From Nitrospirales bacterium (GTDB lineage: Bacteria; Nitrospirota; Nitrospiria; Nitrospirales; UBA8639): DNA of 64,000 bases. The stretch lies in assembly GCA_031315915.1 (NCBI GenBank), contig JALDRK010000022.1, positions 1-64,000 of the forward strand, written 5' to 3'. The notes beneath the pieces are model-generated. The model had not been told where the DNA came from. It ran no database searches and saw only the letters and a list, made by a program, of their open reading frames with translations. Position numbers and translations under genes: made by a program. This document shows, piece by piece, positions 1 through 64,000 of this stretch. The number at the start of each line of letters is the position of its first letter. Position 1 is the stretch's first letter.

Positions 1-755
1 GCCATGTGTCCTTGATGCAGCGGGCACGCCGGCAATGCGATATTGTGGTGGTCAGTCTCTTTGTGAATCCCTTGCAATTCGGACCATCGGAAGACCTGAG
101 CCGCTATCCACGGACGTATCAAGCCGATCGACAAGCCTGTCTGAAAGCCGGGGTGAATGTGTTGTTCGTTCCCGATGGAAAAGAATTCTATCCTCAAGCA
201 TTTCAAACCACAGTGACCGTCGATCGACTGACCCAGCGCTGGGAGGGCGCTGTTCGTCCCACTCATTTCCAGGGAGTGACGATTGTGGTGACGAAATTGC
301 TGAATCTGGTCCGTCCCCATCTGGCGTATTTCGGGCAGAAGGATTACCAGCAATATGTGGTGATCGAACAGATGGTGGAAGATTTGAATATGCCGGTGAA
401 GATCGTACGGTGCCCGACCGTTCGCGAAGCCGATGGGTTGGCCCTGAGTTCACGCAATCGATTTCTTGGAAAGGATGAGAGACGACAGTCAACGTTGCTC
501 TATCATGCCTTATCGGCAGGCCAAAAATGTATCGCAGGGGGTGAGCGAAGCGGAGTGAAAATTCAGAAGGCCATGGCCAAAGTTTTCCAGAAGCAACAGA
601 ATGTTTCCATAGACTATCTGGCTGTCTGTGATTCTCAAATTTTGGAGCCGCTGAAACGGGTGGATGGCCAGGCTGTTTTGCTGGGCGCCATCAGAATCGG
701 AACCGTCCGATTAATCGATAATCTGTTGGTTCGGATTCCCTCAAGGGCAAGCTAG
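1..755 (+). CDS. panC: Pantothenate synthetase (pantoate--beta-alanine ligase), 5' end cut by window
   Basis: The enzyme condenses pantoate with beta-alanine using ATP in the cytoplasm, the last step of pantothenate synthesis. The reading frame is open to the left edge and begins inside the HxGH nucleotide-binding motif (GHVSLMQRA), so about 30 N-terminal residues are missing. Visible family motifs are FVNPLQFGPSEDLSRYPRT, FGQKDYQQ (ATP and pantoate site) and ADGLALSSRN, in the expected order. The C-terminal domain is complete. Its stop codon lies in a CTAG tetranucleotide that also supplies the stop of the convergent downstream gene. The identification is firm; the true start lies outside the window. 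Confidence 0.97.
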   Translation, partial: HVSLMQRARRQCDIVVVSLFVNPLQFGPSEDLSRYPRTYQADRQACLKAGVNVLFVPDGKEFYPQAFQTTVTVDRLTQRWEGAVRPTHFQGVTIVVTKLLNLVRPHLAYFGQKDYQQYVVIEQMVEDLNMPVKIVRCPTVREADGLALSSRNRFLGKDERRQSTLLYHALSAGQKCIAGGERSGVKIQKAMAKVFQKQQNVSIDYLAVCDSQILEPLKRVDGQAVLLGAIRIGTVRLIDNLLVRIPSRAS

Positions 756-1396
756 TTGCGAATCAAGTCGTTAGGCAATTCATTCGGGTTTGGTCCGTCG
801 GGACCTGCCGGGAAGTATTCCTTCAACATTTCCCCACATAATGCGATGGCTTGGCACATGGATTCCACCGCATGGTCTTTCAGAAAGCCTTCTTGGAGGA
901 TTCGAACCATTTTATCCCAAGTGGCTTGAGGGATCCGATCCAGAATAGGACCATCGGTCAGAACCTCAATTCGGTGTTCGAATAACGAAACGAGAATCAG
1001 GACTCCTGTCCCGAGTTCCGTTCGATGCAGCCCGTGTTCCAGAAAGATTTGGCGGGCACGGAGCTGAACCTTATAAGCCATGCGTTCGTTGGAGGTCAGG
1101 CATTGAATCACGGCAGGCCGTGTCCCAAGCCCATAACCGGCACCATACGCCGTGATGGTCGCCAAGAGTAGCCAGCCTGCATTCAAGGCATGCCATCCCC
1201 AGGGCATCCATTCGAACTCGATCATCAACAACAGAACCAGAGTACAAAAAGCCAGGCCGATTCCGGCACGGTATTGCGCTTCCCGGTATCGTGCCGAACG
1301 GTCGATGATCATGGGCACGATCTCCCCACGGGTGTGCCGTTCAGCCTCAATGACGGCTTGGCGTATGCGCTCGCGATCTTGATCAGATATCGTCAA
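752..1396 (-). CDS. TPM-domain membrane protein
   Basis: A 214-residue protein of the TPM (TLP18.3/Psb32/MOLO-1) group. The N-terminal part (ERIRQAVIEAERHTRGEIVP) resembles the start of a TPM domain. Two hydrophobic segments at about residues 44-67 and 70-91 form a membrane hairpin, and a second TPM-like half follows (HRTELGTGVLILVSLFEHR, then IEVLTDGPI). It is the third gene of a tight operon after the LemA and YgcG-like genes, with a 6-base gap. LemA/TPM pairs are common in bacteria and are thought to act at the envelope, but the biochemical role is not settled. Its stop overlaps the panC stop on the other strand. Confidence 0.85.
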   Translation of the reverse strand: MTISDQDRERIRQAVIEAERHTRGEIVPMIIDRSARYREAQYRAGIGLAFCTLVLLLMIEFEWMPWGWHALNAGWLLLATITAYGAGYGLGTRPAVIQCLTSNERMAYKVQLRARQIFLEHGLHRTELGTGVLILVSLFEHRIEVLTDGPILDRIPQATWDKMVRILQEGFLKDHAVESMCQAIALCGEMLKEYFPAGPDGPNPNELPNDLIRN

Positions 1397-1402
1397 TTTG
1401 GC

Positions 1403-2308
1403 TTACCAGCTTCCCGAAGCACCGCCTCCTCCGAAACTGCCGCCTCCCCCACCAAACCCGCCGCCGAAACTTCCTCCTCCGAATCCTCCGGAGCCACCAG
1501 TCGGCCAGGAAGATCCCGGCCATCCCCAGCCTGCCGTATTCGTCATGGTGCTCCCGCCAACCTTACTGAAGATGCTGACAAGAATCGAGGTCACCGCGCC
1601 AGCCAGGAGGCCCAACCAGAGAGCCGCCGGGAATGCCACAACGAACGATAGCAGCATGCCGATGATACTGCCGTTGAGTCGACGGCGAGAGCCTAAAAAC
1701 AGCCCCACGAGTGTTCCCAGCAGGACGGCTAATCCAAAAATTTCCCAGACTCCCGGATCTTGAGGTTCGGAAGGGCCGGATGAAGCGGTATTCGAATACG
1801 TGCCTTCAATGGTGCCCAGAATGGCTTGCACGCCTGCCGAGATGCCTCTGGGGTATTCACCCTGGCGGAAGCGCGGCACCATTTCATGTCGAATGATCTG
1901 CGCACTTTTGGCATCGGTCAATGTGCCTTCCAACCCATACCCGACTTCTATCCGAATCTTGCGTTCCTGAATAGCCACCAAAAGCAAGATGCCATTGTCC
2001 GTCCCTTTTTGCCCCAGGTTCCAGGCAGAGGCGATTCGGTGGGAAATCTCCTCAAGCGGCTCTCCCTCTAAGGAAGGCAGAATCAGGACCGCGACTTGGT
2101 TGGAAGTCTCGGACTCATGGGCGGCCAGGGATTTATTGAGATTCGAACGGTCTGCCGGAGAGAGAATCTGTGCAAGATCCACCACGCGCCCCGTCAAGGG
2201 AGGAATATCGAGACCCTGGGCCGTCAAAGGAAGAAAAAGAATGACGAGCCACATCACCCAAACCAGTGGGTGAAGGTGACAAAAGCCCCACAGTGTCTGC
2301 CGGTTCAT
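1403..2308 (-). CDS. Secreted/membrane TPM-domain protein, YgcG type
   Basis: A 301-residue protein with an N-terminal signal peptide ending near residue 33, a TPM domain over about residues 36-165 (LTGRVVDLAQILSPADR, then KGTDNGILLLVAIQERKIRIE), two membrane segments near residues 188-245 and a Gly/Ser-rich tail to the C-terminus. This order of signal, TPM, membrane and glycine tail is typical of YgcG-like proteins encoded next to lemA. The tail probably projects as a flexible region. It lies between lemA (25-base gap) and the short TPM gene and is very likely co-transcribed with both. Exact function is unknown. Confidence 0.9.
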   Translation of the reverse strand: MNRQTLWGFCHLHPLVWVMWLVILFLPLTAQGLDIPPLTGRVVDLAQILSPADRSNLNKSLAAHESETSNQVAVLILPSLEGEPLEEISHRIASAWNLGQKGTDNGILLLVAIQERKIRIEVGYGLEGTLTDAKSAQIIRHEMVPRFRQGEYPRGISAGVQAILGTIEGTYSNTASSGPSEPQDPGVWEIFGLAVLLGTLVGLFLGSRRRLNGSIIGMLLSFVVAFPAALWLGLLAGAVTSILVSIFSKVGGSTMTNTAGWGWPGSSWPTGGSGGFGGGSFGGGFGGGGGSFGGGGASGSW

Positions 2309-2333
2309 AATTCAAGACACGCGGCTGAGAAGA

Positions 2334-2930
2334 CTAAAATTTTACCTCCGGTGGAGTGGAAACGACTTTTTCGTCGGCCACGGTAAAGTTGGGTTTCACT
2401 TCCAGCCCCAATATATACTTGGCTGTGAGGTTGGTCGGGAAGAACCGCACGCCCTTGTTAAACTCGGCGACTTTCTCGATGTATCGCTTGCGCGCCACGG
2501 TAATCCGGTTTTCCGTGCCTTCCAATTGGCTTTGCAAGTCGCGAAAATTTTCGTTGGCCTTGAGGTCTGGATATTTTTCCACCACGACCATCAGTCGGGA
2601 CAGGGCGGAAGTTAAACCTTGCTGGGCTTGCTGGAATTTTTCAAACAGGGCAGGGTCTTTGAGTGCCTCCGGCGTCAAGGTGAGCCCGGCCACCTGTGAG
2701 CGGGCCTGGGTCACACCTTCCAGGGTTTCCTGCTCGTGGGCTGCATAGCCTTTGACCGTGGCCACCAGATTTGGGATCAGATCGGCTCGGCGCTGGTATT
2801 GATTCAAGACCTCGCTCCAAGCCGCATTGGTTTCTTCGTCCAGACCCTGCAGATCGTTATAGCCGCATCCGCTCAGGGAGACTGCCATCAGGAGAAATCC
2901 ATAGAACATATACGTAATAGATCGTGGCAT
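2334..2930 (-). CDS. lemA: LemA family lipoprotein
   Basis: LemA proteins are small envelope-anchored helical proteins of unclear function. The chosen ATG gives 198 residues, follows GGAGG by 8 bases, and starts a signal peptide with lipobox LSGC. The family core follows: AWSEVLNQYQRRADLIPNLVATV, then a long helix pair and the typical FPTNLTAKYILG stretch near the C-terminus (family usual FPxNlia). An upstream in-frame start would add 16 residues ahead of the signal peptide and is less likely. It is the first gene of a lemA/TPM/TPM operon read leftward. Confidence 0.93.
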   Translation of the reverse strand: MPRSITYMFYGFLLMAVSLSGCGYNDLQGLDEETNAAWSEVLNQYQRRADLIPNLVATVKGYAAHEQETLEGVTQARSQVAGLTLTPEALKDPALFEKFQQAQQGLTSALSRLMVVVEKYPDLKANENFRDLQSQLEGTENRITVARKRYIEKVAEFNKGVRFFPTNLTAKYILGLEVKPNFTVADEKVVSTPPEVKF

Positions 2931-3285
2931 CGCATCATCCTCCTTCTGCGAGTTATATCGCCTCTCTACCAAACACACAGATTATTTCTAGGTAACCATT
3001 GGCTTGAGAAAAACAAGAAGAGACTAATTGGTCTATTCAATGCAGAAATAAGCCGAGGTGATAAGGAATTGTGGCAGTCTTTACCGAAAAGCGCAAATGG
3101 GAGATTTCAGAATTAAAGGCTGCTCATCACAGATGAAAAGAACTTTGAAGAGGTCAATGTTGGTGCTAATTCAATCTCCAGAAATGATTTCCTTTGTTCG
3201 CTCAACGAATCCGAATGTACCCTGAGAAGATTTAAGTCGATTATTAACCCACTTTAAAAACTGATGTTCCTCGCCAATGCGATCA
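2931..3285. other. Intergenic region upstream of the lemA operon
   Basis: About 355 bases without a convincing gene. It must hold the lemA operon promoter and the 3' region of the leftward nuclease-like gene. Composition shifts to AT-rich towards the right, matching the low-GC gene that follows. No clear terminator hairpin or repeat was seen. Confidence 0.5.
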
Positions 3286-4104
3286 TTAAGAAGCAATCAA
3301 TATGCTAGAAACTCTATATGGTGTGTACTGTTTAAAGGGCATTCCTATTGGGCTAAGGATTGGGCTTTCTCTCATTTTCTTCATTCCTGGTACTGAGGCC
3401 AGTAAAATTGCTCCTATAATATTTTGTCTGAAGTGAGGTTTTGTTGCTGGAATGACTTCGGCCTCAATTTGATCCAGAAGTAAATTGTTCGCATTTTCGT
3501 CATTTGAAAAATCCAATACTCTTTCCCTTGGGCGTAAGGCTTTTGAACAATCCAAGGCAATGCATCCTTTTCTTTCAGATTTTTGAATTTGTTTGCTTGC
3601 GTCTCTTGTACATGAGTTGATACTTGTTAACTTCTGCGGACGTTTACATTCAATGAGAATTTCTTCGTCTTGAAACTTAGGAATAATATCTCCCTCAGAA
3701 AGTAGTGATTCATTATTTCTTGGAATTCCATCAATGGATAAAATGGGAATTCCGGCCTGAATCAATCTTCCTGCGAAAAGATAAACAAATAAATCATTGC
3801 GAGGTCGATTATTATTGCGGACAATATTTTCATCCTCTGAAAGGATAGGCCCTTTCTCAATAACACTTCGAATTTTATCCTTAATGCCTGGAAAATCCCT
3901 TTCGTGGATTTTCCAACATTCATAGATGTCGAGAATGTCCATCAAATCCGCTGTGCTTAATAGTGCTTCTCGAAACCTGGCCTGCTTGACATGAAGTTGC
4001 GTGAGGAGTTCATGGTAATCCCTGACTCGTCCCTGCGTAATGGATGCCCACTCGCAGAATTCGTCAAGGATGATCTGAATGTCAGAATATGATTTAGTAA
4101 ACAT
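3286..4104 (-). CDS. Hypothetical protein with PD-(D/E)XK nuclease-like core
   Basis: A 272-residue protein not recognised as a named family. Residues 138-154 (EGDIIPKFQDEEILIECKR) show a D139...E152-C-K154 pattern in a strand-turn-strand context, as in PD-(D/E)XK nuclease folds. The N-terminal 90 residues look helical. No signal peptide or membrane segment is present, so it should be cytoplasmic. The gene is clearly more AT-rich than its neighbours and stands alone on its strand, which suggests acquisition by transfer. It could be a restriction or defence nuclease. No methyltransferase or helicase partner is nearby, so a solitary role or a remnant is equally possible. Confidence 0.6.
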   Translation of the reverse strand: MFTKSYSDIQIILDEFCEWASITQGRVRDYHELLTQLHVKQARFREALLSTADLMDILDIYECWKIHERDFPGIKDKIRSVIEKGPILSEDENIVRNNNRPRNDLFVYLFAGRLIQAGIPILSIDGIPRNNESLLSEGDIIPKFQDEEILIECKRPQKLTSINSCTRDASKQIQKSERKGCIALDCSKALRPRERVLDFSNDENANNLLLDQIEAEVIPATKPHFRQNIIGAILLASVPGMKKMRESPILSPIGMPFKQYTPYRVSSILIAS

Positions 4105-4213
4105 ATAAGAGGAGATAATTCAGTTAATATTATCTTTATGGACCTATAACTCTTATATGTAAAGAACAGCGTGAATCTAGAAACTCCAGTTTATAGTTAA
4201 GATGATTTTTTCC

Positions 4214-4318
4214 GGCCGATTGAGCCAATATGATTTCATTGATATCTGCCGAAGAATAGGTTGGGGGTTTAGCCCATTTGCCGTCCTTGCGTTTGTAACC
4301 GCCGCCCTTTGGAATCGT
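4214..4318 (-). pseudogene. Decayed 3' end of a second MazG-like gene
   Basis: On the minus strand this stretch encodes KGGGYKRKDGKWAKPPTYS followed by a short Ile/Ala-rich end. It closely matches the C-terminus of the intact MazG-like protein 0.9 kb to the right (KVGGYKREDGKWVKPPTYS). No start or N-terminal catalytic part precedes it. It is best read as the remnant of a duplicated copy, left when the nucleotidyltransferase pair or nearby AT-rich DNA came in. Confidence 0.8.
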
Positions 4319-4391
4319 TGAAGCCTGAAGCCTCGATGGTCTGTTGTTTTTTGACTACTTTTTAACTTCGAAAACGATCACCTTCCTGCTC

Positions 4392-4586
4392 TCATTGAGT
4401 GAGCCTTTTCCCGACCGTCGGGGATATCGCTCCGGCGCGATAGGCGAGTTCCAGTGCTTCTTCCAACCATGCGAGGCGTTGGGCTGGGGTTGCTGACCAT
4501 GATTGGCGTAATTGGCTTTGTACTGTCTCCTCAAATGTTCCCATAGTGCCTTGGGAAAGATGTGATTGCTCTGCTCTCTCACCCAT
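4392..4586 (-). CDS. Small helical partner of nucleotidyltransferase
   Basis: A 64-residue protein whose ATG overlaps the 3' end of the upstream nucleotidyltransferase gene by 8 bases, implying translational coupling. The core ATPAQRLAWLEEALELAYRAG is a helical motif that recurs in small proteins encoded beside AbiEii-type nucleotidyltransferases. By that association it may be a toxin-antitoxin or complex partner. No catalytic motif is visible. A different frame covers the same DNA but lacks the overlap logic and family resemblance. Confidence 0.65.
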   Translation of the reverse strand: MGERAEQSHLSQGTMGTFEETVQSQLRQSWSATPAQRLAWLEEALELAYRAGAISPTVGKRLTQ

Positions 4587-5088
4587 TGCTCTCTCCTTCT
4601 TGCAATTTTTGAATCTGCTTTAATCGGTCAATGTCATTTAGGTCTTGTGGACGTCCAGCTATGCGTTTTAATTGAATAAGATCAGGAAGAGATGCAACTC
4701 TAATAGCAAGGGTATCCACTTGGATAATTTTTGAACGACTCCAAAGCTCCTCAAAAGGGATGATGTCTTCCACAAAAAGATCCACAATTCGAAGGGGATT
4801 CTGAGGATCAATCATTGAAAACACTTTCATGTTTTTTCCCCTCGTCCATGCCTCTCGGGTTTGAGGATTGGCAAAGTCTGAGGGGTTGAGAGGCAATTGT
4901 GGAACCAATCCGAGTTTCGTCAAAGTTGAAATGGCTTTCCTGGCTTGTTTTGGCGTCAGATCAACTGCAAGATCAATATCCACGGTTAACCGTGCATAAC
5001 CATGCAAGACGGTCGCGAGCCCGCCGACAACCACATAGCGAACATTGGCTTTGTTTAAAGCGTTGAATAATGGGGCAAATATGGCCAT
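4579..5088 (-). CDS. Nucleotidyltransferase, AbiEii-like
   Basis: A 169-residue nucleotidyltransferase-fold protein. Near the N-terminus it has YVVVGGLATVLHGYARLTVDIDLAVD, which holds the GG motif and the D-I-D metal-binding pair typical of MNT/AbiEii enzymes. A third acidic segment, RIVDLFVEDIIPF, follows. Such enzymes transfer nucleotides to RNA or protein and are often toxins or antitoxins in two-gene systems. The downstream 64-residue gene overlaps it and is the likely partner. It shows no signal peptide. Family assignment is good; the toxin or antitoxin role is inference. Confidence 0.8.
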   Translation of the reverse strand: MAIFAPLFNALNKANVRYVVVGGLATVLHGYARLTVDIDLAVDLTPKQARKAISTLTKLGLVPQLPLNPSDFANPQTREAWTRGKNMKVFSMIDPQNPLRIVDLFVEDIIPFEELWSRSKIIQVDTLAIRVASLPDLIQLKRIAGRPQDLNDIDRLKQIQKLQEGESNG

Positions 5089-5138
5089 GGGGCATTCAGG
5101 GAGATTTAATGTTACTGTTCAAGCACATTTTAGCATGC

Positions 5139-5519
5139 CTATGAAGATTGCATTTGAGCTTTAATAATGGATCCAAGAGATGCTGGGGAGTATGTGGGGG
5201 GTTTGACCCATTTGCCGTCCTCGCGTTTGTAGCCGCCCACTTTGCTCATGTTGGAACGGTGCACTTCTTGGAAGACCGGTTCCATATCGATGCCCAGGGA
5301 AACGGCGGTGCCGTAGACGACATACAAGAGATCGGCCAATTCTTTAGCAATAGACGGCAGGTCTTTTTCCTGCATCGCCTCCTGGAGTTCCTCGAACTCT
5401 TCCTGGATGAGACGTTTCCGGAGAATTTTCGTCGGTTCATCCGGAACTAAAGGTGTCGGGGACACGTGGATATCGAATTGTTCATGAAATTCCTGGACCA
5501 TCCGTTGTGCGTCGTTCAA
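5139..5519 (-). CDS. MazG-like nucleotide pyrophosphohydrolase
   Basis: A 126-residue all-helical NTP pyrophosphohydrolase of the MazG/dimeric dUTPase superfamily. The metal-binding helix EEFEELQEAM and the second motif ELADLLYVVYGTA carry the conserved Glu and Asp residues. These enzymes remove non-canonical or excess NTPs by hydrolysis to NMP and pyrophosphate. The C-terminal GGYKREDGKWVKPPTYSP is a basic tail, and a decayed duplicate of this tail lies 0.9 kb away. The start is chosen at the ATG of MNDAQRMVQEF. The gene stands alone, and its substrate cannot be told from sequence. Confidence 0.85.
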   Translation of the reverse strand: MNDAQRMVQEFHEQFDIHVSPTPLVPDEPTKILRKRLIQEEFEELQEAMQEKDLPSIAKELADLLYVVYGTAVSLGIDMEPVFQEVHRSNMSKVGGYKREDGKWVKPPTYSPASLGSIIKAQMQSS

Positions 5520-5569
5520 TGTTCTCTTCCTTTCCGCTGTCCTGCCCTATACATTCATTGATAAACCTT

Positions 5570-5598
5570 GTTCATGGTTCGACAAGCTCACCACGAAC
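5570..5598. repeat. Short REP-like palindrome
   Basis: An imperfect inverted repeat: GTTCATGG on the left pairs with CCACGAAC on the right around a core TTCGACAAGCTCA. It lies between the MazG-like and glycerate kinase genes. Palindromes with this sequence are widespread intergenic elements in many bacteria, usually described as REP or BIME-type. Only this one copy was noticed here. Confidence 0.65.
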
Positions 5599-5713
5599 GG
5601 AAAGGTACGATTGTTACGAAACACTATACTCCTTAATACCTGTAGAAGCTTAAAGGTACAGTTCGTTTCTTCCAACTGATGCCATACATTTGCCCGAAGC
5701 CGGAGCTTCGTTG

Positions 5714-7081
5714 CTAGAGTGCGAGTATCAGATAAATGTCGTTCACATTGGTGCCGGTGGGACCGGTGATGATGTGGCCGCCAACCTGTTTAAAGAAATG
5801 GTAACTGTCGTTGTTGTCCAGAAACCTTTGACTATCTAATCCTTTTCTGGAGGCTCGTTCCAGTGTCTTTCCATCCACCACGGCACCCGCCACCTCGGTG
5901 GGACCATCAGTCCCATCGGTGCCAAACCCTGCCACAAATACATTTTTGAGTCCAGCCAGTTCTTGAGCTGCGGCCAGGACGCATTCCTGAGCCCGTCCCC
6001 CTTTGCCTTTTCCGGTCACGGTGACGGTCGGTTCTCCGCCGGCGACGAGACAAGCGGGCGGGCGAACGGGGTTGCCGAATTCAACGAGATCTCGGGCGAA
6101 ACTTCCCAAAATGCTGCCAATCTCTTTCGCTTCTCCTTGCAGGGGTAGGGGAAGAACGAAGGGCTTCAGCTCCAATTTTTTGGCCGCAGTGGCAACCCCT
6201 TCTATGGCGTTTCGATTGTCGGCAAGGATGAGGTGGCGATTACATGACGCACGTTGGCGGGATGGTTTCCAGGTTTCAGGAATTTTGCCTGCGAGTCCCT
6301 TCTTGAAATGACGTTGAACAGGCTCAGGCACTTTTGACCAAATATGAAATTGCTTGAGAATGTCAATGGCATCTTGGAAGGTAGAAAAATCCGGGACGGT
6401 GGGCCCGGACCCGATGGTGCCCAGGTCGTTTCCGATGACATCGGAAATGATCAAGGTCAGGATCGTTGCCGGTGTGGCTTGTGTCAATTGGCCGCCCTTG
6501 ATGACAGACAGATGCTTGCGAACGATATTTATTTGCTGAATGGTGGCTCCGGACCGGAGAAGGAGATTGGTGGTTCGTTGTTTGTCGGCAAGGGCCAGGC
6601 CAAGCGACGGTGCGCAGAGCAGACTGGAAGCCCCTCCTGAAAGCAACACAATCAGGAGATCGCGTCGGATGAGTGATCGAACAAACGATAAAATCTGCTT
6701 AGTGGCTTTGCCTCCTCGCCGGTCCGGAACCGGATGCCCGGCTTCAACGATCTGAATTTTCTGGCAGGGCACTCCATATCCGTCCTTGACCACGACTATC
6801 CCGCTTGTGAGGTGTTCCCCAAACACCTGTTCCAGACCGATAGCCATCCGTCCGGAAGCCTTGCCTGCCCCGACGCACACCACCCGGTTAAATTTCTTCA
6901 GATCATAAGCAAAATCTTTGACGTTTAACCGGTAGTTTTTAAGTGTCATGTTTTGCGTGATGGATAAGAAGGGATCACACGCATCAAGGCCAGCCGAAAG
7001 TAGAGGTTTGAGAATTTGCCTGATTTTGGCGGATATATCGTGGACAGAGATTTTTTGCTTTTTCAATCGTGTGGTTGACAT
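5714..7081 (-). CDS. gckA: Glycerate 2-kinase (GckA/TtuD, MOFRL family)
   Basis: A cytoplasmic kinase that phosphorylates D-glycerate to 2-phosphoglycerate with ATP. The N-terminal domain holds VCVGAGKASGRMA and LIVLLSGGASSLL (the SGG(A/G)S loop), then ISDVIGNDLGTIGSGPTVPD. The C-terminal MOFRL domain has AGGEPTVTVTGKGKGGRAQE and GTDGTDGPTEVAGA. The chosen ATG (MSTTRLKK) gives 455 residues, close to family size; an upstream start would add 25 residues unlike the family. No strong ribosome site is visible at either. The gene is monocistronic here and may link glyoxylate or glycerate flow to glycolysis. Confidence 0.93.
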   Translation of the reverse strand: MSTTRLKKQKISVHDISAKIRQILKPLLSAGLDACDPFLSITQNMTLKNYRLNVKDFAYDLKKFNRVVCVGAGKASGRMAIGLEQVFGEHLTSGIVVVKDGYGVPCQKIQIVEAGHPVPDRRGGKATKQILSFVRSLIRRDLLIVLLSGGASSLLCAPSLGLALADKQRTTNLLLRSGATIQQINIVRKHLSVIKGGQLTQATPATILTLIISDVIGNDLGTIGSGPTVPDFSTFQDAIDILKQFHIWSKVPEPVQRHFKKGLAGKIPETWKPSRQRASCNRHLILADNRNAIEGVATAAKKLELKPFVLPLPLQGEAKEIGSILGSFARDLVEFGNPVRPPACLVAGGEPTVTVTGKGKGGRAQECVLAAAQELAGLKNVFVAGFGTDGTDGPTEVAGAVVDGKTLERASRKGLDSQRFLDNNDSYHFFKQVGGHIITGPTGTNVNDIYLILAL

Positions 7082-7318
7082 GTATTGGATTGGTGGATAG
7101 GTGATTGGGAAGGTTCCGGCGGTTTCTTTCGTAGAAAACGGCCTGGAATGTACCATAGTCTCTTACGTGATTGTTTATGGTCAAAAAACCGGAGAAAAAA
7201 TCCCTATGCGGTCAGTCGCCAGAAAAAAGAAGTCTGTAAGTGATATGTGAGAGATTGACTCTGAAGGATCCTTAGCGAAGGGCTTTTCTCGGAAGCCTGA
7301 GATGGGCATTTCTGAAGA

Positions 7319-9751
7319 TTAAGGTGGGGAAGGATAGAGTGACGATTGCGGTCCGAATCGGCGGGAAGAGGCCGTCTCTGAAGGGGGAAGGGAGGAGTCC
7401 CAGAGAAGCTTGTATACCATTTGACTGAGATCTATGATCGAGTAGGGCTTGGCTATCACCCCTGCAAATCCATGTGAGGCATAATTCGCCATAATCGGGT
7501 CGGTGGAATACCCACTGGATACCAGAGCGGTCACGCGCGGATCAAGTTGACGTAATTTGGTCAATGTTTCCAGGCCTCCCAGCTTTCCTGGAACCGTTAA
7601 ATCCAAAATCACCAGGTTAAAGGGGGCTTGATTGTTCATAGCTTGTTTGTACACCGCGAGAGTTTCCTCGCCGTCGTGAGCCAGCGTGACCTGATATCCG
7701 CAGTGAACGAGCATTTCCCTGACCATGATGCGAATGGAATCCTCATCGTCCATCACCAGAATTTTCCCTTGTCCCCGACAAATACCGAGTTGGGGTTTGG
7801 TGCCGGCTTTCAAGGAATTCGGTGAGGCGATAAAGAACAGAGCGAAGGTGGTGCCGACTCCGACTTGTGATTCGACGATAATATGACCGGCATGTTTTTT
7901 CATGATCGCGTACGTCGAAGCTAATCCCAGTCCGTGACCTTGAGGTTTCGTGGAAAAGTAGGGATCAAAGATTTTAGCGAGATGCTCTTTGGGGATGCCG
8001 ATTCCTTGGTCATGAATTGTGACTTTGACATAGGAACCGGCAGCAAGAGGGAAAGAACTCGTATGAGGATAGTCGGAAAGATGAAAGTTTTCGGCCCGAA
8101 TGGTGATGGACCCTCCATGGGGCATAGCCTGACGGGCATTAATTAAAATATTTTGGATGACCTGGCTAATTTGTCCAGGGTCGGCCTCGATCAGCCATAG
8201 ATGCGGAGAAGGCAAGACATGGCAGGCAATGGCCGATCCGGCCATGGCCAGTTCCGAAGATTCCTTGAGCAAGTCCTTCAGATCCAGCGGTTGCTTGATG
8301 GGTTCCCCCCCCTTGGAAAATGTCAGTAATTGTTGGGTCAGGTCTTTGGCTCGCAGGGCGGCTTGTTCGGCTCTATGTAAATAAGGTTTATTTTCTCCTG
8401 AGAATCGAAAGTAGTGCTTGGCCAAGGTAATGTTTCCCATGATCGTCGTGAGGAAGTTATTAAAATCATGCGCGATGCCTCCCGCAAGGGTTCCCACGGC
8501 TTCTAATTTTTGCGACCGGAGTAATTGACCTTCCAGTTTGTGTTTTTCTTCCTCCATCTTTCGTCGTTCGGTCACGTCCCTGCTAATACCGGTTATGCCG
8601 ATGGGTTGGTTGGCTTGATTGAGCAGGAGGCTGCATCGAATTTCTGCCCACACCGACTGTCCATCTCGATGGCGATGTTCCAAGACCAACAACAAAGATC
8701 GGTTTTCCTCATGGGGATGGGCTTGGTGATAAGTCAGGGCCTGGGAAAGGACGGCTTGCATTTTTTCAAGGGATGTCGGTGGGAGGAAGGTTTTGAGTGA
8801 AAGAGTGGCGATATCGCGTTCCGAGTAACCCAAGAGGCCTTCCAAGGAAGGGCTGATGTAGGAAAACCGCGAGCCATCCAGATCCATAACCCAAATGACA
8901 TCGGAAATCTTTTCGACCACCATACGATACCGGGCTTCCGATGTTTTTAATTCAGCGGTTCGGGTTTCGATAAGAGATTCCAGATTGTCTTTGTGATGTC
9001 TTAACTGATTTTCGATTTCTTTTCGATGGGTGATTTCCTCGGTTAAGGAATGATTCAGGGCCTCGGCTTCAGAACGGGCATGTTCAAGATGATCGATGAG
9101 TCGGAAATTCTCCGTTTCCAAGTTCAGAGTATCCTTGATCATGCAGAAATTTCGTCTGGCTGTGACGATAATGACGGCGATAAACATGAGGCCCATCATG
9201 CTCACGGCTTGATGAGGGGCATCTCCCTGGAGAAAAAACTGAATGGGGAGGGGGAGAATGGTGGGAAGGCTATAGGCTAAAAAGGCCGGGAAATAGGCGG
9301 CATGAATGGCCGTGGAACCCGCCGTCATCCCTCCCAGCACAAGGGTCAGAAACATTTCGTGGCTTGGTGAGGATGGCGGATACATGGCAATTCCGGCCAT
9401 GCCCCACAGGAGGCCGGACCCCAAATTTCCCGCGACAAACCCGGTCAACCACAGGTGGGGCTGTGTTAGAGGTTTCGATGCTCGGCGATAGGCTAAGACC
9501 AAGCCTGCCCACAGCACGTTCATCACCACGAGTCCGAGAAGCCACCCCATTACGACCGATGGTTGGATCACTTCAATGAGAATAAATCCCACTAGGCCGC
9601 CATTAATCAACGAAGCCAGGGTGGCTATCGGAACCAAGGAAAACAGTTGATGAACTTGTTGGCGACGAAATTCGTCTAAAGAGGGGGAAGGTACGCCCGG
9701 AACCCTTGTCTGACAGGTGGAGGCTGGAGGTTGTTCAGGGAGAAAAGGCAT
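7319..9751 (-). CDS. Membrane hybrid sensor histidine kinase (PAS, HisKA, HATPase, REC)
   Basis: An 810-residue sensor kinase. The first 205 residues hold about six membrane segments forming an integral sensory domain. A coiled coil follows, then a PAS domain at about 272-395 with a PAC end (GITGISRDVTERRKMEEE). The HisKA H-box is TLAGGIAHDFNNFLTTIMG, with the phospho-accepting His. The ATPase has an N-box (QNILINARQAMPHGG), G1 (DQGIGIPKEHL) and G2 (GHGLGLASTYAIMKK). A C-terminal receiver domain carries acidic MDDED, the phosphorylation site in LVILDLTVPG and the conserved Lys in IAKPYS. No separate response regulator is adjacent, so output is probably by phosphorelay to a distant partner. 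The signal is unknown. Confidence 0.95.
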   Translation of the reverse strand: MPFLPEQPPASTCQTRVPGVPSPSLDEFRRQQVHQLFSLVPIATLASLINGGLVGFILIEVIQPSVVMGWLLGLVVMNVLWAGLVLAYRRASKPLTQPHLWLTGFVAGNLGSGLLWGMAGIAMYPPSSPSHEMFLTLVLGGMTAGSTAIHAAYFPAFLAYSLPTILPLPIQFFLQGDAPHQAVSMMGLMFIAVIIVTARRNFCMIKDTLNLETENFRLIDHLEHARSEAEALNHSLTEEITHRKEIENQLRHHKDNLESLIETRTAELKTSEARYRMVVEKISDVIWVMDLDGSRFSYISPSLEGLLGYSERDIATLSLKTFLPPTSLEKMQAVLSQALTYHQAHPHEENRSLLLVLEHRHRDGQSVWAEIRCSLLLNQANQPIGITGISRDVTERRKMEEEKHKLEGQLLRSQKLEAVGTLAGGIAHDFNNFLTTIMGNITLAKHYFRFSGENKPYLHRAEQAALRAKDLTQQLLTFSKGGEPIKQPLDLKDLLKESSELAMAGSAIACHVLPSPHLWLIEADPGQISQVIQNILINARQAMPHGGSITIRAENFHLSDYPHTSSFPLAAGSYVKVTIHDQGIGIPKEHLAKIFDPYFSTKPQGHGLGLASTYAIMKKHAGHIIVESQVGVGTTFALFFIASPNSLKAGTKPQLGICRGQGKILVMDDEDSIRIMVREMLVHCGYQVTLAHDGEETLAVYKQAMNNQAPFNLVILDLTVPGKLGGLETLTKLRQLDPRVTALVSSGYSTDPIMANYASHGFAGVIAKPYSIIDLSQMVYKLLWDSSLPPSETASSRRFGPQSSLYPSPP

Positions 9752-10012
9752 GAAATTTTTCCCGTCGGTATTTACCTATCGTTCGGTAGTTGCTTGGAAA
9801 TACTTAGGCCGTTCAATGAATGTAGTGAAGAGGAAAAAGCCTATCGGTTGCTAGTAATGGATAGCCTGCATTGACTCAAGAATAATGTCAATATCCGGGT
9901 GTGGGATTGGAATGCGCTCATCGCGATCCATTTCGATCCATTTTGATTCCGGAAGACGAACGGGAGAAAGGTGCATTTTGTCGGACAAAGATTATGGTAT
10001 TATGCCACGAGT

Positions 10013-10702
10013 ATGCAGTCATTGAAGCTTATCCAACAAACGGTCGCGGATTGCACAAAGTGCCGGCGCCTGATGAGTTATCGCCAGGCCATTGCTCGTG
10101 AAAAGGTGAAGCGGTTTCGTGAGTGGGAGTATTGGGGAAGACCCGTTCCCGGATTCGGGGATGCCAAGGCTCGCCTGTTCGTGGTGGGATTAGCGCCTGC
10201 GGCGCATGGGGGGAATCGCACAGGACGGGTGTTTACCGGAGATCGGAGCGGAGACTGGCTCTATGAGGCTTTGTATACCTTTGGTTTTGCCAACCAACCG
10301 ACATCGGTTCATAAGGAAGACGGCCTTATGTTGCATCGCTGTTATGTGGCGGCTGCCGTGCGGTGTGCTCCGCCGGCCAATAAACCTACTAAAGACGAGT
10401 TTGACGCTTGCCGGTCCTACTTGGAGGAAGAGTTGCGGTTGTTGACGACCGTCACGGTCATCGTCGCGTTAGGCAAAATTGCTTTCGATGAATACTTGCG
10501 GACCTGTCAGGCTATGGGCTTTGACAGGGTGACGCCACGACCGAAATTTTCCCATGGAGCCAAATATCGTTTGCCGTGGGGGGTGACGCTGTTAGGTTCT
10601 TACCATCCGAGTCAACAGAATACATTTACGGGTACACTCACCCGCCCGATGTTTCATCAGATATTTCGTCGCGCCCGTGCCCTGGCAAACAAGAAAGATT
10701 AG
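10013..10702 (+). CDS. Uracil-DNA glycosylase, family 5 (UdgB type)
   Basis: Removes uracil and possibly other deaminated bases from DNA, starting base excision repair. From the chosen ATG (MQSLKLIQQ) the protein has 229 residues. Cysteines in DCTKCRRL, in the CYVAAAVRCAPP segment and in DACRSY fit the iron-sulfur cluster of these enzymes. Motif A is GLAPAAHGGNRTGRVFTGD; the His-Gly-Gly-Asn-Arg pattern with Ala instead of a polar catalytic residue points to family 5 rather than family 4. A later GSYHPSQQNT matches the second active-site loop. An upstream in-frame start exists but adds residues outside the family. The gene diverges from the histidine kinase. Confidence 0.93.
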   Translation: MQSLKLIQQTVADCTKCRRLMSYRQAIAREKVKRFREWEYWGRPVPGFGDAKARLFVVGLAPAAHGGNRTGRVFTGDRSGDWLYEALYTFGFANQPTSVHKEDGLMLHRCYVAAAVRCAPPANKPTKDEFDACRSYLEEELRLLTTVTVIVALGKIAFDEYLRTCQAMGFDRVTPRPKFSHGAKYRLPWGVTLLGSYHPSQQNTFTGTLTRPMFHQIFRRARALANKKD

Positions 10703-10751
10703 CAACTACATGTTCCGGCTCTCTAAGAGAACGGACCGGAATAACGACGGC

Positions 10752-11405
10752 TTATCCCTTGGGTTGGTTTTTCGCTTCCCAATCAGACAGAAATTTTTTC
10801 AATCCGATATCGGTCAACGGATGTTTGACCAATTGCTGAAAGATCCCAAAGGGCATGGTACAAATGTGCCCTCCGGCGAGGGCGGCCTCTACGACATGCT
10901 GGGGGTGCCGTACGCTGGCGACGAGTACCAGTGTGGAAAAGGCGTAATTTTCATAGATGGTCAGGATTTGCCGTATCAATTCCATGCCGTCTGAACTGAT
11001 ATCATCCAACCGTCCAATGAATGGAGACACGCACCAGGCTCCGGCTTTGGCGGCCAATAAGGCCTGTGTAGGCGAAAAACAGAGCGTCACGTTTACTCGG
11101 ATTCCTTCGGATGACAACTGCCTGGTGGCTTTTAAGCCTTCGGGAATAAGCGGGACCTTGACCACGATGTTTTTGTGAATCTTGGCCAACTCCCGTCCTT
11201 CTTTAACCATGGCCTCGGCTTCAAGACTGACCACTTCCGCACTAATGGGGCCATCCACGATGGTACAAATTTCCTTCAATAAATCCGTAAAATCACGTCC
11301 TTCCTTCGACACGAGCGAGGGATTGGTGGTGACGCCATCCAGCAACCCGTAACTGGCGGCTTCTCGAATTTCTTTGGCGCTTCCGGTATCGAGATACAGT
11401 TTCAT
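10752..11405 (-). CDS. tal: Transaldolase, short (TalC/fructose-6-phosphate aldolase-like) type
   Basis: A 217-residue TIM-barrel protein of the small transaldolase subfamily. It starts MKLYLDTG and contains [14 protein letters not shown], then the Schiff-base lysine K83 in [12 protein letters not shown], then [20 protein letters not shown] and SPFIGRLDD. It transfers dihydroxyacetone units in the non-oxidative pentose phosphate pathway. 6-Phosphogluconolactonase lies 0.6 kb away on the opposite strand, so pentose phosphate genes are clustered loosely. The upstream alternative ATG two codons earlier gives MPMKLYL; the family start fits MKLYLDTG better. Confidence 0.95.
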
Positions 11406-11594
11406 AGGCAACCTCTTCGTCTGTGTTGAATGGGTTCACAATATGTCATAGTTTCATTGTAAACAACGGATCGAGCCTGCACAATCTTTCTGCGCTCCAA
11501 ACGCCCTGCGTTTGACTGCCGGGGCATTGAGGGCTACAATTTTTTCATTATCCTGGGTGTAGCGGGACGGGTACGTTCCAACAAGGAGGGTGGT

Positions 11595-11906
11595 GTGAAA
11601 TATTGCTATGGGGTGGTGTTGGCCATCGGACTGCTCCTGGGAGCCTGTGGAGGGAATCCTTATCTTGATGCTTCTTTAGATCCTGCGGAAATGGAGGGAA
11701 AGTCTCAAGCGTGGTTTGAGGAGAACTGGGGCAAGCCCAGCGGGAAGTCGGCCAGATTTTTTGGCGGCGAGACATGGGTCTATTCCCGAATTGCCGGTGG
11801 GGCAAGCCGATTTCCATTTTTTAATTTCGCTCCCAATAAGTGTCAGATCATTCTGGACTTCGACAAAGAAGGCACATTGGACGATTACGAGTATACCGAT
11901 TGCTAA
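11595..11906 (+). CDS. Small lipoprotein of unknown function
   Basis: A 103-residue protein with a GTG start 5 bases after AGGAGGGTG. The signal peptide ends in lipobox LGAC, so it should be lipid-anchored to the envelope. The mature part contains the segment KSQAWFEENWGKPSGKS, which looks like a SmpA/OmlA (BamE)-type 'outer membrane protein assembly' motif in miniature, and a C-terminal CQIILDFDKEGTL. This resemblance is weak. It is followed after 128 bases by 6-phosphogluconolactonase on the same strand. Confidence 0.75.
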   Translation: MKYCYGVVLAIGLLLGACGGNPYLDASLDPAEMEGKSQAWFEENWGKPSGKSARFFGGETWVYSRIAGGASRFPFFNFAPNKCQIILDFDKEGTLDDYEYTDC

Positions 11907-12034
11907 CGGCCTACCAGTGACTGCTTGCCATCCGGCAGAGGCTGGTGGTGCGGGCCATTTTCCGTTCGCATCCCTGTGGGTTCAGCCATGGGGGAAGAAT
12001 CCAAACAAAATCGTATGATGAGAGAAGAGACGTA

Positions 12035-12811
12035 ATGGCGCGCACGGTTGTGGTTTGTAAGACCCAGGAAGAGCTTTTTGAGGCTGCGGCGCAATTTTTA
12101 TGTGAGAAAGTTCCAGTTTCCTCCACTTCAGAGGCCTCGTTCTCCCTTGCCTTGTCAGGCGGCTCCACACCTCGAGGCCTGTTTCGATTGTTAGCCACGG
12201 ATCCATATCGCTCGCAATGCCCTTGGTCTTCCTGCAAAATCTTCTGGGGAGACGAGCGGTGTGTTCCTCCGGATCATTCCGACAGTAATTTCCGTATGGC
12301 CAAGGAAAGTTTGTTGGATCATGTTTCCATTGACCCTCGACATGTCTTTCGGATGGAAGGCGAACGCGAACCCGAAGAAGCTGCCAGGCGGTATGAACAG
12401 GTTCTGAGCCAACAGGTTCAGCGTGGAGAAAACAATCTTCCCCGGTTTGACATGATGTTGTTGGGGATGGGGCCGGATGCGCATACCGCTTCCTTGTTTC
12501 CGGGAACCCCCGCTCTTCAGGAAACCCAGCGCGCGGTGGTGGCGAATTGGGTAGAAAAACTTCAGACGTTCCGCATCACGCTGACCCCTCCGGTTTTGAA
12601 TGCGGCAGAAAATGTGGTATTTCTCGTCTGTGGAGAGGATAAAGCGCAAGCTGTTCAGTCCGTACTGGAGGGTCCGAGGACTCCGGAACGGTATCCTGCT
12701 CAATTGGTGGATCCGTCATCAGGCCATGTGACCTGGATGATGGACCAAGCAGCGGCAAACCTGTTGACCAAGACGGTAGTCACGAACTGGAAATCACACA
12801 AAGGACGGTGA
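12035..12811 (+). CDS. pgl: 6-Phosphogluconolactonase
   Basis: Hydrolyses 6-phosphogluconolactone to 6-phosphogluconate in the oxidative pentose phosphate pathway. The chosen ATG (MARTVVVCKTQEELF) gives 258 residues, the normal length for DevB-type enzymes. Family motifs are LALSGGSTPRGLF, IFWGDERCVPPDHSDSNF and FDMMLLGMGPDAHTASLFPG. The upstream in-frame extension of 30 residues is not conserved-looking. The gene overlaps or abuts the next gene (stop TGA is 2 bases before the next ATG), so the two are translationally coupled. Confidence 0.95.
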   Translation: MARTVVVCKTQEELFEAAAQFLCEKVPVSSTSEASFSLALSGGSTPRGLFRLLATDPYRSQCPWSSCKIFWGDERCVPPDHSDSNFRMAKESLLDHVSIDPRHVFRMEGEREPEEAARRYEQVLSQQVQRGENNLPRFDMMLLGMGPDAHTASLFPGTPALQETQRAVVANWVEKLQTFRITLTPPVLNAAENVVFLVCGEDKAQAVQSVLEGPRTPERYPAQLVDPSSGHVTWMMDQAAANLLTKTVVTNWKSHKGR

Positions 12812-12813
12812 TC

Positions 12814-13209
12814 ATGAAAACGACAAAGGCCCCATTAGCCTTTATTCAAGCCCTGCATAAACAATCCATTTCCTGTGGAACGTCCTCCTGCCAAGGCCCC
12901 GTGTCTGTGGAGGATGCGTCCCCCGTGGCAGCTCCCGTGAAGACATTTGTCTTCCGCTGTGAAAGCTGTGATTGGGAGGAACGGATTACGGGAGACCGAC
13001 AAGAGCAGCCTCCGTGGGATGAGGGCTCCCTGATGGAGATTACCGAAGAGCATCTGTTGCATCTGGAGCCGGTCTGTCCTTTCGATCAGGCTCCACTGCA
13101 TTTTCAATCCTTGCCGAATCCTCGCAGGCGGGCTCGTTATCGCATCCATTGTCCCTACTGCGGCCGTCAAGAAGAATTGGATTGGCCTCCCGAAGAAGCC
13201 AAACGATGA
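12814..13209 (+). CDS. Hypothetical protein with two zinc-ribbon-like Cys pairs
   Basis: A 131-residue cytoplasmic protein starting at ATG after AAAGGA with good spacing and coupled to the pgl stop. Four cysteines are arranged as two CxxC knuckles: FRCESCDW in the middle and IHCPYCGRQEE near the end, which suggests one zinc ribbon split by an insert. No catalytic motif is visible. Coupling with pgl suggests co-expression, not necessarily a shared pathway. Function is unknown. Confidence 0.75.
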   Translation: MKTTKAPLAFIQALHKQSISCGTSSCQGPVSVEDASPVAAPVKTFVFRCESCDWEERITGDRQEQPPWDEGSLMEITEEHLLHLEPVCPFDQAPLHFQSLPNPRRRARYRIHCPYCGRQEELDWPPEEAKR

Positions 13210-13301
13210 GCGTGTTCCGCTGCAGGAATCTTCCGTCCTGATTCTTGGTGGACCACTCTCCAGACGTAATTTCTCTTCCTGTTGGTGTGGCAACCATTGA
13301 G

Positions 13302-14060
13302 ATGAAAAAAATCAAAAAAAAACCGGTTGCGCATAAAACGGTTCCGGCGTTTATCGTCGGCTGGACGCATGGCGATCCTCCGCCGCCGGGGTTTCTTGCC
13401 GCCTGGTTTGATCGGAACTATGGAGGACCGCTGACCGTGAGGTTTCTGGAATCCTCCGGCCATCTCCACTTTGACGCGGTACATACGTCTTGGTCGGTGA
13501 GAATCGATTTGTCTCCATCCGCAGATAAGGTCAGTCGGTGGCAAGACTCGCTTCAGTGGGATCATCCGTATTTGGGGTTTATCGGCGCTCCCGCCTTAGC
13601 CGGACAAGATCGCCGGGATGCCGTCCTGCATGGGTCACGTGTAGCCAGGGGGGTGAGCCTGTTAACGGAAGGCACGACGTTTGATCTCGGCACCGGGGCC
13701 TATCTGAATCCTTCGGATTGGAGGGATCGGGATTTGGAGACCTTTGTCTTGGAAGACCATGTGCGGATCGAGCAACACGAGCGGGTAGGAGAAGGGCGTA
13801 TGTGGTTGCATACCCGTGGGTTAAGCAAATTTGGATGGGATGAATTAGAGACTTTTCAATCCATAGGGTTGGCCGATCGGGAGAGTCGCCGTCTCTTACT
13901 GGAGAGCGCTGAAGCCATTATCCGTGAAAACCGGAACCTGAAAATCGGGGAACAGATAGACCTAGCGGGGGAACAACCGTGCTGCGCGACCGCGGTTCGT
14001 CACCGTACGGATTCGATTTATGGTCATCCGATTGCTTTCCGGGAAGTGACCTGGACATAA
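13302..14060 (+). CDS. Hypothetical cytoplasmic protein
   Basis: From the ATG of MKKIKKKPVAHKTVP this is 252 residues; a GTG 19 codons upstream is an alternative start, and neither has a strong ribosome site. The first domain contains AFIVGWTHGDPPPPGFLAAWF. A later stretch has LTEGTTFDLGTGAYLNPSDW and HTRGLSKFGWDELETF. The latter resembles the plant-type 'lumazine-binding/DUF4261-like' segments seen in other uncharacterised proteins, but I cannot assign a family. There is no signal peptide or membrane segment. It follows the zinc-ribbon gene by about 90 bases and ends facing a convergent secreted protein. Confidence 0.65.
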   Translation: MKKIKKKPVAHKTVPAFIVGWTHGDPPPPGFLAAWFDRNYGGPLTVRFLESSGHLHFDAVHTSWSVRIDLSPSADKVSRWQDSLQWDHPYLGFIGAPALAGQDRRDAVLHGSRVARGVSLLTEGTTFDLGTGAYLNPSDWRDRDLETFVLEDHVRIEQHERVGEGRMWLHTRGLSKFGWDELETFQSIGLADRESRRLLLESAEAIIRENRNLKIGEQIDLAGEQPCCATAVRHRTDSIYGHPIAFREVTWT

Positions 14061-14095
14061 ACCGGGTCGTGAAGTGGGAAGACGGTTTCTTCCGT

Positions 14096-14638
14096 TCAAC
14101 GAGGCGGAGACACGATGGTAATCCGGGTTCGAGCACCGGGCACCAACTGTTGATCGCAGGGACTAACCTGTCCTTCAACCGCTATGTGAGGCAGGGAACC
14201 GGGTTTGTTCATCACTTGCTCGAACAAAGCCTCACCCGAGGCAAAGGGTTGGGGCGCTCGATAGAGATACAGGATGTCGCGATGTTCGATCAGGCGCCAG
14301 GTTTCTCCTAAGCGGCCTTTGTAAAACTCACCGATTTTATTGGGCGGGTCGGAACTGAGAAGCACCGCGGAAGGCAGGGTTTGATAGGACTGACCATGAG
14401 CTTGCGCTTTTCCGCTGGGTATGGCACTGGTGAGGACTGCGTTCGGATAGGGCGGAACCATAAAAAAACTCGAAGGCGGGGTCCAGGTCTTCAAAAAGGC
14501 TTCATGCATGTTGATCAACCGGCATTGAGGATTATTGGCGACTCGTGAAAAGTCTGCAACCGGTGCATAGGAGGCGGCGAAGGCCACGACTGATAGAAAT
14601 ACCCAGAATACGCTCATCATCAAGGGCCATCTCTTCAT
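14096..14638 (-). CDS. Secreted hypothetical protein
   Basis: The ATG of MKRWPLMMS gives 180 residues with a clear Sec signal peptide ending near VVAFAASY. The mature protein has a segment PPYPNAVLTSAIPSGKAQ followed by VLLSSDPPNKIGEFYKGRLG, a pattern seen in periplasmic proteins of unknown function in which a residual-fraction calculation is replaced by a 'ds-like' fold. Two cysteines (PQCRL and SPCDQQ) could form a disulfide. An upstream in-frame start would precede the signal by 8 residues. Function is unknown. Confidence 0.7.
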   Translation of the reverse strand: MKRWPLMMSVFWVFLSVVAFAASYAPVADFSRVANNPQCRLINMHEAFLKTWTPPSSFFMVPPYPNAVLTSAIPSGKAQAHGQSYQTLPSAVLLSSDPPNKIGEFYKGRLGETWRLIEHRDILYLYRAPQPFASGEALFEQVMNKPGSLPHIAVEGQVSPCDQQLVPGARTRITIVSPPR

Positions 14639-14769
14639 GCGAACCACTCCTTTGGAAGACAAGGATAACGGGAATACCTTGAAGCCGATATCAAATCATC
14701 GCCGATAGCCTACCCGCAGTCAACCGCTGTCCTGACGAAGGAGGAATGATTGGGGCCTGAGTTCTCTGA

Positions 14770-15708
14770 CTAGGCAGCCGGAGATTTGCCGACCGGTTTT
14801 TGGTTGATGACATTCATGGCCAATGCAATCATCGATCCAACATCGGAAACCGATGCCGGGAGTACCAGGGTATTGCTGGCTTTGGCGAGTTCTCCGAATT
14901 CCCCGATATATTGTTCGGCCACCCGCAGTTGGACGGCTTCGTAACCCCCGGGGAGTTGAATCGCTTCGGCGACTTTACGGATTCCTTCGGCAGTGGCTGT
15001 GGCAATGGCCATTATGGCCTGTGCCTGCCCTTCCGCCTCGTTGATCTGTTGTTGGCGATTGGCTTCCGAAGCTTTAATAACCTGTTGCTTTTCCCCTTCC
15101 GCTTCATTGATGGCGGCGTCCCGTTTCCCTTCGGAAGACAAGACGACTGCCCGCTTTTCCCGTTCCGCCCGCATTTGCTTTTCCATCGCGTTGAGGACAT
15201 CGGTGGGCGGGTTGATGTTTCGAATCTCGTAACGCATGACTTTCACTCCCCAGGGAGCGGAAGCCTTGTCGAGTTCATTGACCACGGAAATATTGATATT
15301 GGTGCGTTCTTCGAAGGTGCGATCCAGATCGATTTTTCCGATTTCGCTTCGAAGGGTGGTTTGGGCTAATTGGGCAATGGCAAAGCGATAATCGTGAATG
15401 CCATAGGAAGCGCGTTCCGCATCCAGGACTTTTAAATATAACACCCCATCGACTCCGACCTGCACATTGTCTTTTGTAATACAAATTTGTTCGGGGACGT
15501 CCATGGCCGTTTCTTTGAGCGTGTGTTTGTAGCGGGTGACATCCAAAAACGGAATCAGAATGTGAAGGCCTGCGTTGAGTGTGGAGGAATATTTCCCTAA
15601 CCGTTCCACCACATACGCGCTTTGTTGGGGAACGACGACCGCGGTTTTGGAGAGGATAATAAAAGCCAATAGGGCAAACACCAACGTGGCGATCAGTTCA
15701 CCTCCCAT
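14770..15708 (-). CDS. SPFH/band 7 protein (paraslipin, QmcA-like)
   Basis: A 312-residue stomatin-like protein. One N-terminal membrane helix (about residues 4-22) is followed by the SPFH domain (VVVPQQSAYVVERLGKYSS, then TKDNVQVGVDGVLYLKVLD) and a helical coiled-coil region rich in Ala and Glu (EAEGEKQQVIKASEANRQQ). These proteins oligomerise at the membrane in microdomain-like patches and are usually paired with NfeD. The upstream nfeD gene ends 20 bases before its ATG, so the two form an operon. Confidence 0.95.
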   Translation of the reverse strand: MGGELIATLVFALLAFIILSKTAVVVPQQSAYVVERLGKYSSTLNAGLHILIPFLDVTRYKHTLKETAMDVPEQICITKDNVQVGVDGVLYLKVLDAERASYGIHDYRFAIAQLAQTTLRSEIGKIDLDRTFEERTNINISVVNELDKASAPWGVKVMRYEIRNINPPTDVLNAMEKQMRAEREKRAVVLSSEGKRDAAINEAEGEKQQVIKASEANRQQQINEAEGQAQAIMAIATATAEGIRKVAEAIQLPGGYEAVQLRVAEQYIGEFGELAKASNTLVLPASVSDVGSMIALAMNVINQKPVGKSPAA

Positions 15709-15728
15709 GTCGTTCCTCCTCTACGCGG

Positions 15729-16169
15729 TTAATTTTTGAGCCACAGGGTCAAGCCTTCGACCCGAATCACTTTGGCCGAGGTGCCTTTGAGCAGGGCGGT
15801 TGTTCCGGCGTTCCGGGCAGTCCAGGTGGAACCCCTGAGTTCCGCCCGTCCGACCCGTTGAGCGTCGATATCTTCCACCAGGGTGGCATGTTCCCCAACC
15901 ATGGAATCTACCGGCAATTCATCCTGTCTCCCGAATGAAGCTTTGGCTTGCAAAGGTTTTCGCAAGGCAAAAAAGGACACAATGCCGAACACCGCAAATA
16001 AAAACCATTGCAGATAGATCGGTTCGTTTAAGCCCAGCCAGACCAGCAGGCTGACCAGCACGGCGGCCATTCCGAAAAAGAGGAAATAAAAATTCCCCAA
16101 CCCCCCCAGGGTCAGAATTTCCATACCGATCAGAGCCAAGCCTAATATCAACCAATGCCACCAGAGCAT
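15729..16169 (-). CDS. nfeD: NfeD family membrane protein
   Basis: The start MLWWHWLILG gives 146 residues: two to three membrane helices, then an OB-fold domain (VGEHATLVEDIDAQRVGRAELRGSTWTAR) that ends the protein. This is the short NfeD type without the ClpP-like protease domain. It is the first gene of the nfeD/SPFH operon. The pair is known to work together in membrane quality control or microdomain organisation. An upstream in-frame start adds 12 unlikely residues. Confidence 0.9.
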   Translation of the reverse strand: MLWWHWLILGLALIGMEILTLGGLGNFYFLFFGMAAVLVSLLVWLGLNEPIYLQWFLFAVFGIVSFFALRKPLQAKASFGRQDELPVDSMVGEHATLVEDIDAQRVGRAELRGSTWTARNAGTTALLKGTSAKVIRVEGLTLWLKN

Positions 16170-16630
16170 GGCGTATGAGAACTCCTTGCTTGAGAGGAAG
16201 GACAAAAGAGTAAAACCAGAGATTCGTTCCCGGTTATGGGTTGTTATAGAGGTTGTATCGGTTGTCCCGAGTTGAAAACTGAGATGCTCAGGTGATTATT
16301 ACAGAAAAACCACCCTCTCATTGTATAAAATGTAGCACATTTTTCCGCGAAGGTCTTCTTTTAGCGGGCAACATGAGGTATTTGAAATGGGACAGTTACG
16401 GTGTTCTGTTGCGTAGGGAGGCCTGACCGAGAACCTTCACGATGCCACAGCCGATAAACAGCATCGTCTGGCTTGAAAGGTTAGATCTCTGTAGGTGAGT
16501 AACGGTAAGGCTCATTTCATCTCCAGCTTCTTCCTATCCGGGAAGAAGATGAATTGTCCAGATGAATGCTCCTGTTTTCCGATTGAAGAGCCTGGCGTGA
16601 ACCATCAATTATTAAAAGAGAAGGATACCT
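16170..16630. other. Divergent intergenic region
   Basis: About 460 bases between the leftward nfeD operon and the rightward iron-permease-like gene. It should hold both promoters. An AT-rich patch with TTGTATAAAATGT near 16320-16333 resembles a -10 region, but no matching -35 was assigned. No gene or strong hairpin was seen. Confidence 0.4.
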
Positions 16631-17053
16631 ATGATTCCCGTAAAACCCACATCCTGGTTTACTCGCTTTGCCCAACAGACTTCGCGACTTGCCGGCAGAC
16701 CCGTGGTCTTTGTCATGGCCACAGCAGTAATTGTGGTTTGGGGAGTGTCGGGGCCAATGTTTCATTACAGTGATACCTGGCAGCTAGTCATCAATACCGG
16801 CACGACAATCGTCACCTTCCTTATGGTCTTTCTCATCCAGAACACGCAGAATAGGGATTCCGCCGCAATACAGGTCAAGCTGGATGAATTGATTCGCGCG
16901 ATCGACGGGGCGCACAATGCCCTGCTGGATTTAGAAGAGTTGGAAGAAACAGACCTCGAGCGCATTCGCTCCAATTACACGAAATTGGCGGAGCGGGCCA
17001 GATGGGATCTGCGCACGGGCAAGCAAGATACGCAAGTGACCGATGTGGAATGA
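16631..17053 (+). CDS. Low-affinity iron permease family protein
   Basis: A 140-residue protein with two membrane helices: about residues 24-42 and 50-69. It carries the family signature NTGTTIVTFLMVFLIQNTQN followed by KLDELIRAIDGAHN, matching the Fe_permease family named from yeast Fet4-like proteins. A real iron transport role has not been shown for most bacterial members, which are too short to be complete carriers. The C-terminus is cytoplasmic and acidic. The ATG follows AGAGAAGGAT at good spacing. No operon partner. Confidence 0.88.
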   Translation: MIPVKPTSWFTRFAQQTSRLAGRPVVFVMATAVIVVWGVSGPMFHYSDTWQLVINTGTTIVTFLMVFLIQNTQNRDSAAIQVKLDELIRAIDGAHNALLDLEELEETDLERIRSNYTKLAERARWDLRTGKQDTQVTDVE

Positions 17054-17157
17054 GAGACAGCTCAACCTGACATCCAGGGGACGCAACTCCGACTTTTCAC
17101 GTATTCAGTCGTTCAGAGAAAAAACCAACAAGTGGATCGATATGTGATGATATATGG

Positions 17158-18417
17158 TTACGGTTGTTTTCCAGCGGTCGGGAGCGCGGGGTGCTCGACA
17201 AATACGGAAGCTGGAAACTTTGCCCCTGTAGTCGAATGACGCACTGTCCGTTTCAACACGAAGTCAAATAGCAAGGGATTATAGTCATAGATCTCATTGA
17301 GGGCTTCGCGTTCTTCAGAGGTGATATGGCCGGAAGACACGAGGGTTCGTGTCTGAATGACGATGTTGATCGCAGGCAGGGGATAGTCACTTCCATTGAT
17401 GAGTTTGGAATGGATGGAGGTTTTTGCCAGGATTTTGTCGAGGTTGTGTTTTCGATTAAATTGCGTCAGAGCTGAAATATCGGCAAATATCAGATCTTCA
17501 TATTTGGGATCGTCAAGCATCTGAATGGCCAGATCGACATACGGTGTGCCGGTCGGACAGATGGCCGCCTCCTCTTCTTCGCATTCCCCCAAACTGGCTA
17601 CATGAGCCATCACGACCTTTACCCCCATGTCCAAGGGCTTTTTTAACAAAAGCGGATTGCCCAATTGCTGGTGTTCTTCGGCTTCCGTAGCGACCTCTAC
17701 GCCGGTATGCGAGATCAGTACCATGTCGTATTCCTTCATAATGCGGTAGTAGGGATCAAGCTTGTCCTGCATGGTGTCTGACGTCGGATGAATGCCCATG
17801 GCATTGGGCAGCCATTTCACAAAACGAACCCCCTCCTGTGCATAGTGACGGAGGGCGGTTGTGGCATCCTCTCGATAGGGATGGATGGAAATGATGGGGA
17901 AAAAGATGTCGGGATGTTCCCTGGCCATGGTCATCACATATTCATTTGGGACATGAAATGTGGACAGTTCGCGATTGGGATTTCCCGATTCGTCATGAAA
18001 AAAATCGAACGCCATGATGCCGAACTTTCCATGCCCCGGCATGTGCTGAATGAGGTTTTTCAATCGCGAAAAATATTGGACGTCGGCCTGTTGTTCGTCA
18101 GTAATCACGGACGCACTCTTATAGATTTCAAACTGGAAAAAATGAACCAATCCGCTCCAAGGCGATTGCCAGTCTTCATTCACCCAGGTGCCATTCAGGT
18201 CAGGGTTCATGCCCAGCATATGCACGTGATAGTCGCGAAGCGCGTCAGGCGGTATGCCCTCGAATGCCTGTTCGATCAGAGCTTGAGCCTTGATGCTGAT
18301 GTGTTTCTCCAGATCCCCAGGGTGATGGTTAAACGCTCCTCCCACCAGATCACACCCGGCTAAGAACCAACCGATTCCAAACAAGATGAAGACAAGATTA
18401 TTTGGTGTATTTTTCAT
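17158..18417 (-). CDS. Amidohydrolase-type metal-dependent hydrolase, lipoprotein
   Basis: A 419-residue protein with a signal peptide and lipobox LAGC. The mature part is a TIM-barrel hydrolase of the amidohydrolase_2 type: RDYHVHMLG (HxH metal ligands), EGVRFVKWLPNAMGI, LISHTGVEVA, VVMAHVAS and a late NGSDYPLP supplying the last Asp ligand. An envelope-anchored member of this superfamily is uncommon, since most are cytoplasmic. Substrate is unknown. A Cys pair in the insert ECEEEEAAICPTG may form a disulfide, consistent with an extracytoplasmic location. It is not in an operon. Confidence 0.88.
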   Translation of the reverse strand: MKNTPNNLVFILFGIGWFLAGCDLVGGAFNHHPGDLEKHISIKAQALIEQAFEGIPPDALRDYHVHMLGMNPDLNGTWVNEDWQSPWSGLVHFFQFEIYKSASVITDEQQADVQYFSRLKNLIQHMPGHGKFGIMAFDFFHDESGNPNRELSTFHVPNEYVMTMAREHPDIFFPIISIHPYREDATTALRHYAQEGVRFVKWLPNAMGIHPTSDTMQDKLDPYYRIMKEYDMVLISHTGVEVATEAEEHQQLGNPLLLKKPLDMGVKVVMAHVASLGECEEEEAAICPTGTPYVDLAIQMLDDPKYEDLIFADISALTQFNRKHNLDKILAKTSIHSKLINGSDYPLPAINIVIQTRTLVSSGHITSEEREALNEIYDYNPLLFDFVLKRTVRHSTTGAKFPASVFVEHPALPTAGKQP

Positions 18418-19122
18418 GCGATCATGAAGAAGGATGTGATGGCCTCTAGTGTCTGGAATTACTGGTAAGTCGTATAGAAGAAGGCGATTTCAGTAAAAAT
18501 GATTGAAGGGGTTCAAGGCAATTTTCTGTTAATTTCGCGATAAAGACAAGCGCATTCCAAATTCCTTTCTTGGTTTATTGTATAAATGACCAAAATTCGT
18601 CCTTTCATAATTCAGAGTATGTGACTGTATGGTGTGGGTTTGCATTTGAGGATGCGTGCGTGCATGGAGAATCGATTGTATCTCAAAAAATTTTTGTTCC
18701 CCATCAAACCGTCTAGGACTTGTGGAGCAATCGCGAGGTCTAAACGAGTATAATCGACACCTCTCAGTCGTGGGCAGTTGGGCATTCGCAGTTTACTTAA
18801 AGTGGATGTGGACCCATTCAAGGAGGTGGGTGTTATGCCGACCTGCATAAGATTCCGTGATAAATGGTCCCATGGGAATAACTCATTGAAATGATAACGA
18901 TTATGGCGTATTCTTCAGGAAAATTGATTGTTTTTTATACGGTCAGAAACTCGAAGATCCGGCTCTTATACGAATCAGTTTATACATTGTTGGGCCGTTG
19001 AAGTGTAAGTGGCGCCGCAAGATATCGCTTGGCTGAAAGCGTCTAGGGGCAACACTGGTGCCGTGACTACGTGCTTTCGGGGCTAGGCTAGAACACCAAG
19101 TAGAATCGAAAAGGAAAAATGA
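18418..19122. other. Intergenic region at the left edge of the cassette array
   Basis: About 700 bases with no credible gene, AT-rich between 18480 and 18660. A GTTGGGC heptamer at 18989-18995 matches the GTTRRRY core of an integron recombination site and could mark the left boundary of the first cassette. No partner RYYYAAC motif was found at the right distance upstream, so this boundary is tentative. The ribosome site AAAGGA of the first cassette gene lies at the right end. Confidence 0.4.
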
Positions 19123-19854
19123 ATGGATATGACCTTCGATCGACTATCAAGCACACAGTTCGAAGAGTTTTGCGCGGATTTGTTGCGAGCGAATGGGTTT
19201 GTAAACATAGATTGGCGGAAAGGGACTGGATTGCCGACCAGTCCCGCGGATAAGGGGCGCGACATAGTGTGCGACCATTTGCGCGTTGAGCCCGATGCGA
19301 GCCAGCACTTCGAAAAGTGGTTTGTGGACTGCAAGCATTTTAGGAAGGGCATACCTCCAAAGGAGCTTCGGAACTTACTCGCATGGGCGGAAGCTGAAAG
19401 GCCAGATGTCGCACTTATCGCGGCATCCAACTTCCTGAGTAATACCGCAAAGGAATATCTCGAAGCGTACAGACGAAACAATCGTCCCGGCTTCAAGATA
19501 CGCTATTGGGAGAAACCACAGCTCGTTCGGATGCTTCGCAGCAAGGTAAGTCTGCAAAGAAAGTACAATCTAACGAGCGTTCCAATTAGAAGCACTAAAG
19601 ATATTCTGCGTGCAGAGGAAGAGTTCTTTACCAAAGTTTGGTACGGAAGAAAACAGAGCGCTGCAGATTGTCGAGCACAAGGAACGCCGGAATACATCAT
19701 TAAAGGCATGCTCAAAGCCAAGCGGGACGCTGAAACGCGCTATGGCAGGAAGAATCTCGGTCCATGGAACGATTTCGAGTGGGGAATGCTTAGCGGGAAG
19801 CTCTCAGCCCTTCGTTGGGTGCTGGGAGATGAATGGGACATGCTTGATACATGA
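19123..19854 (+). CDS. Mrr-like restriction endonuclease-fold protein (cassette gene)
   Basis: A 243-residue protein. The N-terminal LSSTQFEEFCADLLRANGF is the usual first helix of Mrr/NERD-like nucleases. The catalytic core is DKGRDIVCDH (Asp47) followed by WFVDCKHF with D69-x-K71, a PD-(D/E)XK pattern in which the middle acid is Asp. The C-terminal part (IIKGMLKAKRDAETRYG) is a separate helical region of unknown role. It is probably a cytoplasmic nuclease that recognises DNA. The ATG follows AAAGGA by 8 bases. It is the first gene of an integron-like cassette array; the attC-like site begins 40 bases after its stop. Confidence 0.8.
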   Translation: MDMTFDRLSSTQFEEFCADLLRANGFVNIDWRKGTGLPTSPADKGRDIVCDHLRVEPDASQHFEKWFVDCKHFRKGIPPKELRNLLAWAEAERPDVALIAASNFLSNTAKEYLEAYRRNNRPGFKIRYWEKPQLVRMLRSKVSLQRKYNLTSVPIRSTKDILRAEEEFFTKVWYGRKQSAADCRAQGTPEYIIKGMLKAKRDAETRYGRKNLGPWNDFEWGMLSGKLSALRWVLGDEWDMLDT

Positions 19855-19894
19855 GAGTCATTCGCTACGGTGCTTGGTGGGAGTGACAATGATG

Positions 19895-19958
19895 GCCCAA
19901 CAATCCGTTGCAGCCGATGGTCGCAAGGACGCGACGCCAGCTGAACGGTAGGTTAGGT
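19895..19958 (+). other. attC-like recombination site 1
   Basis: A 64-base site after the nuclease gene. The left core is GCCCAAC (19895-19901) and the right core GTTAGGT (19952-19958), matching RYYYAAC and GTTRRRY. Inside, CCGTTGCAGC on the left pairs with GCTGAACGG on the right with one extra base on the left arm, the bulge expected of attC. The left half AACAATCCGTTGCAGCCGA strongly resembles that of well-known aadA-type attC sites. Confidence 0.8.
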
Positions 19959-19965
19959 GTCATAG

Positions 19966-20574
19966 ATGCGTACACTACCTTCTTGCCACGCGAGGATTCC
20001 AAAGCTCGTCGAGGAGCAAATATCCGCGCTCGGTGCAGCATGGGCCATCAGCGAGGATCGACCATGCATTTCTGCACACATGCTCAACGCCTCGGAGCAA
20101 CTGTTGGACGAGTGGTTTAGCGACCGCGTCCTCGCTATCGTGATCCGCAAGCACAACCGGAATCGCGGAACCGTGGTGTCAAGCATCTCGGGCCGATTGC
20201 TAGTTCCTACGGACAATAGCCCTGCACAGTGGGTGTTCAGTTTAGCCTATGCAGGCGAGTGCCCGACAAAGCGTCAACTCGCTGACCTCCTAAGGGACGA
20301 CAAGGTGCCTGTCGCCATGGCAATGTCGAAGGAAGAAAAGGCCTCCGCGGCACGGAAGTGCGCTTTGGGCCAGTACAGCGTCAACCGCAAGGGCTGGAAG
20401 CTGGCCCACGCCAACGACATCGGTTTCAGGTCTTCGCGGTCCCTTGGCGAGATTCCGGACGCCGACCTCAAGGCTCACTTCATGGCATTTCTGTCACCCA
20501 GGAACATGTTCGTCGTTCCATCCGCATGGGCAGGCCTCGCCGAGGTCGAATCCTTTGCGCGGCACTTCCGATGA
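19966..20574 (+). CDS. Hypothetical cassette-encoded protein
   Basis: A 202-residue protein with no recognised family. The ATG lies 7 bases after attC site 1 and the stop 1 base before attC site 2, so the gene fills its cassette almost exactly, as is usual for cassettes. It contains LLDEWFSDRVLAIVIRKHN and CPTKRQLADLLRDDKVPVA, mixed alpha/beta in character, with no signal peptide. High GC and the fit to cassette boundaries support it as a real gene. Function is unknown. Confidence 0.7.
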   Translation: MRTLPSCHARIPKLVEEQISALGAAWAISEDRPCISAHMLNASEQLLDEWFSDRVLAIVIRKHNRNRGTVVSSISGRLLVPTDNSPAQWVFSLAYAGECPTKRQLADLLRDDKVPVAMAMSKEEKASAARKCALGQYSVNRKGWKLAHANDIGFRSSRSLGEIPDADLKAHFMAFLSPRNMFVVPSAWAGLAEVESFARHFR

Positions 20575-20575
20575 C

Positions 20576-20657
20576 GCCTAACCCGTGCATCGAGCCGACC
20601 GCCCACCAGCGGCGCTGGCGGTGTTGTGCTGACTCGACGTGCCGGAGGGCGTTGGAT
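20576..20657 (+). other. attC-like recombination site 2
   Basis: An 82-base site directly after the preceding stop. The left core is GCCTAAC (20576-20582) and the right core GTTGGAT (20651-20657). Between them ATCGAGCCGAC partly pairs with GACTCGACGTG, and a central CCAGCGGCGCTGG forms a GC-rich hairpin. The overall arrangement matches an attC site. Confidence 0.75.
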
Positions 20658-20789
20658 GAAGGGGCAGCGGATGGTAGCCAAGGGGTATGACGGGGCCGTG
20701 GGGGCTCGGGTTGGCGAGGGAGAAATTGATGCGCGGTCGAAGGAACGGAGTCCGTGTCTGGGGCCGCGCATTTCCAGCCGCCTGTGGCG

Positions 20790-20854
20790 GCCGAATAAGC
20801 GGCTCGAACGGACGGGCCTCCCGGCCCTCTGCTCAGCCTCGGACTCCGTTGGGC
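20790..20854 (+). other. attC-like recombination site 3, with a gene-less cassette to its left
   Basis: The right core GTTGGGC (20848-20854) is perfect and the left core GCCGAAT (20790-20796) is degenerate. GGGCC and GGCCC pair around a TCCC loop, flanked by GGCT...AGCC. The segment 20658-20789 between sites 2 and 3 holds no convincing gene and may be an empty or very short cassette. The stretch CTGCTCAGCC-CGGACTCCGT recurs in site 4. Confidence 0.65.
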
Positions 20855-20894
20855 GGCTTGCCATCTGTAACTCTATGGGTTACAGTTTGCAGGC

Positions 20895-21173
20895 GTGATC
20901 CGTGGATTCAAACACAAGGGTTTAGGCAGATTCTTCGAGACGGGGTCCAAGTCAGGCATCCACGCACAACACGCTAAACGACTTCGCCTCATCTTGGGCC
21001 GTCTGAGCGCTGCCACCGGCCCCAGAGATATGGCACTTCCGGGACTAGACCTTCATCCACTCAAGGGTGAGAGAAAGGGCACATGGGCCGTATCGGTCAG
21101 CGGGAACTGGCGGGTGACGTTCAAGTTTGTTGGAAAGGACGCTGATGCAGTTGATTATGAGGACTATCACTGA
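20895..21173 (+). CDS. higB: HigB-type toxin (RelE superfamily)
   Basis: A 92-residue toxin with a GTG start giving MIRGFKHKGLGRFFETGS, the typical HigB beginning. It contains HAKRLRLILGRLSAAT and the basic catalytic end GNWRVTFKFVGKDADAVDYEDYH. HigB toxins cleave mRNA on the ribosome. The antitoxin gene follows 12 bases downstream, in the toxin-first order characteristic of higBA. The pair sits as one cassette between attC-like sites 3 and 4; toxin-antitoxin pairs are frequent in integron arrays and may stabilise them. Confidence 0.93.
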   Translation: MIRGFKHKGLGRFFETGSKSGIHAQHAKRLRLILGRLSAATGPRDMALPGLDLHPLKGERKGTWAVSVSGNWRVTFKFVGKDADAVDYEDYH

Positions 21174-21185
21174 GGGGTCATAGCC

Positions 21186-21473
21186 ATGCGCATGCACAAT
21201 CCACCTCACCCCGGGGCAATCATCAAGACCCTTTGTTTGGACCCACTCGGTGTGAGTGTCACGCAGGCAGCCCGGGCGTTGGGGGTCAGTCGCAAGACCC
21301 TTTCCGCCATTCTGAATGGTCGTTCGGGGATCAGTCCCGAGATGGCCGTCCGCTTGTCCATTGCGTTTGGCACCTCGGCTGAGAGCTGGCTCAACCAGCA
21401 AACCCAGTACGACCTGTGGCACGCCGAGCAACGTCGCAAACAGCTTCGGGTTGCCAAGCTGGCAGCGGGGTAG
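21186..21473 (+). CDS. higA: HigA-type antitoxin (HTH, XRE family)
   Basis: A 95-residue antitoxin with an XRE helix-turn-helix: [20 protein letters not shown], then [21 protein letters not shown] (the recognition helix region) and [17 protein letters not shown]. It neutralises HigB and should repress the shared promoter in the short leader between attC site 3 and higB. The HPGxxIK start is diagnostic of the HigA group. It ends 6 bases before attC-like site 4. Confidence 0.95.
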
Positions 21474-21479
21474 CTCAAC

Positions 21480-21558
21480 GCCCAACCACCCGCTTTAGAC
21501 TGATCGCTTGGACCCGAGTGGCCTGCGGCTCCCTGCTCAGCCGCGGACTCCGTCAGCT
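21480..21558 (+). other. attC-like recombination site 4 (degenerate right core)
   Basis: The left core GCCCAAC (21480-21486) is perfect; the right end GTCAGCT (21552-21558) departs from GTTRRRY at two positions. The right arm CTGCTCAGCCGCGGACTCCGT repeats the right arm of site 3 with one change, which supports common origin. The altered core may make this site inactive. Confidence 0.6.
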
Positions 21559-21579
21559 GTGCATACCATTTACTGAAAC

Positions 21580-22017
21580 ATGCGCAACTCAAAATCGTCG
21601 TCTCGAAAAGGTAGGAAGAAACGACCGTCATCGTCAGCCAGATCCTTGACTGGCCAAAGGCACTCGAAACTTCCGTCTGTAGAGGAAGACATTGAGCCAC
21701 TCTCGCCTGCTCAGATAAGAGAACTGAAACGACGCGTCCGTGATTCCCGCGATCCCATTAGATATATGTTGGTGTCAGAATTCAGTCGGCGTTTCATTCT
21801 TTACTACAACGTTTCCGATGATGTGTATGCCATGAACGATCCGGTGGAAGGGACACTGTTCAAGCGACTGAAGACTGCGGAGAGCGTGCAACAGTTTCTC
21901 GGACAGGGCACGTCGATCGTGAAGTACACCACCAAAGGCGGCAAATTGAAACGGCTGTCTCCGTATCAAGGGACTTGGGACAAGAGACGAAAAAGCAAAT
22001 CAAGAAAAGACGCCTAA
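21580..22017 (+). CDS. Hypothetical basic cassette-encoded protein
   Basis: A 145-residue protein. The first 40 residues and last 15 are strongly basic (SSSRKGRKKRPSSS and DKRRKSKSRKDA), around a compact middle with DSRDPIRYMLVSEFSRRFILYYNVSDDVYAMND. The basic ends suggest nucleic-acid binding, which is inference only. The stop lies inside the GCCTAAC that starts the next attC-like site, the usual cassette layout. No family was recognised. Confidence 0.7.
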   Translation: MRNSKSSSRKGRKKRPSSSARSLTGQRHSKLPSVEEDIEPLSPAQIRELKRRVRDSRDPIRYMLVSEFSRRFILYYNVSDDVYAMNDPVEGTLFKRLKTAESVQQFLGQGTSIVKYTTKGGKLKRLSPYQGTWDKRRKSKSRKDA

Positions 22018-22064
22018 CACGCCGCTACACTTTCTGCGAACAAAATATGGATCAGCGGTTGGCT
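22012..22064 (+). other. attC-like site 5, short and degenerate
   Basis: The left core GCCTAAC (22012-22018) overlaps the preceding stop. CCGCT near the left pairs with AGCGG near the right, but the right core GTTGGCT has one mismatch to GTTRRRY and the site is only 53 bases. It probably marks the right end of the array before the core gene fumC. Confidence 0.45.
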
Positions 22065-22257
22065 GAACCGAATTCTGGTCTGATTTCGTGGGAGAAAATC
22101 AGTTGGGTACGATATGAAAAATTTGATGGAACTGATATCGTGCTCTAAAATCGGGGGCTATGGGACTGTGTCTTTGCCTGTACGGTAAAGGGCCTTCTTC
22201 TCATCGGTCATTCAAACTCGGATAACCAAGTGCAAGCGATTGGCTTTTAGGTGATAC

Positions 22258-23661
22258 ATGAACCACAAGTCAGGTGATATCCGCACCGAGACCGACTCTT
22301 TTGGGCCCATCGATGTCCCGTCCGACAAATATTGGGGCGCACAAACCCAACGTTCCCTGAGCAATTTTAGAATCGGCACGGAACGTCTACCTCGTCCTCT
22401 CATCCGGGCCTTGGGAATCATTAAACGATGTGCGGCGCTCACCAATGTCGCACTGCACGATCTGGATGAGAGGATCGGCCATGCCATTGCGGCGGTCGCT
22501 CTGGATGTCATCGATGGAAAGATGGACGAACACTTTCCTTTGGTGGTCTGGCAAACGGGGTCCGGCACGCAATCCAACATGAATGCGAACGAGGTAATCG
22601 CCAACCTCGCGATCGAACGTCTGGGCGGAATCCTGGGATCCAAAACGCCGGTCCATCCGAACGATCACTGCAATCGAGGACAATCTTCCAATGATGTCTT
22701 CCCGACGGCCATGCATATCGCGACTGTGGAGCAGTTACATCACGGTCTTATCCCGTCATTGGATCAGGCTTACCAAGCTCTTTTAGCTAAATCGCTCGCA
22801 TGGCAGGACATCGTCAAAATTGGCCGCACGCATTTGCAGGATGCGACACCCCTGACCCTAGGGCAGGAATTTTCCGGATATGCGGAACAAGTGAAGTTAG
22901 GAATCGATCGGATTCAGGACAGTCTCAAACGGTTGTATCCACTTGCCCAAGGAGGAACGGCGGTGGGGACCGGATTGAACGCCATGCCGGGTTTTGGCGA
23001 GAAATTTGCGGAAGAGGTGGCGAAATTTACGAAGCTTCTTTTTCAATCGGCTCCCAACAAGTTCGAAGCGTTGGCCACCCATGATGCGATGGTGGAAGTC
23101 TCGGGAGTCTTGAATACCATCGCGGTGAGTCTCAATAAGATCGCCAATGATCTCCGGCTGTTGGGTTCCGGGCCTCGCTCGGGTCTCGCTGAACTTTCCC
23201 TCCCTGAAAACGAGCCGGGTTCTTCCATCATGCCGGGAAAGGTGAACCCCACTCAATGTGAAGCGATGACCATGGTCTGTGCTCAGATCATGGGTAACCA
23301 CACCACTATCACCATTGCCGGAGCGCAAGGTCATCTTGAGCTGAATGTGTTCAAGCCGGTTATAGCCTACAACGTATTACAGTCCATCCGTCTTCTGAGC
23401 GATGCGATCAGGAGTTTCACTGAGAATTGTCTTGTCGGAATTGAACCGAACATCTCGAGAATTTCCGAGCTGATGGAACGGTCGCTGATGCTGGTCACGG
23501 CATTGGTGCCGCATATCGGGTACGATAAGGCGGCCAAGATCGCCCAGGCGGCCTTGAAGAATGGCACGACCCTCCGGGAAGAGGCTATCGCCAGCGGGTG
23601 GGTAACCGAGAAAGAATTCGATCGGTATGTGAAGCCGAATGAAATGATTCGTCCCAAATGA
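22258..23661 (+). CDS. fumC: Fumarate hydratase class II
   Basis: The iron-free fumarase that interconverts fumarate and malate in the TCA cycle, in either direction. The 467-residue length is normal. Signatures are [19 protein letters not shown] (residues 100-118), [16 protein letters not shown] with the catalytic His192, and the superfamily loop [11 protein letters not shown] (321-331) with the catalytic Ser. Start ATG follows AGGTG. It lies right of the cassette array and 150 bases left of a broken antitoxin gene. It is not in an operon. Homotetramer expected. Confidence 0.98.
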
Positions 23662-23813
23662 TCTCAGGAAACGGTACCGGTCTTGCCGAAGTAAAGATGG
23701 CCTATCATTGCTGAAACCGTTGACCCTGGTAGGCTACTGTGTCTCCGAAAGCAAATTGGTTGATCGCAGAGCTTATGCTACCATGAGGCCAAAATTTCAA
23801 TTTGGAGTACGTT

Positions 23814-23940
23814 ATGGAAACCAAACCACAGATCTTGAAAGCAATCGAAGGCGTGCCTGATGACGGAAGGGGGTAAGGTGACAATTAACCGTCTTGATGT
23901 TCTATACAAGGTCGAGAAAAAATTCACAAGGAGTGAAAAT
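23814..23940 (+). pseudogene. Broken small antitoxin-like gene
   Basis: A good ribosome site (GGAG, 7 bases) precedes an ATG giving METKPQILKAIEGVPDDG, then a stop after 20 codons. In a shifted frame the text continues as VTINRLDVLYKVEKKF. Together they match small 'addiction module' antitoxins of the form ILxAIxxxPDDxxxxxxIxxLxxLYKIEK. One or two base changes in the G-rich GGAAGGGGGTAAGG stretch break the gene. It lies just upstream of HicB and may be the relic of another toxin-antitoxin pair. Confidence 0.65.
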
Positions 23941-23957
23941 TTAAGGAGTGAAAATTT
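23928..23957 (+). repeat. Perfect tandem 15-base repeat carrying the hicB ribosome site
   Basis: AAGGAGTGAAAATTT occurs twice in tandem (23928-23942 and 23943-23957), so the hicB ATG at 23959 is preceded by two AAGGAG sites. The copy number could alter translation start efficiency by slippage. The repeat begins inside the broken antitoxin remnant. Confidence 0.9.
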
Positions 23958-23958
23958 T

Positions 23959-24150
23959 ATGAAACAAAAAATCACCTATTGGAAAGAATCAGATGGGAAG
24001 TACCTGGGTTATCTGAATGATTATCCCGAACACTGGACCCAGGGAGAAAACCTTGAAGACCTCAAAGAGCACCTTCTCGATTTATATAAAGAATTTAGTA
24101 AAGACGATCTTCCGGGTATCAAGAAGGTTGAAGAAATCGAGGTTGGATGA
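23959..24150 (+). CDS. hicB: HicB-like antitoxin
   Basis: A 63-residue protein starting just after the tandem ribosome-site repeat. The core ITYWKESDGKYLGYLNDYPEH followed by TQGENLEDLKEHLLDLYKEF is the partial RNase H-like fold of HicB antitoxins. No C-terminal DNA-binding domain is present, so this is the short type, and repression may not be its task. The HicA gene overlaps its stop by 4 bases (ATGA). The frame is open upstream into the broken antitoxin, but the strong ribosome site favours this start. Confidence 0.85.
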   Translation: MKQKITYWKESDGKYLGYLNDYPEHWTQGENLEDLKEHLLDLYKEFSKDDLPGIKKVEEIEVG

Positions 24151-24326
24151 AGCGAACGGCTCTCATCGATAAAATTGAGAGTTTGGGATGTGTTCTTATC
24201 CGCCACGGTGCCAAACATGATATTTACCACAATCCGAAAACAGGAATGACCCAGCCGATACCGCGTCACCGGGAAATTAATGAATTCCTCGCTAAAAAAA
24301 TAATTCGCGACCTCTCCAATAGTTAA
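24147..24326 (+). CDS. hicA: HicA-like toxin (mRNA interferase)
   Basis: A 59-residue gene overlapping hicB by ATGA. It reads MKRTALIDKIESLGCVLIRH, then GAKHDIYHNP, then PIPRHREINEFLAKKIIRDL. This is the dsRBD-like HicA fold with the catalytic His in the GxKHDIYxNP motif, followed by the usual PRHxEI segment. HicA toxins cleave mRNA and are held inactive by HicB. It is an unusual order only in that antitoxin comes first; both orders are known. Short length is normal for the family. Confidence 0.88.
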   Translation: MKRTALIDKIESLGCVLIRHGAKHDIYHNPKTGMTQPIPRHREINEFLAKKIIRDLSNS

Positions 24327-24471
24327 CTACCAACAGCCAATTCCATCGAAGACCAATGATCCCGCTGGATCAAGGCACTGATACCTCCCCTGGTTGGAAC
24401 CCGGGAGTGTGTCGACTCGGATTGACACACATGTAATGATGGTGAACCGAGGAAGCCAGTGAAAGGAATTT

Positions 24472-24714
24472 TTAGCCGGCTTTTTTGACGTAGGCTTTGT
24501 AGATTGTTTTGTCCGTCCCGTTCTCTTCTTCCATTCCGACCATGGCATGTCCGGTGGTTTCACACCAGGCCGGCATATCCTTTTTGATCCCTTCGTCATC
24601 CGAAATGACTTCAAGCACCTGGCCAGGGGTGAGTTCCTTGATTTTTTTTGAGGTCAGAATAATGGGCATCGGACAGAAATACCCTAAAGTGTCCAGTTTA
24701 ATATCGGCTTGCAT
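24472..24714 (-). CDS. tusA: TusA family sulfur carrier protein
   Basis: An 80-residue TusA-like protein with the active Cys14 in GYFCPMPI (CPxP motif) and the usual LTPGQVLEVISDD strand-turn. TusA proteins carry sulfur as a persulfide. A DsrE-family gene lies 26 bases upstream on the same strand, so the two are likely co-transcribed, as in many sulfur-trafficking modules. A DsrE partner that exchanges sulfur with TusA is the natural reading, though no rhodanese or hdr genes are in the window. Confidence 0.95.
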   Translation of the reverse strand: MQADIKLDTLGYFCPMPIILTSKKIKELTPGQVLEVISDDEGIKKDMPAWCETTGHAMVGMEEENGTDKTIYKAYVKKAG

Positions 24715-24740
24715 GATTGATCGTCCTTGTTCCGTGAACG

Positions 24741-25271
24741 TTAAATGAATAAGTTAACTGATCCCTGACGGGCTTCGGCTAAGTAGGTGGACACCCCTGC
24801 GAGTTGGTCAATTCCGTCGATCAGTGTATCCTTGGAAATACCCATGAGGCCAAGCGTGGTGGTACAGGCAATCATTTTGACCCCCAAGTCCTGGGCGGTT
24901 TCCATGAGTTCGGGGATGCCGGGCATCCGGTTATCTTTCATGACCTTTTTCATCATGGTGGTGCCCAGGCCGCCGAAATGGAAACGTGAGAGTGGCAGGC
25001 GGCTGGCCCCCCCTTTGTTGAGCCATCCAAAAGCCCGGCGCAGCCAATCCTTGGGAGAGCTGCTGACATTTTCCTTGCGTATGGCATTCAGTCCCCAAAA
25101 TGTGTAAAACATCGTCACCTGCATGCCCATGGCGGCGGCGCCGGTGGCGATAATCAACGCGGCCATGACGCGGTCCATGTCTCCGCTGAGCACCACAAGG
25201 GTAACTCTATCGGGCTTGGTTTCTCGAAGTTCGGCCAGGGCGGTATGAGGTTCAAGTTTGGTCATGCTCAT
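24741..25271 (-). CDS. DsrE/DsrF/DrsH-like family protein
   Basis: The ATG of MSMTKLEPH gives 176 residues and follows AGGTG; an upstream extension of 39 residues is unlikely. The family core is VTLVVLSGDMDRVMAALIIATGAAAMGMQVTMF, in which the DMDR... and later IACTTTLGLMGI (Cys) are typical of the DrsE_2 group. These proteins act in persulfide transfer together with TusA and rhodaneses. It precedes tusA by 26 bases, forming an operon. Large central loop WLRRAFGWLNKGGASRLPL is amphipathic and may touch the membrane. Confidence 0.9.
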   Translation of the reverse strand: MSMTKLEPHTALAELRETKPDRVTLVVLSGDMDRVMAALIIATGAAAMGMQVTMFYTFWGLNAIRKENVSSSPKDWLRRAFGWLNKGGASRLPLSRFHFGGLGTTMMKKVMKDNRMPGIPELMETAQDLGVKMIACTTTLGLMGISKDTLIDGIDQLAGVSTYLAEARQGSVNLFI

Positions 25272-25719
25272 GGTATCACCTATTCTTCGTGTGTCAGGAA
25301 TGAAGTCTCTATTTAATAATGAAGTCTGGTCATGGGTGAAATGATTACAGGATGGTTCCGAAAACCCTCCGGTCCCCTTGCCTTCCATAACGGTCGAGCA
25401 CGAAAACTCGTGATTTGACTATAAACCTCAAATTTTTTCAGTGTCAAGAAAAAGGCAAGAGATCCTGGAGCCTTTTAATCCTCGCGTATATGCAGGATCA
25501 GGAAGTGAGGATCGATAGAAACACAGAAGGTGAATCGGAGTTGGGGGCATTAAATTTGATCTTTTCCCTTTTCACATCCTCAGGTACAATACGTTAGTAA
25601 AGTGACAATTTCACCAAAATTCTACTTATGGTTACATCATAACATCGAATACACCGAAACGGATCCAAACCGACATCGAGTAAAGTTATGGAGCCCTTAA
25701 TCCATTGGGGAGGAAATGT
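25272..25719. other. Divergent intergenic region
   Basis: About 450 bases between dsrE and the CBS-protein gene. It holds both promoters. An AT-rich stretch lies near 25555-25630. No gene, repeat or clear hairpin was identified. Confidence 0.4.
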
Positions 25720-26145
25720 ATGAGTAATGATGTGGCAGCCTTGCGGGCCAGTAAATTCGGACAGTTGACCGTAAGAAACATTATGGAGAAAGCCGTGCAA
25801 TCAGGCACGACGGATTCAGATGCAAAGATGCTGGCGTCCTATATGATGGATGGATTCGGTTCGGTGCCTATTATCGACGGGACTTCGAAATTGGTGGGAA
25901 TCGTCTCGGAATTCGATCTGCTTAAAGCCTTGCGAAAAGGAAAAAATCTGGATGAAGTCATGGCCGGTGAAATTATGACCCCTAACCCGGTTTCCGTCAC
26001 GCAAGACACCAATGTCCTGACCCTCATTGATGTGTTGCAGAATAACCATTTAATACGGGTTCCGGTGGTGGATTCCACGGGAAAATTGATCGGGATCGTG
26101 GCACGGAGAGATTTGCTCAGGGGGTATTTGCAAACGACAGGCTAA
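25720..26145 (+). CDS. CBS-domain pair protein
   Basis: A 141-residue protein made of two CBS motifs: TVRNIMEKAVQSG...MMDGFGSVPIIDGTSKLVGIV and EIMTPNPVSVTQDTNVL...HLIRVPVVDSTGKLIGIVARRD. Such stand-alone pairs bind adenosine nucleotides and sense energy state or regulate partners. The ATG follows GGGGAGGAAATGT. A strong terminator hairpin follows the stop, so it is monocistronic. Partner protein is not evident. Confidence 0.95.
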   Translation: MSNDVAALRASKFGQLTVRNIMEKAVQSGTTDSDAKMLASYMMDGFGSVPIIDGTSKLVGIVSEFDLLKALRKGKNLDEVMAGEIMTPNPVSVTQDTNVLTLIDVLQNNHLIRVPVVDSTGKLIGIVARRDLLRGYLQTTG

Positions 26146-26180
26146 TGTGGCGATAGAGGATTGTATATACGGAAACATGT

Positions 26181-26220
26181 GAGCCCCTTCCGGCATGCCG
26201 GAAGGGGCTCTCTCATTTTT
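26181..26220 (+). terminator. Rho-independent terminator after the CBS gene
   Basis: A perfect palindrome (GAGCCCCTTCCGGCA and its complement, 26181-26210) is followed by TCTCATTTTT. The stem is at least 13 base pairs. It ends the CBS transcript and could also serve the convergent FecR operon read from the other strand. Confidence 0.9.
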
Positions 26221-26240
26221 GCACTTCCTCAAGATGACAG

Positions 26241-26909
26241 CTACTGGCGAATCCCCTGTGTCCATGCGACATTCGAGGCCACCTCGAAGGGAGCGGGTTT
26301 CGTGCATTTTTTTCCTCGGTTCCCATAACTGATGGTCGAGGTTCTGATCGGGCAGGTTCCGAATGCCGTGCCAAATTCGACAATGCCTTCCACGACGGTG
26401 AGGGTCGTTTGCCCGTCAGGTTGCACTTTGATATCAAATTCGGTTTGTTTGACGGCGGCTGTGGCAACCGGTGTTTCAATTTCCAGGGGTTTGGGACCTC
26501 CCATGGTTTTCACCCACACCTCTCCGGTTGAAAGGCGTAAAATTCTGGTAAATCCCTTTGCCTCTTCCCACCGGGAGAGAATGAGAAACTCCGTGTTTTC
26601 GTTCAGGGCCACCTGAATGCCATTGGAGAACTCCAATAATGCCTGGCTACCCGTGCCGGTCTTCACCGTATCGCCATCAAATAAGGGCAGACTCCCTTTT
26701 CCTTCCAACTGTTCCTGAATCCCGTCGGTCCGATATACGGTAAATTCTCCGATGGCGTTGACGGCATTGGCCACCGGTTCGGCTGCTGCATGGACTGTCG
26801 AGACGCTCGCCACTCCAAAGCTCATGGCCAGAAAGGCGAATCCCGCACAGAAACTACCGATGCAAGCCCAGCGTGGTCGTTGGGCGAAGGCGTGAGAAGA
26901 ATATGTCAT
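26241..26909 (-). CDS. FecR-domain secreted protein
   Basis: The ATG of MTYSSHAFAQ follows AGGAG by 8 bases and gives 222 residues; longer upstream starts lack this. A signal peptide runs to about VHAAAEP. The mature part is a FecR domain: AIGEFTVYRTDG, LPLFDGDTVKTGTGSQALLEFSNG, LRLSTGEVWVKT and VATAAVKQTEFDIKVQPDGQTTLTVVEG. There is no anti-sigma helix, so this is a free-standing periplasmic FecR type. It is the last gene of the caspase/YVTN/FecR operon. Confidence 0.9.
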   Translation of the reverse strand: MTYSSHAFAQRPRWACIGSFCAGFAFLAMSFGVASVSTVHAAAEPVANAVNAIGEFTVYRTDGIQEQLEGKGSLPLFDGDTVKTGTGSQALLEFSNGIQVALNENTEFLILSRWEEAKGFTRILRLSTGEVWVKTMGGPKPLEIETPVATAAVKQTEFDIKVQPDGQTTLTVVEGIVEFGTAFGTCPIRTSTISYGNRGKKCTKPAPFEVASNVAWTQGIRQ

Positions 26910-26980
26910 GGAAAGACTCCTTGTCATGATTGAATGATATGTGTTCATGAATTTGGGTTCGGAAAAATTATCCTCACAAC

Positions 26981-27991
26981 TTAACGAGACGCCACTACTC
27001 GAATGGGTTTCTTCCCTACCGGCAGCGTCGCGGCGACTTGGCTTGTGCCCGTATCGACTACCATCACATTGTTGGATTTGGTATGCCCCACATACACCTT
27101 TGTTCCCACGGCATTTGCCCAAATCCCGTTCGGGCCGTCTCCGACATCGATTTGTTCACGGATGGAGAGCGTGGGAGACGTGGCATTGACGACCACGACC
27201 TTATTTAATCCGGTGACGGTCACATACGCATTGGGCCCAGCAGTGCCTTTTAGCGCAAAGGCGATTTGCTGAGGTGCCGGTCCGACTTCGATGGTCGAGG
27301 CGATTTCATTCGTGGACGGATCGATGACATAAATGTCATTGCTGCCGGTGTTGGTCCCCCAGATGCGGCCATCGGGTCCTAACGTTAAGAAGTGGGGATT
27401 CGGGCCGACCGGGATTTGCTTGATGACTTGATGGGCGTTCGTGTCGATGACGTTGACCATTTTGTCCTGGCTGCTGACATAGGCAAATTTTCCGTCACGG
27501 GAAAAGGCAATGCCCATGGGGCCTTTGCCGACCGGAATGGTGCCGAGAATGCGGAAAATAGACGTATCGATGATCGAGATGGTGTTATCGGTAATGTTGG
27601 CTACCCACGCATGCTTATTGTTGTTGGTGAGGGCGACCACATGAGCGCGCGTGCCGGTATAGATGGATGCGACAGGCTTTCGAGTTTCGGTATCAATGAC
27701 CGATACTCGTCCATTAGCTAGATTCGTCACCCAGAGTTGTTTCCCGTCGCGACTCAAAGCCAGGTCGTGCGGTCCATAGTTCAGCGTATCAATGTCCCCA
27801 ATGACTTGATAATTGTCTCCATCAAGCACGGTTACGGTATTGGAGCTTTCATTTGCGGTATAGACCCGGGTATTCAAGCCTTCGGGTTTGGGTGGGGGCA
27901 TGAAAGCCGAGCAACCGATCAAATGAGTCGCAAGGAGCAGAGGCAACCCTATCAGTAGGGGTGTGGTAGATAACTTGGCACGCTGGTTCAT
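26981..27991 (-). CDS. YVTN beta-propeller lipoprotein
   Basis: A 336-residue lipoprotein (lipobox LIGC) built of seven or so repeats of the YVTN type: TANESSNTVTVLDGDN, VTNLANGRVSVIDTETR, VANITDNTISIIDTS, VSSQDKMVNVIDTNAH and so on. The mature protein is a beta-propeller on the outside of a membrane. Its role is likely ligand or protein binding. It lies in the same operon as the caspase-WD40 protein (47 bases upstream) and the FecR protein (71 bases downstream), so envelope signalling or assembly is a plausible theme. Confidence 0.92.
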   Translation of the reverse strand: MNQRAKLSTTPLLIGLPLLLATHLIGCSAFMPPPKPEGLNTRVYTANESSNTVTVLDGDNYQVIGDIDTLNYGPHDLALSRDGKQLWVTNLANGRVSVIDTETRKPVASIYTGTRAHVVALTNNNKHAWVANITDNTISIIDTSIFRILGTIPVGKGPMGIAFSRDGKFAYVSSQDKMVNVIDTNAHQVIKQIPVGPNPHFLTLGPDGRIWGTNTGSNDIYVIDPSTNEIASTIEVGPAPQQIAFALKGTAGPNAYVTVTGLNKVVVVNATSPTLSIREQIDVGDGPNGIWANAVGTKVYVGHTKSNNVMVVDTGTSQVAATLPVGKKPIRVVASR

Positions 27992-28038
27992 GAGGTCATT
28001 CCTCCTACACGAGTGTGATGATTAATGATGGTACTGTC

Positions 28039-31000
28039 TTAGTGAATCCGTCCGAGAATGAGTTGGCCTTCCACCTCGCCTTTTTTGACGGGATGTTGAT
28101 TTTGTCCCGTGGCCTGAGGGACATGGGCGGAGAGGTATGAATAGGCTTCGTCGACGGTCACGATGCTATCCCCATCCACATCCGCTTTGCCATTTAACCC
28201 TTCCAGTAGATAATACGTAAAGACGCCATGACCCAAGTCATCCCGTTCTTCACTCACTTCTCCCGCCCGGCTGGCTGTCAGCACCACCCGCCCCTTGCCT
28301 TTGGACAGGCGATTTAAAAACCCATCCGAGAGAGTGGCCCGGCGGGCGGCTGTCGAAAATGTCCGCCCGGCTGTGGCCCCACTATAACAAGAATCCGTAA
28401 TAAAAATGACCCGTTCAGCCGATAATCGATGGAAAATCGTTTCGACTTCCCGCATGGGAAGGCCGGTGGTATATAAATCTTGCGGATCGGCGTCGTAGGG
28501 AATGAGATATTTTTCCAGTCCATCTCCGTCGGGACTGGAGGCATCAGGCTCTGGGGCTCCATGTCCGGCATAATAGATAATGACGGTATCTTTGGGGCCG
28601 GCTTTGCGTTTCAATTCGGTTCCAAGGGACCGTTTAAGATTAAATAGTGTGGCTTGCTCGTTGGTCAGGAGCGTCATGTGATCGGGTGTAATTCCCACGT
28701 TCTTGATGAGATAATCGTGAAAGGCCAAGGCGTCCTTATCCGCATATTTGAGTGCGCGCACGGTCTTGTATTGGGAAATCCCGATGACCACAGCCCAAAT
28801 CTGTCCTCTGTTCACTTCCCGTGTTACCCGAAGGGTTCGAGTGGAAGCGAGTTGGTCACCATCGTAAGCTGCCACCGTGATGATATTTTCTCCTTCTTGA
28901 AGCTGAACCGTTTCTGAAAATTCCAAGGTTGATTGTTGGGTGTCTTGAGAGGGAACCACGGCCACGCCTCGACCTTGCCGCCTGGCCAGCAGTTCATCAT
29001 TGACCCGTACCTCGATTCGCGCAATACCGCGATCGCTGGCCGCCGCTCCGACGAGTTGAACCCGGTCGACTTTGATGATTTGTTGATCGAACGGGGTAGC
29101 CAAGGCGATGGCCGGTGGCGTTTTGGCGGACGCCTGGGATTCGTGCATTTTTTCAAGCTTGGCCTGCATATGGGCCATTTCCTGCTGGAAATTCCTTAAG
29201 GCCTTCTCGGCTTGTTCGCGTTGAGCCTGTTCTTCTTGCAGATGTTCACGCATGGTGGACAATTCGGACGTTTTCAGGTTAGCGGTGACTTCGAGTTGAG
29301 CCCGGAGCTGCTGGGCCTCCAGTTCCCGTTTGTTCAAGACTTCCGCAATCTGTTCGCGCTCTTTCCGTTCCCGCTCCAATTGTTCCTGTGTGGTGGATAT
29401 GGCGGATTGTTGGGAGGCGGTCAACTGCTCCAATTTGGTCTGAAGTCCGGCCATTTCTTCTTCGCGCCGTTTTAACGTCTGTTCGATACGAGCCCGTTCC
29501 TGCTCGGCCTGCTGGAGTTGCTCGGAGAGGGTAATGAACTGGGCCGCTTTATTGGCTTCCAACCCCTTGATCATCGGAATAGGCATTTCGCCTTTGAGTG
29601 ACGTTTGGAGCGTGGCAACCTGTTTCTTGGCGATCCAGCCAATTTCCTTTTCCGACAATTGAATTCGGTACCAATCGCCGAGTTCTCCGGTCACCGACAG
29701 AGCTTGAGCTTTTTCGACGGTAGCGATGACGGAACTTTCTACACCGGCTCCGCTGAGCAATGAAGCGTTGTCCTGGGTTACGGTTACGATTTTATTATTG
29801 GCGATGATCTGTTGAGGAGGACGGGTGTCCACCACCAGAGCGACCTTTTCATTCAGAAACACATTCTGGGTTTTTTCCTTGATAAATAGCCCGAACCCAA
29901 GTTCCTGTTTCGGATAATCAGGCCACACCGTAAAACTGATGCGCGCTTGCTTGGTGTCATTCGGCTCAAGCTGACCGAATCGAATCATTTGGGGCCGAAC
30001 TTCCAGGTGTTGCCCTTCCTGATTGGTCATTTCCACCCAGGTGTCTTTGGCGGGAACTGTGCCCACGTTTTTAATGGTCAACAGGAGGTCAATGGCTTCA
30101 CCCTTTTGAATCCGACCATCCCCGTTACCCACCGATTGCCCGGTGCCGTTATCAAGAATTTGGTAATTGTAAGCTAGACGCGGCCGGGGTGGTCCGGAGA
30201 GAGTGATGAGGGCCTTAAGCGGATCGGGCACAAACCCGTTATATTCTTCAAAGTGTATGTCCAGGGGAATTTCTTCGGTTGTCAGGTCTTTGGGAATGTT
30301 GACTTTCAACGTTTCCGACTTTGATTGGCCCGCCGGAATCTTTCCGAAGTACACTGTTCGTCCGTCAAGCAAGGCATTGGAGCTGGTGGTTTTGGCCAGG
30401 AATCGATACAGCGGGCCTTTGCCGGTATTGGAGACACGGAGGTCGACAGTCAGTTCATCGCCGGGCTTGATTTCATGGGGCTGAATCGAGAAGTCCGCCT
30501 CTGCGTGAGGAGGCGGAACAGGGGGAGGACCCACATCGGCATCTCTGGGAATTACCGATGATGCATCGGATTCGGCAACTGATGTCCGGGGAAGGCTGGC
30601 GGCTTGCAGATGGATGTTTCGGTCGCGGCCCCCGGTGGCCATGAATGTTCCATCGTGTGCCAGAGCCAGGGCCCATACCGGACCCTTGTGATCGGAAAGA
30701 ACTCCAAACGATCGACCGGTTGCACTGTCCCAAAACCGTACGGTTCCGTCGCTTCCTACCGACACGACGGTATGGGCATCTGCCGAAAATCCGACTGCGT
30801 TTACGTCGCCGGCATGGCCGAGGAGGACGCCTCGTTCCCGACCTGTTCGAATCTCCCAGAGTCGGATGGTCCCATCTGCCGACCCGCTTGCCAACAAGGA
30901 GCCGTCCGGAGAAAACGCCACGGAGAGGACAGCCTTGGCATGTCCGGAAAAGACGGTCTGTTGTTGACCGCTGAGCGAATCCCAGATGTGCACATGAGTA

Positions 31001-31593
31001 TCGCTGCTTCCCGTCGCCAGAATCGATCCGGAAGGGGAAAAGGCTACGGAATAGATGATGCCGAAACCGCTTTTCATGGCTTTTAATTCTTTGTTGGCCT
31101 TCCAATCCAATAATCGAAGGCTGCCGCCGTCGCCCGTACTGGCCAAAATTTCTCCATCGGGGGAAAAGGCCACTGCCCGAATATTCCCAAAAACCGAACT
31201 GAACGAAACCGCTTCTTTTCCTGTTTGAAGATCCCAGACCCGCGTGGTTTTATCGCTGGCTCCGGAAGCGAGAAAATTGCCCTTCGGGGAAAAGGCCAAT
31301 GTCCGGATAGTCGCGGTATGCCCTTTGAGAATAGTTTGGAGACGGCCGGTTTGTACGTCCCACACCCGAATGCTTTGATCTCCCCCTCCCGAAGCTAATC
31401 GTTGGTTGGTGGGATCGAAGGCCAGCCCGAATATTTCTCCATGGTGTCCGGTGAGCGTGCGAGGGGAAGGGTGGGCCGCATAGAGCATGGCAGCCGACGA
31501 CCAGCCAAAGATGCAAGAAAAAAATAAAAGCGGAATCCACAGATGGGGAGAGGGGAGTCGTCGAAGTGTTGGGGGCACCAAAGTCATGTTCAC
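28039..31593 (-). CDS. WD40 repeat - CARDB - SH3 - caspase (peptidase C14) protein
   Basis: A 1184-residue multidomain protein with an N-terminal signal or membrane segment (about 18-40). Seven WD40 repeats follow (residues 45-330), then two CARDB/Ig-like domains (about 360-590), a bacterial SH3 domain (about 605-665), a long coiled coil (about 680-830), an Ig-like segment, and a C-terminal caspase domain from residue 929. The catalytic dyad is His1011 in YYAGHGAPEP and Cys1069 in ITDSCYSGATAG. A Ca-loop-like DVDGDSIVTVDEAYSYL lies near the end. Caspase-like proteins cleave after specific residues, and WD40 repeats scaffold partners. It heads an operon with a YVTN propeller and a FecR protein. 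An N-terminal start two codons later is possible. Confidence 0.93.
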   Translation of the reverse strand: MNMTLVPPTLRRLPSPHLWIPLLFFSCIFGWSSAAMLYAAHPSPRTLTGHHGEIFGLAFDPTNQRLASGGGDQSIRVWDVQTGRLQTILKGHTATIRTLAFSPKGNFLASGASDKTTRVWDLQTGKEAVSFSSVFGNIRAVAFSPDGEILASTGDGGSLRLLDWKANKELKAMKSGFGIIYSVAFSPSGSILATGSSDTHVHIWDSLSGQQQTVFSGHAKAVLSVAFSPDGSLLASGSADGTIRLWEIRTGRERGVLLGHAGDVNAVGFSADAHTVVSVGSDGTVRFWDSATGRSFGVLSDHKGPVWALALAHDGTFMATGGRDRNIHLQAASLPRTSVAESDASSVIPRDADVGPPPVPPPHAEADFSIQPHEIKPGDELTVDLRVSNTGKGPLYRFLAKTTSSNALLDGRTVYFGKIPAGQSKSETLKVNIPKDLTTEEIPLDIHFEEYNGFVPDPLKALITLSGPPRPRLAYNYQILDNGTGQSVGNGDGRIQKGEAIDLLLTIKNVGTVPAKDTWVEMTNQEGQHLEVRPQMIRFGQLEPNDTKQARISFTVWPDYPKQELGFGLFIKEKTQNVFLNEKVALVVDTRPPQQIIANNKIVTVTQDNASLLSGAGVESSVIATVEKAQALSVTGELGDWYRIQLSEKEIGWIAKKQVATLQTSLKGEMPIPMIKGLEANKAAQFITLSEQLQQAEQERARIEQTLKRREEEMAGLQTKLEQLTASQQSAISTTQEQLERERKEREQIAEVLNKRELEAQQLRAQLEVTANLKTSELSTMREHLQEEQAQREQAEKALRNFQQEMAHMQAKLEKMHESQASAKTPPAIALATPFDQQIIKVDRVQLVGAAASDRGIARIEVRVNDELLARRQGRGVAVVPSQDTQQSTLEFSETVQLQEGENIITVAAYDGDQLASTRTLRVTREVNRGQIWAVVIGISQYKTVRALKYADKDALAFHDYLIKNVGITPDHMTLLTNEQATLFNLKRSLGTELKRKAGPKDTVIIYYAGHGAPEPDASSPDGDGLEKYLIPYDADPQDLYTTGLPMREVETIFHRLSAERVIFITDSCYSGATAGRTFSTAARRATLSDGFLNRLSKGKGRVVLTASRAGEVSEERDDLGHGVFTYYLLEGLNGKADVDGDSIVTVDEAYSYLSAHVPQATGQNQHPVKKGEVEGQLILGRIH

Positions 31594-32214
31594 ACTATAT
31601 AGAGGAGAAGTCTTTCTTTCGCCTGCGTGTTCGAGTCTGTCGAATTTCGGGACTCAATGGTTCATCTGATCAAACTCCTTTTCTGGGGGAAGCCATGCCA
31701 TGATCACGGATTCCTCGGAATTCCGAGATTGAGAAATTCAATTGAGACTATCCCATCTTAATGAATGCCTCGCCAGAATCGCTAGGCCCTCTTGTTATGG
31801 CGTCGTTTTGCGGGAGCAATCCCAAAAAACTGTGCAAAATTCTATGAAAACCCGTGACGAAAACTTAACGGTCATATCGGGAAAGTGTATTGCTGTGCGA
31901 CGTACGCCGGCATTCTTGTGAAATAACGCCGGGTACCCAGGTCAGTATTAGGCCGACCCAGGTCTTGGCCTTCCTTCTTTGTTGACCCACCACATGTTGC
32001 TTTGTTCTCGAAAATTCCGAGAAATATCCTAAAATTGCACAATCGGGTTTCAATTTTTTTGCAAAAATTGCAAAATTTGCGGGTGAATGCAATTGCGCAA
32101 AAATTATCGATTAAAAAAGTCATCAACATGTGAACCATTTGCCGATGATCTACGACGCAAATATACAGAAAGGAGAGATCGTCACGCAGGTTGTTTTAAC
32201 CATGGAGGGTCGCC
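31594..32214. promoter_or_regulatory. Divergent control region with repeated TTGCAA-like motifs
   Basis: About 620 bases between the leftward caspase operon and the rightward modular secreted-protein genes. Within 32040-32110 the motif TTGCAA or TGCAAAATT recurs about five times at close spacing (for example TTTGCAAAAATTGCAAAAT, then ATGCAATTGCGCAAAAATT). Some are palindromic (TTGCAA, AATTGCGCAA). This could be a cluster of operator sites for a repressor or nucleoid protein ahead of the first modular gene. No gene was identified. Confidence 0.5.
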
Positions 32215-33690
32215 ATGAAACGAACATTCAACCGAACGGTTTTATTCTTTTGGTTCATACTCATCGTGGGAGGGACCGCCGGTGTGTTTGCGAACACACT
32301 CGATAGATCGGTGGAACTTCCGGTCGGTATACATTTTCTCACTCCCGCCGGGGACGATGTGAAGGTAGGGCCGGGCACGTATCACGTCGAAGCGGTGGAG
32401 TCCTGGCTGAAATTGATCCCGAAAGATGAAGGTCGAGCTTCGGGGGTGTTGCTGGAGGCAACGATCGGCACGCATGAAGAGAACGCATCTGAACCAATGG
32501 TACGCCTGAAGAACGATTCGAATGGTTCCGATGTTTTTCATTTGGCCATGTTGCTGACGGATGGAACCGGATTGGAAGCAGTGGGAACCGCGAGCGGAAT
32601 TCGTCCTCGTGCCATCAACTTGGCGATTTTGACAACACCAACCGGCAAAACGCCGACGATGTCAATGACGCAACGCTTCAACCGGTCCGGCGTGTCGAAC
32701 GATAAGCTGGCGCCGTTGCAACCACAAGGACAGAAGACGTGCGGGCCCGTCCATACCAAGATTCCGCGCTCCAATGGGAAATTTCACAAGCCCGCCGTCA
32801 CCGTTTTTCAGAATCAACTTTTTCTAATGGCTGCTACAAAGCAGCAAAAAAGTTGTAAACCATTGATTGAATTTTGTGCGGATTCTAACTATAGGCCGGA
32901 CATTTTTGTATTTAATGGAACGAATTGGGCCAAAATGCACACTACAGGCCTTTTTTTTCATGATGATTCTCGCCCGGCTTTAGCCACCTTTCAAAATCGG
33001 GTTCATATAGTTAGTCGGGAGAAAGGCAAATCCCTTCGCCACTTGGTCCTTAATGGAAGTCAATGGGAGCGGGCTCTCTTCGGGACAGAAACGATTCCTA
33101 ATCAGAGCACCAAGGCTCCACCTAGTCTCGCCGTTTTGGGAGGTAAATTACACATGGTGCATTTGGGAGAAAGTTCCGATACGTTGTGGCACTCCACTTT
33201 TGATGGGACCCGATGGACTCCCAACGCACCCGTCCCCAACCAAAAAAGCCAAACCACGCCGGCATTGGTTGCCGAACCCAGCCGAATACACATGGTGTAC
33301 CTGAAGGATGATTCCAAAAACCTGATGCATACGCAGTTTGCCGGCCAACAGTGGACCACTCCGTTTTTTGTCAAAGCCGGACGGCTATCCTCCAAAAGCC
33401 ATACCACCCCGGCTCTGACCTATAACGGACAGATTGAAGCGCGACTGCAATTGATGTTCCCGGCAGACGGTTCCAGCAATCTCCGGAGTGCGTTGTACGG
33501 AATTCCCGACGGTGCCACCCCTCGACAGGCCAAATGGTTTGACGAACGGAATCTGTTGGGATTGGCAGGGGAGAAAGCGGTGTCGGCCATCTTCTACCAG
33601 GGCTGTGTGCACATGGTGTATCAGAGGAATGATGGCACCCTGGGGCATTCGACCTTCGCTCCGGAAGATGTTCATCCCGGCGTCAGATAG
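32215..33690 (+). CDS. Secreted modular protein: GDD domain plus lectin-like beta-propeller
   Basis: A 491-residue protein with a Sec signal peptide (to about NTLD). Residues 30-140 form the shared domain of this locus: PAGDDVKVGPGTYHVE, ESWLKLIPKDE, then GTGLEAVGTASGIRPR. The remainder (about 175-491) has six repeats of the pattern P-A-h-x-h-x-x-(Q/N)-x-h-(H/L)-h ... L-x-h-x-x-x-x-G-x-x-W, for example PALATFQNRVHIVSRE and HLVLNGSQWERA. This is the layout of lectin-like or sialidase-like propellers. ATG follows GGAGG at 6 bases. It is the first of four same-strand members. Ligand unknown. Confidence 0.85.
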   Translation: MKRTFNRTVLFFWFILIVGGTAGVFANTLDRSVELPVGIHFLTPAGDDVKVGPGTYHVEAVESWLKLIPKDEGRASGVLLEATIGTHEENASEPMVRLKNDSNGSDVFHLAMLLTDGTGLEAVGTASGIRPRAINLAILTTPTGKTPTMSMTQRFNRSGVSNDKLAPLQPQGQKTCGPVHTKIPRSNGKFHKPAVTVFQNQLFLMAATKQQKSCKPLIEFCADSNYRPDIFVFNGTNWAKMHTTGLFFHDDSRPALATFQNRVHIVSREKGKSLRHLVLNGSQWERALFGTETIPNQSTKAPPSLAVLGGKLHMVHLGESSDTLWHSTFDGTRWTPNAPVPNQKSQTTPALVAEPSRIHMVYLKDDSKNLMHTQFAGQQWTTPFFVKAGRLSSKSHTTPALTYNGQIEARLQLMFPADGSSNLRSALYGIPDGATPRQAKWFDERNLLGLAGEKAVSAIFYQGCVHMVYQRNDGTLGHSTFAPEDVHPGVR

Positions 33691-33706
33691 TACAGGGCTG
33701 TAGAAA

Positions 33707-33734
33707 AGAGGGCCGGGAGGCAGCCTCCCGCTCT
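33707..33734 (+). terminator. Hairpin between two modular genes
   Basis: AGAGGGCCGGGAGGC and GCCTCCCGCTCT form a tight GC-rich stem directly after the preceding gene. No long T-run follows, so it may act as an attenuator or mRNA-stabilising hairpin instead of a complete terminator. Confidence 0.55.
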
Positions 33735-33763
33735 CCACACTTTTGTGGTGAAGGAGGTCAATC

Positions 33764-34144
33764 ATGTGGCGAGGACATTTCATCAATTTTTTATTTTTCC
33801 TATTCATTTTGCTGAATGGGGGAACACAGGTCTTGGCTGATCCGGTTTCGGCTCCAATGGTGGAATTACCCTCTGCGATTCATTTTCTGACGCCTGCCGG
33901 TGACGATGTGGAGGTGGGCCCCGGCACGTATCAGGTAGAAGTAGCTGAAAACTGGCTTAAGCTTGATTCGAAAGGGGAAAGTTGGACAGGTGCCATTCTG
34001 CTGGATGCCAGTCAAGGTCCCCATGAAGAAGGCATAGCCGGGCCGGAGGTGCGGACGGTATCCGATCCTGACCATCCCGAGCTGCTGCATCTGGCCCTGC
34101 TGATGCCCGGAGGAAGAGGGCTTGAAACCATGACGACAAATTGA
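33764..34144 (+). CDS. Stand-alone secreted GDD-domain protein
   Basis: A 126-residue protein made of a signal peptide and one copy of the shared domain: LPSAIHFLTPAGDDVEVGPG, AENWLKLDSKGE, and a C-terminal GGRGLETM. There is no C-terminal extension. It shows that the domain can fold and act alone. RBS AAGGAGG at 6 bases. It lies between two larger paralogues on the same strand. Confidence 0.88.
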   Translation: MWRGHFINFLFFLFILLNGGTQVLADPVSAPMVELPSAIHFLTPAGDDVEVGPGTYQVEVAENWLKLDSKGESWTGAILLDASQGPHEEGIAGPEVRTVSDPDHPELLHLALLMPGGRGLETMTTN

Positions 34145-34235
34145 TGCATACGACGTTTGTAACTTCAGATGTGCATCCGAATGCCAGATAAAACCGCTAA
34201 CCCTTTGTCAGGTGAATTGATCGAAGGAGTATGTC

Positions 34236-36380
34236 ATGCGGATCCATGCTATCAACACTTGCGGTGTGTTCATTTTTATCGCGATAAGTTTGAATACTCA
34301 AACCGTTGCTCAGAGTATCACAACTGAAACAATTACCTTACCTGTTGCGATTCACTTTCTTGGCCCAGCTGGAGATGACGTTGAGGTCGGGTCTGGTGTC
34401 TACGAAGTGAAAACTGCCGAATCGTGGTTAAAGCTGGTACCGGAGCATGAAGGCCCTGTCTCCGCGTTACTCTTGGACGCAACGGCTGGAGCGCATGAAG
34501 AGGAACTTACAGAATCGGCAGTTCGGCTTGAGCAAGATCCGGACAATCCGGATGTGTTCCATCTGGCAAGACTTGAACCGGACGGAACCGGATTGGAGGC
34601 GATAGGGACGGTCAGCGGGATCGTTTCTCGAGGGGTAACGATGGCATGGTTAAACAAGGCGGTAACCCCCTCTCAGGTTCGAGTTGGAAAAGCCACCATT
34701 GGGACAATTTCGGTCAATCCAACCCTTGCGAAGGTTTGTGATAATGACAAGATCACGCGGGTTCGGGCCAAAGCCGCCTCCAAACATGACGAAGAAACCA
34801 TCGACTGCCGGTTGATCTTGCAGAAAGAGTGGACGATTACCAAACGGCTGGTGTTTGAGGGGGCCAAAGCCACCGGTGTAACGCTCGATTGTCAGGGCGC
34901 GACGATCGGTGACGGGACGAATACGGATAAAATTCAGGTACGATCGAGAAAATATAAGAATAATCCTGCCGATGCACGGGAGCCTTGGAAATGGGAGCGA
35001 CCGGAAAATGTGACGATCAAAAATTGTCAGATCATCGGTTCGGTCCGTGTGTGGGGCATGGGACAAAATGGAGAAGCGGAGGAGGTGAGGGAATCGTCGA
35101 AGCGGGAGCCAACGAAATCCCTGAACCATAGAAACCGATTACGAGATAATGCTCCGAAACATATTGTGTTCGATGGAGTCACCATCACCGGATTGGGGAG
35201 GAATCCGTTTTATCTGGCACCAGGGGTCACGGACACAACATTAATGAATTCCGAAATACAGGGAAAGTCGAATAAGGTTGGTATCTATTTGGATGCCGAG
35301 TCGGCATACAACACTATTAAAGGGAACTCGATACATGTCGTGACGGCAGAGGACGATTGGGGAAAAATTCCAGGAGTGACGGACCGAGGGTGGCCATTAA
35401 TAGCCATTGATGGTTCAACCGGAAACAAGATTCTGAATAATCGGCTTTCCAGCCTGAACAATGGAGGCATTTATTTGTATCGAAATTGTGGTGAAGGTGG
35501 CACCATCAGACATACCACCCCTTCACATAATTGGATTATCAATAACATCTTCTATTACAACAAATATCAAGGCTCCAAACCTGCGGTGTATCTTGGTTCG
35601 CGTGATTACGGAGTAAAGGAACGGCTTGGCCACTGTAATGACGATGACGGCCGGCCTTATGGAAGCAGCGCTTCGGAAAAAGACTATGCCCGGCATAACG
35701 TTATTATGCAAAATCAGTTTTACCAGAGGCATGTCTATCGGCCTGCGCCAGGTGGGGTCACTCTTGTGAAAGCCTCGATTGCAGATTATGTGAAGACTAA
35801 AAACTCCAAGGTCAATTCACCAAACCATATCGACCACAACCAAATCGTCACGGCCAACACAGAGGTTAAAAATCGGCGTGCGGGGTGTTATCTTTCAGAC
35901 CCCAACCAAAACTTTCTGCAGCACGGGCGGTCTCTGGATATCTTGAAAGACTCCGGGAATGCCGCATGTCTCACACACTATTCTTGTACGGACGGTGAAC
36001 TTCCTCGCTCGCGTACCCGCGACTGCCGGATTAAGACGGTTGGGTTCAATTGCCAGGTGAGTGGAAACAATAAGGGATGCGAGAAAGTTGCGGCCTGCCC
36101 ATCCGGCCAAAAGCTGGTAGGAGCCAAGGCCGCCTGTAATTTAGAGGCAGGAACGGTATCCCGTGAAGCAATCAGTGGTCTCTCCCCAAATCTGATTAAG
36201 GTGTTCAAAGCCTCCGATAACCGGTCTGCCGGGAGTTGTTTTGTTGGATTCAATAAATTACAAAGCGGACAAAAAGAAATAACCAACATCAAAGGTTTCC
36301 CAAGCGTCGGTGTGGGATGTCAGGAACATGACAAAAACGGCGGAGATTGCCATATTGCGGGTGTGCTCTATTGTCAGTGA
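34236..36380 (+). CDS. Secreted modular protein: GDD domain plus parallel beta-helix
   Basis: A 714-residue protein. Signal peptide, then the shared domain at about 30-140 (VAIHFLGPAGDDVEVGSGVY, TAESWLKLVPEHEG, GTGLEAIGTVSGIVSRG). The middle (about 170-560) is a right-handed beta-helix of the pectate-lyase/polysaccharide-degrading kind with NTIKGNSIHV, NKILNNRLSSLNNGGIYLY and HNWIINNIFYYNKYQG. The C-terminal 130 residues are cysteine-rich (CRIKTVGFNCQVSGNNKGC), probably disulfide-stabilised. Such helices bind or cut polysaccharide; no catalytic residues were proved. ATG follows GAAGGAG. Confidence 0.88.
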   Translation: MRIHAINTCGVFIFIAISLNTQTVAQSITTETITLPVAIHFLGPAGDDVEVGSGVYEVKTAESWLKLVPEHEGPVSALLLDATAGAHEEELTESAVRLEQDPDNPDVFHLARLEPDGTGLEAIGTVSGIVSRGVTMAWLNKAVTPSQVRVGKATIGTISVNPTLAKVCDNDKITRVRAKAASKHDEETIDCRLILQKEWTITKRLVFEGAKATGVTLDCQGATIGDGTNTDKIQVRSRKYKNNPADAREPWKWERPENVTIKNCQIIGSVRVWGMGQNGEAEEVRESSKREPTKSLNHRNRLRDNAPKHIVFDGVTITGLGRNPFYLAPGVTDTTLMNSEIQGKSNKVGIYLDAESAYNTIKGNSIHVVTAEDDWGKIPGVTDRGWPLIAIDGSTGNKILNNRLSSLNNGGIYLYRNCGEGGTIRHTTPSHNWIINNIFYYNKYQGSKPAVYLGSRDYGVKERLGHCNDDDGRPYGSSASEKDYARHNVIMQNQFYQRHVYRPAPGGVTLVKASIADYVKTKNSKVNSPNHIDHNQIVTANTEVKNRRAGCYLSDPNQNFLQHGRSLDILKDSGNAACLTHYSCTDGELPRSRTRDCRIKTVGFNCQVSGNNKGCEKVAACPSGQKLVGAKAACNLEAGTVSREAISGLSPNLIKVFKASDNRSAGSCFVGFNKLQSGQKEITNIKGFPSVGVGCQEHDKNGGDCHIAGVLYCQ

Positions 36381-36421
36381 AAGAGAAATTGTCCAAGAGA
36401 AAGCAGGTGGGGAAAAAGACC

Positions 36422-38029
36422 ATGAAAATATTTGCCGAGGCGCGATATGCATTGGTTCTACTTCTGTTCGCAGGAAGTGTGAACAGTGCGTTTGCCGACT
36501 TCTCTCAACCTGTACCCTTCACCTTGCCCTATACCCTACATTTTCTTTCGATTTCCGGTGACGATGTCGTGCTTGCGGCAGGGTCCTACCGGATTGAATA
36601 TGCCGAATCGTGGTTGAAGTTGGTGCCGGATGGAGAAGGCCCAGAGTCGGCGGTTCTTGTAGAAGCGATATTCGGTAAGCACGAACGACAATTAGCAGAC
36701 GCCACGGTTCAGTTGCACCAAGATTCCGATAATTCCGATGTATATCATTTGGTCCTTTTGCTGTCCGATGGCAGCGGGTTTGAATCGGTGGGCACAGTCA
36801 GTGGCATCAGACCCCGTGGACTCCGGATGGTGTTTCTTAATAAAGCGAATCTTCCAATGAAGGCGAAGAGAAACCCCTCCTCCGGTGCCGGAGGAAATAC
36901 TATTTTCCCCACCCTCATCACGAACAAACCCGGCTACGTGACCAAGATCGACAGTGATTGGACTGATCGGTGCGTACCGAATGTGGAGCATCAAATCACC
37001 GAAACGTTGCACAACGGGAAGGATAACAGAGAACTTTTGGCCTACCGGTCAGGGGGTAATGGTTCGCCATCTCTGGAGAACAAAGGGCTACATAAAGCCG
37101 GAAGGACAGGAAGAAACTCCTGGAAACATCGGCAGGGTATCGCCAGATATTTTTCGGGAACCTACAACTATTTTTATGTCTCTGATTCGGTTACTTCCGC
37201 CTGGACTCGTGTAGAAAAATTTGGCGGTGTGGAAGTGGTCCAATGGGCCAATGCCGGGAACGCAGGACAACTGAGTTCCAATGTTGGTAATAACCCTCGC
37301 CAAGCACCAGGCTCAAATTTTTCAGTTATAAACTATGTTCAGGAATTGGGAGCCGATCATGCCGGTGGCATTCAAGTGTATGGACGATTTTTAGCTGTTC
37401 CCTATTTTGCCGACCGTGATTTTATTCGCTTGTATGATTTGCAAGATCCGCGGAATCCACGTCCTCTGCGTGCCCTGACTTCCACAAAAAATGTTCAATT
37501 CGGATTTGCCGCTCTGACACGATTGAATAATGGGAGATACTTGGCCATCGGAGGAGATGATCGGATCGAAGTGTTTGTCACCGAAGGGACCAGCCTGCTG
37601 GGAACCTGGAAATCGCATTCAGCCTGGAACCCGGTTAAAGGGTTTGTGGACGATCCTCGCGGGCCGGCCAATATGAAATATCAAGGGGCTCAATTCCTGA
37701 CCGATTGCTCAGGGTCCTTATATTTAGCGTTGACTCGAAAAAGTATCAATGCTCTGGGAAGTTACCAAAATGATTGGATCGATGTCTGGCGGACGCATGT
37801 GTATTCCACGAAGGGAAAATATACCATTGGATTATCCAAAGTCTTTAACCGGCATATGTACTGCGGCGGTGGCGGTGACACCTTGTGGTGCAATTTTGTG
37901 GCAGGAGCCGGCATGTACATTCATCCTCAAAACGGCGACCTTCTAGCCTATGGCATTGAGCATTGGAACGACGGTCCTCAGGTAAACGGAGTGGGAAGTA
38001 CAAAGATGAAAGAGTTCCGACAGAAATAA
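36422..38029 (+). CDS. Secreted modular protein: GDD domain plus LVIVD-like propeller
   Basis: A 535-residue protein (start MKIFAEARYALV). Signal peptide, shared domain (ISGDDVVLAAGSYRIEYAES, then GSGFESVGTVSGIRPRG), then a long propeller-like region with YVQELGADHAGGIQVYGRFL, RLYDLQDPRNPRPLRALTS and LAIGGDDRIEVFVTE. The C-terminal part is RHMYCGGGGDTLWCNFVAGAGMYI with closely spaced Cys. This matches in order the paralogue on the other strand (40.2-41.9 kb), minus its crystallin tail. RBS is weak; coupling with the previous gene is possible (42-base gap). Confidence 0.85.
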   Translation: MKIFAEARYALVLLLFAGSVNSAFADFSQPVPFTLPYTLHFLSISGDDVVLAAGSYRIEYAESWLKLVPDGEGPESAVLVEAIFGKHERQLADATVQLHQDSDNSDVYHLVLLLSDGSGFESVGTVSGIRPRGLRMVFLNKANLPMKAKRNPSSGAGGNTIFPTLITNKPGYVTKIDSDWTDRCVPNVEHQITETLHNGKDNRELLAYRSGGNGSPSLENKGLHKAGRTGRNSWKHRQGIARYFSGTYNYFYVSDSVTSAWTRVEKFGGVEVVQWANAGNAGQLSSNVGNNPRQAPGSNFSVINYVQELGADHAGGIQVYGRFLAVPYFADRDFIRLYDLQDPRNPRPLRALTSTKNVQFGFAALTRLNNGRYLAIGGDDRIEVFVTEGTSLLGTWKSHSAWNPVKGFVDDPRGPANMKYQGAQFLTDCSGSLYLALTRKSINALGSYQNDWIDVWRTHVYSTKGKYTIGLSKVFNRHMYCGGGGDTLWCNFVAGAGMYIHPQNGDLLAYGIEHWNDGPQVNGVGSTKMKEFRQK

Positions 38030-38403
38030 TCATCCTGGTGTTTCTCGATTATCGGAAAACCGGTCTAGGTTTGAATCATCACACTTGTGGGTATGGAAAT
38101 TCAACGGAATTGAAAGAGGCCGCTCAATAAACCGAAAAACGTAGGCAAGATTCTGCCGTCTCACGGTAGGATTCTGTCCTCCCTTCGTCGGGAAAGTCCG
38201 GTCATGTTAGGTCCTGTCTACCCTCCGGCAATGGAGAATATGCGTGTCCTTTATAGGGCAGAAATACTTTGCTGAGGATTTGGACGCCTGCCCTGATAAG
38301 AAGCCAGAGTCTTCCGATGTCTACATCGAACTCTGCTGCCGCCACACGAAGGAGTACAATTAGAGCAGACGGAGGAACTCTTTAAGGGTTATTTTTGCAA
38401 CAT
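38030..38403. other. Intergenic region
   Basis: About 370 bases after the fourth modular gene, convergent with the small zinc-ribbon genes. No gene or clear hairpin. GATTCTG is repeated at 38149 and 38169 flanking GGTAG-like text; significance is unclear. Confidence 0.35.
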
Positions 38404-38619
38404 TCAGTTTGACGGATGTTGTTGTGGAAAGTCTTTGAGAAGGCTGCGTGTTGAAGTTCTCCATTGCTGGATAAAGGCCAGCTGTTTAAGGATTCCGGAA
38501 TGGCATTCTGCGAAACAGTCCACCATCCCTTCCTGGTTGACGCGCCATAAGCAATTGCCTTCTCGAAAAATATACATTCCCTCTTCACATGACCGCGCAA
38601 TAGACATGGTGTCGTTCAT
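38404..38619 (-). CDS. Small hypothetical protein with Cys-containing core
   Basis: A 71-residue protein whose ATG follows AAGGGGG at 6 bases and lies 1 base after the stop of the upstream zinc-ribbon gene. The core MYIFREGNCLWRVNQEGMVD is followed by CFAECHSGILKQLAFIQQW. Two Cys pairs could bind metal. It is likely translated together with the gene before it. Function unknown. Confidence 0.6.
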   Translation of the reverse strand: MNDTMSIARSCEEGMYIFREGNCLWRVNQEGMVDCFAECHSGILKQLAFIQQWRTSTRSLLKDFPQQHPSN

Positions 38620-38620
38620 T

Positions 38621-38842
38621 TTAATCCCCCTTTTGAATATTGTGGTTCGCAGAATTCGCGAGGACCTTGGCGCAGTCGGAGCACAGAACTTCCTGATTCG
38701 AGACGGAAACCAACCGTATGAAATGTTCGCACCGGACGCAATACAAATACCCGGAACCATAAAATCGGTAGGGATAGGTGGGCCGCAACGCATCCCAATT
38801 GACTCGTTCTATCGGAAGCATTGGGCGGTGTAGAGTCAGCAT
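38621..38842 (-). CDS. Small zinc-ribbon protein
   Basis: A 73-residue protein with two CxxC knuckles, YCVRCEHF and LCSDCAKVL, spaced 20 residues apart, as in a rubredoxin-like or zinc-ribbon fold. RBS AAAAGGA at 7 bases from ATG. It is coupled to the 71-residue gene downstream. Such proteins often serve as nucleic-acid or protein binding accessories. No family name can be given. Confidence 0.65.
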   Translation of the reverse strand: MLTLHRPMLPIERVNWDALRPTYPYRFYGSGYLYCVRCEHFIRLVSVSNQEVLCSDCAKVLANSANHNIQKGD

Positions 38843-38878
38843 GGGATTGTCCTTTTCCCCGGTTTTTCAGGGCAACGG

Positions 38879-38953
38879 TTACCACAACAGTAAGAGAATG
38901 ATGAGTCCCAGAAAACTTAAACAACAAATGGAGTTCAGGAGGAGGTCTTCCAT
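38879..38953 (-). CDS. Possible 24-residue membrane peptide
   Basis: Just upstream of the zinc-ribbon gene, an ATG opens a 24-codon frame: MEDLLLNSICCLSFLGLII then five hydrophobic residues and Trp. It reads as a single hydrophobic helix. No good ribosome site precedes it, so it may be chance; its place at the head of a two-gene unit is the only support. Confidence 0.25.
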   Translation of the reverse strand: MEDLLLNSICCLSFLGLIILLLLW

Positions 38954-39750
38954 AATTGTTTCTTTCTAGTACGTGAGTCGTTGGTGCTCTCTCCCTGGTT
39001 CACTTGAAAAGCAACCCTGGTGCCTGGATTGAACGAGAGAGCAAGGGGCTATCGGAAAATCGTTCAAGCGATTGAAATTATGAGGAATCAGAGAAGAAAT
39101 GAGAATGGGGAGGTATGAAAATTGGGTACTAGTGTTTCACCCTAAAGTATCCAAAGAGATACAGTCGCGTATCCGGACGAAAAAATAAGCAAGATTTACC
39201 CTTGAGACACTGGTTACATCACCTTATTCTAAGGGGACTCTGAAGGCCGAAAAAATGAAGGATTCCTGACTAATTCGTCGGATTGTTTTAGAGAGTTTAT
39301 TGTAGGCCTAGTCCCAGTTTTTCCAATCGGGGCATCCGCGAAAAGGCATGGGAAGCCCAGAGGGCAAAAAGTCAACCGCGAGGGAATGTGGAATCTCCAG
39401 GGCCTTGGAACTTTTGGTCGGCCCTGGGGACCCTGATGGTCCCGTTCTCTGCCCTGAAGTCCAAGCACAGACGGGGTACAGCCTCCCATTCACCCCGAAA
39501 GTGCGTTTTTCGATTTGGCTCTTTGGGTATCTGGAATTCTGGGGGGTCACTGTATCCCCATATCTTATTGCTGATCACAATCCATTAAATTCGGCATCAT
39601 TTTTATCTGACGAGACACAAGTGTTCCCGTGTGAGCTACCTCATGGTGTGCCATGAGTTGGCAATTCGTTCCGAGTTGGGCGTTGAAATTCTGCCTCACG
39701 GTTCACATGATTATTGAGAATCAGTGATGCCTGGCAATCCATTCCTTGAC
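38954..39750. other. Intergenic region
   Basis: About 800 bases with no convincing gene on either strand. The middle (39330-39480) is GC-rich and gives chance open frames rich in Pro and Arg. An AT-rich segment lies at 39560-39620. The right end abuts the decayed crystallin tail of the leftward modular gene. Confidence 0.4.
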
Positions 39751-40260
39751 TTACCTCCTGATAAACTTCGATGACGAGACCTTGTCGTTAAACCCCGGCT
39801 GTTGAATGGCAATTTTCTCGATCCGTCCTGTTCCGATGAGGTCTAGGTTTTTCCCTTTATACGAATCATGTTCGTACAGACGATGCAGTTCGATAACGCA
39901 ATAAAGAGAAACTTTGTCTTAGTTCCGTTGTCCTGGTCGTTGTTCCGTAAATCGTCCTGCTGAGGTCTGTCGGTCAGCGTTGGTTCCGGAACGCCAACCG
40001 AAAAAGATTCCACCTCAGTCAGTCGGTGTTGAATGGATCGTGGTTCCTGGCGAAAATCGAGAAGAGGAGACCTTGTCGTTCCATCCGTCGGTGCTGAGGT
40101 TGGAAATGGCTTCTCCTTGTTTCCCGTTCCGTCTGATCTTCAACAGGCGGCCCTTAAATGCTTTGTCCTCAAAAAGCAGGTACGCCAGCCGGAAGGAATT
40201 GCCCACGGGCGGACGAAGCTTTATCCTCGAATCCTTCCACACGGTCATAGTCAGAGTAGT
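39751..40260 (-). pseudogene. Frameshifted beta/gamma-crystallin tail of the next gene
   Basis: Reading leftward past the stop of the modular gene at 40169, crystallin-like repeats continue in other frames. Repeat 1 is in frame (LYDDHSFGDRSIMVDYV ... DKASSAR). One base later in frame, repeat 2 reads LLFEDKAFKGRLLKIRRNG ... GWNDKVSSSRF, to 40060. A linker with GVPEPTLTDRPQQDD is in a third frame, and repeat 3 (LYEHDSYKGKNLDLIGTG ... FNDKVSSSKFIRR) ends at TAA 39751-39753. At least three single-base shifts separate the pieces. The first shift is explained by one extra G in CGTGGGC near 40201. Confidence 0.75.
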
Positions 40261-41902
40261 TTCTCAAGTGCTGATCCACATAATCGACCATAATGCTGCG
40301 GTCGCCAAAGCTATGGTCGTCATAGAGTTCGACCCAAGCCTGATTGATACGCGTCAAAGGAGGAGAAATTGAAGTTGGAACGGGACGAAATTCGTTGACA
40401 CGCACTACACCGGAATGGCGCCAGTGTTCCACTCCATAGATGAACAGTTCTCCGTTAGTGTCAACGTAGACTCCGGCCCCCGCATCGAAATCGCAGATGT
40501 TCTGGCAGTACATGTGCCGGTTCGCGACTTTGGTAATAACGGTATGATGGCCAACGAATCCAGGATTTCCTGTTTGGCCGAGTTGCAGCAGTTCGAGTTT
40601 AAATAAGTCTGCCCAATCCTCCCCACCTCGTATCACGCCTCCTACGCCCAAGTTTTTATGAAGGCCGACAAAAAAGAGCTGACCGTCGCATTGCCGGATC
40701 AGATTGATATTTTGATAATTCCCGAATTCCCGATCCATGCCTTGGAGTTCCCGCTCATGCCAGGAATCCGCATGCTGAAACGTATTCGTGAGCAGGTTGG
40801 TGGCTTGCGATAGATACACATCCAGGACGTTGGAATCCGATCTTCCGACAATCAACACGAACTTACCGTCCGGACGTTTCACGAGAGCCGTGGCGCCTGC
40901 ACTGGGTTTTTCGCTGAATCCTCCAATGGTTCCTGAGCGGGGAATTCGGTACAGTTCCTGGGGATTTCCCGGATCTTTGATATTGTAGAACACCACCTCC
41001 GATATATTTCCTCCTTCCATGCCGACGACCAAAATATCTCCCACGACTTGAAATCCGCCGGCATGGGTCAGGGTCCGACTGGCTTCTATCACCTTGACTA
41101 CACGATCGTTAGCCGGCGGGGTGTCGGAAGAGAGTCGGTTGGATCGAAAGCGGCCTGTGGTCGGTCGTGTTGACATATCGATGATAAGAATCTCTCCCGC
41201 CTGCGAAGCGCTTCCCGATACGGCCAAAAATTTTCCGAATCGCTGAATGCCTTGATAATGGGAATGACCCGGCTGGCTGTAGGCGCCAGGTGTTTGGGTG
41301 TGGTGAAATCCGAGTTTGTCTCCATGAGTGCGAACTTTCAGGAATTCTGCTCGAACATCCCGGAGACAGGGATTGGTATCGGACAGTGCCGTGGTGGATC
41401 CCAGAGAAATTGAGGAGGAGATTTGTCCTGAAAATTGAGGAAGTGCGGTTTTCGCCTGTTGGGTCAGCATCTTGAGCCGGATAGGACTCAAGGTGAGGGA
41501 TGGACTGCTTCGTAAGCGGATTCCGGTGGTCGTCCCGATCGATTCGTATTTTTTCCCATCGGGGAGTAGGAGAATCAAATGAAACGAATCGGATGGATCT
41601 CCTTCGGCGGCCAGGGCCAGTGCTGCGTCTAATGTTTCCTCATGGAGCCCTACGTGTGTTTCAATCAACAGAGCTTCAACGATCTTCCCTCCGCTGGGGA
41701 TGATCCTTAACCACTCTTGGGCGGGTTCCACAACATAAGACCCTGCTTCAACAACCGCATCGCTGCCTTCTGCGGTTGTGAGGTGCACCGCTTGTTCCAA
41801 AACTAAGGGGGTGGCGGCCCATGAGAGCCCAGGGGAACCCACTACCCACCCATGGCAGAGGAGAAGAAAATTGAAGACCAGGTAGATGAAATGTCGTTTC
41901 AT
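40169..41902 (-). CDS. Secreted modular protein: GDD domain, propeller, first crystallin repeat
   Basis: From the ATG of MKRHFIYLVFNF (RBS AAGGAG) this is 577 residues. Signal peptide; then the shared domain in a divergent form (HLTTAEGSDAVVEAGSYVVE, AQEWLRIIPSG, YESIGTTTGIRL). A propeller-like region follows with HSHYQGIQRFGKFLAVSGS and PDGKFVLIVGRSDSNVLDVYL, and RHMYCQNICDFDAGAGVYVD near the end. It closely follows the order of the 535-residue paralogue, then adds a beta/gamma-crystallin-like tail (WVELYDDHSFGDRSIMVDY) cut by a frameshift. The product would lack the last two crystallin repeats. It faces its paralogue across a 2-kb gap. Confidence 0.85.
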   Translation of the reverse strand: MKRHFIYLVFNFLLLCHGWVVGSPGLSWAATPLVLEQAVHLTTAEGSDAVVEAGSYVVEPAQEWLRIIPSGGKIVEALLIETHVGLHEETLDAALALAAEGDPSDSFHLILLLPDGKKYESIGTTTGIRLRSSPSLTLSPIRLKMLTQQAKTALPQFSGQISSSISLGSTTALSDTNPCLRDVRAEFLKVRTHGDKLGFHHTQTPGAYSQPGHSHYQGIQRFGKFLAVSGSASQAGEILIIDMSTRPTTGRFRSNRLSSDTPPANDRVVKVIEASRTLTHAGGFQVVGDILVVGMEGGNISEVVFYNIKDPGNPQELYRIPRSGTIGGFSEKPSAGATALVKRPDGKFVLIVGRSDSNVLDVYLSQATNLLTNTFQHADSWHERELQGMDREFGNYQNINLIRQCDGQLFFVGLHKNLGVGGVIRGGEDWADLFKLELLQLGQTGNPGFVGHHTVITKVANRHMYCQNICDFDAGAGVYVDTNGELFIYGVEHWRHSGVVRVNEFRPVPTSISPPLTRINQAWVELYDDHSFGDRSIMVDYVDQHLRNYSDYDRVEGFEDKASSARGQFLPAGVPAF

Positions 41903-42014
41903 GGGCATCTCCTTGGAAAGCAGCCTTCAGGCCGACCCACGGCGAATGTCGTTAGGCCTCTATCATGTTGATCGATTGCTCCCTGAAACCCCCTTCGGTT
42001 TGAACGTACCTGGA

Positions 42015-42359
42015 TCAGGTCCCGGACCACATCAGGTAACGTTTCTGTCCGGGATTGGTGGGATCGGCCACCGCCGTCGGTTCCGTGACCGATTCCTCAT
42101 GTGGTTGGGTCCGGGCCTCAACCAGGAGCGCATCACGCCATTCGCCGGGAATCAGGCGGAGCCATTGTTCCGTGGCTTCCAGTTGATAGGTGCCAGGCTT
42201 GACCACGACATCACTCCCCTCGGCATTCAGAAAATGAACAGCCTGATCCAACGTCAAGGTGGTCGAGGCGTAGGAAAAGCCCGCTGTACACATGAAGACC
42301 ATGAGGGCGAGGCACAAACCCTTCACGCTGGATTGCGGGAACAATGGTGGCCCGGACAT
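42015..42359 (-). CDS. Stand-alone secreted GDD-domain protein
   Basis: The ATG of MSGPPLFPQSS follows AAGGAGG at 7 bases and gives 114 residues. Signal peptide to about GFSYAS, then the shared domain: AVHFLNAEGSDVVVKPGTYQ, TEQWLRLIPGEW, and an ending cut short after KRYLMWSGT. It lacks the usual GLExxGT end, so it is a minimal version. It precedes the VgrG-like gene in DNA order but follows it in transcription. Confidence 0.85.
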   Translation of the reverse strand: MSGPPLFPQSSVKGLCLALMVFMCTAGFSYASTTLTLDQAVHFLNAEGSDVVVKPGTYQLEATEQWLRLIPGEWRDALLVEARTQPHEESVTEPTAVADPTNPGQKRYLMWSGT

Positions 42360-42529
42360 AGAACACCTCCTTGGCCTGAGTGGCGGAAAAAATCGCACCT
42401 CGAAAAAATATTATTGGGTTTACGCGCCAGCCTCCTGGTCATTTACTCGGTTATACCGGTGCCCTTTCGTTGAGTAGGTTTGATCTATCATGGAACCGCT
42501 CAGCCATAAGGCCTCATCTCCACCCACCG

Positions 42530-44155
42530 TCACTGGCGTCCTGGTACAAGTGGACGCGTTGGGGTCTTCAGTCCACCTGGAGGCGGGAATTTTTGTATCG
42601 CCGGACCAGGTGTATGAATGGCTGAAGATGCCATAATGCCATTCGGGTTCAATTGAATAAACTGATTCCCCACCCGAAGCGTAAGTTGCTCATTCCCGGC
42701 CGCTGACTCCATGACCAGTTCAAGGGGAATGGCTCCCCCTGGGATGGAGGTACTTCGCAGCACGGTCTGTGTCTTGTTATAGGGAAGTTGAACCGGCGGA
42801 GCATCATTTCCGTTGTACAAACTGCCGATGATCACGGGACGACGGGGATCACCATGCTCGAAAGCCACAACCACTTCGTCGCCTATTTCCGGAAGCCACA
42901 GGGCCGTATTCCCTTGTCCTGTTGCAATCTGAGCTACTTTCACCCACCCGGCGTCACCAGGTTCCACGCTGTTACTGAGGGCGGGATTTCGCCACGGAAA
43001 TCGAACTTTGACACGTCCGAAGTTGTCAACGTGTTTCATTTCCCCTTGTGGTCCCACCACGATGGCCGGCAGGACCCCGGTAATTCTGGGACGAGGAGTG
43101 ACCGGTGACGGGACAAACGCAATGTTGGCCGGAAGACAGGTAAACGTATTGCGATACCCGTTGGGAGTGCCCTGATGCTCAACGCCGGTCACGACATATT
43201 CCTGATTGAAATCCTTTCGAGGATGTTCCGCGAGTAGAAATCGGTATCCTGCCTGCAATTGCGGATAGGTAGATTGCCCTCTGCAGGTCTGTCCTTCGGT
43301 GATCCGTGCACCAAGGCGTCGTGCAGCATAGCGTTGGGAGTCTTGGGGTGTCTCCACGGGGGCTGGGAATATCCCTTCTACCAAATCGGAAAAGATGGGA
43401 GACTGGGCCGTAGCCGTTAAATTGATCTGTGGGGTTTTCCAAGGAAAGTCACCGGTCTGGGTCTGCCCGGAATGAAGCGCAAGCCCACGGGAAAACGAGG
43501 TGATGGATGGAACGGTTTTCGTGCCGAATATCAATTTTCCCTGAGTTAACACGGGAAAGGCATTGTTGGAATCCCCCAATACGATTTTTTCTCCGGATTC
43601 CGACAGCTCGAAATGGAAATGAATACCGTCGTCCTCTAACAGGCGTGAAAGAAAGGCCAGATCGGACTCCTGATACTGTACGGTGACCTCTTGAGCCGAC
43701 ATCTGGCCGTTCAGTCGTGTTTCAAGACCGGAGATTCCGGCCTCATTCAAAATCTTGGTCACGACTTGCACCGGATTCATGTCGCCGAAGGTACGGCTGG
43801 TCATGCGAAAGGCCAACCGGATCAGGCTGGGGACCAGCTGAACATGATAGTGACCCTGGCGGCCTTCCACGCCGGTTTGTTCGAGCTTTTGCACCATTCC
43901 GGTAAGGGTTCTTCCTGGAGCCACGGTCACTTGCAAGGGTTGTCCTACGACATTGGCAAAGTTGAGCGCTGGATGAGCCACGGTGAGGTCGATCTCAAAA
44001 ACAAACGGCTGCGATAGCCGTTCGGTCCCTGTGAATTGCACGACCGACCCTTGGGAGAGAGCAGCGAGATTGGGATTGACCGCAGCCTGGCCAGTGGCCG
44101 AAATGCCGATGGCCAATGTGTAGAAAACAAAGGCGAGGAATGGTTTCTTGGGCAT
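42530..44155 (-). CDS. VgrG/phage-tail hub-like protein with Sec signal peptide
   Basis: A 541-residue protein of the VgrG/gp27-gp5 family. The N-terminal half has the gp27-like hub: RFTGTERLSQPFVFEIDLTV-like text (here FTGTERLSQPFVFEIDLT), PVQVVTKILNEAG, VQYQESDLAFLSRLLEDDG. It continues into the gp5 OB-fold: HVDNFGRVKVRFPWRN, LWLPEIGDEVVVAFEHGDPR and RPVIIGSLYNGNDAPP. The C-terminal beta-helix stalk is almost absent. The first 25 residues form a Sec signal (AFVFYTLAIGISATGQA). Cytoplasmic assembly is usual for VgrG, so an exported one is notable. RBS GGAGG at 6 bases. Confidence 0.9.
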   Translation of the reverse strand: MPKKPFLAFVFYTLAIGISATGQAAVNPNLAALSQGSVVQFTGTERLSQPFVFEIDLTVAHPALNFANVVGQPLQVTVAPGRTLTGMVQKLEQTGVEGRQGHYHVQLVPSLIRLAFRMTSRTFGDMNPVQVVTKILNEAGISGLETRLNGQMSAQEVTVQYQESDLAFLSRLLEDDGIHFHFELSESGEKIVLGDSNNAFPVLTQGKLIFGTKTVPSITSFSRGLALHSGQTQTGDFPWKTPQINLTATAQSPIFSDLVEGIFPAPVETPQDSQRYAARRLGARITEGQTCRGQSTYPQLQAGYRFLLAEHPRKDFNQEYVVTGVEHQGTPNGYRNTFTCLPANIAFVPSPVTPRPRITGVLPAIVVGPQGEMKHVDNFGRVKVRFPWRNPALSNSVEPGDAGWVKVAQIATGQGNTALWLPEIGDEVVVAFEHGDPRRPVIIGSLYNGNDAPPVQLPYNKTQTVLRSTSIPGGAIPLELVMESAAGNEQLTLRVGNQFIQLNPNGIMASSAIHTPGPAIQKFPPPGGLKTPTRPLVPGRQ

Positions 44156-44404
44156 CAGCAGCCTCCTTCATTGAATCGGAACACAATTCTCTACAACTCA
44201 TGTGTTGAGGGGGGATGGAACTTGACATACCGGACATATCTCATAGACCGCCTGTTCTTATTCTCCTTTTGAGTGGCGCAGATTGAGACGGGCGAAGAAG
44301 AAGGCTGGTTATGGTGTGCGAATTCCCATAACGCCTCCTTTCTGTTCTCCTTGGATCCAATGTGAAAGATGAAGCCCTCATGAACTCTTGAGGGAATGAG
44401 TATT

Positions 44405-46492
44405 TCACTGCGTTGCCGCTTCCGCCAGTTGCACGACACTGCGATTGTAGCGCTCCAGAGCTTTCCTGGTGTCTTCCGTATGTGTACTCGCCAGGATGAC
44501 GATTTGTTGTTTGGATGGCAAGTGTCGAAGAAGAGTCGATAAAGGACCGGCATGGCGTTGAATCGCAGCATACGGTTGTCCGGTTTTAAGTGCGTTCTTG
44601 GCCTCGTCAATGACTTTCCCATAGGCAAAGTGGAGTCCCCCTTTTACGCTCCCGACAATAATATTATTAATGGTCAATTTCCAAATGACGTCGGGTGTAA
44701 TCTTGGCCAGGCCGGAGACAATCCCTCCGGCCTCCGGAACGAGGCCGGCCACGCTCTGCACGACTGTGCCAACGGTCTGTTCGCCAAAATCCAATACTTC
44801 AACGGCTGAACGGATGAGAAAGCTCCCTCCTCCAGGCAGTTCGCTATCCAGATAGTTCTTGCCCACCACGCGGAGAATTTCCATCCCGATATCGATATAG
44901 AGGGATTCGGTCCAGGGGGAGTTGGGATCGAGCGCGGTTCTGACCGCATTGAGGGCCTGCTCTCGTTGAGCGGGGGTATTCAGCGACCTGGTCAGGAGTT
45001 CAATTTGCGTAGCGGCGGCATAGAGATCACGAGGATTCAAAAGTTGGTCGGCCAGTACGGCATTTTTTATGTCAAGAATATCTCCTAACCCTGGGACCAC
45101 GTCTCCGAGTAAGGCCTTGGTATCGTCCTGGGTAAATCCCCGACCAACGATCTGTCCGTCAGAAAAAAAACGATCATCTGAAAAATCTTGCCGTGGATCG
45201 AGGCCTCTTGATCGAATTCCCGCCTGCGCAATTTCTTGAGGCGTCAACGAGAGCACTGCGGCCATGAGATTGCCAATTTGTTGGCTCAGGCTGCCAAATA
45301 GGATGGGCGCGACCTGGTTGTCGAAGATACGTTTCCCTTGAGTCAGAGTCGTCTGCTGTATTTGCCCTGACATATTTTGAAAAGTTGCGAGGTGCGGATG
45401 AACAAACTGCATCAGACATCGCCCACCCGGACTCTTTTGGGCTAATTTTTCAATAGATCGAAAGGCCATCCCAATCACTTGCGGTCCTTGGGGCGCGGTA
45501 CGAGATGGGTTTCGGATGAACTGGAGTTGTTCGGCCATGACCTCGCTAAAACTCTGTTCCCATTGCCGCATGATGTCCTGGAAAAGCTTATTGGCAAAGT
45601 CGGGGGGATTGGTGGTGAATTGTTGGACCATCTGAGGAAAATTGAAGGGGAATTGACCTGAGGATTGTCTTAAGCAGGCAAACAACGGTTCCAGGTTGAG
45701 TTTTCTCACGGCCTCCAAGGTTTGAATTTCACTCTCCAGTTTGGCCACCAATGGATTGTTTTGGATGTTATTGAGTTGTGTCTGCACCCCACTGCCGATG
45801 GCCTGGCCGGCTTGTCTTGCCCCTTGCTCCACCGCTTGCTTGGCCTGAAGGGCGGCCGACTGAGCACTTTGGAGACCTTTTTGAGCTGCAGCTGCGGCTT
45901 GTTGTGTAGCTTGTTGCGCCGCCTGCTGAGCGGCCTGTTGGGCAGCTTGTTGGGCCTGTTGTGCTTGTTGGGTTGCCTGTTGAGCTGCATTAGCCGCGGC
46001 AGAGCCGGCATTGTTAGCCGTAGACTTTGCCTGGTTATAGGTATTGGTCGCAGTCTTCTTGGCATTGTTAAAGGCTTGTCCCACATTGAATCCTCGGGGG
46101 CGAATGCCACTAAAGGTGCCGGTGGCTTCCAGGCTTTGCCGGCCAGGGAGGAGCAGCATGACAAACTGAAGGTCGGCTTCTTCTGGTGAATCACTCCCAA
46201 AGGCCATCGCCATCGGATCTTCAATATCCAATGAATGCATTCCCCGGGCTGCTTCAATGAGTATGGCATTTCGCCGTTCCCCTGGGTCTAAACGAATCCA
46301 CTCTTCGGCCGATTCCACCGTATAGGTTCCTGGCTCTACTTCCACATCGCTTCCATCAGCGCCCAGAAAGTGCACATTCGTCGCAAGGCGTATACTGGTC
46401 AAGGGATCGCCTACCATCCCATAGCTGGCCATGGGCATCCAGGTTGAAACGACAACGATAAACATGACGGTATAGAAAGAGCGACGATTCAT
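44405..46492 (-). CDS. Secreted modular protein: GDD domain plus Ala/Gln-rich helical body
   Basis: The ATG of MNRRSFYTVMF follows GGAG at 9 bases; the product is 695 residues. Signal peptide, shared domain (VHFLGADGSDVEVEPGTYTV, SAEEWIRLDPGE, GRQSLEATGTFSGIRPRG). Then comes a repetitive Ala/Gln stretch (QQATQQAQQAQQAAQQAAQ, residues about 165-235), a probable long amphipathic helix, and a large helical body. There is FLIRSAVEVLDFGEQTVGTV near the C-terminus. It could be an extended rod or tape-measure-like element in a tail assembly; this is inference from composition and position beside tail genes. Confidence 0.82.
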   Translation of the reverse strand: MNRRSFYTVMFIVVVSTWMPMASYGMVGDPLTSIRLATNVHFLGADGSDVEVEPGTYTVESAEEWIRLDPGERRNAILIEAARGMHSLDIEDPMAMAFGSDSPEEADLQFVMLLLPGRQSLEATGTFSGIRPRGFNVGQAFNNAKKTATNTYNQAKSTANNAGSAAANAAQQATQQAQQAQQAAQQAAQQAAQQATQQAAAAAQKGLQSAQSAALQAKQAVEQGARQAGQAIGSGVQTQLNNIQNNPLVAKLESEIQTLEAVRKLNLEPLFACLRQSSGQFPFNFPQMVQQFTTNPPDFANKLFQDIMRQWEQSFSEVMAEQLQFIRNPSRTAPQGPQVIGMAFRSIEKLAQKSPGGRCLMQFVHPHLATFQNMSGQIQQTTLTQGKRIFDNQVAPILFGSLSQQIGNLMAAVLSLTPQEIAQAGIRSRGLDPRQDFSDDRFFSDGQIVGRGFTQDDTKALLGDVVPGLGDILDIKNAVLADQLLNPRDLYAAATQIELLTRSLNTPAQREQALNAVRTALDPNSPWTESLYIDIGMEILRVVGKNYLDSELPGGGSFLIRSAVEVLDFGEQTVGTVVQSVAGLVPEAGGIVSGLAKITPDVIWKLTINNIIVGSVKGGLHFAYGKVIDEAKNALKTGQPYAAIQRHAGPLSTLLRHLPSKQQIVILASTHTEDTRKALERYNRSVVQLAEAATQ

Positions 46493-46535
46493 AATCTGCA
46501 ACTCCTATTCGTGTTATGTGCGATAAACGATAGTG

Positions 46536-47072
46536 TCAGGGCACAAAGATGCTCGGACTTCCCGTGATGACTTTGTTTCCGGAGACAGTGCTGCCCAGGC
46601 TGGCTACCGGTTTGGCCCCATTATTCATTTTGACTTGTGGCGCCTTGAGGTTGACTGACCCAGCACCTTCCAACGTCGCGGTACTTCCTCCTTTGGCCAA
46701 CAGATCTTTCCCACTGACAAGGCTCAGATCCTCTCCCACTGTGAAATTGGTATCTTGTCCTGAAGTCAGGTTGATCGCGTTCGCCGCGTTCAGACTGAGA
46801 TTCTCCGCTTGAATAGCGGCGCCATGTTGTGAAACGTGGATGACCGAACGCAGCAGGTTGACTTGGCCTTGCAAGCTGGCGACCTGTTGCTCGAGCGCCG
46901 TGATTTGCTGATAGAGAAAGTCCGGAGTCAGTTGAAGCTGAGGAATTGTGTTTCCTTGTTGTGGGACAAGGGGACTCGACGGGGCTTGCCGGATGTTCGG
47001 GTCTGCCCCGATGGCCAATGAGAACTGGGCAACGAACATGATGGTTGCGATGGTCATAATCATTTTTCGCAT
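46536..47072 (-). CDS. Secreted coiled-coil/beta-stalk protein (DUF2345-like)
   Basis: A 178-residue protein: signal peptide, a short coiled coil (QITALEQQVASLQGQVNLL), then repetitive strands in the manner of VgrG stalk ends: NLSLNAANAINLTSGQ, LSLVSGKDLLAKGGS, GSVNLKAPQVKMNNGAKP. This is the needle-like beta-helix piece without a hub. RBS AAGGAGG at 5 bases. It follows the tube-like gene in transcription. The coiled coil suggests a trimer. Confidence 0.85.
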   Translation of the reverse strand: MRKMIMTIATIMFVAQFSLAIGADPNIRQAPSSPLVPQQGNTIPQLQLTPDFLYQQITALEQQVASLQGQVNLLRSVIHVSQHGAAIQAENLSLNAANAINLTSGQDTNFTVGEDLSLVSGKDLLAKGGSTATLEGAGSVNLKAPQVKMNNGAKPVASLGSTVSGNKVITGSPSIFVP

Positions 47073-47135
47073 GGGAGACCTCCTTACGGTGATCAGCCTA
47101 CCGTGTTAAGGGAAGGCGCCTGGTGAAGTGCATGG

Positions 47136-48209
47136 TTAACGGTTGGGGGATCCTCCGCCGGGGTATTCGGTTAACTGTAGGGATTCGAAATACATCTCCA
47201 CTTTGACCAGGGGATTCCCGCTGGCTTCGGATTGTGGAACAGGTGACATTCGAAGGATGCCGAGGTGCTCAAAACGTAAGGTGAAGAGGCGTGCTTGACG
47301 ATCGGAAGTCAGATATTCCAGTGTGCCCGATCGCTCATCGGCATCGGAGGCCTGCCCTTGAACAACAAATTGGTAAAACCATTGCGTAAATTGGGCCGCT
47401 TGCGATTGTGGCAGGGTAATCACGAGAGGGGAAGTTTGGATTTGGCCGCTTGTGACTACCGGCGCATGTCGGGCTCCCACAGGAGACTGTGTGACTGCGC
47501 GTTTCCAGAGTATTGGTTCCACCTGAGTGACAAAGTTACAGGCTTGTTCCAGCCCATCGATCATGAGACGGAAATTAGACGCGAGCCAGGGTGAAACCTT
47601 AGGAGCGAGCGGAACTCCAATCTGAGATCCGGAACCGCCCTGGTAGGTGAGTTGTGAAGATTTAATCGTCAGGCCGAGGGCCACTGGCGTCGTGGCGGCT
47701 AAAGCATTGAGGGCGGGAAAGGTCACTTCGGTTAACAGGGCATCCTCAAACTGTTTCCGGTCGGTAATCTGATTGTTCAGATTGGTGGTCAGGATCGCGC
47801 CGGATCTTTGAGACGGTGGTCCTGCCAACGTCTGCTGAATCCACTGATACAGGGCCGGGGACATCGTCTGTCCACATTTCATCGCGATATCTTCATAGAG
47901 AATCCCAGCCAGTTGCTTTTGGGGATACGAGGATTGGGTGGAAGGATGTTCGATCACCTGCCCTGAGATAAACCCGCTGTCTAGGGAAGAAATAGGGCCG
48001 GCGATTTGGCCGCCCAGTTCTAATATGTAACGGATGCCCGCTGCTTGTGGTCTGGCTGCAGCCAGCGCGGATCGAGACTGTCTGAACGGAAGCGGAAGGC
48101 CAAAGGTCAGAATCCCTCCTGTGAGAAGAGCAGCTTTTGCGAGAAACTCCCGCCGAGTTTGTGGTGGATTCTTTGTGGGTTTTCGTCTTGAGGGAGTAGG
48201 GGGCTGCAT
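47136..48209 (-). CDS. Tat-exported tandem tail-tube-like (gp19-like) protein
   Basis: A 357-residue protein with a twin-arginine signal: TRREFLAKAALLTGGILTFG (RR at 19-20), followed by a hydrophobic region. Residues 58-190 resemble a phage tail tube domain: RYILELGGQIAGPISSLDSG, AGILYEDIAMKCGQTMSPAL, YQWIQQTLAG and AILTTNLNNQITDRKQF. Residues 195-350 look like a second copy: NFRLMIDGLEQACNFVTQVE, RAVTQ, TLPQSQAAQFTQWFYQFV and VKVEMYFESLQLTEYPG. A doubled tube domain can build a trimer with pseudo-sixfold symmetry, matching a VgrG hub. Tat export implies folding before export. RBS AAAGGA. Confidence 0.8.
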   Translation of the reverse strand: MQPPTPSRRKPTKNPPQTRREFLAKAALLTGGILTFGLPLPFRQSRSALAAARPQAAGIRYILELGGQIAGPISSLDSGFISGQVIEHPSTQSSYPQKQLAGILYEDIAMKCGQTMSPALYQWIQQTLAGPPSQRSGAILTTNLNNQITDRKQFEDALLTEVTFPALNALAATTPVALGLTIKSSQLTYQGGSGSQIGVPLAPKVSPWLASNFRLMIDGLEQACNFVTQVEPILWKRAVTQSPVGARHAPVVTSGQIQTSPLVITLPQSQAAQFTQWFYQFVVQGQASDADERSGTLEYLTSDRQARLFTLRFEHLGILRMSPVPQSEASGNPLVKVEMYFESLQLTEYPGGGSPNR

Positions 48210-48294
48210 AAACCTTTTCCTTTCGTCAGTGCTGGACCGGGCCAGATTTTTTTTGAGTGTCGGTTGGGCTTTTCATCTCTCATGGACCTTGGCT

Positions 48295-48864
48295 CTAGTT
48301 TGAAGTTACCTTCGATCCTTTAATGGTGACATCCGACGATCCCTTAACCTGGATGTTTCTGCCCTCGATGGTGATATCTCCGTTTTTGTTGAGGATGATT
48401 GAGGCTTGGCCGGTTCGTAAGATCACTTGGTCTCCTGCGGAAATGATCGTGCGTTTTTCAGCCTTGATGTTGATGTCCAGTCCGGTGTTTTGAAAAAGGG
48501 TTCTTCCGATCTTTTGAACCAGATCCTGGCCTATTGATTCGCTTTGATTGGTGCCGACCGTGGTGAATTGACTCCCGCCAATGGATTCGGTGGACGCTCC
48601 TCTGATCCAAAGATTGTGATTCCCGCCTATATCCGTCTGTCCATGCCCAACGGTCATTTCCTGCTTATGTTTTTGGATGGTGATACGGGTGGTTCCATCC
48701 GGTTCCACATTGACCACACTTTTTAACTGATTCAGTTCTTGTTGAAGCAAGCCTATTTGTTGCTGTAAGCCGGTGATCTGTTTAGTGAGTTGAGAGTCTG
48801 CAGCCAGAGCCAATGATGAGGTCAGGAACATCATGGTTAATGCGGTAGTTATGAATGATCGCAT
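48295..48864 (-). CDS. Secreted detached VgrG-type beta-helix stalk
   Basis: The ATG of MRSFITTAL follows AAGGAG at 7 bases and gives 189 residues. Signal peptide, coiled coil (QITGLQQQIGLLQQELNQLK), then a beta-helix: TRITIQKHKQEMTVGHGQTD, NLWIRGASTESIGGSQFTTV, AEKRTIISAGDQVILRTG, SIILNKNGDITIEGRNIQVK and GSSDVTIKGSKV. This is the C-terminal stalk of VgrG/gp5 encoded as a separate protein. It complements the stalkless VgrG-like hub 4 kb away. Confidence 0.92.
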   Translation of the reverse strand: MRSFITTALTMMFLTSSLALAADSQLTKQITGLQQQIGLLQQELNQLKSVVNVEPDGTTRITIQKHKQEMTVGHGQTDIGGNHNLWIRGASTESIGGSQFTTVGTNQSESIGQDLVQKIGRTLFQNTGLDINIKAEKRTIISAGDQVILRTGQASIILNKNGDITIEGRNIQVKGSSDVTIKGSKVTSN

Positions 48865-49187
48865 GGGATTCTCCTTCGACAAGCAACGTTCTCGTCACCA
48901 CAATCTGGGTGGCGGGTTATTGAGTCAGTCGTACCTCTCTCGTATCTGGTTCACTCCGGATGATGTTTTTGCCTGAATTTTTTAAAAAAGCCAAGAGTGT
49001 GGTCTATCTGGATAGAGAAAACATGAGAGGGAAACCAGCTAGTTGACATTAAAAGCCCCCGTCACTATTTCATCGTCAAGCAAGATGCTACGTATTTTAT
49101 ATTAAAAAAATTTTTAAGTTGATGGCTGAGAAGGTCGGCGGACTGAACAGTATGTAGGTGTATGGGGCTTGAAGGATCGAAGATGAA
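48865..49187. other. Intergenic region
   Basis: About 320 bases, AT-rich at 49090-49120 (TTTTATATTAAAAAAATTTTT), upstream of the stalk/tube/hub group read leftward. It probably contains its promoter. No gene or hairpin was seen. Confidence 0.4.
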
Positions 49188-50354
49188 TTATGGAGAGAGC
49201 TTATGGGATCGATCAAGTTCCGCCGGCGGTAACAGGCCAACCTGTTCCAGAAGGCTCGCTCGTTGGTTGAGATAGGGTCCGTTCAAGCCATCCGATTGAA
49301 TACGCTCGGATAAGGCCCAAAAGGCGTCATACCAAAGACCGGCTTCGACCAATTGCTCTAAGGGAGCGGTTTGCATCGTGGGTTGGTCGGGAATCGTGAT
49401 CAGATGAGAAGGGGGATTGACTCGCATGATCCAGCCGCTGGTCACAAGGGATTCTCCTTGCGTAACGCCTTGTAACATGATTTTCCACTGATAGGTGGTA
49501 TTCGGTTGGAGTTTAATGCCGTAATCCTTTAACTCCACTTTATGAATGCCGGGCCGTATGGGTGGGAGCATGCGGACATCCAGAAGCAATTGTGTATTGT
49601 TTTCATCCGTGATCATGACATCCACAGGATGATCGGTTGGCGTCCCAATAAACCAAAACAACGCGGGCTGCTCGAAGATTGTGAGGCCGATATGATCGGG
49701 AGAGAGAACAGCAAGAAAAATAGGTTCCTGTCCCATTTCCTGCCGGTCCACAATAATGCGTTTTCCTTGTGATGATAAGGAAGGTGCTTGATAGGGCAAG
49801 GAGGGTGTGGACGTGATGACCGGGGTCGGTGGAGCTACGGGAAGAGATGCGTGTTCCGTTTCCTGTATGGGAAGGGGAGACGCTGTTATCGGTGGTTCGG
49901 GGACGATGGGAGTGGGTAAGGGAGCGATTTTCGGGGAAGGTGATAATTCTGAAGCGGAAACGGGCAGAGTTGGGGGTATAGGGGGCTGGGTCGATCCCCT
50001 GGCTTCTAAACGAATCCCTCCCGGCATCAACAGTTCAATGAGGTATTCATCGTTTTTTTGCGGACGAGTCAGTGCCATGGGCGAAAAAAGCTCATATTGC
50101 TCATGGGTTAGCGCTTGTGCATGGATGACTTGCCCTGAGCCTGGCTGTGCGCCTTCAGGCATGAGGCGCAATTCGGTCGAACCGGACTGCTCGATGAAAT
50201 ATTTTCCGGGACTGAGTAAAACGGAGGAGCCATCCGGAGCCGGAAAATGCAGGGCGCGGCTCAGAACAATATTCGGTTGCGTCGCCAGGCATGGAGACGT
50301 AACCAACAGCAGAAAGCCAAACCCTAGGATGATTTTGGCGAGATCACGTTTCAT
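49188..50354 (-). CDS. Secreted modular protein: GDD-like domain plus DUF928
   Basis: A 388-residue protein. Signal peptide; a divergent shared domain (ALHFPAPDGSSVLLSPGKYF, SGSTELRLMPEG, GIRLEARGS). A Pro-rich linker follows (about 125-180), then a DUF928-type region: PIFLAVLSPDHIGLTIFEQP, ALFWFIGTPTDHPVDVMI and LQPNTTYQWKIMLQG. DUF928 proteins occur as cyanobacterial and other secreted proteins of unknown role. It is the most distant member of the locus family. No clear ribosome site before the ATG. Confidence 0.82.
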   Translation of the reverse strand: MKRDLAKIILGFGFLLLVTSPCLATQPNIVLSRALHFPAPDGSSVLLSPGKYFIEQSGSTELRLMPEGAQPGSGQVIHAQALTHEQYELFSPMALTRPQKNDEYLIELLMPGGIRLEARGSTQPPIPPTLPVSASELSPSPKIAPLPTPIVPEPPITASPLPIQETEHASLPVAPPTPVITSTPSLPYQAPSLSSQGKRIIVDRQEMGQEPIFLAVLSPDHIGLTIFEQPALFWFIGTPTDHPVDVMITDENNTQLLLDVRMLPPIRPGIHKVELKDYGIKLQPNTTYQWKIMLQGVTQGESLVTSGWIMRVNPPSHLITIPDQPTMQTAPLEQLVEAGLWYDAFWALSERIQSDGLNGPYLNQRASLLEQVGLLPPAELDRSHKLSP

Positions 50355-51144
50355 GGGCGAATCGAACCAATGGATTGAACCCCTGATCGCGTATGTTCAG
50401 AGGGAGGCGTATACCTTACGAAAATTGCTCAATATTCGCAATCCTCAATTTCCGAGGATGCTACAAGAATGCCAATCTTTAGTTGATCAGGCGGGAGAGG
50501 TAGGAAAAGCTAGGGATCCTATGGCTCAACCATGGCATTGAGCAGGAGAGGATTTTCTCGGGGAGATGCATAGGAGGTTGGCTTAGGTGTTTCCGTGAGA
50601 AGGTTCCTGGTCCTTTTCAACATTGGATGTTACTGGAATTTTATTCCTTCGGTCTTTGTGAGAGGCTTTGTGAGAGGATGACGATCAGAAGAGCGGGATT
50701 CCCATTCTCAATGAGTCCTGCTGGTCCAAGATGTCCCCATGTGGAAAGGACGAGGGTTGCCTTTTTAATATTCTGGTTTTTTGTCATTCAAGCTCTTGCC
50801 CCTTTAAAAAAATGTCGGTTTTATTCCTCATTTGTGTAATTTTGGCACGATTTTTTGCCAAAAACGAAGGAATACAGCGTTATTTTCAAATATGAAGCAA
50901 TATATGTGCCAGAAAATGGTTCATGAAATTGAGACTGGCCCAAGGGAACCGGAAGGTAGAAGAACTTCTAAATAGAGTATTAAAGGAAATTCATGAGGTG
51001 AGAGTAGAGAAAATCTTTAAAAAAATGCCTTCTTGCTGGAGCCAAGGAAGAATATATAATCACAGCCTAGGGGGTGAGAGTATTCGGATTTTCTGAATGT
51101 TTCTATATATCTTTGTTCTTCATTAGGGTGACGAAACGAAATAT
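50355..51144. other. Intergenic region, AT-rich in part
   Basis: About 790 bases between the divergent DUF928 protein and the GT2 gene. A 62-codon open frame begins on the plus strand near 50353 (MGESNQWIEPLIAYVQ) but lacks a ribosome site. The segment 50800-51130 is AT-rich and contains an 8-bp inverted repeat at 50840-50863. Promoters for both flanking genes must lie here. Confidence 0.4.
50840..50863. repeat. Perfect 8-bp inverted repeat
   Basis: TTTTGGCA and TGCCAAAA flank an 8-base loop (CGATTTTT). It could be an operator or a weak hairpin. It resembles a sigma-54 element only superficially; the GG to GC spacing is one base too long. Confidence 0.5.
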
Positions 51145-51906
51145 ATGTCTGTTTCTCAGGTCTCACAGTTAGTCAGCGTGGTGATGCCGGTTTTTAACGA
51201 AAAAGACACGATCGAACGAGTTGTGGATCGTGTGTTGAACGCCCCGATTCAAAAAGAACTGATCATCGTGGATGACGGATCAACGGACGGAACCAGAGCA
51301 TGGCTGCAAAAGCGATTCAGCGCGAACTCAGCGGAATCTTCACAGAGAAAAGTTGCCATGTTCGGGACCACCCGCCAGTCATCACAAGTAGGAGTTTTGT
51401 ATCAACCCAGAAATACGGGGAAAGGAGCGGCCTTGCGTCGAGGATTCAAGGAAGCAAAAGGAGATATTGTTTTGATCCAGGATGCAGATTTGGAATATGA
51501 CCCCCAAGACTATCAGCGGCTTCTGGAGCCTATTCTGAACAATCAGGCGGATGTGGTGTATGGCTCACGGTTTTTGGGCCAACCGTCTTCTGCCTGGCCG
51601 ATGTTCGCGTATCTGGGCAATAAAGTTGTGACCGGTCTGGTCAATGTTTTGACGGGCGTCACCCTGACCGACGTGTGGACGGGGTATAAAGTGTTGCATC
51701 GCAAGGTACTGGAGGGCATGCTCTTGCAGGAATCGGGTTTTGAATTGGAAATTGAACTCACTGCAAAGATCGCGCATGGCAAATGGCGGGTATGTGAGGT
51801 TCCGATTCGTTACGTTCCACGCACAAAGGCTGAAGGCAAAAAAATCCGGTGGTTGGATGGCATCAAGGCCCTTCAATGCAGCGTCAGATATCGAAAACCT
51901 GCTTAG
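51145..51906 (+). CDS. GT2 glycosyltransferase, dolichyl-phosphate-mannose synthase-like
   Basis: A 253-residue family 2 glycosyltransferase: VVMPVFNEKDTIERVVD, the nucleotide-binding ELIIVDDGSTDGTRAWL, the DxD-like IQDADLEYDPQDY, then VVYGSRFLG and CEVPIRYVPRTKAEGKKIRW. This set points to the DPM1/GtrB-like group that loads sugar onto a polyprenyl phosphate. Only one weak hydrophobic segment is present, so it probably works with a membrane partner. The polytopic membrane protein at 54.5-56.2 kb is one candidate user of a lipid-linked sugar. ATG position is taken at MSVSQVSQLVS. Confidence 0.93.
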   Translation: MSVSQVSQLVSVVMPVFNEKDTIERVVDRVLNAPIQKELIIVDDGSTDGTRAWLQKRFSANSAESSQRKVAMFGTTRQSSQVGVLYQPRNTGKGAALRRGFKEAKGDIVLIQDADLEYDPQDYQRLLEPILNNQADVVYGSRFLGQPSSAWPMFAYLGNKVVTGLVNVLTGVTLTDVWTGYKVLHRKVLEGMLLQESGFELEIELTAKIAHGKWRVCEVPIRYVPRTKAEGKKIRWLDGIKALQCSVRYRKPA

Positions 51907-52069
51907 CGCCTTTTTCGAGGGATGCCACCCTTTCTTTTATTCCTATAACCACAGTAGGTATTTCAATAATTCGCAGGCATTGGTACGAAGCCAAAACTTG
52001 GTGCTCTGAACAGGCCAGTCGCAGGTCGATGGTTAAACTTTCATGCTCTAGATTAGTCCATTGAAACAT

Positions 52070-52110
52070 AGAGCCCCCTGGAAGGTAATGGCCACCTTCC
52101 AGGGGGCTCT
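52070..52110. terminator. Strong 17-bp hairpin between convergent genes
   Basis: AGAGCCCCCTGGAAGGT and its exact complement flank a 7-base loop. It lies between the GT2 gene and the convergent companion-protein gene. There is no T-run on either side, but the stem is very stable and probably ends or protects both transcripts. Confidence 0.75.
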
Positions 52111-52139
52111 GTTGCAGATGAAAAAACTAAGGAGACAGG

Positions 52140-53018
52140 TTATTGAAGTGCCGGAGCTTCACCCTCGGTAGGCACTTCCATTTCCCCTATTTCTGCTTCC
52201 ATACCTTCTGGGCCCTCTCCGCCCTCTATGCCTCGAGGCCGAATCATTCCCGGCATCATGCCAGGCTTTATTTGAAGCTTGGGAAGAATCAGTTGGCCGG
52301 GGATTTTCCCGGGCATGGGACCTATTTCTTTGACTTCTTGAATGGTCGCTTTGAATTGTTGCAAGGGTTTTCCTTGGAAAGCTTGTCCCAATCCGTCCGG
52401 GATGAGTGGCCGGACACTATTATCCCTTTCAACAAGAAACCGGGTGCTGGGATTCAATAGAGTTTTTGTTGCCACCTGTCTTCCCTTCACTCTGACCTGG
52501 GGACCGTCACGGAGAAACATGACATAGTTTTCTCCGACTTTGTACTCCTGGTCGTCATGAATGTTAATCGTGTTTTCCATAAACGGCGTCGGTCTGGCGG
52601 GTGGGTCCGAGGCCCCCTGGGGTTTGGGGGGAGCTTCTTTCATATTCGGCATATCATGTCGGGATACCGGAAGCCCTGCGGTTCGGAAGATTTGAACTTG
52701 CTGGCCCGGTTGGCCTTTCATGGCCCCTTTGACATTCATACTCACGACTTCAATCGCAATCCGTTCCACATTGCCAGGCTCTCCCTCCGCGGGAATAACC
52801 AGATCGTCGGCCCGTTCAACGTTCGTGACTTGAGCTTCCACGATTTCTTTGGCTAAGCCTTTAGCCTCGGCGAGATTTCGTGGTTCAAACGCCCAGGCCG
52901 CCATCAACACTGGATCGGGCTTGTTAAACCAATATTGATATCCGACTTGTCCGGCAAAGGCCACGCACAGGACGGCAATGGTTCCTTGAAGAATCCGGTT
53001 GTAGGTCTTCGGGTTCAT
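52140..53018 (-). CDS. Secreted companion protein of metalloprotease locus 1
   Basis: The ATG of MNPKTYNRILQG follows AAAAGGAG at 7 bases and gives 292 residues. A signal or membrane segment lies at about 8-24. The body has AEAKGLAKEIVEAQVTNVER, a segment VVSMNVKGAMKGQPGQQVQI, then a VGENYVMFLRDGPQVRVKG motif. The tail is Pro-rich and ends with IRPRGIEGGEGPEGMEAEI. The pattern (hI-x-A-x-V-x-x-V ... K-G ... F-x-x-G) is shared by two other proteins at 56.9 and 59.4 kb. It is encoded right after a metalloprotease gene. Role as partner or inhibitor is unproven. Confidence 0.75.
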   Translation of the reverse strand: MNPKTYNRILQGTIAVLCVAFAGQVGYQYWFNKPDPVLMAAWAFEPRNLAEAKGLAKEIVEAQVTNVERADDLVIPAEGEPGNVERIAIEVVSMNVKGAMKGQPGQQVQIFRTAGLPVSRHDMPNMKEAPPKPQGASDPPARPTPFMENTINIHDDQEYKVGENYVMFLRDGPQVRVKGRQVATKTLLNPSTRFLVERDNSVRPLIPDGLGQAFQGKPLQQFKATIQEVKEIGPMPGKIPGQLILPKLQIKPGMMPGMIRPRGIEGGEGPEGMEAEIGEMEVPTEGEAPALQ

Positions 53019-53079
53019 GGAGAATCTCCTTTTCATATTTTTTCGATTTTACGATCATTAAGGAGTACCAAGGCGATGG

Positions 53080-53607
53080 TTAATACATGGCATTGATATC
53101 AGACCAGTTATGACTGTTCGTATAGTTACTACTTGGGCTGTAATATCCTTTCGCCATGCAGCCATTGGTATTGCTGTGATCCAACCCGAAGGTATGGCCG
53201 ACTTCTTGGCATTGTACGCCTTGAACGCTGGCACTCGAATAGTTGTAATAGGTATTAAACTGGGCATGGGCATGCTTGATTCTGCACCAACACCACTTAT
53301 GCCACCAATCAAAGCTATACTCTTTAATCGAGGCCAAGCCCGCCCATCCGGTATTGCCGGCATTCGCTCCGAACACGCTCACATCCGTGTGCGAGGACTT
53401 TAATGGCAGCGATAATTGGGTATGGTCATCCCAATCTTTGATGGCAGCTTTGGATTCGGCCTGTTTGCTCCCATACACATACATGTAAATGGTCTTTTTC
53501 TCCCAATGCCAATTGCCCCATTTGTGCGCATTACTGACCTGGACATTTAGGGCCAATAAGCCGAGAGCGACCAACGTTAGAAATCCTGACAGGATTTTTC
53601 CTCTCAT
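53080..53607 (-). CDS. Secreted matrixin-like metalloprotease with variant zinc motif
   Basis: The ATG of MRGKILSGFL follows GGGAGG at 8 bases and gives 175 residues. Signal peptide to about VSNAH, then a compact metzincin-like domain. The zinc motif reads CQEVGHTFGLDH; the usual first His of HExxHxxGxxH is Gln. The catalytic Glu, the second and third His and a downstream NGCMAKG Met-turn are present. Related proteins in other bacteria also carry CQEVGH, so this is probably a genuine family variant. An adjacent companion protein follows by 61 bases. Confidence 0.8.
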   Translation of the reverse strand: MRGKILSGFLTLVALGLLALNVQVSNAHKWGNWHWEKKTIYMYVYGSKQAESKAAIKDWDDHTQLSLPLKSSHTDVSVFGANAGNTGWAGLASIKEYSFDWWHKWCWCRIKHAHAQFNTYYNYSSASVQGVQCQEVGHTFGLDHSNTNGCMAKGYYSPSSNYTNSHNWSDINAMY

Positions 53608-53690
53608 GTGCAACCTCCCTGGTTAAATGAACGGTGAATCCAATCCAGGATGGATTGAGTGCCAAATATTCCGCACCGTGCAATACTTGG

Positions 53691-54218
53691 TCATGACTTG
53701 GGATCCGCCCCAGCAATTTGTTTTCCCATAGCCTGTTCTAACTGTCCAAGCAGGGTAGCGTCTGAACCGACATACAACACAAGAATTGTTCCCGATGAAA
53801 AAAAATGAGGTGGATTGACCCATTGGACGACGGTTTGTCCGATAGACCTTCCATCCGGAGCAATGGCGTGTTCTTGAGATTCCCGAGCCCGAGCATTCTC
53901 AAATTCAAAGACTTGAATGTCCTGGCCTGCTACACGAAGTGTTTGTCCGGATACCGAGAAAAATGGTTGAGAAATGGGCCCGGTGGGTTCCACCGACAAC
54001 CCTTGACTTCTCAGTGTGTCGACCAGACTTACATGATTCCGTACGGGTCCGCCGTGCGAAACCACGGAAGTGTCGGATCCGTTGCATCCGCCCAATACAA
54101 ACAGGAATGAAATGATTCCGCACATGCCGTACACCCATGCACGTCCCAATCGACCATGAAAACGGATAAAGCCGATTGGCGACTCGGTCTGTGGCGCCAA
54201 GAGAGGGCCTGTATGCAT
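53691..54218 (-). CDS. Hypothetical lipoprotein
   Basis: A 175-residue protein with a hydrophobic segment ending in LGGC at about residue 45, a lipobox preceded by a rather long basic N-terminus. The start may be later (ATG at MCGIISFLF). The mature part contains VDTLRSQGLSVEPTGPISQP, then VSGQTLRVAGQDIQVFEFEN and FFSSGTILVLYVGSDATLLG. No family was recognised. It is read in the same direction as the nearby protease gene but starts independently. Confidence 0.65.
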   Translation of the reverse strand: MHTGPLLAPQTESPIGFIRFHGRLGRAWVYGMCGIISFLFVLGGCNGSDTSVVSHGGPVRNHVSLVDTLRSQGLSVEPTGPISQPFFSVSGQTLRVAGQDIQVFEFENARARESQEHAIAPDGRSIGQTVVQWVNPPHFFSSGTILVLYVGSDATLLGQLEQAMGKQIAGADPKS

Positions 54219-54495
54219 AGTGACCCCGGTGTTGCGTATTCCTCGTGATGAAAGAATCGTGGATTAAAAAACTCCAGAAGTTGCCATTGTAGTGAACTTG
54301 ACAAAAAAAGCAATGAAAATGACGGTAAATTTTCTATAAGGTTCATCATGAACCTCGGATTCGTCACTTCATTTCACTTGTGGGTCGGATCCGCCAAACG
54401 AAAGGTTCAAAATATAAGGCATCAAAAACTTTGGGTAGTGAGTGTCGTCATTTGGATATACAGCGAGACAAAAAATATTGTGGTATCGCCTGGCC

Positions 54496-56217
54496 TTAGG
54501 ACCTATCAGACTGATTCGACTCTGAATGACAGGGTTCACTTGTTTGGGACGTCTCAATAATCACCACCTCCGTATCGCGGTAGACCACCTGAGACAATTC
54601 CCTGAACGATGCGATCTGATGCCGATGCTCTTCGTACCATGGGAGGTCGAAGATCAAGGTGTCAGCCCTCAATTCATTTCGTAGGAAACAGATCAAAAAG
54701 TGAGAAGGAAAATTTTTGGCCATGTCCATCTGAAACCGGTCATATCCTGGAGGGAAATATCCGGAGTAGCCATTGATAAGTGGTTTGCGGTGGATAGTTT
54801 GGGCCAGCATGCGTTCGGTTTCGATTTGATAATCCGAAACGTGCAGGCTGTTGGGAAAGGGAATATGAGCGAGGATGTGGCGGTCTTCCTGCTTTGTGAC
54901 CCAAGACACCCAGGGGTGAAAAGCCGACGTGGGGAACGAGAAGGGTTGTGGAAGTGAAACATTTTCGGCAAAGGCCAACAGCCCCAACAGGCAAACCGCG
55001 AATAAGTGGTTAGAAAAACGAGGAATACGACTTACGCCGGTCAGGCCATAAAGGCCGAGAACCATCAGGCAAATCTGAACCAGGATGGCGAATCGGAACG
55101 GACTGCGTAACTCATGAAATCCCGGAACCCAGTCACGAAAAAAGGCAAAGAGCGCTCCGCTATCCAGAGGGGAGTGCATTCCCAACGAGAGAAGCAAGGC
55201 ACATCCGGCTGTTCCGAGAAAGTACCAGATCCAGGCACGAGCCTCCCGTTGTTGTAATCCCACCACTGCACCCCATCCGGCTAGTATGATCACCATGAAT
55301 CCCGGAAACAGTCCCCCTGTATCTGAGTGCATGTCCTCCCTCGATGGGAAAGAAAGGGTGGCTGACAAGGGTTTTGAAACATAATCCGAGAGGTGGGCGG
55401 ATAAGTTGTTAATCAGACTTTCCGGACGGGTGAGAGCCAGGGTTTGGTGCACCTCCATCGGATACCAGGCATACCAGCCGGCAAGAAGGATCACGCTCAG
55501 TCCCACGCTTCCCAGTTTGAGAATGGCCATAGGCGCGAAGCCTCTTTGGGAAAGTGCCAGAAGTCCGGCCGGTAATGCAAAAAGGCCAAAGAGCAGCGTG
55601 AGCTGTTGGGAGGTGAGAAGCTGGACCAGGAGCCCGGTCCCGGTCCAGATGGCCATGTGCGTGGATCCGTCTCGTCCGAATCGAATGAATCCTTCCAATG
55701 CCCAGAGGATACCAAAGATTGGAATGAGAGGGAGGACTCCCAACAGTTTTTGAGTGATAGGAAGTCCGATCATGAGTATGCCCATCAAGAGGGCGGGGAT
55801 CAGAGGAATCTGTAAGGCCTGGCCCAGCCGATAGGCAAACACCCCGTTCAGAAACAGACAGCTCAGAATGGCGAAATTGTACGCTGCAAACGGTGAGTCA
55901 GACAGGTCCCAGACGGAAGCAACCAAAAGACCCGTCAATGGTTGCGGTTCGGAAAAAGTAAACGAGCCTTCGCTTGGGAAAAAAATAGGAGCCTGCCAAA
56001 AGTTTTCAAATCCCTGTGCTGCTCGATCCTGAACCCACCACAGTGTCCATGTATTAAAGAGCGGAACGGTCGCTTCCTGCTCAGTCCCGACGGGCAGAGC
56101 ATGATTCAGATGAAGAGCCAAGGGCCAGGTTACGACAACAACCGTGAGTATGAAGATCGATCCGATGACCAGGGCACGGACAATTATCTGGCCCGTTGGA
56201 AGGATAAAAGGAGTCAT
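54496..56217 (-). CDS. Polytopic membrane protein, glycosyltransferase-like
   Basis: A 573-residue protein with about 10-12 membrane helices and a C-terminal soluble part. An early extracytoplasmic motif HLNHALPVGTEQEATVPLFNTWTLWW and a FELRSPFRFAILVQICLMVL stretch resemble GT-C or YfhO-type membrane sugar transferases, which use lipid-linked sugar made by enzymes such as the nearby GT2. The resemblance is weak. No other features were resolved; a role in surface glycan or protein glycosylation is a guess from context. Confidence 0.65.
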   Translation of the reverse strand: MTPFILPTGQIIVRALVIGSIFILTVVVVTWPLALHLNHALPVGTEQEATVPLFNTWTLWWVQDRAAQGFENFWQAPIFFPSEGSFTFSEPQPLTGLLVASVWDLSDSPFAAYNFAILSCLFLNGVFAYRLGQALQIPLIPALLMGILMIGLPITQKLLGVLPLIPIFGILWALEGFIRFGRDGSTHMAIWTGTGLLVQLLTSQQLTLLFGLFALPAGLLALSQRGFAPMAILKLGSVGLSVILLAGWYAWYPMEVHQTLALTRPESLINNLSAHLSDYVSKPLSATLSFPSREDMHSDTGGLFPGFMVIILAGWGAVVGLQQREARAWIWYFLGTAGCALLLSLGMHSPLDSGALFAFFRDWVPGFHELRSPFRFAILVQICLMVLGLYGLTGVSRIPRFSNHLFAVCLLGLLAFAENVSLPQPFSFPTSAFHPWVSWVTKQEDRHILAHIPFPNSLHVSDYQIETERMLAQTIHRKPLINGYSGYFPPGYDRFQMDMAKNFPSHFLICFLRNELRADTLIFDLPWYEEHRHQIASFRELSQVVYRDTEVVIIETSQTSEPCHSESNQSDRS

Positions 56218-56932
56218 CGGTTATTCCCGGTTACCAGGATATGGCGACTAGGCCCCTTGATTCGAGACGTCATCATGTGTGGAAAACGTGGAAAATCAAA
56301 CCGCCACTTTAACGGGTTGAATACAGAAGAAGGAAGAAACATAGGCAATCACGTCGTTAAAAGTGTGGAGCTCCGCCATATTGGGCGTACAGCTTCCCAG
56401 GCCAGTCAAGGAGAGTCGGTCACTTGGGACATACCACCGTTGCCTTGCTGTGTGTGAATCCGGGAAGTATCCCATTGGATACTATCTGTATCTTTTAATT
56501 CATTTTTCTTTGTTCCATAAAGCTTCGAACCTTCCGTTTCGTGGAAATTTAACCGGGGTTCCCGTTGGCATGAATATTGATGTCCCGCCTTTCATTCGCT
56601 TTCCATGGAAGGGCAAAAATTTTTTTGAACCAAACCCACAGAAAAAACGACAAATGCAACATGAGCCCAATATCGCTTGTGCACACATATGGTTCATTCC
56701 CAGGCATTTTGCTCACGGGGAGATGATCTCTCATGGTTCTTCCCTTATTTATAAGTCTAGACGATCTCAATGGGTTTCAATCCCGCGGTCCTCCGAGTTT
56801 ATTCCCGCGAGCCATGAGTGAAGGATTTTTTTGCAGCTTGAGTGAGCAGGGTTGTTTCTGATTCACCTCTTCGAAACGGATCAGAACCCATAAGATTGTG
56901 GTTGTTTAATTTCTGGATGAAGGAGTATCAAC
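56218..56932. other. Intergenic region
   Basis: About 715 bases between the divergent membrane protein and the rightward companion gene. Several open frames of up to 150 codons exist but none has a ribosome site or a recognisable motif. The region at 56460-56660 is AT-rich. It should hold the promoters. Confidence 0.4.
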
Positions 56933-58069
56933 ATGACTGAAGAAATTTCTTACAAGAAAATGGCCGTCGGAACTCTGGGAATGGCGACGGCCTTGACCTG
57001 GTTGGGATTAGCCGGATTAAGCCTCACGGCTCAGGCCCATGAGGTGCCGGGAAAAAGCCTGAGAACCATGACCGAGGAGGCCGACCTGATATTTCAAGGC
57101 GTTGTTTCAAAGGTTGAATATGGCATGGCCCCTGGGACGGAATCGGAAGATGCGGAATTGCCTCAAACCTATGTGACTTTCCAAATGGAAGATGTGGAAA
57201 AGGGGCAATCGACTGAAGGCAAAGCAGTGACGCTTCGCTTTCTTGGGGGACCCGCCAAGGATGGCCGTATTCTCGTGGTGTCAAACGCCCCGTTGTTTGA
57301 TGAAGGCGAGCGGGTCATGCTCTTTGTAGAGAACAATGGAGAATCGGAATGTCCCCTGGTGGATTGCGACAAGGGACGTTTTCGTGTGATCAACAATCAA
57401 ATGTTTACGAATGATGGACATGAGGTGCGTCAAACCCCCCAGGGAAACATTTTCTTTGGAAAACAGCATCGTCTTCCGGAGGTCCTGAATAATAAAATTG
57501 GCAATTTGCCATTTAATTTCGAGCTGGACCCGGAGGAGGCGGAAGGAGAGGAAAAGGGCAAAACCCAATACAACAGAGGTGAGGGGTTACGAATACAAGG
57601 CGAACATTTGAATATCCAAAAGTTTAAAGGGCGGATCGCTCAGGAAAAAGTCAAAATCAGACCAGAAAAATTAGCGGCCTTGAAGCCCGTGCGCAGCCTC
57701 AAGCCCGGGCAGGCCTTACCTCTTCGTCCTCACACCCCGCAAGTTCCCAATGCACGGGTGGCTCCTGAACGACCGGATGCAGTGCCCATGAATGAGTTTG
57801 ATAAACAGGAAGCTGAATTTTTGATGAAAAATGCCATGAATCCCGTATTGAAAGAGGGGCCTCCAGGTGGGTTAAAGCCAAATCTTCAAATCAAACCAAA
57901 CCTGGGAATCCAAAAACCGCTTATCCCGAACCTGAACATGCAAAAGCCACTACGGGTCATACCACGGGGCATTGAGGGGGGAGGCGAAGAAGCAGAGATG
58001 CCCCTTGAAGGCAATATGTTGTTTGATGCGGAAGACATGCAGGAGCCCGGTGGAGAAGTGCAGCCATAA
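56933..58069 (+). CDS. Secreted companion protein of metalloprotease locus 2
   Basis: A 378-residue protein: signal peptide (GMATALTWLGLAGLSLTAQA), then a conserved domain EEADLIFQGVVSKVEYGMAP, YVTFQMEDVEKGQSTEGKAV, LRFLGGPAKDGRILVVS, RVMLFVENNGESECPLVD and GRFRVINNQMFTNDGHEV. The C-terminal half is Pro/Gln/Asn-rich and ends with RVIPRGIEGGGEEAEMPLEG, the same tail as the 52.1-53.0 kb protein. ATG follows AAGGAG at 7 bases. A metalloprotease gene follows. Possible chaperone, substrate or inhibitor. Confidence 0.8.
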   Translation: MTEEISYKKMAVGTLGMATALTWLGLAGLSLTAQAHEVPGKSLRTMTEEADLIFQGVVSKVEYGMAPGTESEDAELPQTYVTFQMEDVEKGQSTEGKAVTLRFLGGPAKDGRILVVSNAPLFDEGERVMLFVENNGESECPLVDCDKGRFRVINNQMFTNDGHEVRQTPQGNIFFGKQHRLPEVLNNKIGNLPFNFELDPEEAEGEEKGKTQYNRGEGLRIQGEHLNIQKFKGRIAQEKVKIRPEKLAALKPVRSLKPGQALPLRPHTPQVPNARVAPERPDAVPMNEFDKQEAEFLMKNAMNPVLKEGPPGGLKPNLQIKPNLGIQKPLIPNLNMQKPLRVIPRGIEGGGEEAEMPLEGNMLFDAEDMQEPGGEVQP

Positions 58070-58153
58070 TGTCGGCGGAGATTGACGATGGTACGTATAT
58101 GACCAACATCATAGTGCTCGAGATGATATAGACTCATACTAATGGAGGAAGCG

Positions 58154-59224
58154 ATGAAATCCAAAAATATTCTTTTGTTGTCCTTGCTGATGACGTTGAT
58201 GTACCCGGCTGTGGGATTTTCGTACGAGAAAATCAAATGTGCCGGCATTACTCAGAAATGGGGATCCAATTCGGTGCAGATGCGAGCCTCCGGGACAGGA
58301 TTCCCCTCCGGTGTTTGGCGGAATGCCTTGACCGAGTCTATCGACCTTTGGAACCAAAACCCCAGTAAGTTCAAATTCACGTTGAGCTATAACGAGCCGG
58401 GAGTGGGCAAAGGCAATTTCCAGAATGAAATCTGGTGGACCAGCAGTCTGAGCGCCCCGGCGGTGGCGTACTATTGGTATACCTGCCTGACGGGACATTT
58501 GGTGGAGGCTGACGTGGTGTTTAGAACGACGACCCCCTACCACTATACGCACAATAAAAAGACGCTCTCGGGTTATGGGGGAGGTTCACGCTCCTTTCAA
58601 ACCGTCGCCGTTCACGAATTGGGTCATGCCCTGGGGTTGAAACATGTATCCTATACCTATAATGCGATGGGATCGGATAGCACACATATGCACGCCAATG
58701 GGTCAACGGCGTATGCCTATCCGGGGGAAGATGCGAGTCATGGGGCGGTTGCGCTGTACGGTAATGATAACGCCACAAATGACGTGGCCATCGCACATTG
58801 GCGATGGACCGGATTCAGCGGAGAGTACAGCACCCATGCCCGTACGCGGGTGTTTAACTCGTCAGGGAGTCTGTTGCCCTCATTTACCGACGCAGGTGAA
58901 CCACGGTATCGAGTCAACAAAGGACAGCAGGTCCGGCTGGAAATGTCGTATGAGAATTTAGGATCCGGTTGCAAGAGCACGCCGGTGAAATATTATATTT
59001 CCACCAATGATTTGATCACGACATGGGATCGACACATTGGTACCGGTAATGTGTCGGTGTGCCGAAATACCGTATATACGACGAGCAATACCACTCTGAC
59101 GATTCCGAACGATTTAACCAGCGGGGCCAATTATCATTTGGGGGCAATCATTGACCCAGATAATGCTATCGCGGAAACCAATGAGGCCAATAATTCCTCC
59201 TATGTGGGGATTCGAATCAATTAG
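58154..59224 (+). CDS. Secreted matrixin-type metalloprotease with CARDB domain
   Basis: The ATG of MKSKNILLLSLL follows GGAGGAA at the right spacing and gives 356 residues; an ATG 12 bases upstream contains that ribosome site and is unlikely. After the signal peptide is an M10/matrixin-like domain with the full zinc motif HELGHALGLKH (about residues 154-164) and a Met-turn (NAMGSD). The C-terminal 110 residues are a CARDB fold: VNKGQQVRLEMSYENLGSGC and DPDNAIAETNEANNSSYVG. It lies between two companion genes that resemble each other. Confidence 0.93.
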   Translation: MKSKNILLLSLLMTLMYPAVGFSYEKIKCAGITQKWGSNSVQMRASGTGFPSGVWRNALTESIDLWNQNPSKFKFTLSYNEPGVGKGNFQNEIWWTSSLSAPAVAYYWYTCLTGHLVEADVVFRTTTPYHYTHNKKTLSGYGGGSRSFQTVAVHELGHALGLKHVSYTYNAMGSDSTHMHANGSTAYAYPGEDASHGAVALYGNDNATNDVAIAHWRWTGFSGEYSTHARTRVFNSSGSLLPSFTDAGEPRYRVNKGQQVRLEMSYENLGSGCKSTPVKYYISTNDLITTWDRHIGTGNVSVCRNTVYTTSNTTLTIPNDLTSGANYHLGAIIDPDNAIAETNEANNSSYVGIRIN

Positions 59225-59252
59225 TTTCCGGCCATCCGAATAGGGCTTGAAA

Positions 59253-59287
59253 AGAGAGAGGGTGGGCTAGGATCCTGCCCTCTCTCT
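59253..59287 (+). terminator. Hairpin after the matrixin gene
   Basis: AGAGAGAGGG pairs with CCCTCTCTCT across a loop that itself has the palindrome AGGATCCT. It directly follows the protease stop. There is no T-run; it may attenuate or protect the 3' end. Confidence 0.55.
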
Positions 59288-59395
59288 GGCGACAGATGTG
59301 CAAGAAAAGTAGACCGGCTTTCGCAAGTGGGGATACAATTTTTTCAAGATGAAGTACTCAATAACTCTGAAAAGCCAAAGGAAGGGATGTCGCTA

Positions 59396-60241
59396 ATGCA
59401 GCCTCAAGCCTGGCCGATGGTCACTAACCATAATATATGGAAACTTTTATTAATTATAGGTCTGATGAACTGTACGATGGAACTGGTGCAGCCGGGATGG
59501 AGCAATGGGGCCATGACCGAATTTGAACCAGGATCCGAAAAGGCATTGTCCCAACGAGTGATGGAAGCCGAGCTGATTTTTTCCGGAACAGTGGAAAAGC
59601 TGGAATATTCCCTTAGTCAGGGAACGGCTGACTCCCAAGGTGCGCTACCGTATACCTATGTCACCTATCGAATCAATCACATAATGAAGGGGCGCTCTAC
59701 AAACCGGGACCGTCTCACATTGCGATTTTTAGGCGGGCGGACACCGGATGGCCGGTATTTGGAGGCCTCGAATATGCCTCAATTTGAAGTGAATGATCGG
59801 GATCTGCTGTTTGTTGTGAATAATGGTGGAACCGATTGTCCCCTCGTCGGTTGCCAATCCGGCCGGTTCCGTGTCGTTAAAAAAGGCGTGTACGCAGATG
59901 ATGGCCGGCCGGTGGTCGGGATCAATAAAGGACACTTTCTATACGACAATCAGGTAAATAGTTCCTCTGCTCCCTTGACACTTGAACGAGTCAAAGAAGC
60001 TATCATGGAGGAAGTAGCCCGTCTGTACAGCCCGCAGGAACTTCAAGCGTTCAAACCGGTTCAGAGTGCCGAACCAGGAATGCCGGCAAGTCTGCCAACG
60101 CCACAGGATGAATCGCCCCCAAATGTCATGACCCCATCCAAAATGGGTACCGACGCAATCAAGGAGGAAGATCGATTGGAGTCTGAAGCGTTGAAACACA
60201 ATCAAGGCAACCCTGTTTTGAAGAAGAACCCTTCCCGGTAA
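59396..60241 (+). CDS. Secreted companion protein, second at metalloprotease locus 2
   Basis: A 281-residue protein starting at the ATG of MQPQAWPMVTN after AAGGAAGGG; an ATG three codons earlier is possible. Signal peptide, then the same domain as the 56.9 kb protein: EAELIFSGTVEKLEYSLSQG, YVTYRINHIMKGRSTNRDR, LTLRFLGGRTPDGRYLEAS, DLLFVVNNGGTDCPLVG and GRFRVVKKGVYADDGRPV. The C-terminal half is Pro-rich without the RGIEGG tail. Two related companions flank one protease. Confidence 0.8.
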   Translation: MQPQAWPMVTNHNIWKLLLIIGLMNCTMELVQPGWSNGAMTEFEPGSEKALSQRVMEAELIFSGTVEKLEYSLSQGTADSQGALPYTYVTYRINHIMKGRSTNRDRLTLRFLGGRTPDGRYLEASNMPQFEVNDRDLLFVVNNGGTDCPLVGCQSGRFRVVKKGVYADDGRPVVGINKGHFLYDNQVNSSSAPLTLERVKEAIMEEVARLYSPQELQAFKPVQSAEPGMPASLPTPQDESPPNVMTPSKMGTDAIKEEDRLESEALKHNQGNPVLKKNPSR

Positions 60242-60332
60242 AGCTCGAAAAGCTTTGATTAATCTCTACCCAAAGGCTGGAGCCGGGCCTTACCGCGACG
60301 TCTCATCATTTTAACTATAGGAAGTAAGATCG

Positions 60333-61340
60333 GTGAAGCCACGGCAAGCCCTGGGCGGCGGTGGGACGTATGTGGCCTATAAGTTTACCGGAAAAGAATT
60401 GGACGACAGCACCGGCCTGTATTTCTATGAAGCGCGCTACTACGATGCGGTTCTTGGCAGGTTTATTTCCGCTGATACGATGGTGCCGGATCCGCTGTAT
60501 CCGCAAGAACTCAATCGATACAGCTATACAAGAAATAACCCCATCACGCTGACGGATCCCACTGGGCACTTTACCATTCCTACCCATGTGAGTATGACGT
60601 ACACGATCGCCCGAGAGCAGGGGTTCGGGTTTTGGCAGTCCCTCGCCTACGGGCTTCAAGCTGGTTGGGCGGATGTTGGCACCCAAAGCACGAACCTTTA
60701 ATGATGCCGTGGGCCATATGATGAGCGAGTTATTCCGAGAACTGATACAGAGTACGCCACTTCCGATATTACTTTTCAGATGGCCTTGATTCGAGCCACA
60801 TTCGAACTGTCGGAAGGAAATGTTCCCTTTGTCGTCCATGCAGCAGAGGACACGGGCCCTCATAGTCACGTGGCCAATAACATTCCCCAAAAATGGCTCG
60901 GCCTCCACTTTGATCAACCGACTTTTGACCATATGTCTGCGGACAGACATGCTACCGATCAAGAACTCGGAGTAGGTAGGAAACGGGGGGGATTAGTCTT
61001 TGAACTTCACCGTGAGATCGAACAAGAGAGATTTGTGGGTGAGGTTAGGGAAGTCATCTATGAGCGGTTTCTGGAGAAGGAGGTGTTCGGCCCGGGGCCT
61101 CCAGGTTTCTCTCCAATAGGCTCCCAGGTGGTGGGGAGGCTGTTAGAAAATCCCGGCTGGTTCGAGATAGGAGTGGACCTCTTGAGAAAGAGACCCCTGA
61201 TCAATGGCCAACCGATTGTGGGTCGGGCTTTTGACCTCTGGGCCAATACGTCCTTGAACTATAGGGCTGGGAATGGCTTTAATGGAAGCAATGGGACCTT
61301 TGGGTATGACAACTTTGATTGGGAACCATATGATTGGTAG
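60333..61340 (+). pseudogene. Orphan RHS core tip with zinc-phospholipase-like end, frameshifted
   Basis: The first 80 residues are the RHS-associated core end: YKFTGKELDDSTGLYFYEAR, GRFISADTMVPDPLYPQELN, RYSYTRNNPITLTDPTGH. A helical toxin-like part then begins (AREQGFGFWQSLAYGLQAG), hits a stop at 60699, and continues in frame +1 (NDAVGHMMSELFRELIQ) before returning to the first frame at 60780 (IRATFELSEGNVPFVVHAAE). The H-A-A-E-D-x-G-P-H-S-H-V pattern resembles zinc-dependent phospholipase C-like helical domains. The N-terminal repeats of an RHS protein are missing. It is a remnant, or a displaced tip awaiting recombination. Confidence 0.7.
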
Positions 61341-61343
61341 CTC

Positions 61344-62195
61344 TTGGTCAATCCTAGTCCTGGATTTAAATCGATGGGCATGATGAAAAAGTTCATAAGG
61401 GGATTCTCTCCGCATCACCCACACCGTCCCCAGACCACTCTCTATGGGCAGGATCGGGGAACACGCCTGCTTTGCCGGGTGGTATTCGTCAGCCTGATCT
61501 TCGTTGGGGGGGGCTGTGCGGTGGGTTCTTCGATGGATCAAGCGATCCACCAGGCCGGGATAAAACGTAGGGCTGAGTGGTTAGACCGAACGGCCCGGGA
61601 AGCCGAACGCTATGCCTTTGTCCATGGCCAATATGTTTCGTCTCCCAAAGGTAAGCTCTTATTAATTCGCCGAGGCCAAGATCTGTGTGCTGTTCGAGTG
61701 ACAGCTTATCGACGGGGCCACGATGCGGGGCCGCGCACATTTTTTAGCACTGGGAAGGAGACTACCTATGCGGAGTATGACTGGGTCTTCCAAGGGGATG
61801 GCAGTGGGGATCTGACCAAGTCGAACGTGGAAAGCGGGCATGACGAACTTTCACGCGGAGCCTTTGTGGGGATCTCCTTCCATCTTTCGATGGAATTAGG
61901 GAACTTTGACGTGGAATGTGGAGAATGGAAGTTTTGGTGGGCTTTTCCCACCGCCGTTTCTTTTGACCCAGTGCCCAAGCCCTATACACCGGAAGAATTT
62001 GAAATGGCCCCGACCAATTGGGCACAGGTCTCGGAGATCGATCTGCAAGACCCGCGGCTGCGCTGGTACTCTCACCATTATGGGGCCAATGCGACGAGGG
62101 AGGACTATATTGAAAAACTGATTCCCGCTGAGGACTTGCCCGGGGGCCAAGCCGCCTCCAGCACCCCCGCCCATTCGGCAAACCCAAAAGACTGA
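61344..62195 (+). CDS. Hypothetical lipoprotein next to the RHS tip
   Basis: A 283-residue protein with a lipobox GGGC near residue 57. The start is uncertain; an ATG at MKKFIRGF is possible. The mature part has REAERYAFVHGQYVSSPKGK, LLLIRRGQDLCAVRVTAYRR, FVGISFHLSMELGNFDVECG and EWKFWWAFPTAVSFDPV. No family was recognised. As the gene follows the RHS tip directly (3-base gap), an immunity role against it is a possibility by position only. Confidence 0.6.
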   Translation: MVNPSPGFKSMGMMKKFIRGFSPHHPHRPQTTLYGQDRGTRLLCRVVFVSLIFVGGGCAVGSSMDQAIHQAGIKRRAEWLDRTAREAERYAFVHGQYVSSPKGKLLLIRRGQDLCAVRVTAYRRGHDAGPRTFFSTGKETTYAEYDWVFQGDGSGDLTKSNVESGHDELSRGAFVGISFHLSMELGNFDVECGEWKFWWAFPTAVSFDPVPKPYTPEEFEMAPTNWAQVSEIDLQDPRLRWYSHHYGANATREDYIEKLIPAEDLPGGQAASSTPAHSANPKD

Positions 62196-62552
62196 AAAGG
62201 GGGGAAAGATTTGGTGTCAGATTCGAAAAGTGGTCACCCATAACGAATTTCTGGCAACTGGGCACATCACGTCTTCCCAGTATATTCTTCCGCTAAAGCC
62301 GGTTGCTTCTCTCTCTGCTAACCCCTACCCGACTCGCGTCTGGTCTTCATTGGATTCGGTATGGGTTCTATTGGTTGATTCACGTCAGTTACCCATCAGG
62401 ATCAAGGCGACAGTGTTTTGGTGGTTCTTATCACAAAAGAACGGGCTGTCACCATCTTCTTCCCGTGATTATTAAAGGGGAGAGAAAATCCCAAAAGCCC
62501 TCACTCTTGATGAAGTGCCTGAAAAAAAATGAAAACCGAAAACACAACACAC
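62196..62552. other. Intergenic region
   Basis: About 360 bases between convergent genes with no convincing coding frame. A G-run with GGGGGGAAAG near 62199 and a C-rich stretch occur; no clear hairpin with T-run. Confidence 0.35.
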
Positions 62553-63437
62553 CTAATTTTGACCTTGAACCTCCTCCCACAGCTTCTGAGCGTCTTCATG
62601 CCACGTGTACCCGGAACTGAATCCTTCCCCGTTTGTACGATCGAACATGACCTGCCAGTGCATAGGGCTCGGTAAGAGGCAGAATACCAGGACATATCGG
62701 TGTCCTGTGGATGGTAACCAACCCCTGTGTAGTACCTGCGCGGGTTCGAAGATGATCCCTTGACCGGCCTGCATTTCCCACGAATGGGCCTGAAATGTCA
62801 TGCCGTTCTGCTTGGCCAACTCCCCTAGGTCCTCAATTCGTTTTTTGACCGGCCCAAAGACATATCCAATCTTGGCGAATTTGTCCGTCGTCGCTCGATC
62901 CAGAAAAATGGTATTCCCCTGATGCTCCTGAAAGTCGTTCAAATACAGAAGGATTTTTAAATGAGACGAAGGGCCTTTATCGCAATGCCATAGAAAAGAC
63001 CTGGTCGGTTGATCGGCCGGCTGTGCTTTTAAAAATGCATGCCAGTAAATCAAAAACTCACTGCCAAAGTAATCACGGATTTTATTGGTCAATTCAGTCG
63101 AAAAGATTTTCTGAAACCATTGTAGAAGGAAGCCTTGGTCCCGAATCTGCAGAAATTCCGAATAATCCATCTCGGGCTTGGAATAAGCTTTTTGGGTGAC
63201 TGACGGGAGTTGAGACAGGAAGTCATCGGCGTTTTTTTCTTCCAAAATGGTCAGGTGTTCTATGCCTTGCTGTTCTAAAAGGCTGGGCTTGGAGTGTCTG
63301 TTTCCCCTAAACGCATCCTGACATTGGCGGGTGTAGTGGGCATAGCCACGCGTTTCGTCATATAGGGCATAGGTGGCCTTCGCACGGGATGGATCTAAAT
63401 CAAGTTTTCGTTTTTTTGAGAAGAAATTGAACCACAT
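62553..63437 (-). CDS. 2-Oxoglutarate/Fe(II) oxygenase-like protein
   Basis: A 294-residue cytoplasmic protein resembling phytanoyl-CoA dioxygenase-like enzymes. The facial triad is visible as His151-Cys-Asp153 in FLWHCDKGPSSH and His237 in AQVLHRGWLPS, with Arg247 in GHRYVLVF to bind 2-oxoglutarate. The first 130 residues are a helical cap. Such enzymes hydroxylate small molecules or proteins. It is monocistronic with a partial methyltransferase-like gene upstream. Substrate is not known. Confidence 0.8.
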   Translation of the reverse strand: MWFNFFSKKRKLDLDPSRAKATYALYDETRGYAHYTRQCQDAFRGNRHSKPSLLEQQGIEHLTILEEKNADDFLSQLPSVTQKAYSKPEMDYSEFLQIRDQGFLLQWFQKIFSTELTNKIRDYFGSEFLIYWHAFLKAQPADQPTRSFLWHCDKGPSSHLKILLYLNDFQEHQGNTIFLDRATTDKFAKIGYVFGPVKKRIEDLGELAKQNGMTFQAHSWEMQAGQGIIFEPAQVLHRGWLPSTGHRYVLVFCLLPSPMHWQVMFDRTNGEGFSSGYTWHEDAQKLWEEVQGQN

Positions 63438-63584
63438 AGAATCAGTTTCCCCTTATGGGCGGGAGCATGATCGTTACTTCACTTTGATGAGCAAGCATGA
63501 TTTCCGGGAATTTTCATGCATCGATTGGCATGAGATTGTTCGGGTGTAAACGCTTAGGTCCGTTTTGGTGTATCTTCTGCCTTG

Positions 63585-64000
63585 TTAATTGGCTATCCGA
63601 GCGATATGGCATCCTTTTTTTGTTTGGTATTTTAGTTTCGGAATCAATCCAAAGAGTCGTTTCTTGCTGAATCGGAGTTTCGGCGGACGGATGTAGCTGG
63701 TGAATTGACAGGTCAACGGTCTTGACGCCAAATGATTGATCAAGGCATCTCTGATCTCTTTACGAATGCCTTCAACAAAACAGACCACTCCATTTTGAAA
63801 TACCGCATAGCCTCGAGCATCATCAAGAATTCCATCGATGATGATCAAGTCGTAGGTGAATCCCAGTTCAAGGACGGCAGGTAAGTCGGGGACTAGAGTC
63901 CACTGGTCGGTTGATTTACCAATATTCTCTTTAAGCGCCTGAAGGCAAAACTGATTGTTTTCCGTGGAGACGATTTTTCCGATAGCCACGGGATGATGAA
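63585..64000 (-). CDS. Partial gene, possible methyltransferase-like end
   Basis: Reading leftward from the window edge the frame is open from 64000 to the stop at 63585, so the start is off the window (the last in-frame GTG is at 63989). Visible text includes VSTENNQFCLQALKENIGKS, LELGFTYDLIIIDGILDDA and RPPKLRFSKKRLFGLIPKLK. The YDLIIIDG strand is like the end of a Rossmann fold, as in SAM-dependent methyltransferases. Too little is visible to be sure. Confidence 0.6.
   Translation of the reverse strand, partial: HHPVAIGKIVSTENNQFCLQALKENIGKSTDQWTLVPDLPAVLELGFTYDLIIIDGILDDARGYAVFQNGVVCFVEGIRKEIRDALINHLASRPLTCQFTSYIRPPKLRFSKKRLFGLIPKLKYQTKKGCHIARIAN

Follow-up and report, generated by a model that had tools for sequence, protein, structure and literature searches.

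What does a bacterium make from a set of phage-tail- and type VI-like genes whose products all appear to leave the cytoplasm, with no contractile engine at hand? The question is raised by a gene row in the window, the 64,000-nucleotide stretch analysed here (positions 1 to 64,000 of contig JALDRK010000022.1), which belongs to a Nitrospirales bacterium whose genome (G000) is a draft, 91.6% complete; most of the genomes with which it was compared are draft MAGs. A preliminary description had placed a VgrG-like hub, two stalk proteins and a tandem tube-like protein here, and their coordinates and minus-strand orientation hold. It had missed P0002, a predicted fifth exported member that lies in the same gene row as the hub, stalks and tube. 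The features are as follows.

49188..50354, minus strand: putative passenger with Sec signal, N-domain and DUF928 (PF06051, 75 bits)
48295..48864, minus strand: stalkA, 189 aa, with predicted Sec signal, heptad-like stretch and Gp5_trimer_C-like stalk
47136..48209, minus strand: two-domain tail-tube protein, 357 aa, with predicted Tat signal (TRREFLAK ... SALAA)
46536..47072, minus strand: stalkB, 178 aa, with predicted Sec signal, heptad-like stretch and gp5/VgrG-like stalk
44405..46492, minus strand: P0002, with predicted Sec signal, shared N-domain, Ala/Gln-rich stretch and conserved helical C-terminal domain (P2C)
42530..44155, minus strand: VgrG-type hub (gp27 and gp5-OB domains), 541 aa, with predicted Sec signal MPKKPFLAFVFYTLAIGISATGQAA and without a long C-terminal stalk
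42015..42398, minus strand: truncated N-domain gene, 127 aa, a remnant or a stand-alone gene
40169..41908, minus strand: putative passenger with Sec signal, N-domain and undescribed C-terminal part (no Pfam match)
36347..38029, plus strand: putative passenger with Sec signal, N-domain and undescribed C-terminal part (no Pfam match)
34236..36380, plus strand: putative passenger with Sec signal, N-domain and right-handed beta helix (PF13229, 26.9 bits)
33764..34144, plus strand: N-domain fragment, 126 aa, with an in-frame TGA inside the match at 33830-34153
32215..33690, plus strand: putative passenger with Sec signal and N-domain, 491 aa (no Pfam match)

A scan for promoters and terminators gave a signal no higher than that of shuffled sequences.

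The hub matches TIGR03361 with 380 bits (E 1.7e-113, cut-off 186), PF05954 with 204 bits and PF04717 with 61 bits, and its residues 41-496 align with solved VgrG1 chains (178 bits). The tube protein reached 33.4 bits against PF06841 in the protein scan (cut-off 28.2), over its first half only, and 25.7 bits, below the same cut-off, in the genome search. Its AlphaFold2 model (mean pLDDT 80) contains two tube domains, and the best four PDB matches found by Foldseek (8xan, 7qg9_G, 8ed0 and 8hrg; E 1e-9 to 1e-7, TM 0.45-0.59) are all tail-tube or tail proteins aligned over nearly the full length. The stalk proteins score below the Pfam cut-offs: stalkA gave 28.9 bits against PF22178 (Gp5_trimer_C, cut-off 30.9), besides a match to PHROG 430 (baseplate hub/tail lysozyme) at E 7e-6, and stalkB gave 21.4 bits against DUF2345 (E 2e-4, cut-off 30.7). 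Both are homologous to the long C-terminal stalks that are fused to VgrG in four relatives (G070, G093, G367 and G421), and in this respect they resemble known gp5/VgrG beta-stalks, from which they differ in that each is a Sec-type protein of its own whose N-terminal part has a heptad-like stretch. P0002 was modelled as mostly helical at low confidence (pLDDT 53), and it matches PHROG 167 at E 9e-4 over a stretch that takes in the low-complexity part. A tape-measure, scaffold or cargo role is possible for this protein, the model being too poor to uphold the tape-measure assignment.

Export signals were called by an in-house hydropathy and motif rule (not SignalP), combined with alignment and visual reading. 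The rule misses signals that have no K/R ahead of the hydrophobic stretch, and it flagged two of eight presumed cytosolic window genes, a uracil-DNA glycosylase (internal start) and an amidohydrolase (lipoprotein-like start). Each of the five signal-bearing ATGs has an SD-like sequence upstream, that of the hub being AAGGAGG and that of P0002 standing before the ATG at 46492. Among the matches listed, a VgrG signal was seen in 7/7 members of the window's clade and in 0/28 other Nitrospirota VgrGs (35 judged); each locus entered the count with its best match, provided that 380 or more residues aligned, and identical domains were counted once. In the tree this clade is split off from the others by a branch of SH-aLRT 100, at which long branches meet. 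For the VgrG of G070 no alternative start codon lies ahead of the VgrG domain.

For the tube, the twin arginine is present in all 13 rows of the tube alignment A1. Across the 33 full-length homologues judged, RR-x-[FLV]-[LF] occurs in 19, all from Nitrospirota (19 of 22, vs 0 of 11 from Myxococcota), and is absent in 14; incomplete copies (e.g. G007, G036, L078 12168-12386 and G045) are omitted from this count, and the L069 tube is scored as lacking the motif, its RR sitting in an unlikely 5' extension. The in-house rule itself flags 12/19 tube-family members, the remaining seven resting on the RR motif and visual reading. The four relatives with stalk-fused VgrGs also carry, in the same islands, Hcp proteins that pass the Pfam cut-off (PF05638, 53-83 bits), and these have Sec signals in 7/7 cases vs 0/7 for ordinary Hcp, where the G070 signal was judged visually at an internal ATG and the fragments L173, L175 and L176 were left out. 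The sequences show predicted Sec-type signals on the hub, stalks and P0002, and a predicted Tat-type signal on the tube; members of the clade keep these signals, and ordinary homologues lack them. The preliminary description had named failure of the signals across orthologues as what would reduce the locus to an ordinary secretion locus; they hold by rule, alignment and visual reading. On these sequence data, it is very probable that tail/T6SS parts are exported across the inner membrane.

The second question is whether a contractile engine has been overlooked. In the subset of window ORFs that went through the Pfam scan there was no match to sheath, baseplate or motor families, to ClpV, TssM/L/K/J or PAAR, and there were no capsid, head or packaging genes. 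In the whole window genome (draft, as stated above) PF04984, PF05943, PF04965 and PF05638 had no match at E 0.001. The claim that no sheath, baseplate or motor lies nearby was thus borne out in the scanned ORFs, and for PF04984, PF05943 and PF04965 it extends genome-wide; a type VI system next door was rejected for the families searched (sheath, TssC, gp25 and Hcp). TssC (PF05943) was found in none of the seven hub-bearing genomes vs all six ordinary-VgrG genomes searched alongside. G043, G038, G046, G036 and G007 each have a solitary sheath-like gene without a signal, or pieces of such a gene, and in three relatives it appears, as read from sequence, to lie beside trp-type genes. Because this orphan gene is signal-free and the window genome holds no homologue of it, a hidden sheath was rejected. 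As no sheath or baseplate set was found in the ORFs and families searched and the signals hold in orthologues, there is good support for that part of the preliminary description which proposed exported tail/T6SS parts and no contractile engine. Its further step, that they build a tail-like assembly outside the inner membrane, is an inference about parts that prove to be separable.

The set can be placed against known systems, which to our knowledge (T6SS, CIS and phage tails alike) all assemble in the cytoplasm. The window VgrG is a full TIGR03361/GPD/OB hub, and the Hcp of the four relatives likewise recalls the T6SS, but VgrG and Hcp of this clade bear Sec-type signals, the hub-bearing genomes lack a TssC match, and in the window genome, which has no Hcp match, a Tat-type two-domain protein stands in the tube role. 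The nearest signal-free relatives of the tube form a tandem pair inside a contractile locus of Myxococcota (L083, the sole Myxococcota locus scanned with Pfam), among sheath, gp19 tube, CIS_tube and GPD genes; this likeness to eCIS/CIS is offset by the Tat-type signal, the T6SS-type VgrG hub and the window genome's lack of a match to sheath or gp25. With long phage tails the set shares a two-domain tube fold, that of the SH-Ab15497 major tail protein, a T5 tail-tip core protein and the P74-26 and DT57C tail tubes, as well as the absence of a sheath, whereas all the window parts are signal-bearing and the hub is a VgrG. A phage origin of the tube was rejected, as no relative was found by tblastn against 50,697 phage records or by a scan of viral contigs; a plasmid search gave a single weak partial match. 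Among the matches listed for titles and abstract openings of open-licence PubMed Central articles, preprints excluded, we found no account of such a system.

Do the parts go together? All seven Sec-VgrG genomes also have a Tat tube and Sec stalks, P2C is present in six of them (it was not found in the G070 stretches examined), and in the window genome and G043 the set forms a single gene row. In G043 this row reads stalkA, tube, stalkB, P0002, four N-domain genes and VgrG, and in G038 it is the same up to the contig end. In each of G070, G093, G367 and G421, tube(s), stalk(s) and VgrG-with-stalk form one island, which in G093 spans two contigs. Stalks are fused to VgrG in these relatives and to N-domains in G043, G011 and G004, which links the parts to one another. 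At least two N-domains occur in 9/10 genomes that have a tube of this type, complete or partial, vs 9/136 others (Fisher p 7e-9), G007 and G036 being counted as tube genomes on partial tubes. Half of the genomes with at least two N-domains (9/18, some of them incomplete) have no tube of this type, so the domain is not tied to the tube, and the idea that it is the tube's docking tag is weakened. The majority of N-domain proteins matched no Pfam family, and a search of the N-domain against solved structures returned nothing under E 0.5. The islands are rich in diverse exported proteins. Judged from gene content, the parts of the set are separable, which argues against strict unity. Whether tube, hub and stalk co-assemble we regard as evenly balanced on this evidence, and there is likewise about an even chance that parts of the T6SS and of contractile tails were exapted as a sheathless assembly, exported to the envelope or the surface and bearing passengers. 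This is our main explanation.

Taken to its most novel form, at somewhat less than an even chance, this explanation gives a nanostructure of a new kind whose parts would cross the inner membrane singly and whose tube, hub and spike would assemble outside without sheath or ATPase and carry exported passengers. The tube would cross by Tat; Sec would take the hub and the spike, and in some species also Hcp. The Tat route suggests that the tube has to fold before export, and such folding perhaps keeps it from polymerising early. Once in the periplasm or at the cell surface, a VgrG trimer would form a pseudo-hexameric hub, and the detached stalks would supply the spike that relatives have fused to their VgrGs. 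Two-domain tube proteins of T5-type tails form pseudo-hexameric rings as trimers, and rings of this kind might stack on the hub. Without a sheath there would be no firing by contraction; the structure would be a fixed spike or tube of the envelope or surface that carries passengers from the same loci, namely N-domain proteins, some of them stalk-fused and one lipase-fused. That it is a cargo-bearing spike rather than an adhesin or matrix we consider rather doubtful.

The separability of the parts bears directly on a different explanation, that tail folds were reused singly as exported surface or matrix proteins (adhesins, enzyme scaffolds) that form no joint tube-hub-spike. G071 and G094 (99% complete) encode Tat tubes but gave no VgrG match at E 0.001, and the same is true of G038, which is only 73% complete; stalks and N-domain proteins occur in G004 (98%) and G011 (99%), in G004 together with P2C, without a tube or Sec-type hub. 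In G421 some 11 kb separate VgrG from the tube, and the diversity of exported proteins in the islands fits this explanation as well. It accounts poorly for the consistent company of Tat tube, Sec stalks and Sec-VgrG, for the single gene rows, for the stalk-VgrG fusions and for the export of a ring-forming Hcp in four genomes, and we consider it rather unlikely. A siphophage-like, non-contractile secreted tail that acts as a passive effector conduit through the cell's own outer membrane or onto a target would be an overlapping sub-case of our main explanation. The closest tube folds are two-domain tail proteins, some of them presumably from long non-contractile tails, and hydrolases occur in or near the set: a papain-like protease between the tubes of G070, a class 3 lipase that G046 carries as a fusion with an N-domain, and a match to Zn-dependent phospholipase C, under the cut-off, beside P2C in G093. 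Neither an energy source nor a tape measure is evident, P0002 being helical at low confidence, and such a conduit appears improbable.

Two further explanations keep the contractile machine or its remains in the picture. The exported proteins could serve an ordinary contractile system of their own cell, either as its substrates or as accessories, and so extend a cytosolic machine outward; G070 and G093 own such a system on other contigs, and several family f1 relatives retain the lone, presumably cytosolic, sheath-like gene. The window genome has neither a PF04984, TssC or gp25 match nor a homologue of that gene, and with TssC missing from all hub-bearing genomes this arrangement is very improbable. 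Least credible is decay of a phage or contractile system, with signals that are incidental. The truncated N-domain genes at 42015-42398 and 33764-34144 and the window tube, which has the longest end branch within its group, would suit decay, but the frames are open, VgrG is 66% and 65% identical to its counterparts in G043 and G046, P0002 is up to 81% identical across species, signals and start sites are conserved, and no phage relative of the tube was found.

The conserved signals on hub, stalk, tube and some Hcp, together with the absence of a T6SS sheath match, suggest that the parts have moved to another compartment. If so, it would become possible to test whether self-assembly of a tail can take place beyond the cytoplasm and which functions a tail can have when it does not contract. 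The carriers are little-known environmental bacteria of the Nitrospirota that hold the tube, hub and spike genes of a phage-tail-like injector, and they may offer an evolutionary route from an injection machine to an envelope structure.

The five genes whose products carry predicted export signals lie on the minus strand in the following transcription order, with intergenic gaps of 85, 63, 43 and 249 bases:

48864-48295, minus strand, stalkA, first
48209-47136, minus strand, tube, second
47072-46536, minus strand, stalkB, third
46492-44405, minus strand, P0002, fourth
44155-42530, minus strand, VgrG, fifth

The VgrG is a complete hub of the type VI secretion system (T6SS) type (PF05954, 204 bits; PF04717, 61 bits; TIGR03361, 380 bits), to whose residues 41-496 solved VgrG1 chains align; the chain stops shortly past the OB domain and has no long stalk. 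On their own, the stalk proteins score weakly, below the Pfam cut-offs (Gp5_trimer_C, 28.9 bits; DUF2345, 21.4 bits). Since in four of the compared genomes (G070, G093, G367 and G421) the VgrG chain itself runs on into this sequence, we read the window stalks as putative detached VgrG stalks.

The preliminary description had assigned Sec signals to hub and stalks and a Tat signal to the tube. These predictions were borne out: an SD-like sequence precedes all five ATGs, which backs the translation starts, and the signals are kept across orthologues. Five aligned VgrGs (52-66% identity to that of the window) have hydrophobic leaders that vary yet share a conserved Ala-Ala at the end. Among 35 distinct VgrGs, taken as the best match per fetched locus, seven carry a signal and 28 have none; the seven form one side of a tree branch (SH-aLRT 100, with a warning from the tool that long branches meet there). 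A search of 395 genomes of the phylum, 48 of which matched at E 1e-20, left a score gap between full-length members of this clade (at least 662 bits) and the others (at most 341 bits), and the G070 VgrG has no alternative start codon ahead of its domain. The twin arginine of the tube is kept in 13 of 13 alignment rows, and RR-x-[FLV]-[LF] occurs in 19 of 33 full-length homologues, all 19 from Nitrospirota, once a regex match at locus L069 is re-assigned by hand to none; the other 14 comprise 11 Myxococcota and three Nitrospirota. Our hydropathy rule alone catches 12 of 19 tube-family members, the remainder being called by motif and by eye. Relatives of the stalks and P0002 also bear signals, except cut-off copies and copies missed by our rule. 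The best supported reading of these sequences is that each part crosses the inner membrane separately and would be meant to work outside the cytoplasm.

The observation of exported parts reaches further than first reported. Clustering of island proteins gave two families that are Hcp by Pfam (82, 77 and 69 bits for the three members scanned), and PF05638 was matched in nine of 18 genomes searched, with no match in G000 (the window's genome), G043 or G046. All seven Hcp copies of G070, G093, G367 and G421 start with a Sec-type signal (six as called by our rule; that of G070 was judged by eye and starts at an internal ATG), and all signal-bearing copies lie in islands of VgrG and tube; the ordinary Hcps of other genomes have a signal in none of seven cases. 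Signal-bearing VgrG, Hcp or tube proteins are not described in the titles and abstract openings among the matches listed from the full-text literature, preprints and most subscription journals aside. PMC11297309 uses "signal peptide" for an eCIS loading leader, which differs from the signals of the present set, and hypothesizes that eCIS toxins should not carry a canonical Sec peptide.

A Tat tube and a Sec stalk are present in all seven Sec-VgrG genomes, and P2C, the conserved helical C-terminal domain of P0002, in six. G043 has the window's gene row with four N-domain genes (encoding a domain shared by P0002 and putative passengers) between P0002 and VgrG, and G038 (73% complete) has the same row up to the contig end, with no VgrG match. 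In G046, one contig carries VgrG together with a Tat tube of the second type, and another carries stalk, P0002 and N-domain genes. Each of G070, G093, G367 and G421 encodes stalks, Hcp, a VgrG with its stalk attached and between one and three Tat tubes. The parts also occur apart: Tat tubes are present without a VgrG match in G071 and G094, and G004 and G011 lack both tube and Sec-type hub but encode stalks and N-domain proteins, in G004 together with P2C.

A block at 51145-54218 of the window, encoding a glycosyltransferase, a matrixin-like protein and two proteins that match no Pfam family, is kept directly beside a Tat tube in G093 (locus L063, 5187-8052; 37-63% identity), so synteny extends past the reported region. 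The matrixin-like protein (53080-53613, minus strand; PF00413, 24.6 bits) has a signal-like start and the zinc motif QEVGHTFGLDH, with Gln in place of the usual first His. Elsewhere in the window, a large WD40 protein (28039-31593, minus strand), with relatives in islands of eight genomes, is followed by a propeller protein and a FecR protein (26241-27991, minus strand), and 19123-19854 (plus strand) encodes an Mrr-type restriction endonuclease domain protein (PF04471, 49.7 bits). In G093, an island protein (L131, 675-4604) combines a caspase domain with WD40 repeats. Islands of seven genomes (L058 1567-2283, L059, L061, L062, L064, L078, L158) hold a signal-less protein family, not seen in the window, one member of which has a CxxCxxCC domain (PF03692).

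PF06841 (gp19) covers the first half of the tube protein at 33.4 bits, above cut-off (25.7 bits, below cut-off, in the genome search). The AF2 model, built on a 19-row alignment (mean pLDDT 80), has two successive tube domains, and its best four Foldseek matches in the PDB are tail-tube or tail proteins aligned over nearly the whole length: 8xan, 7qg9_G (T5 tail tip), 8ed0 (P74-26) and 8hrg (DT57C). Single-domain tubes of contractile systems and Hcp come next. Two-domain tubes of this kind would form trimeric, pseudo-hexameric rings. Signal-free relatives in Myxococcota are mostly tandem pairs, and L080, L081, L084, L086 and L091 have a further single-domain relative after the pair. At L083, the one Myxococcota locus scanned with Pfam, the pair lies among two sheath genes, a gp19 tube, CIS_tube and a GPD hub; unlike these signal-free relatives inside a contractile system, the window tube has a Tat-type signal. 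This context, and the lack of any relative in phage records and viral contigs, fit an inferred origin by exaptation of contractile-system and T6SS parts, which later gained export signals. Signal-free two-domain tubes also occur in other Nitrospirota (L067 9038-10036, L069 1851-3035, L068 7287-8180); at L067 and L069 the tube is followed by a pair of genes for proteins of roughly 390-410 aa. Our rule calls a lipoprotein-like start in three of these four, and one has an LpoB match under cut-off.

Of the 68 N-domain proteins gathered, 61 bear a signal by our rule, and in most the domain (~98 residues) comes after the signal. It matches no Pfam family and nothing in the PDB convincingly. Pfam matches are few among the 51 such proteins scanned (PAN in three, DUF928 in two, DUF11 in two; lipase class 3, Peptidase_S74, beta helix and others as single cases). 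In G043, G011 and G004 there are fusions of this domain with a stalk. At least two copies occur in nine of the ten genomes that have a tube of this type, complete or partial, versus nine of 136 others (p 7e-9): the N-domain is associated with the tube but not tied to it. Eight of the N-domain proteins are in the window; the genes at 33764-34144 (in a wider match with an in-frame TGA) and 42015-42398 are truncated, which suggests turnover of passengers. Predicted exported hydrolases lie near the set in three genomes: a papain-like protease between tubes (G070), a phospholipase C match under cut-off beside P2C (G093) and a lipase fused to the N-domain beside P0002 (G046).

The preliminary description had seen no sheath or baseplate set, and in agreement with this G000 (91.6% complete) has no match to PF04984, PF05943 or PF04965 and nothing homologous to the orphan sheath of its relatives. 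TssC was found in none of the seven hub-bearing genomes and in all six genomes with ordinary VgrG tested alongside. Genome-wide, the engine searches cover PF04984, PF05943 and PF04965, with PF04984 searched in five of the seven hub-bearing genomes (G000, G043, G046, G070 and G093). Because no sheath was found as far as searched, G000 is unlikely to use the set for injection driven by contraction. Two findings tell against a simple story: G070 and G093 each have a separate ordinary contractile system of their own, and a solitary sheath-like gene without signal, whole or in pieces, is present in G043, G038, G046, G036 and G007. The sheath-like gene adjoins genes reading like tryptophan synthase genes at L099 (G046), L101 (G043, with an in-frame TAG) and L102 (G038); around these and L100 (G007) no other contractile-system gene was noticed.

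The observation of exported tail-like parts is real, and the assembly outside the inner membrane proposed earlier remains a plausible proposal. On our analysis, there is an even chance that the parts co-assemble into one structure; separate reuse of tail folds with no joint assembly is less likely. Judged from known folds, the natural product of co-assembly would be a trimer of VgrG carrying its stalks, together with stacked rings of the tube protein. Without a sheath, it might serve as a fixed spike, a passive conduit, or a passenger-bearing structure of the envelope or surface.
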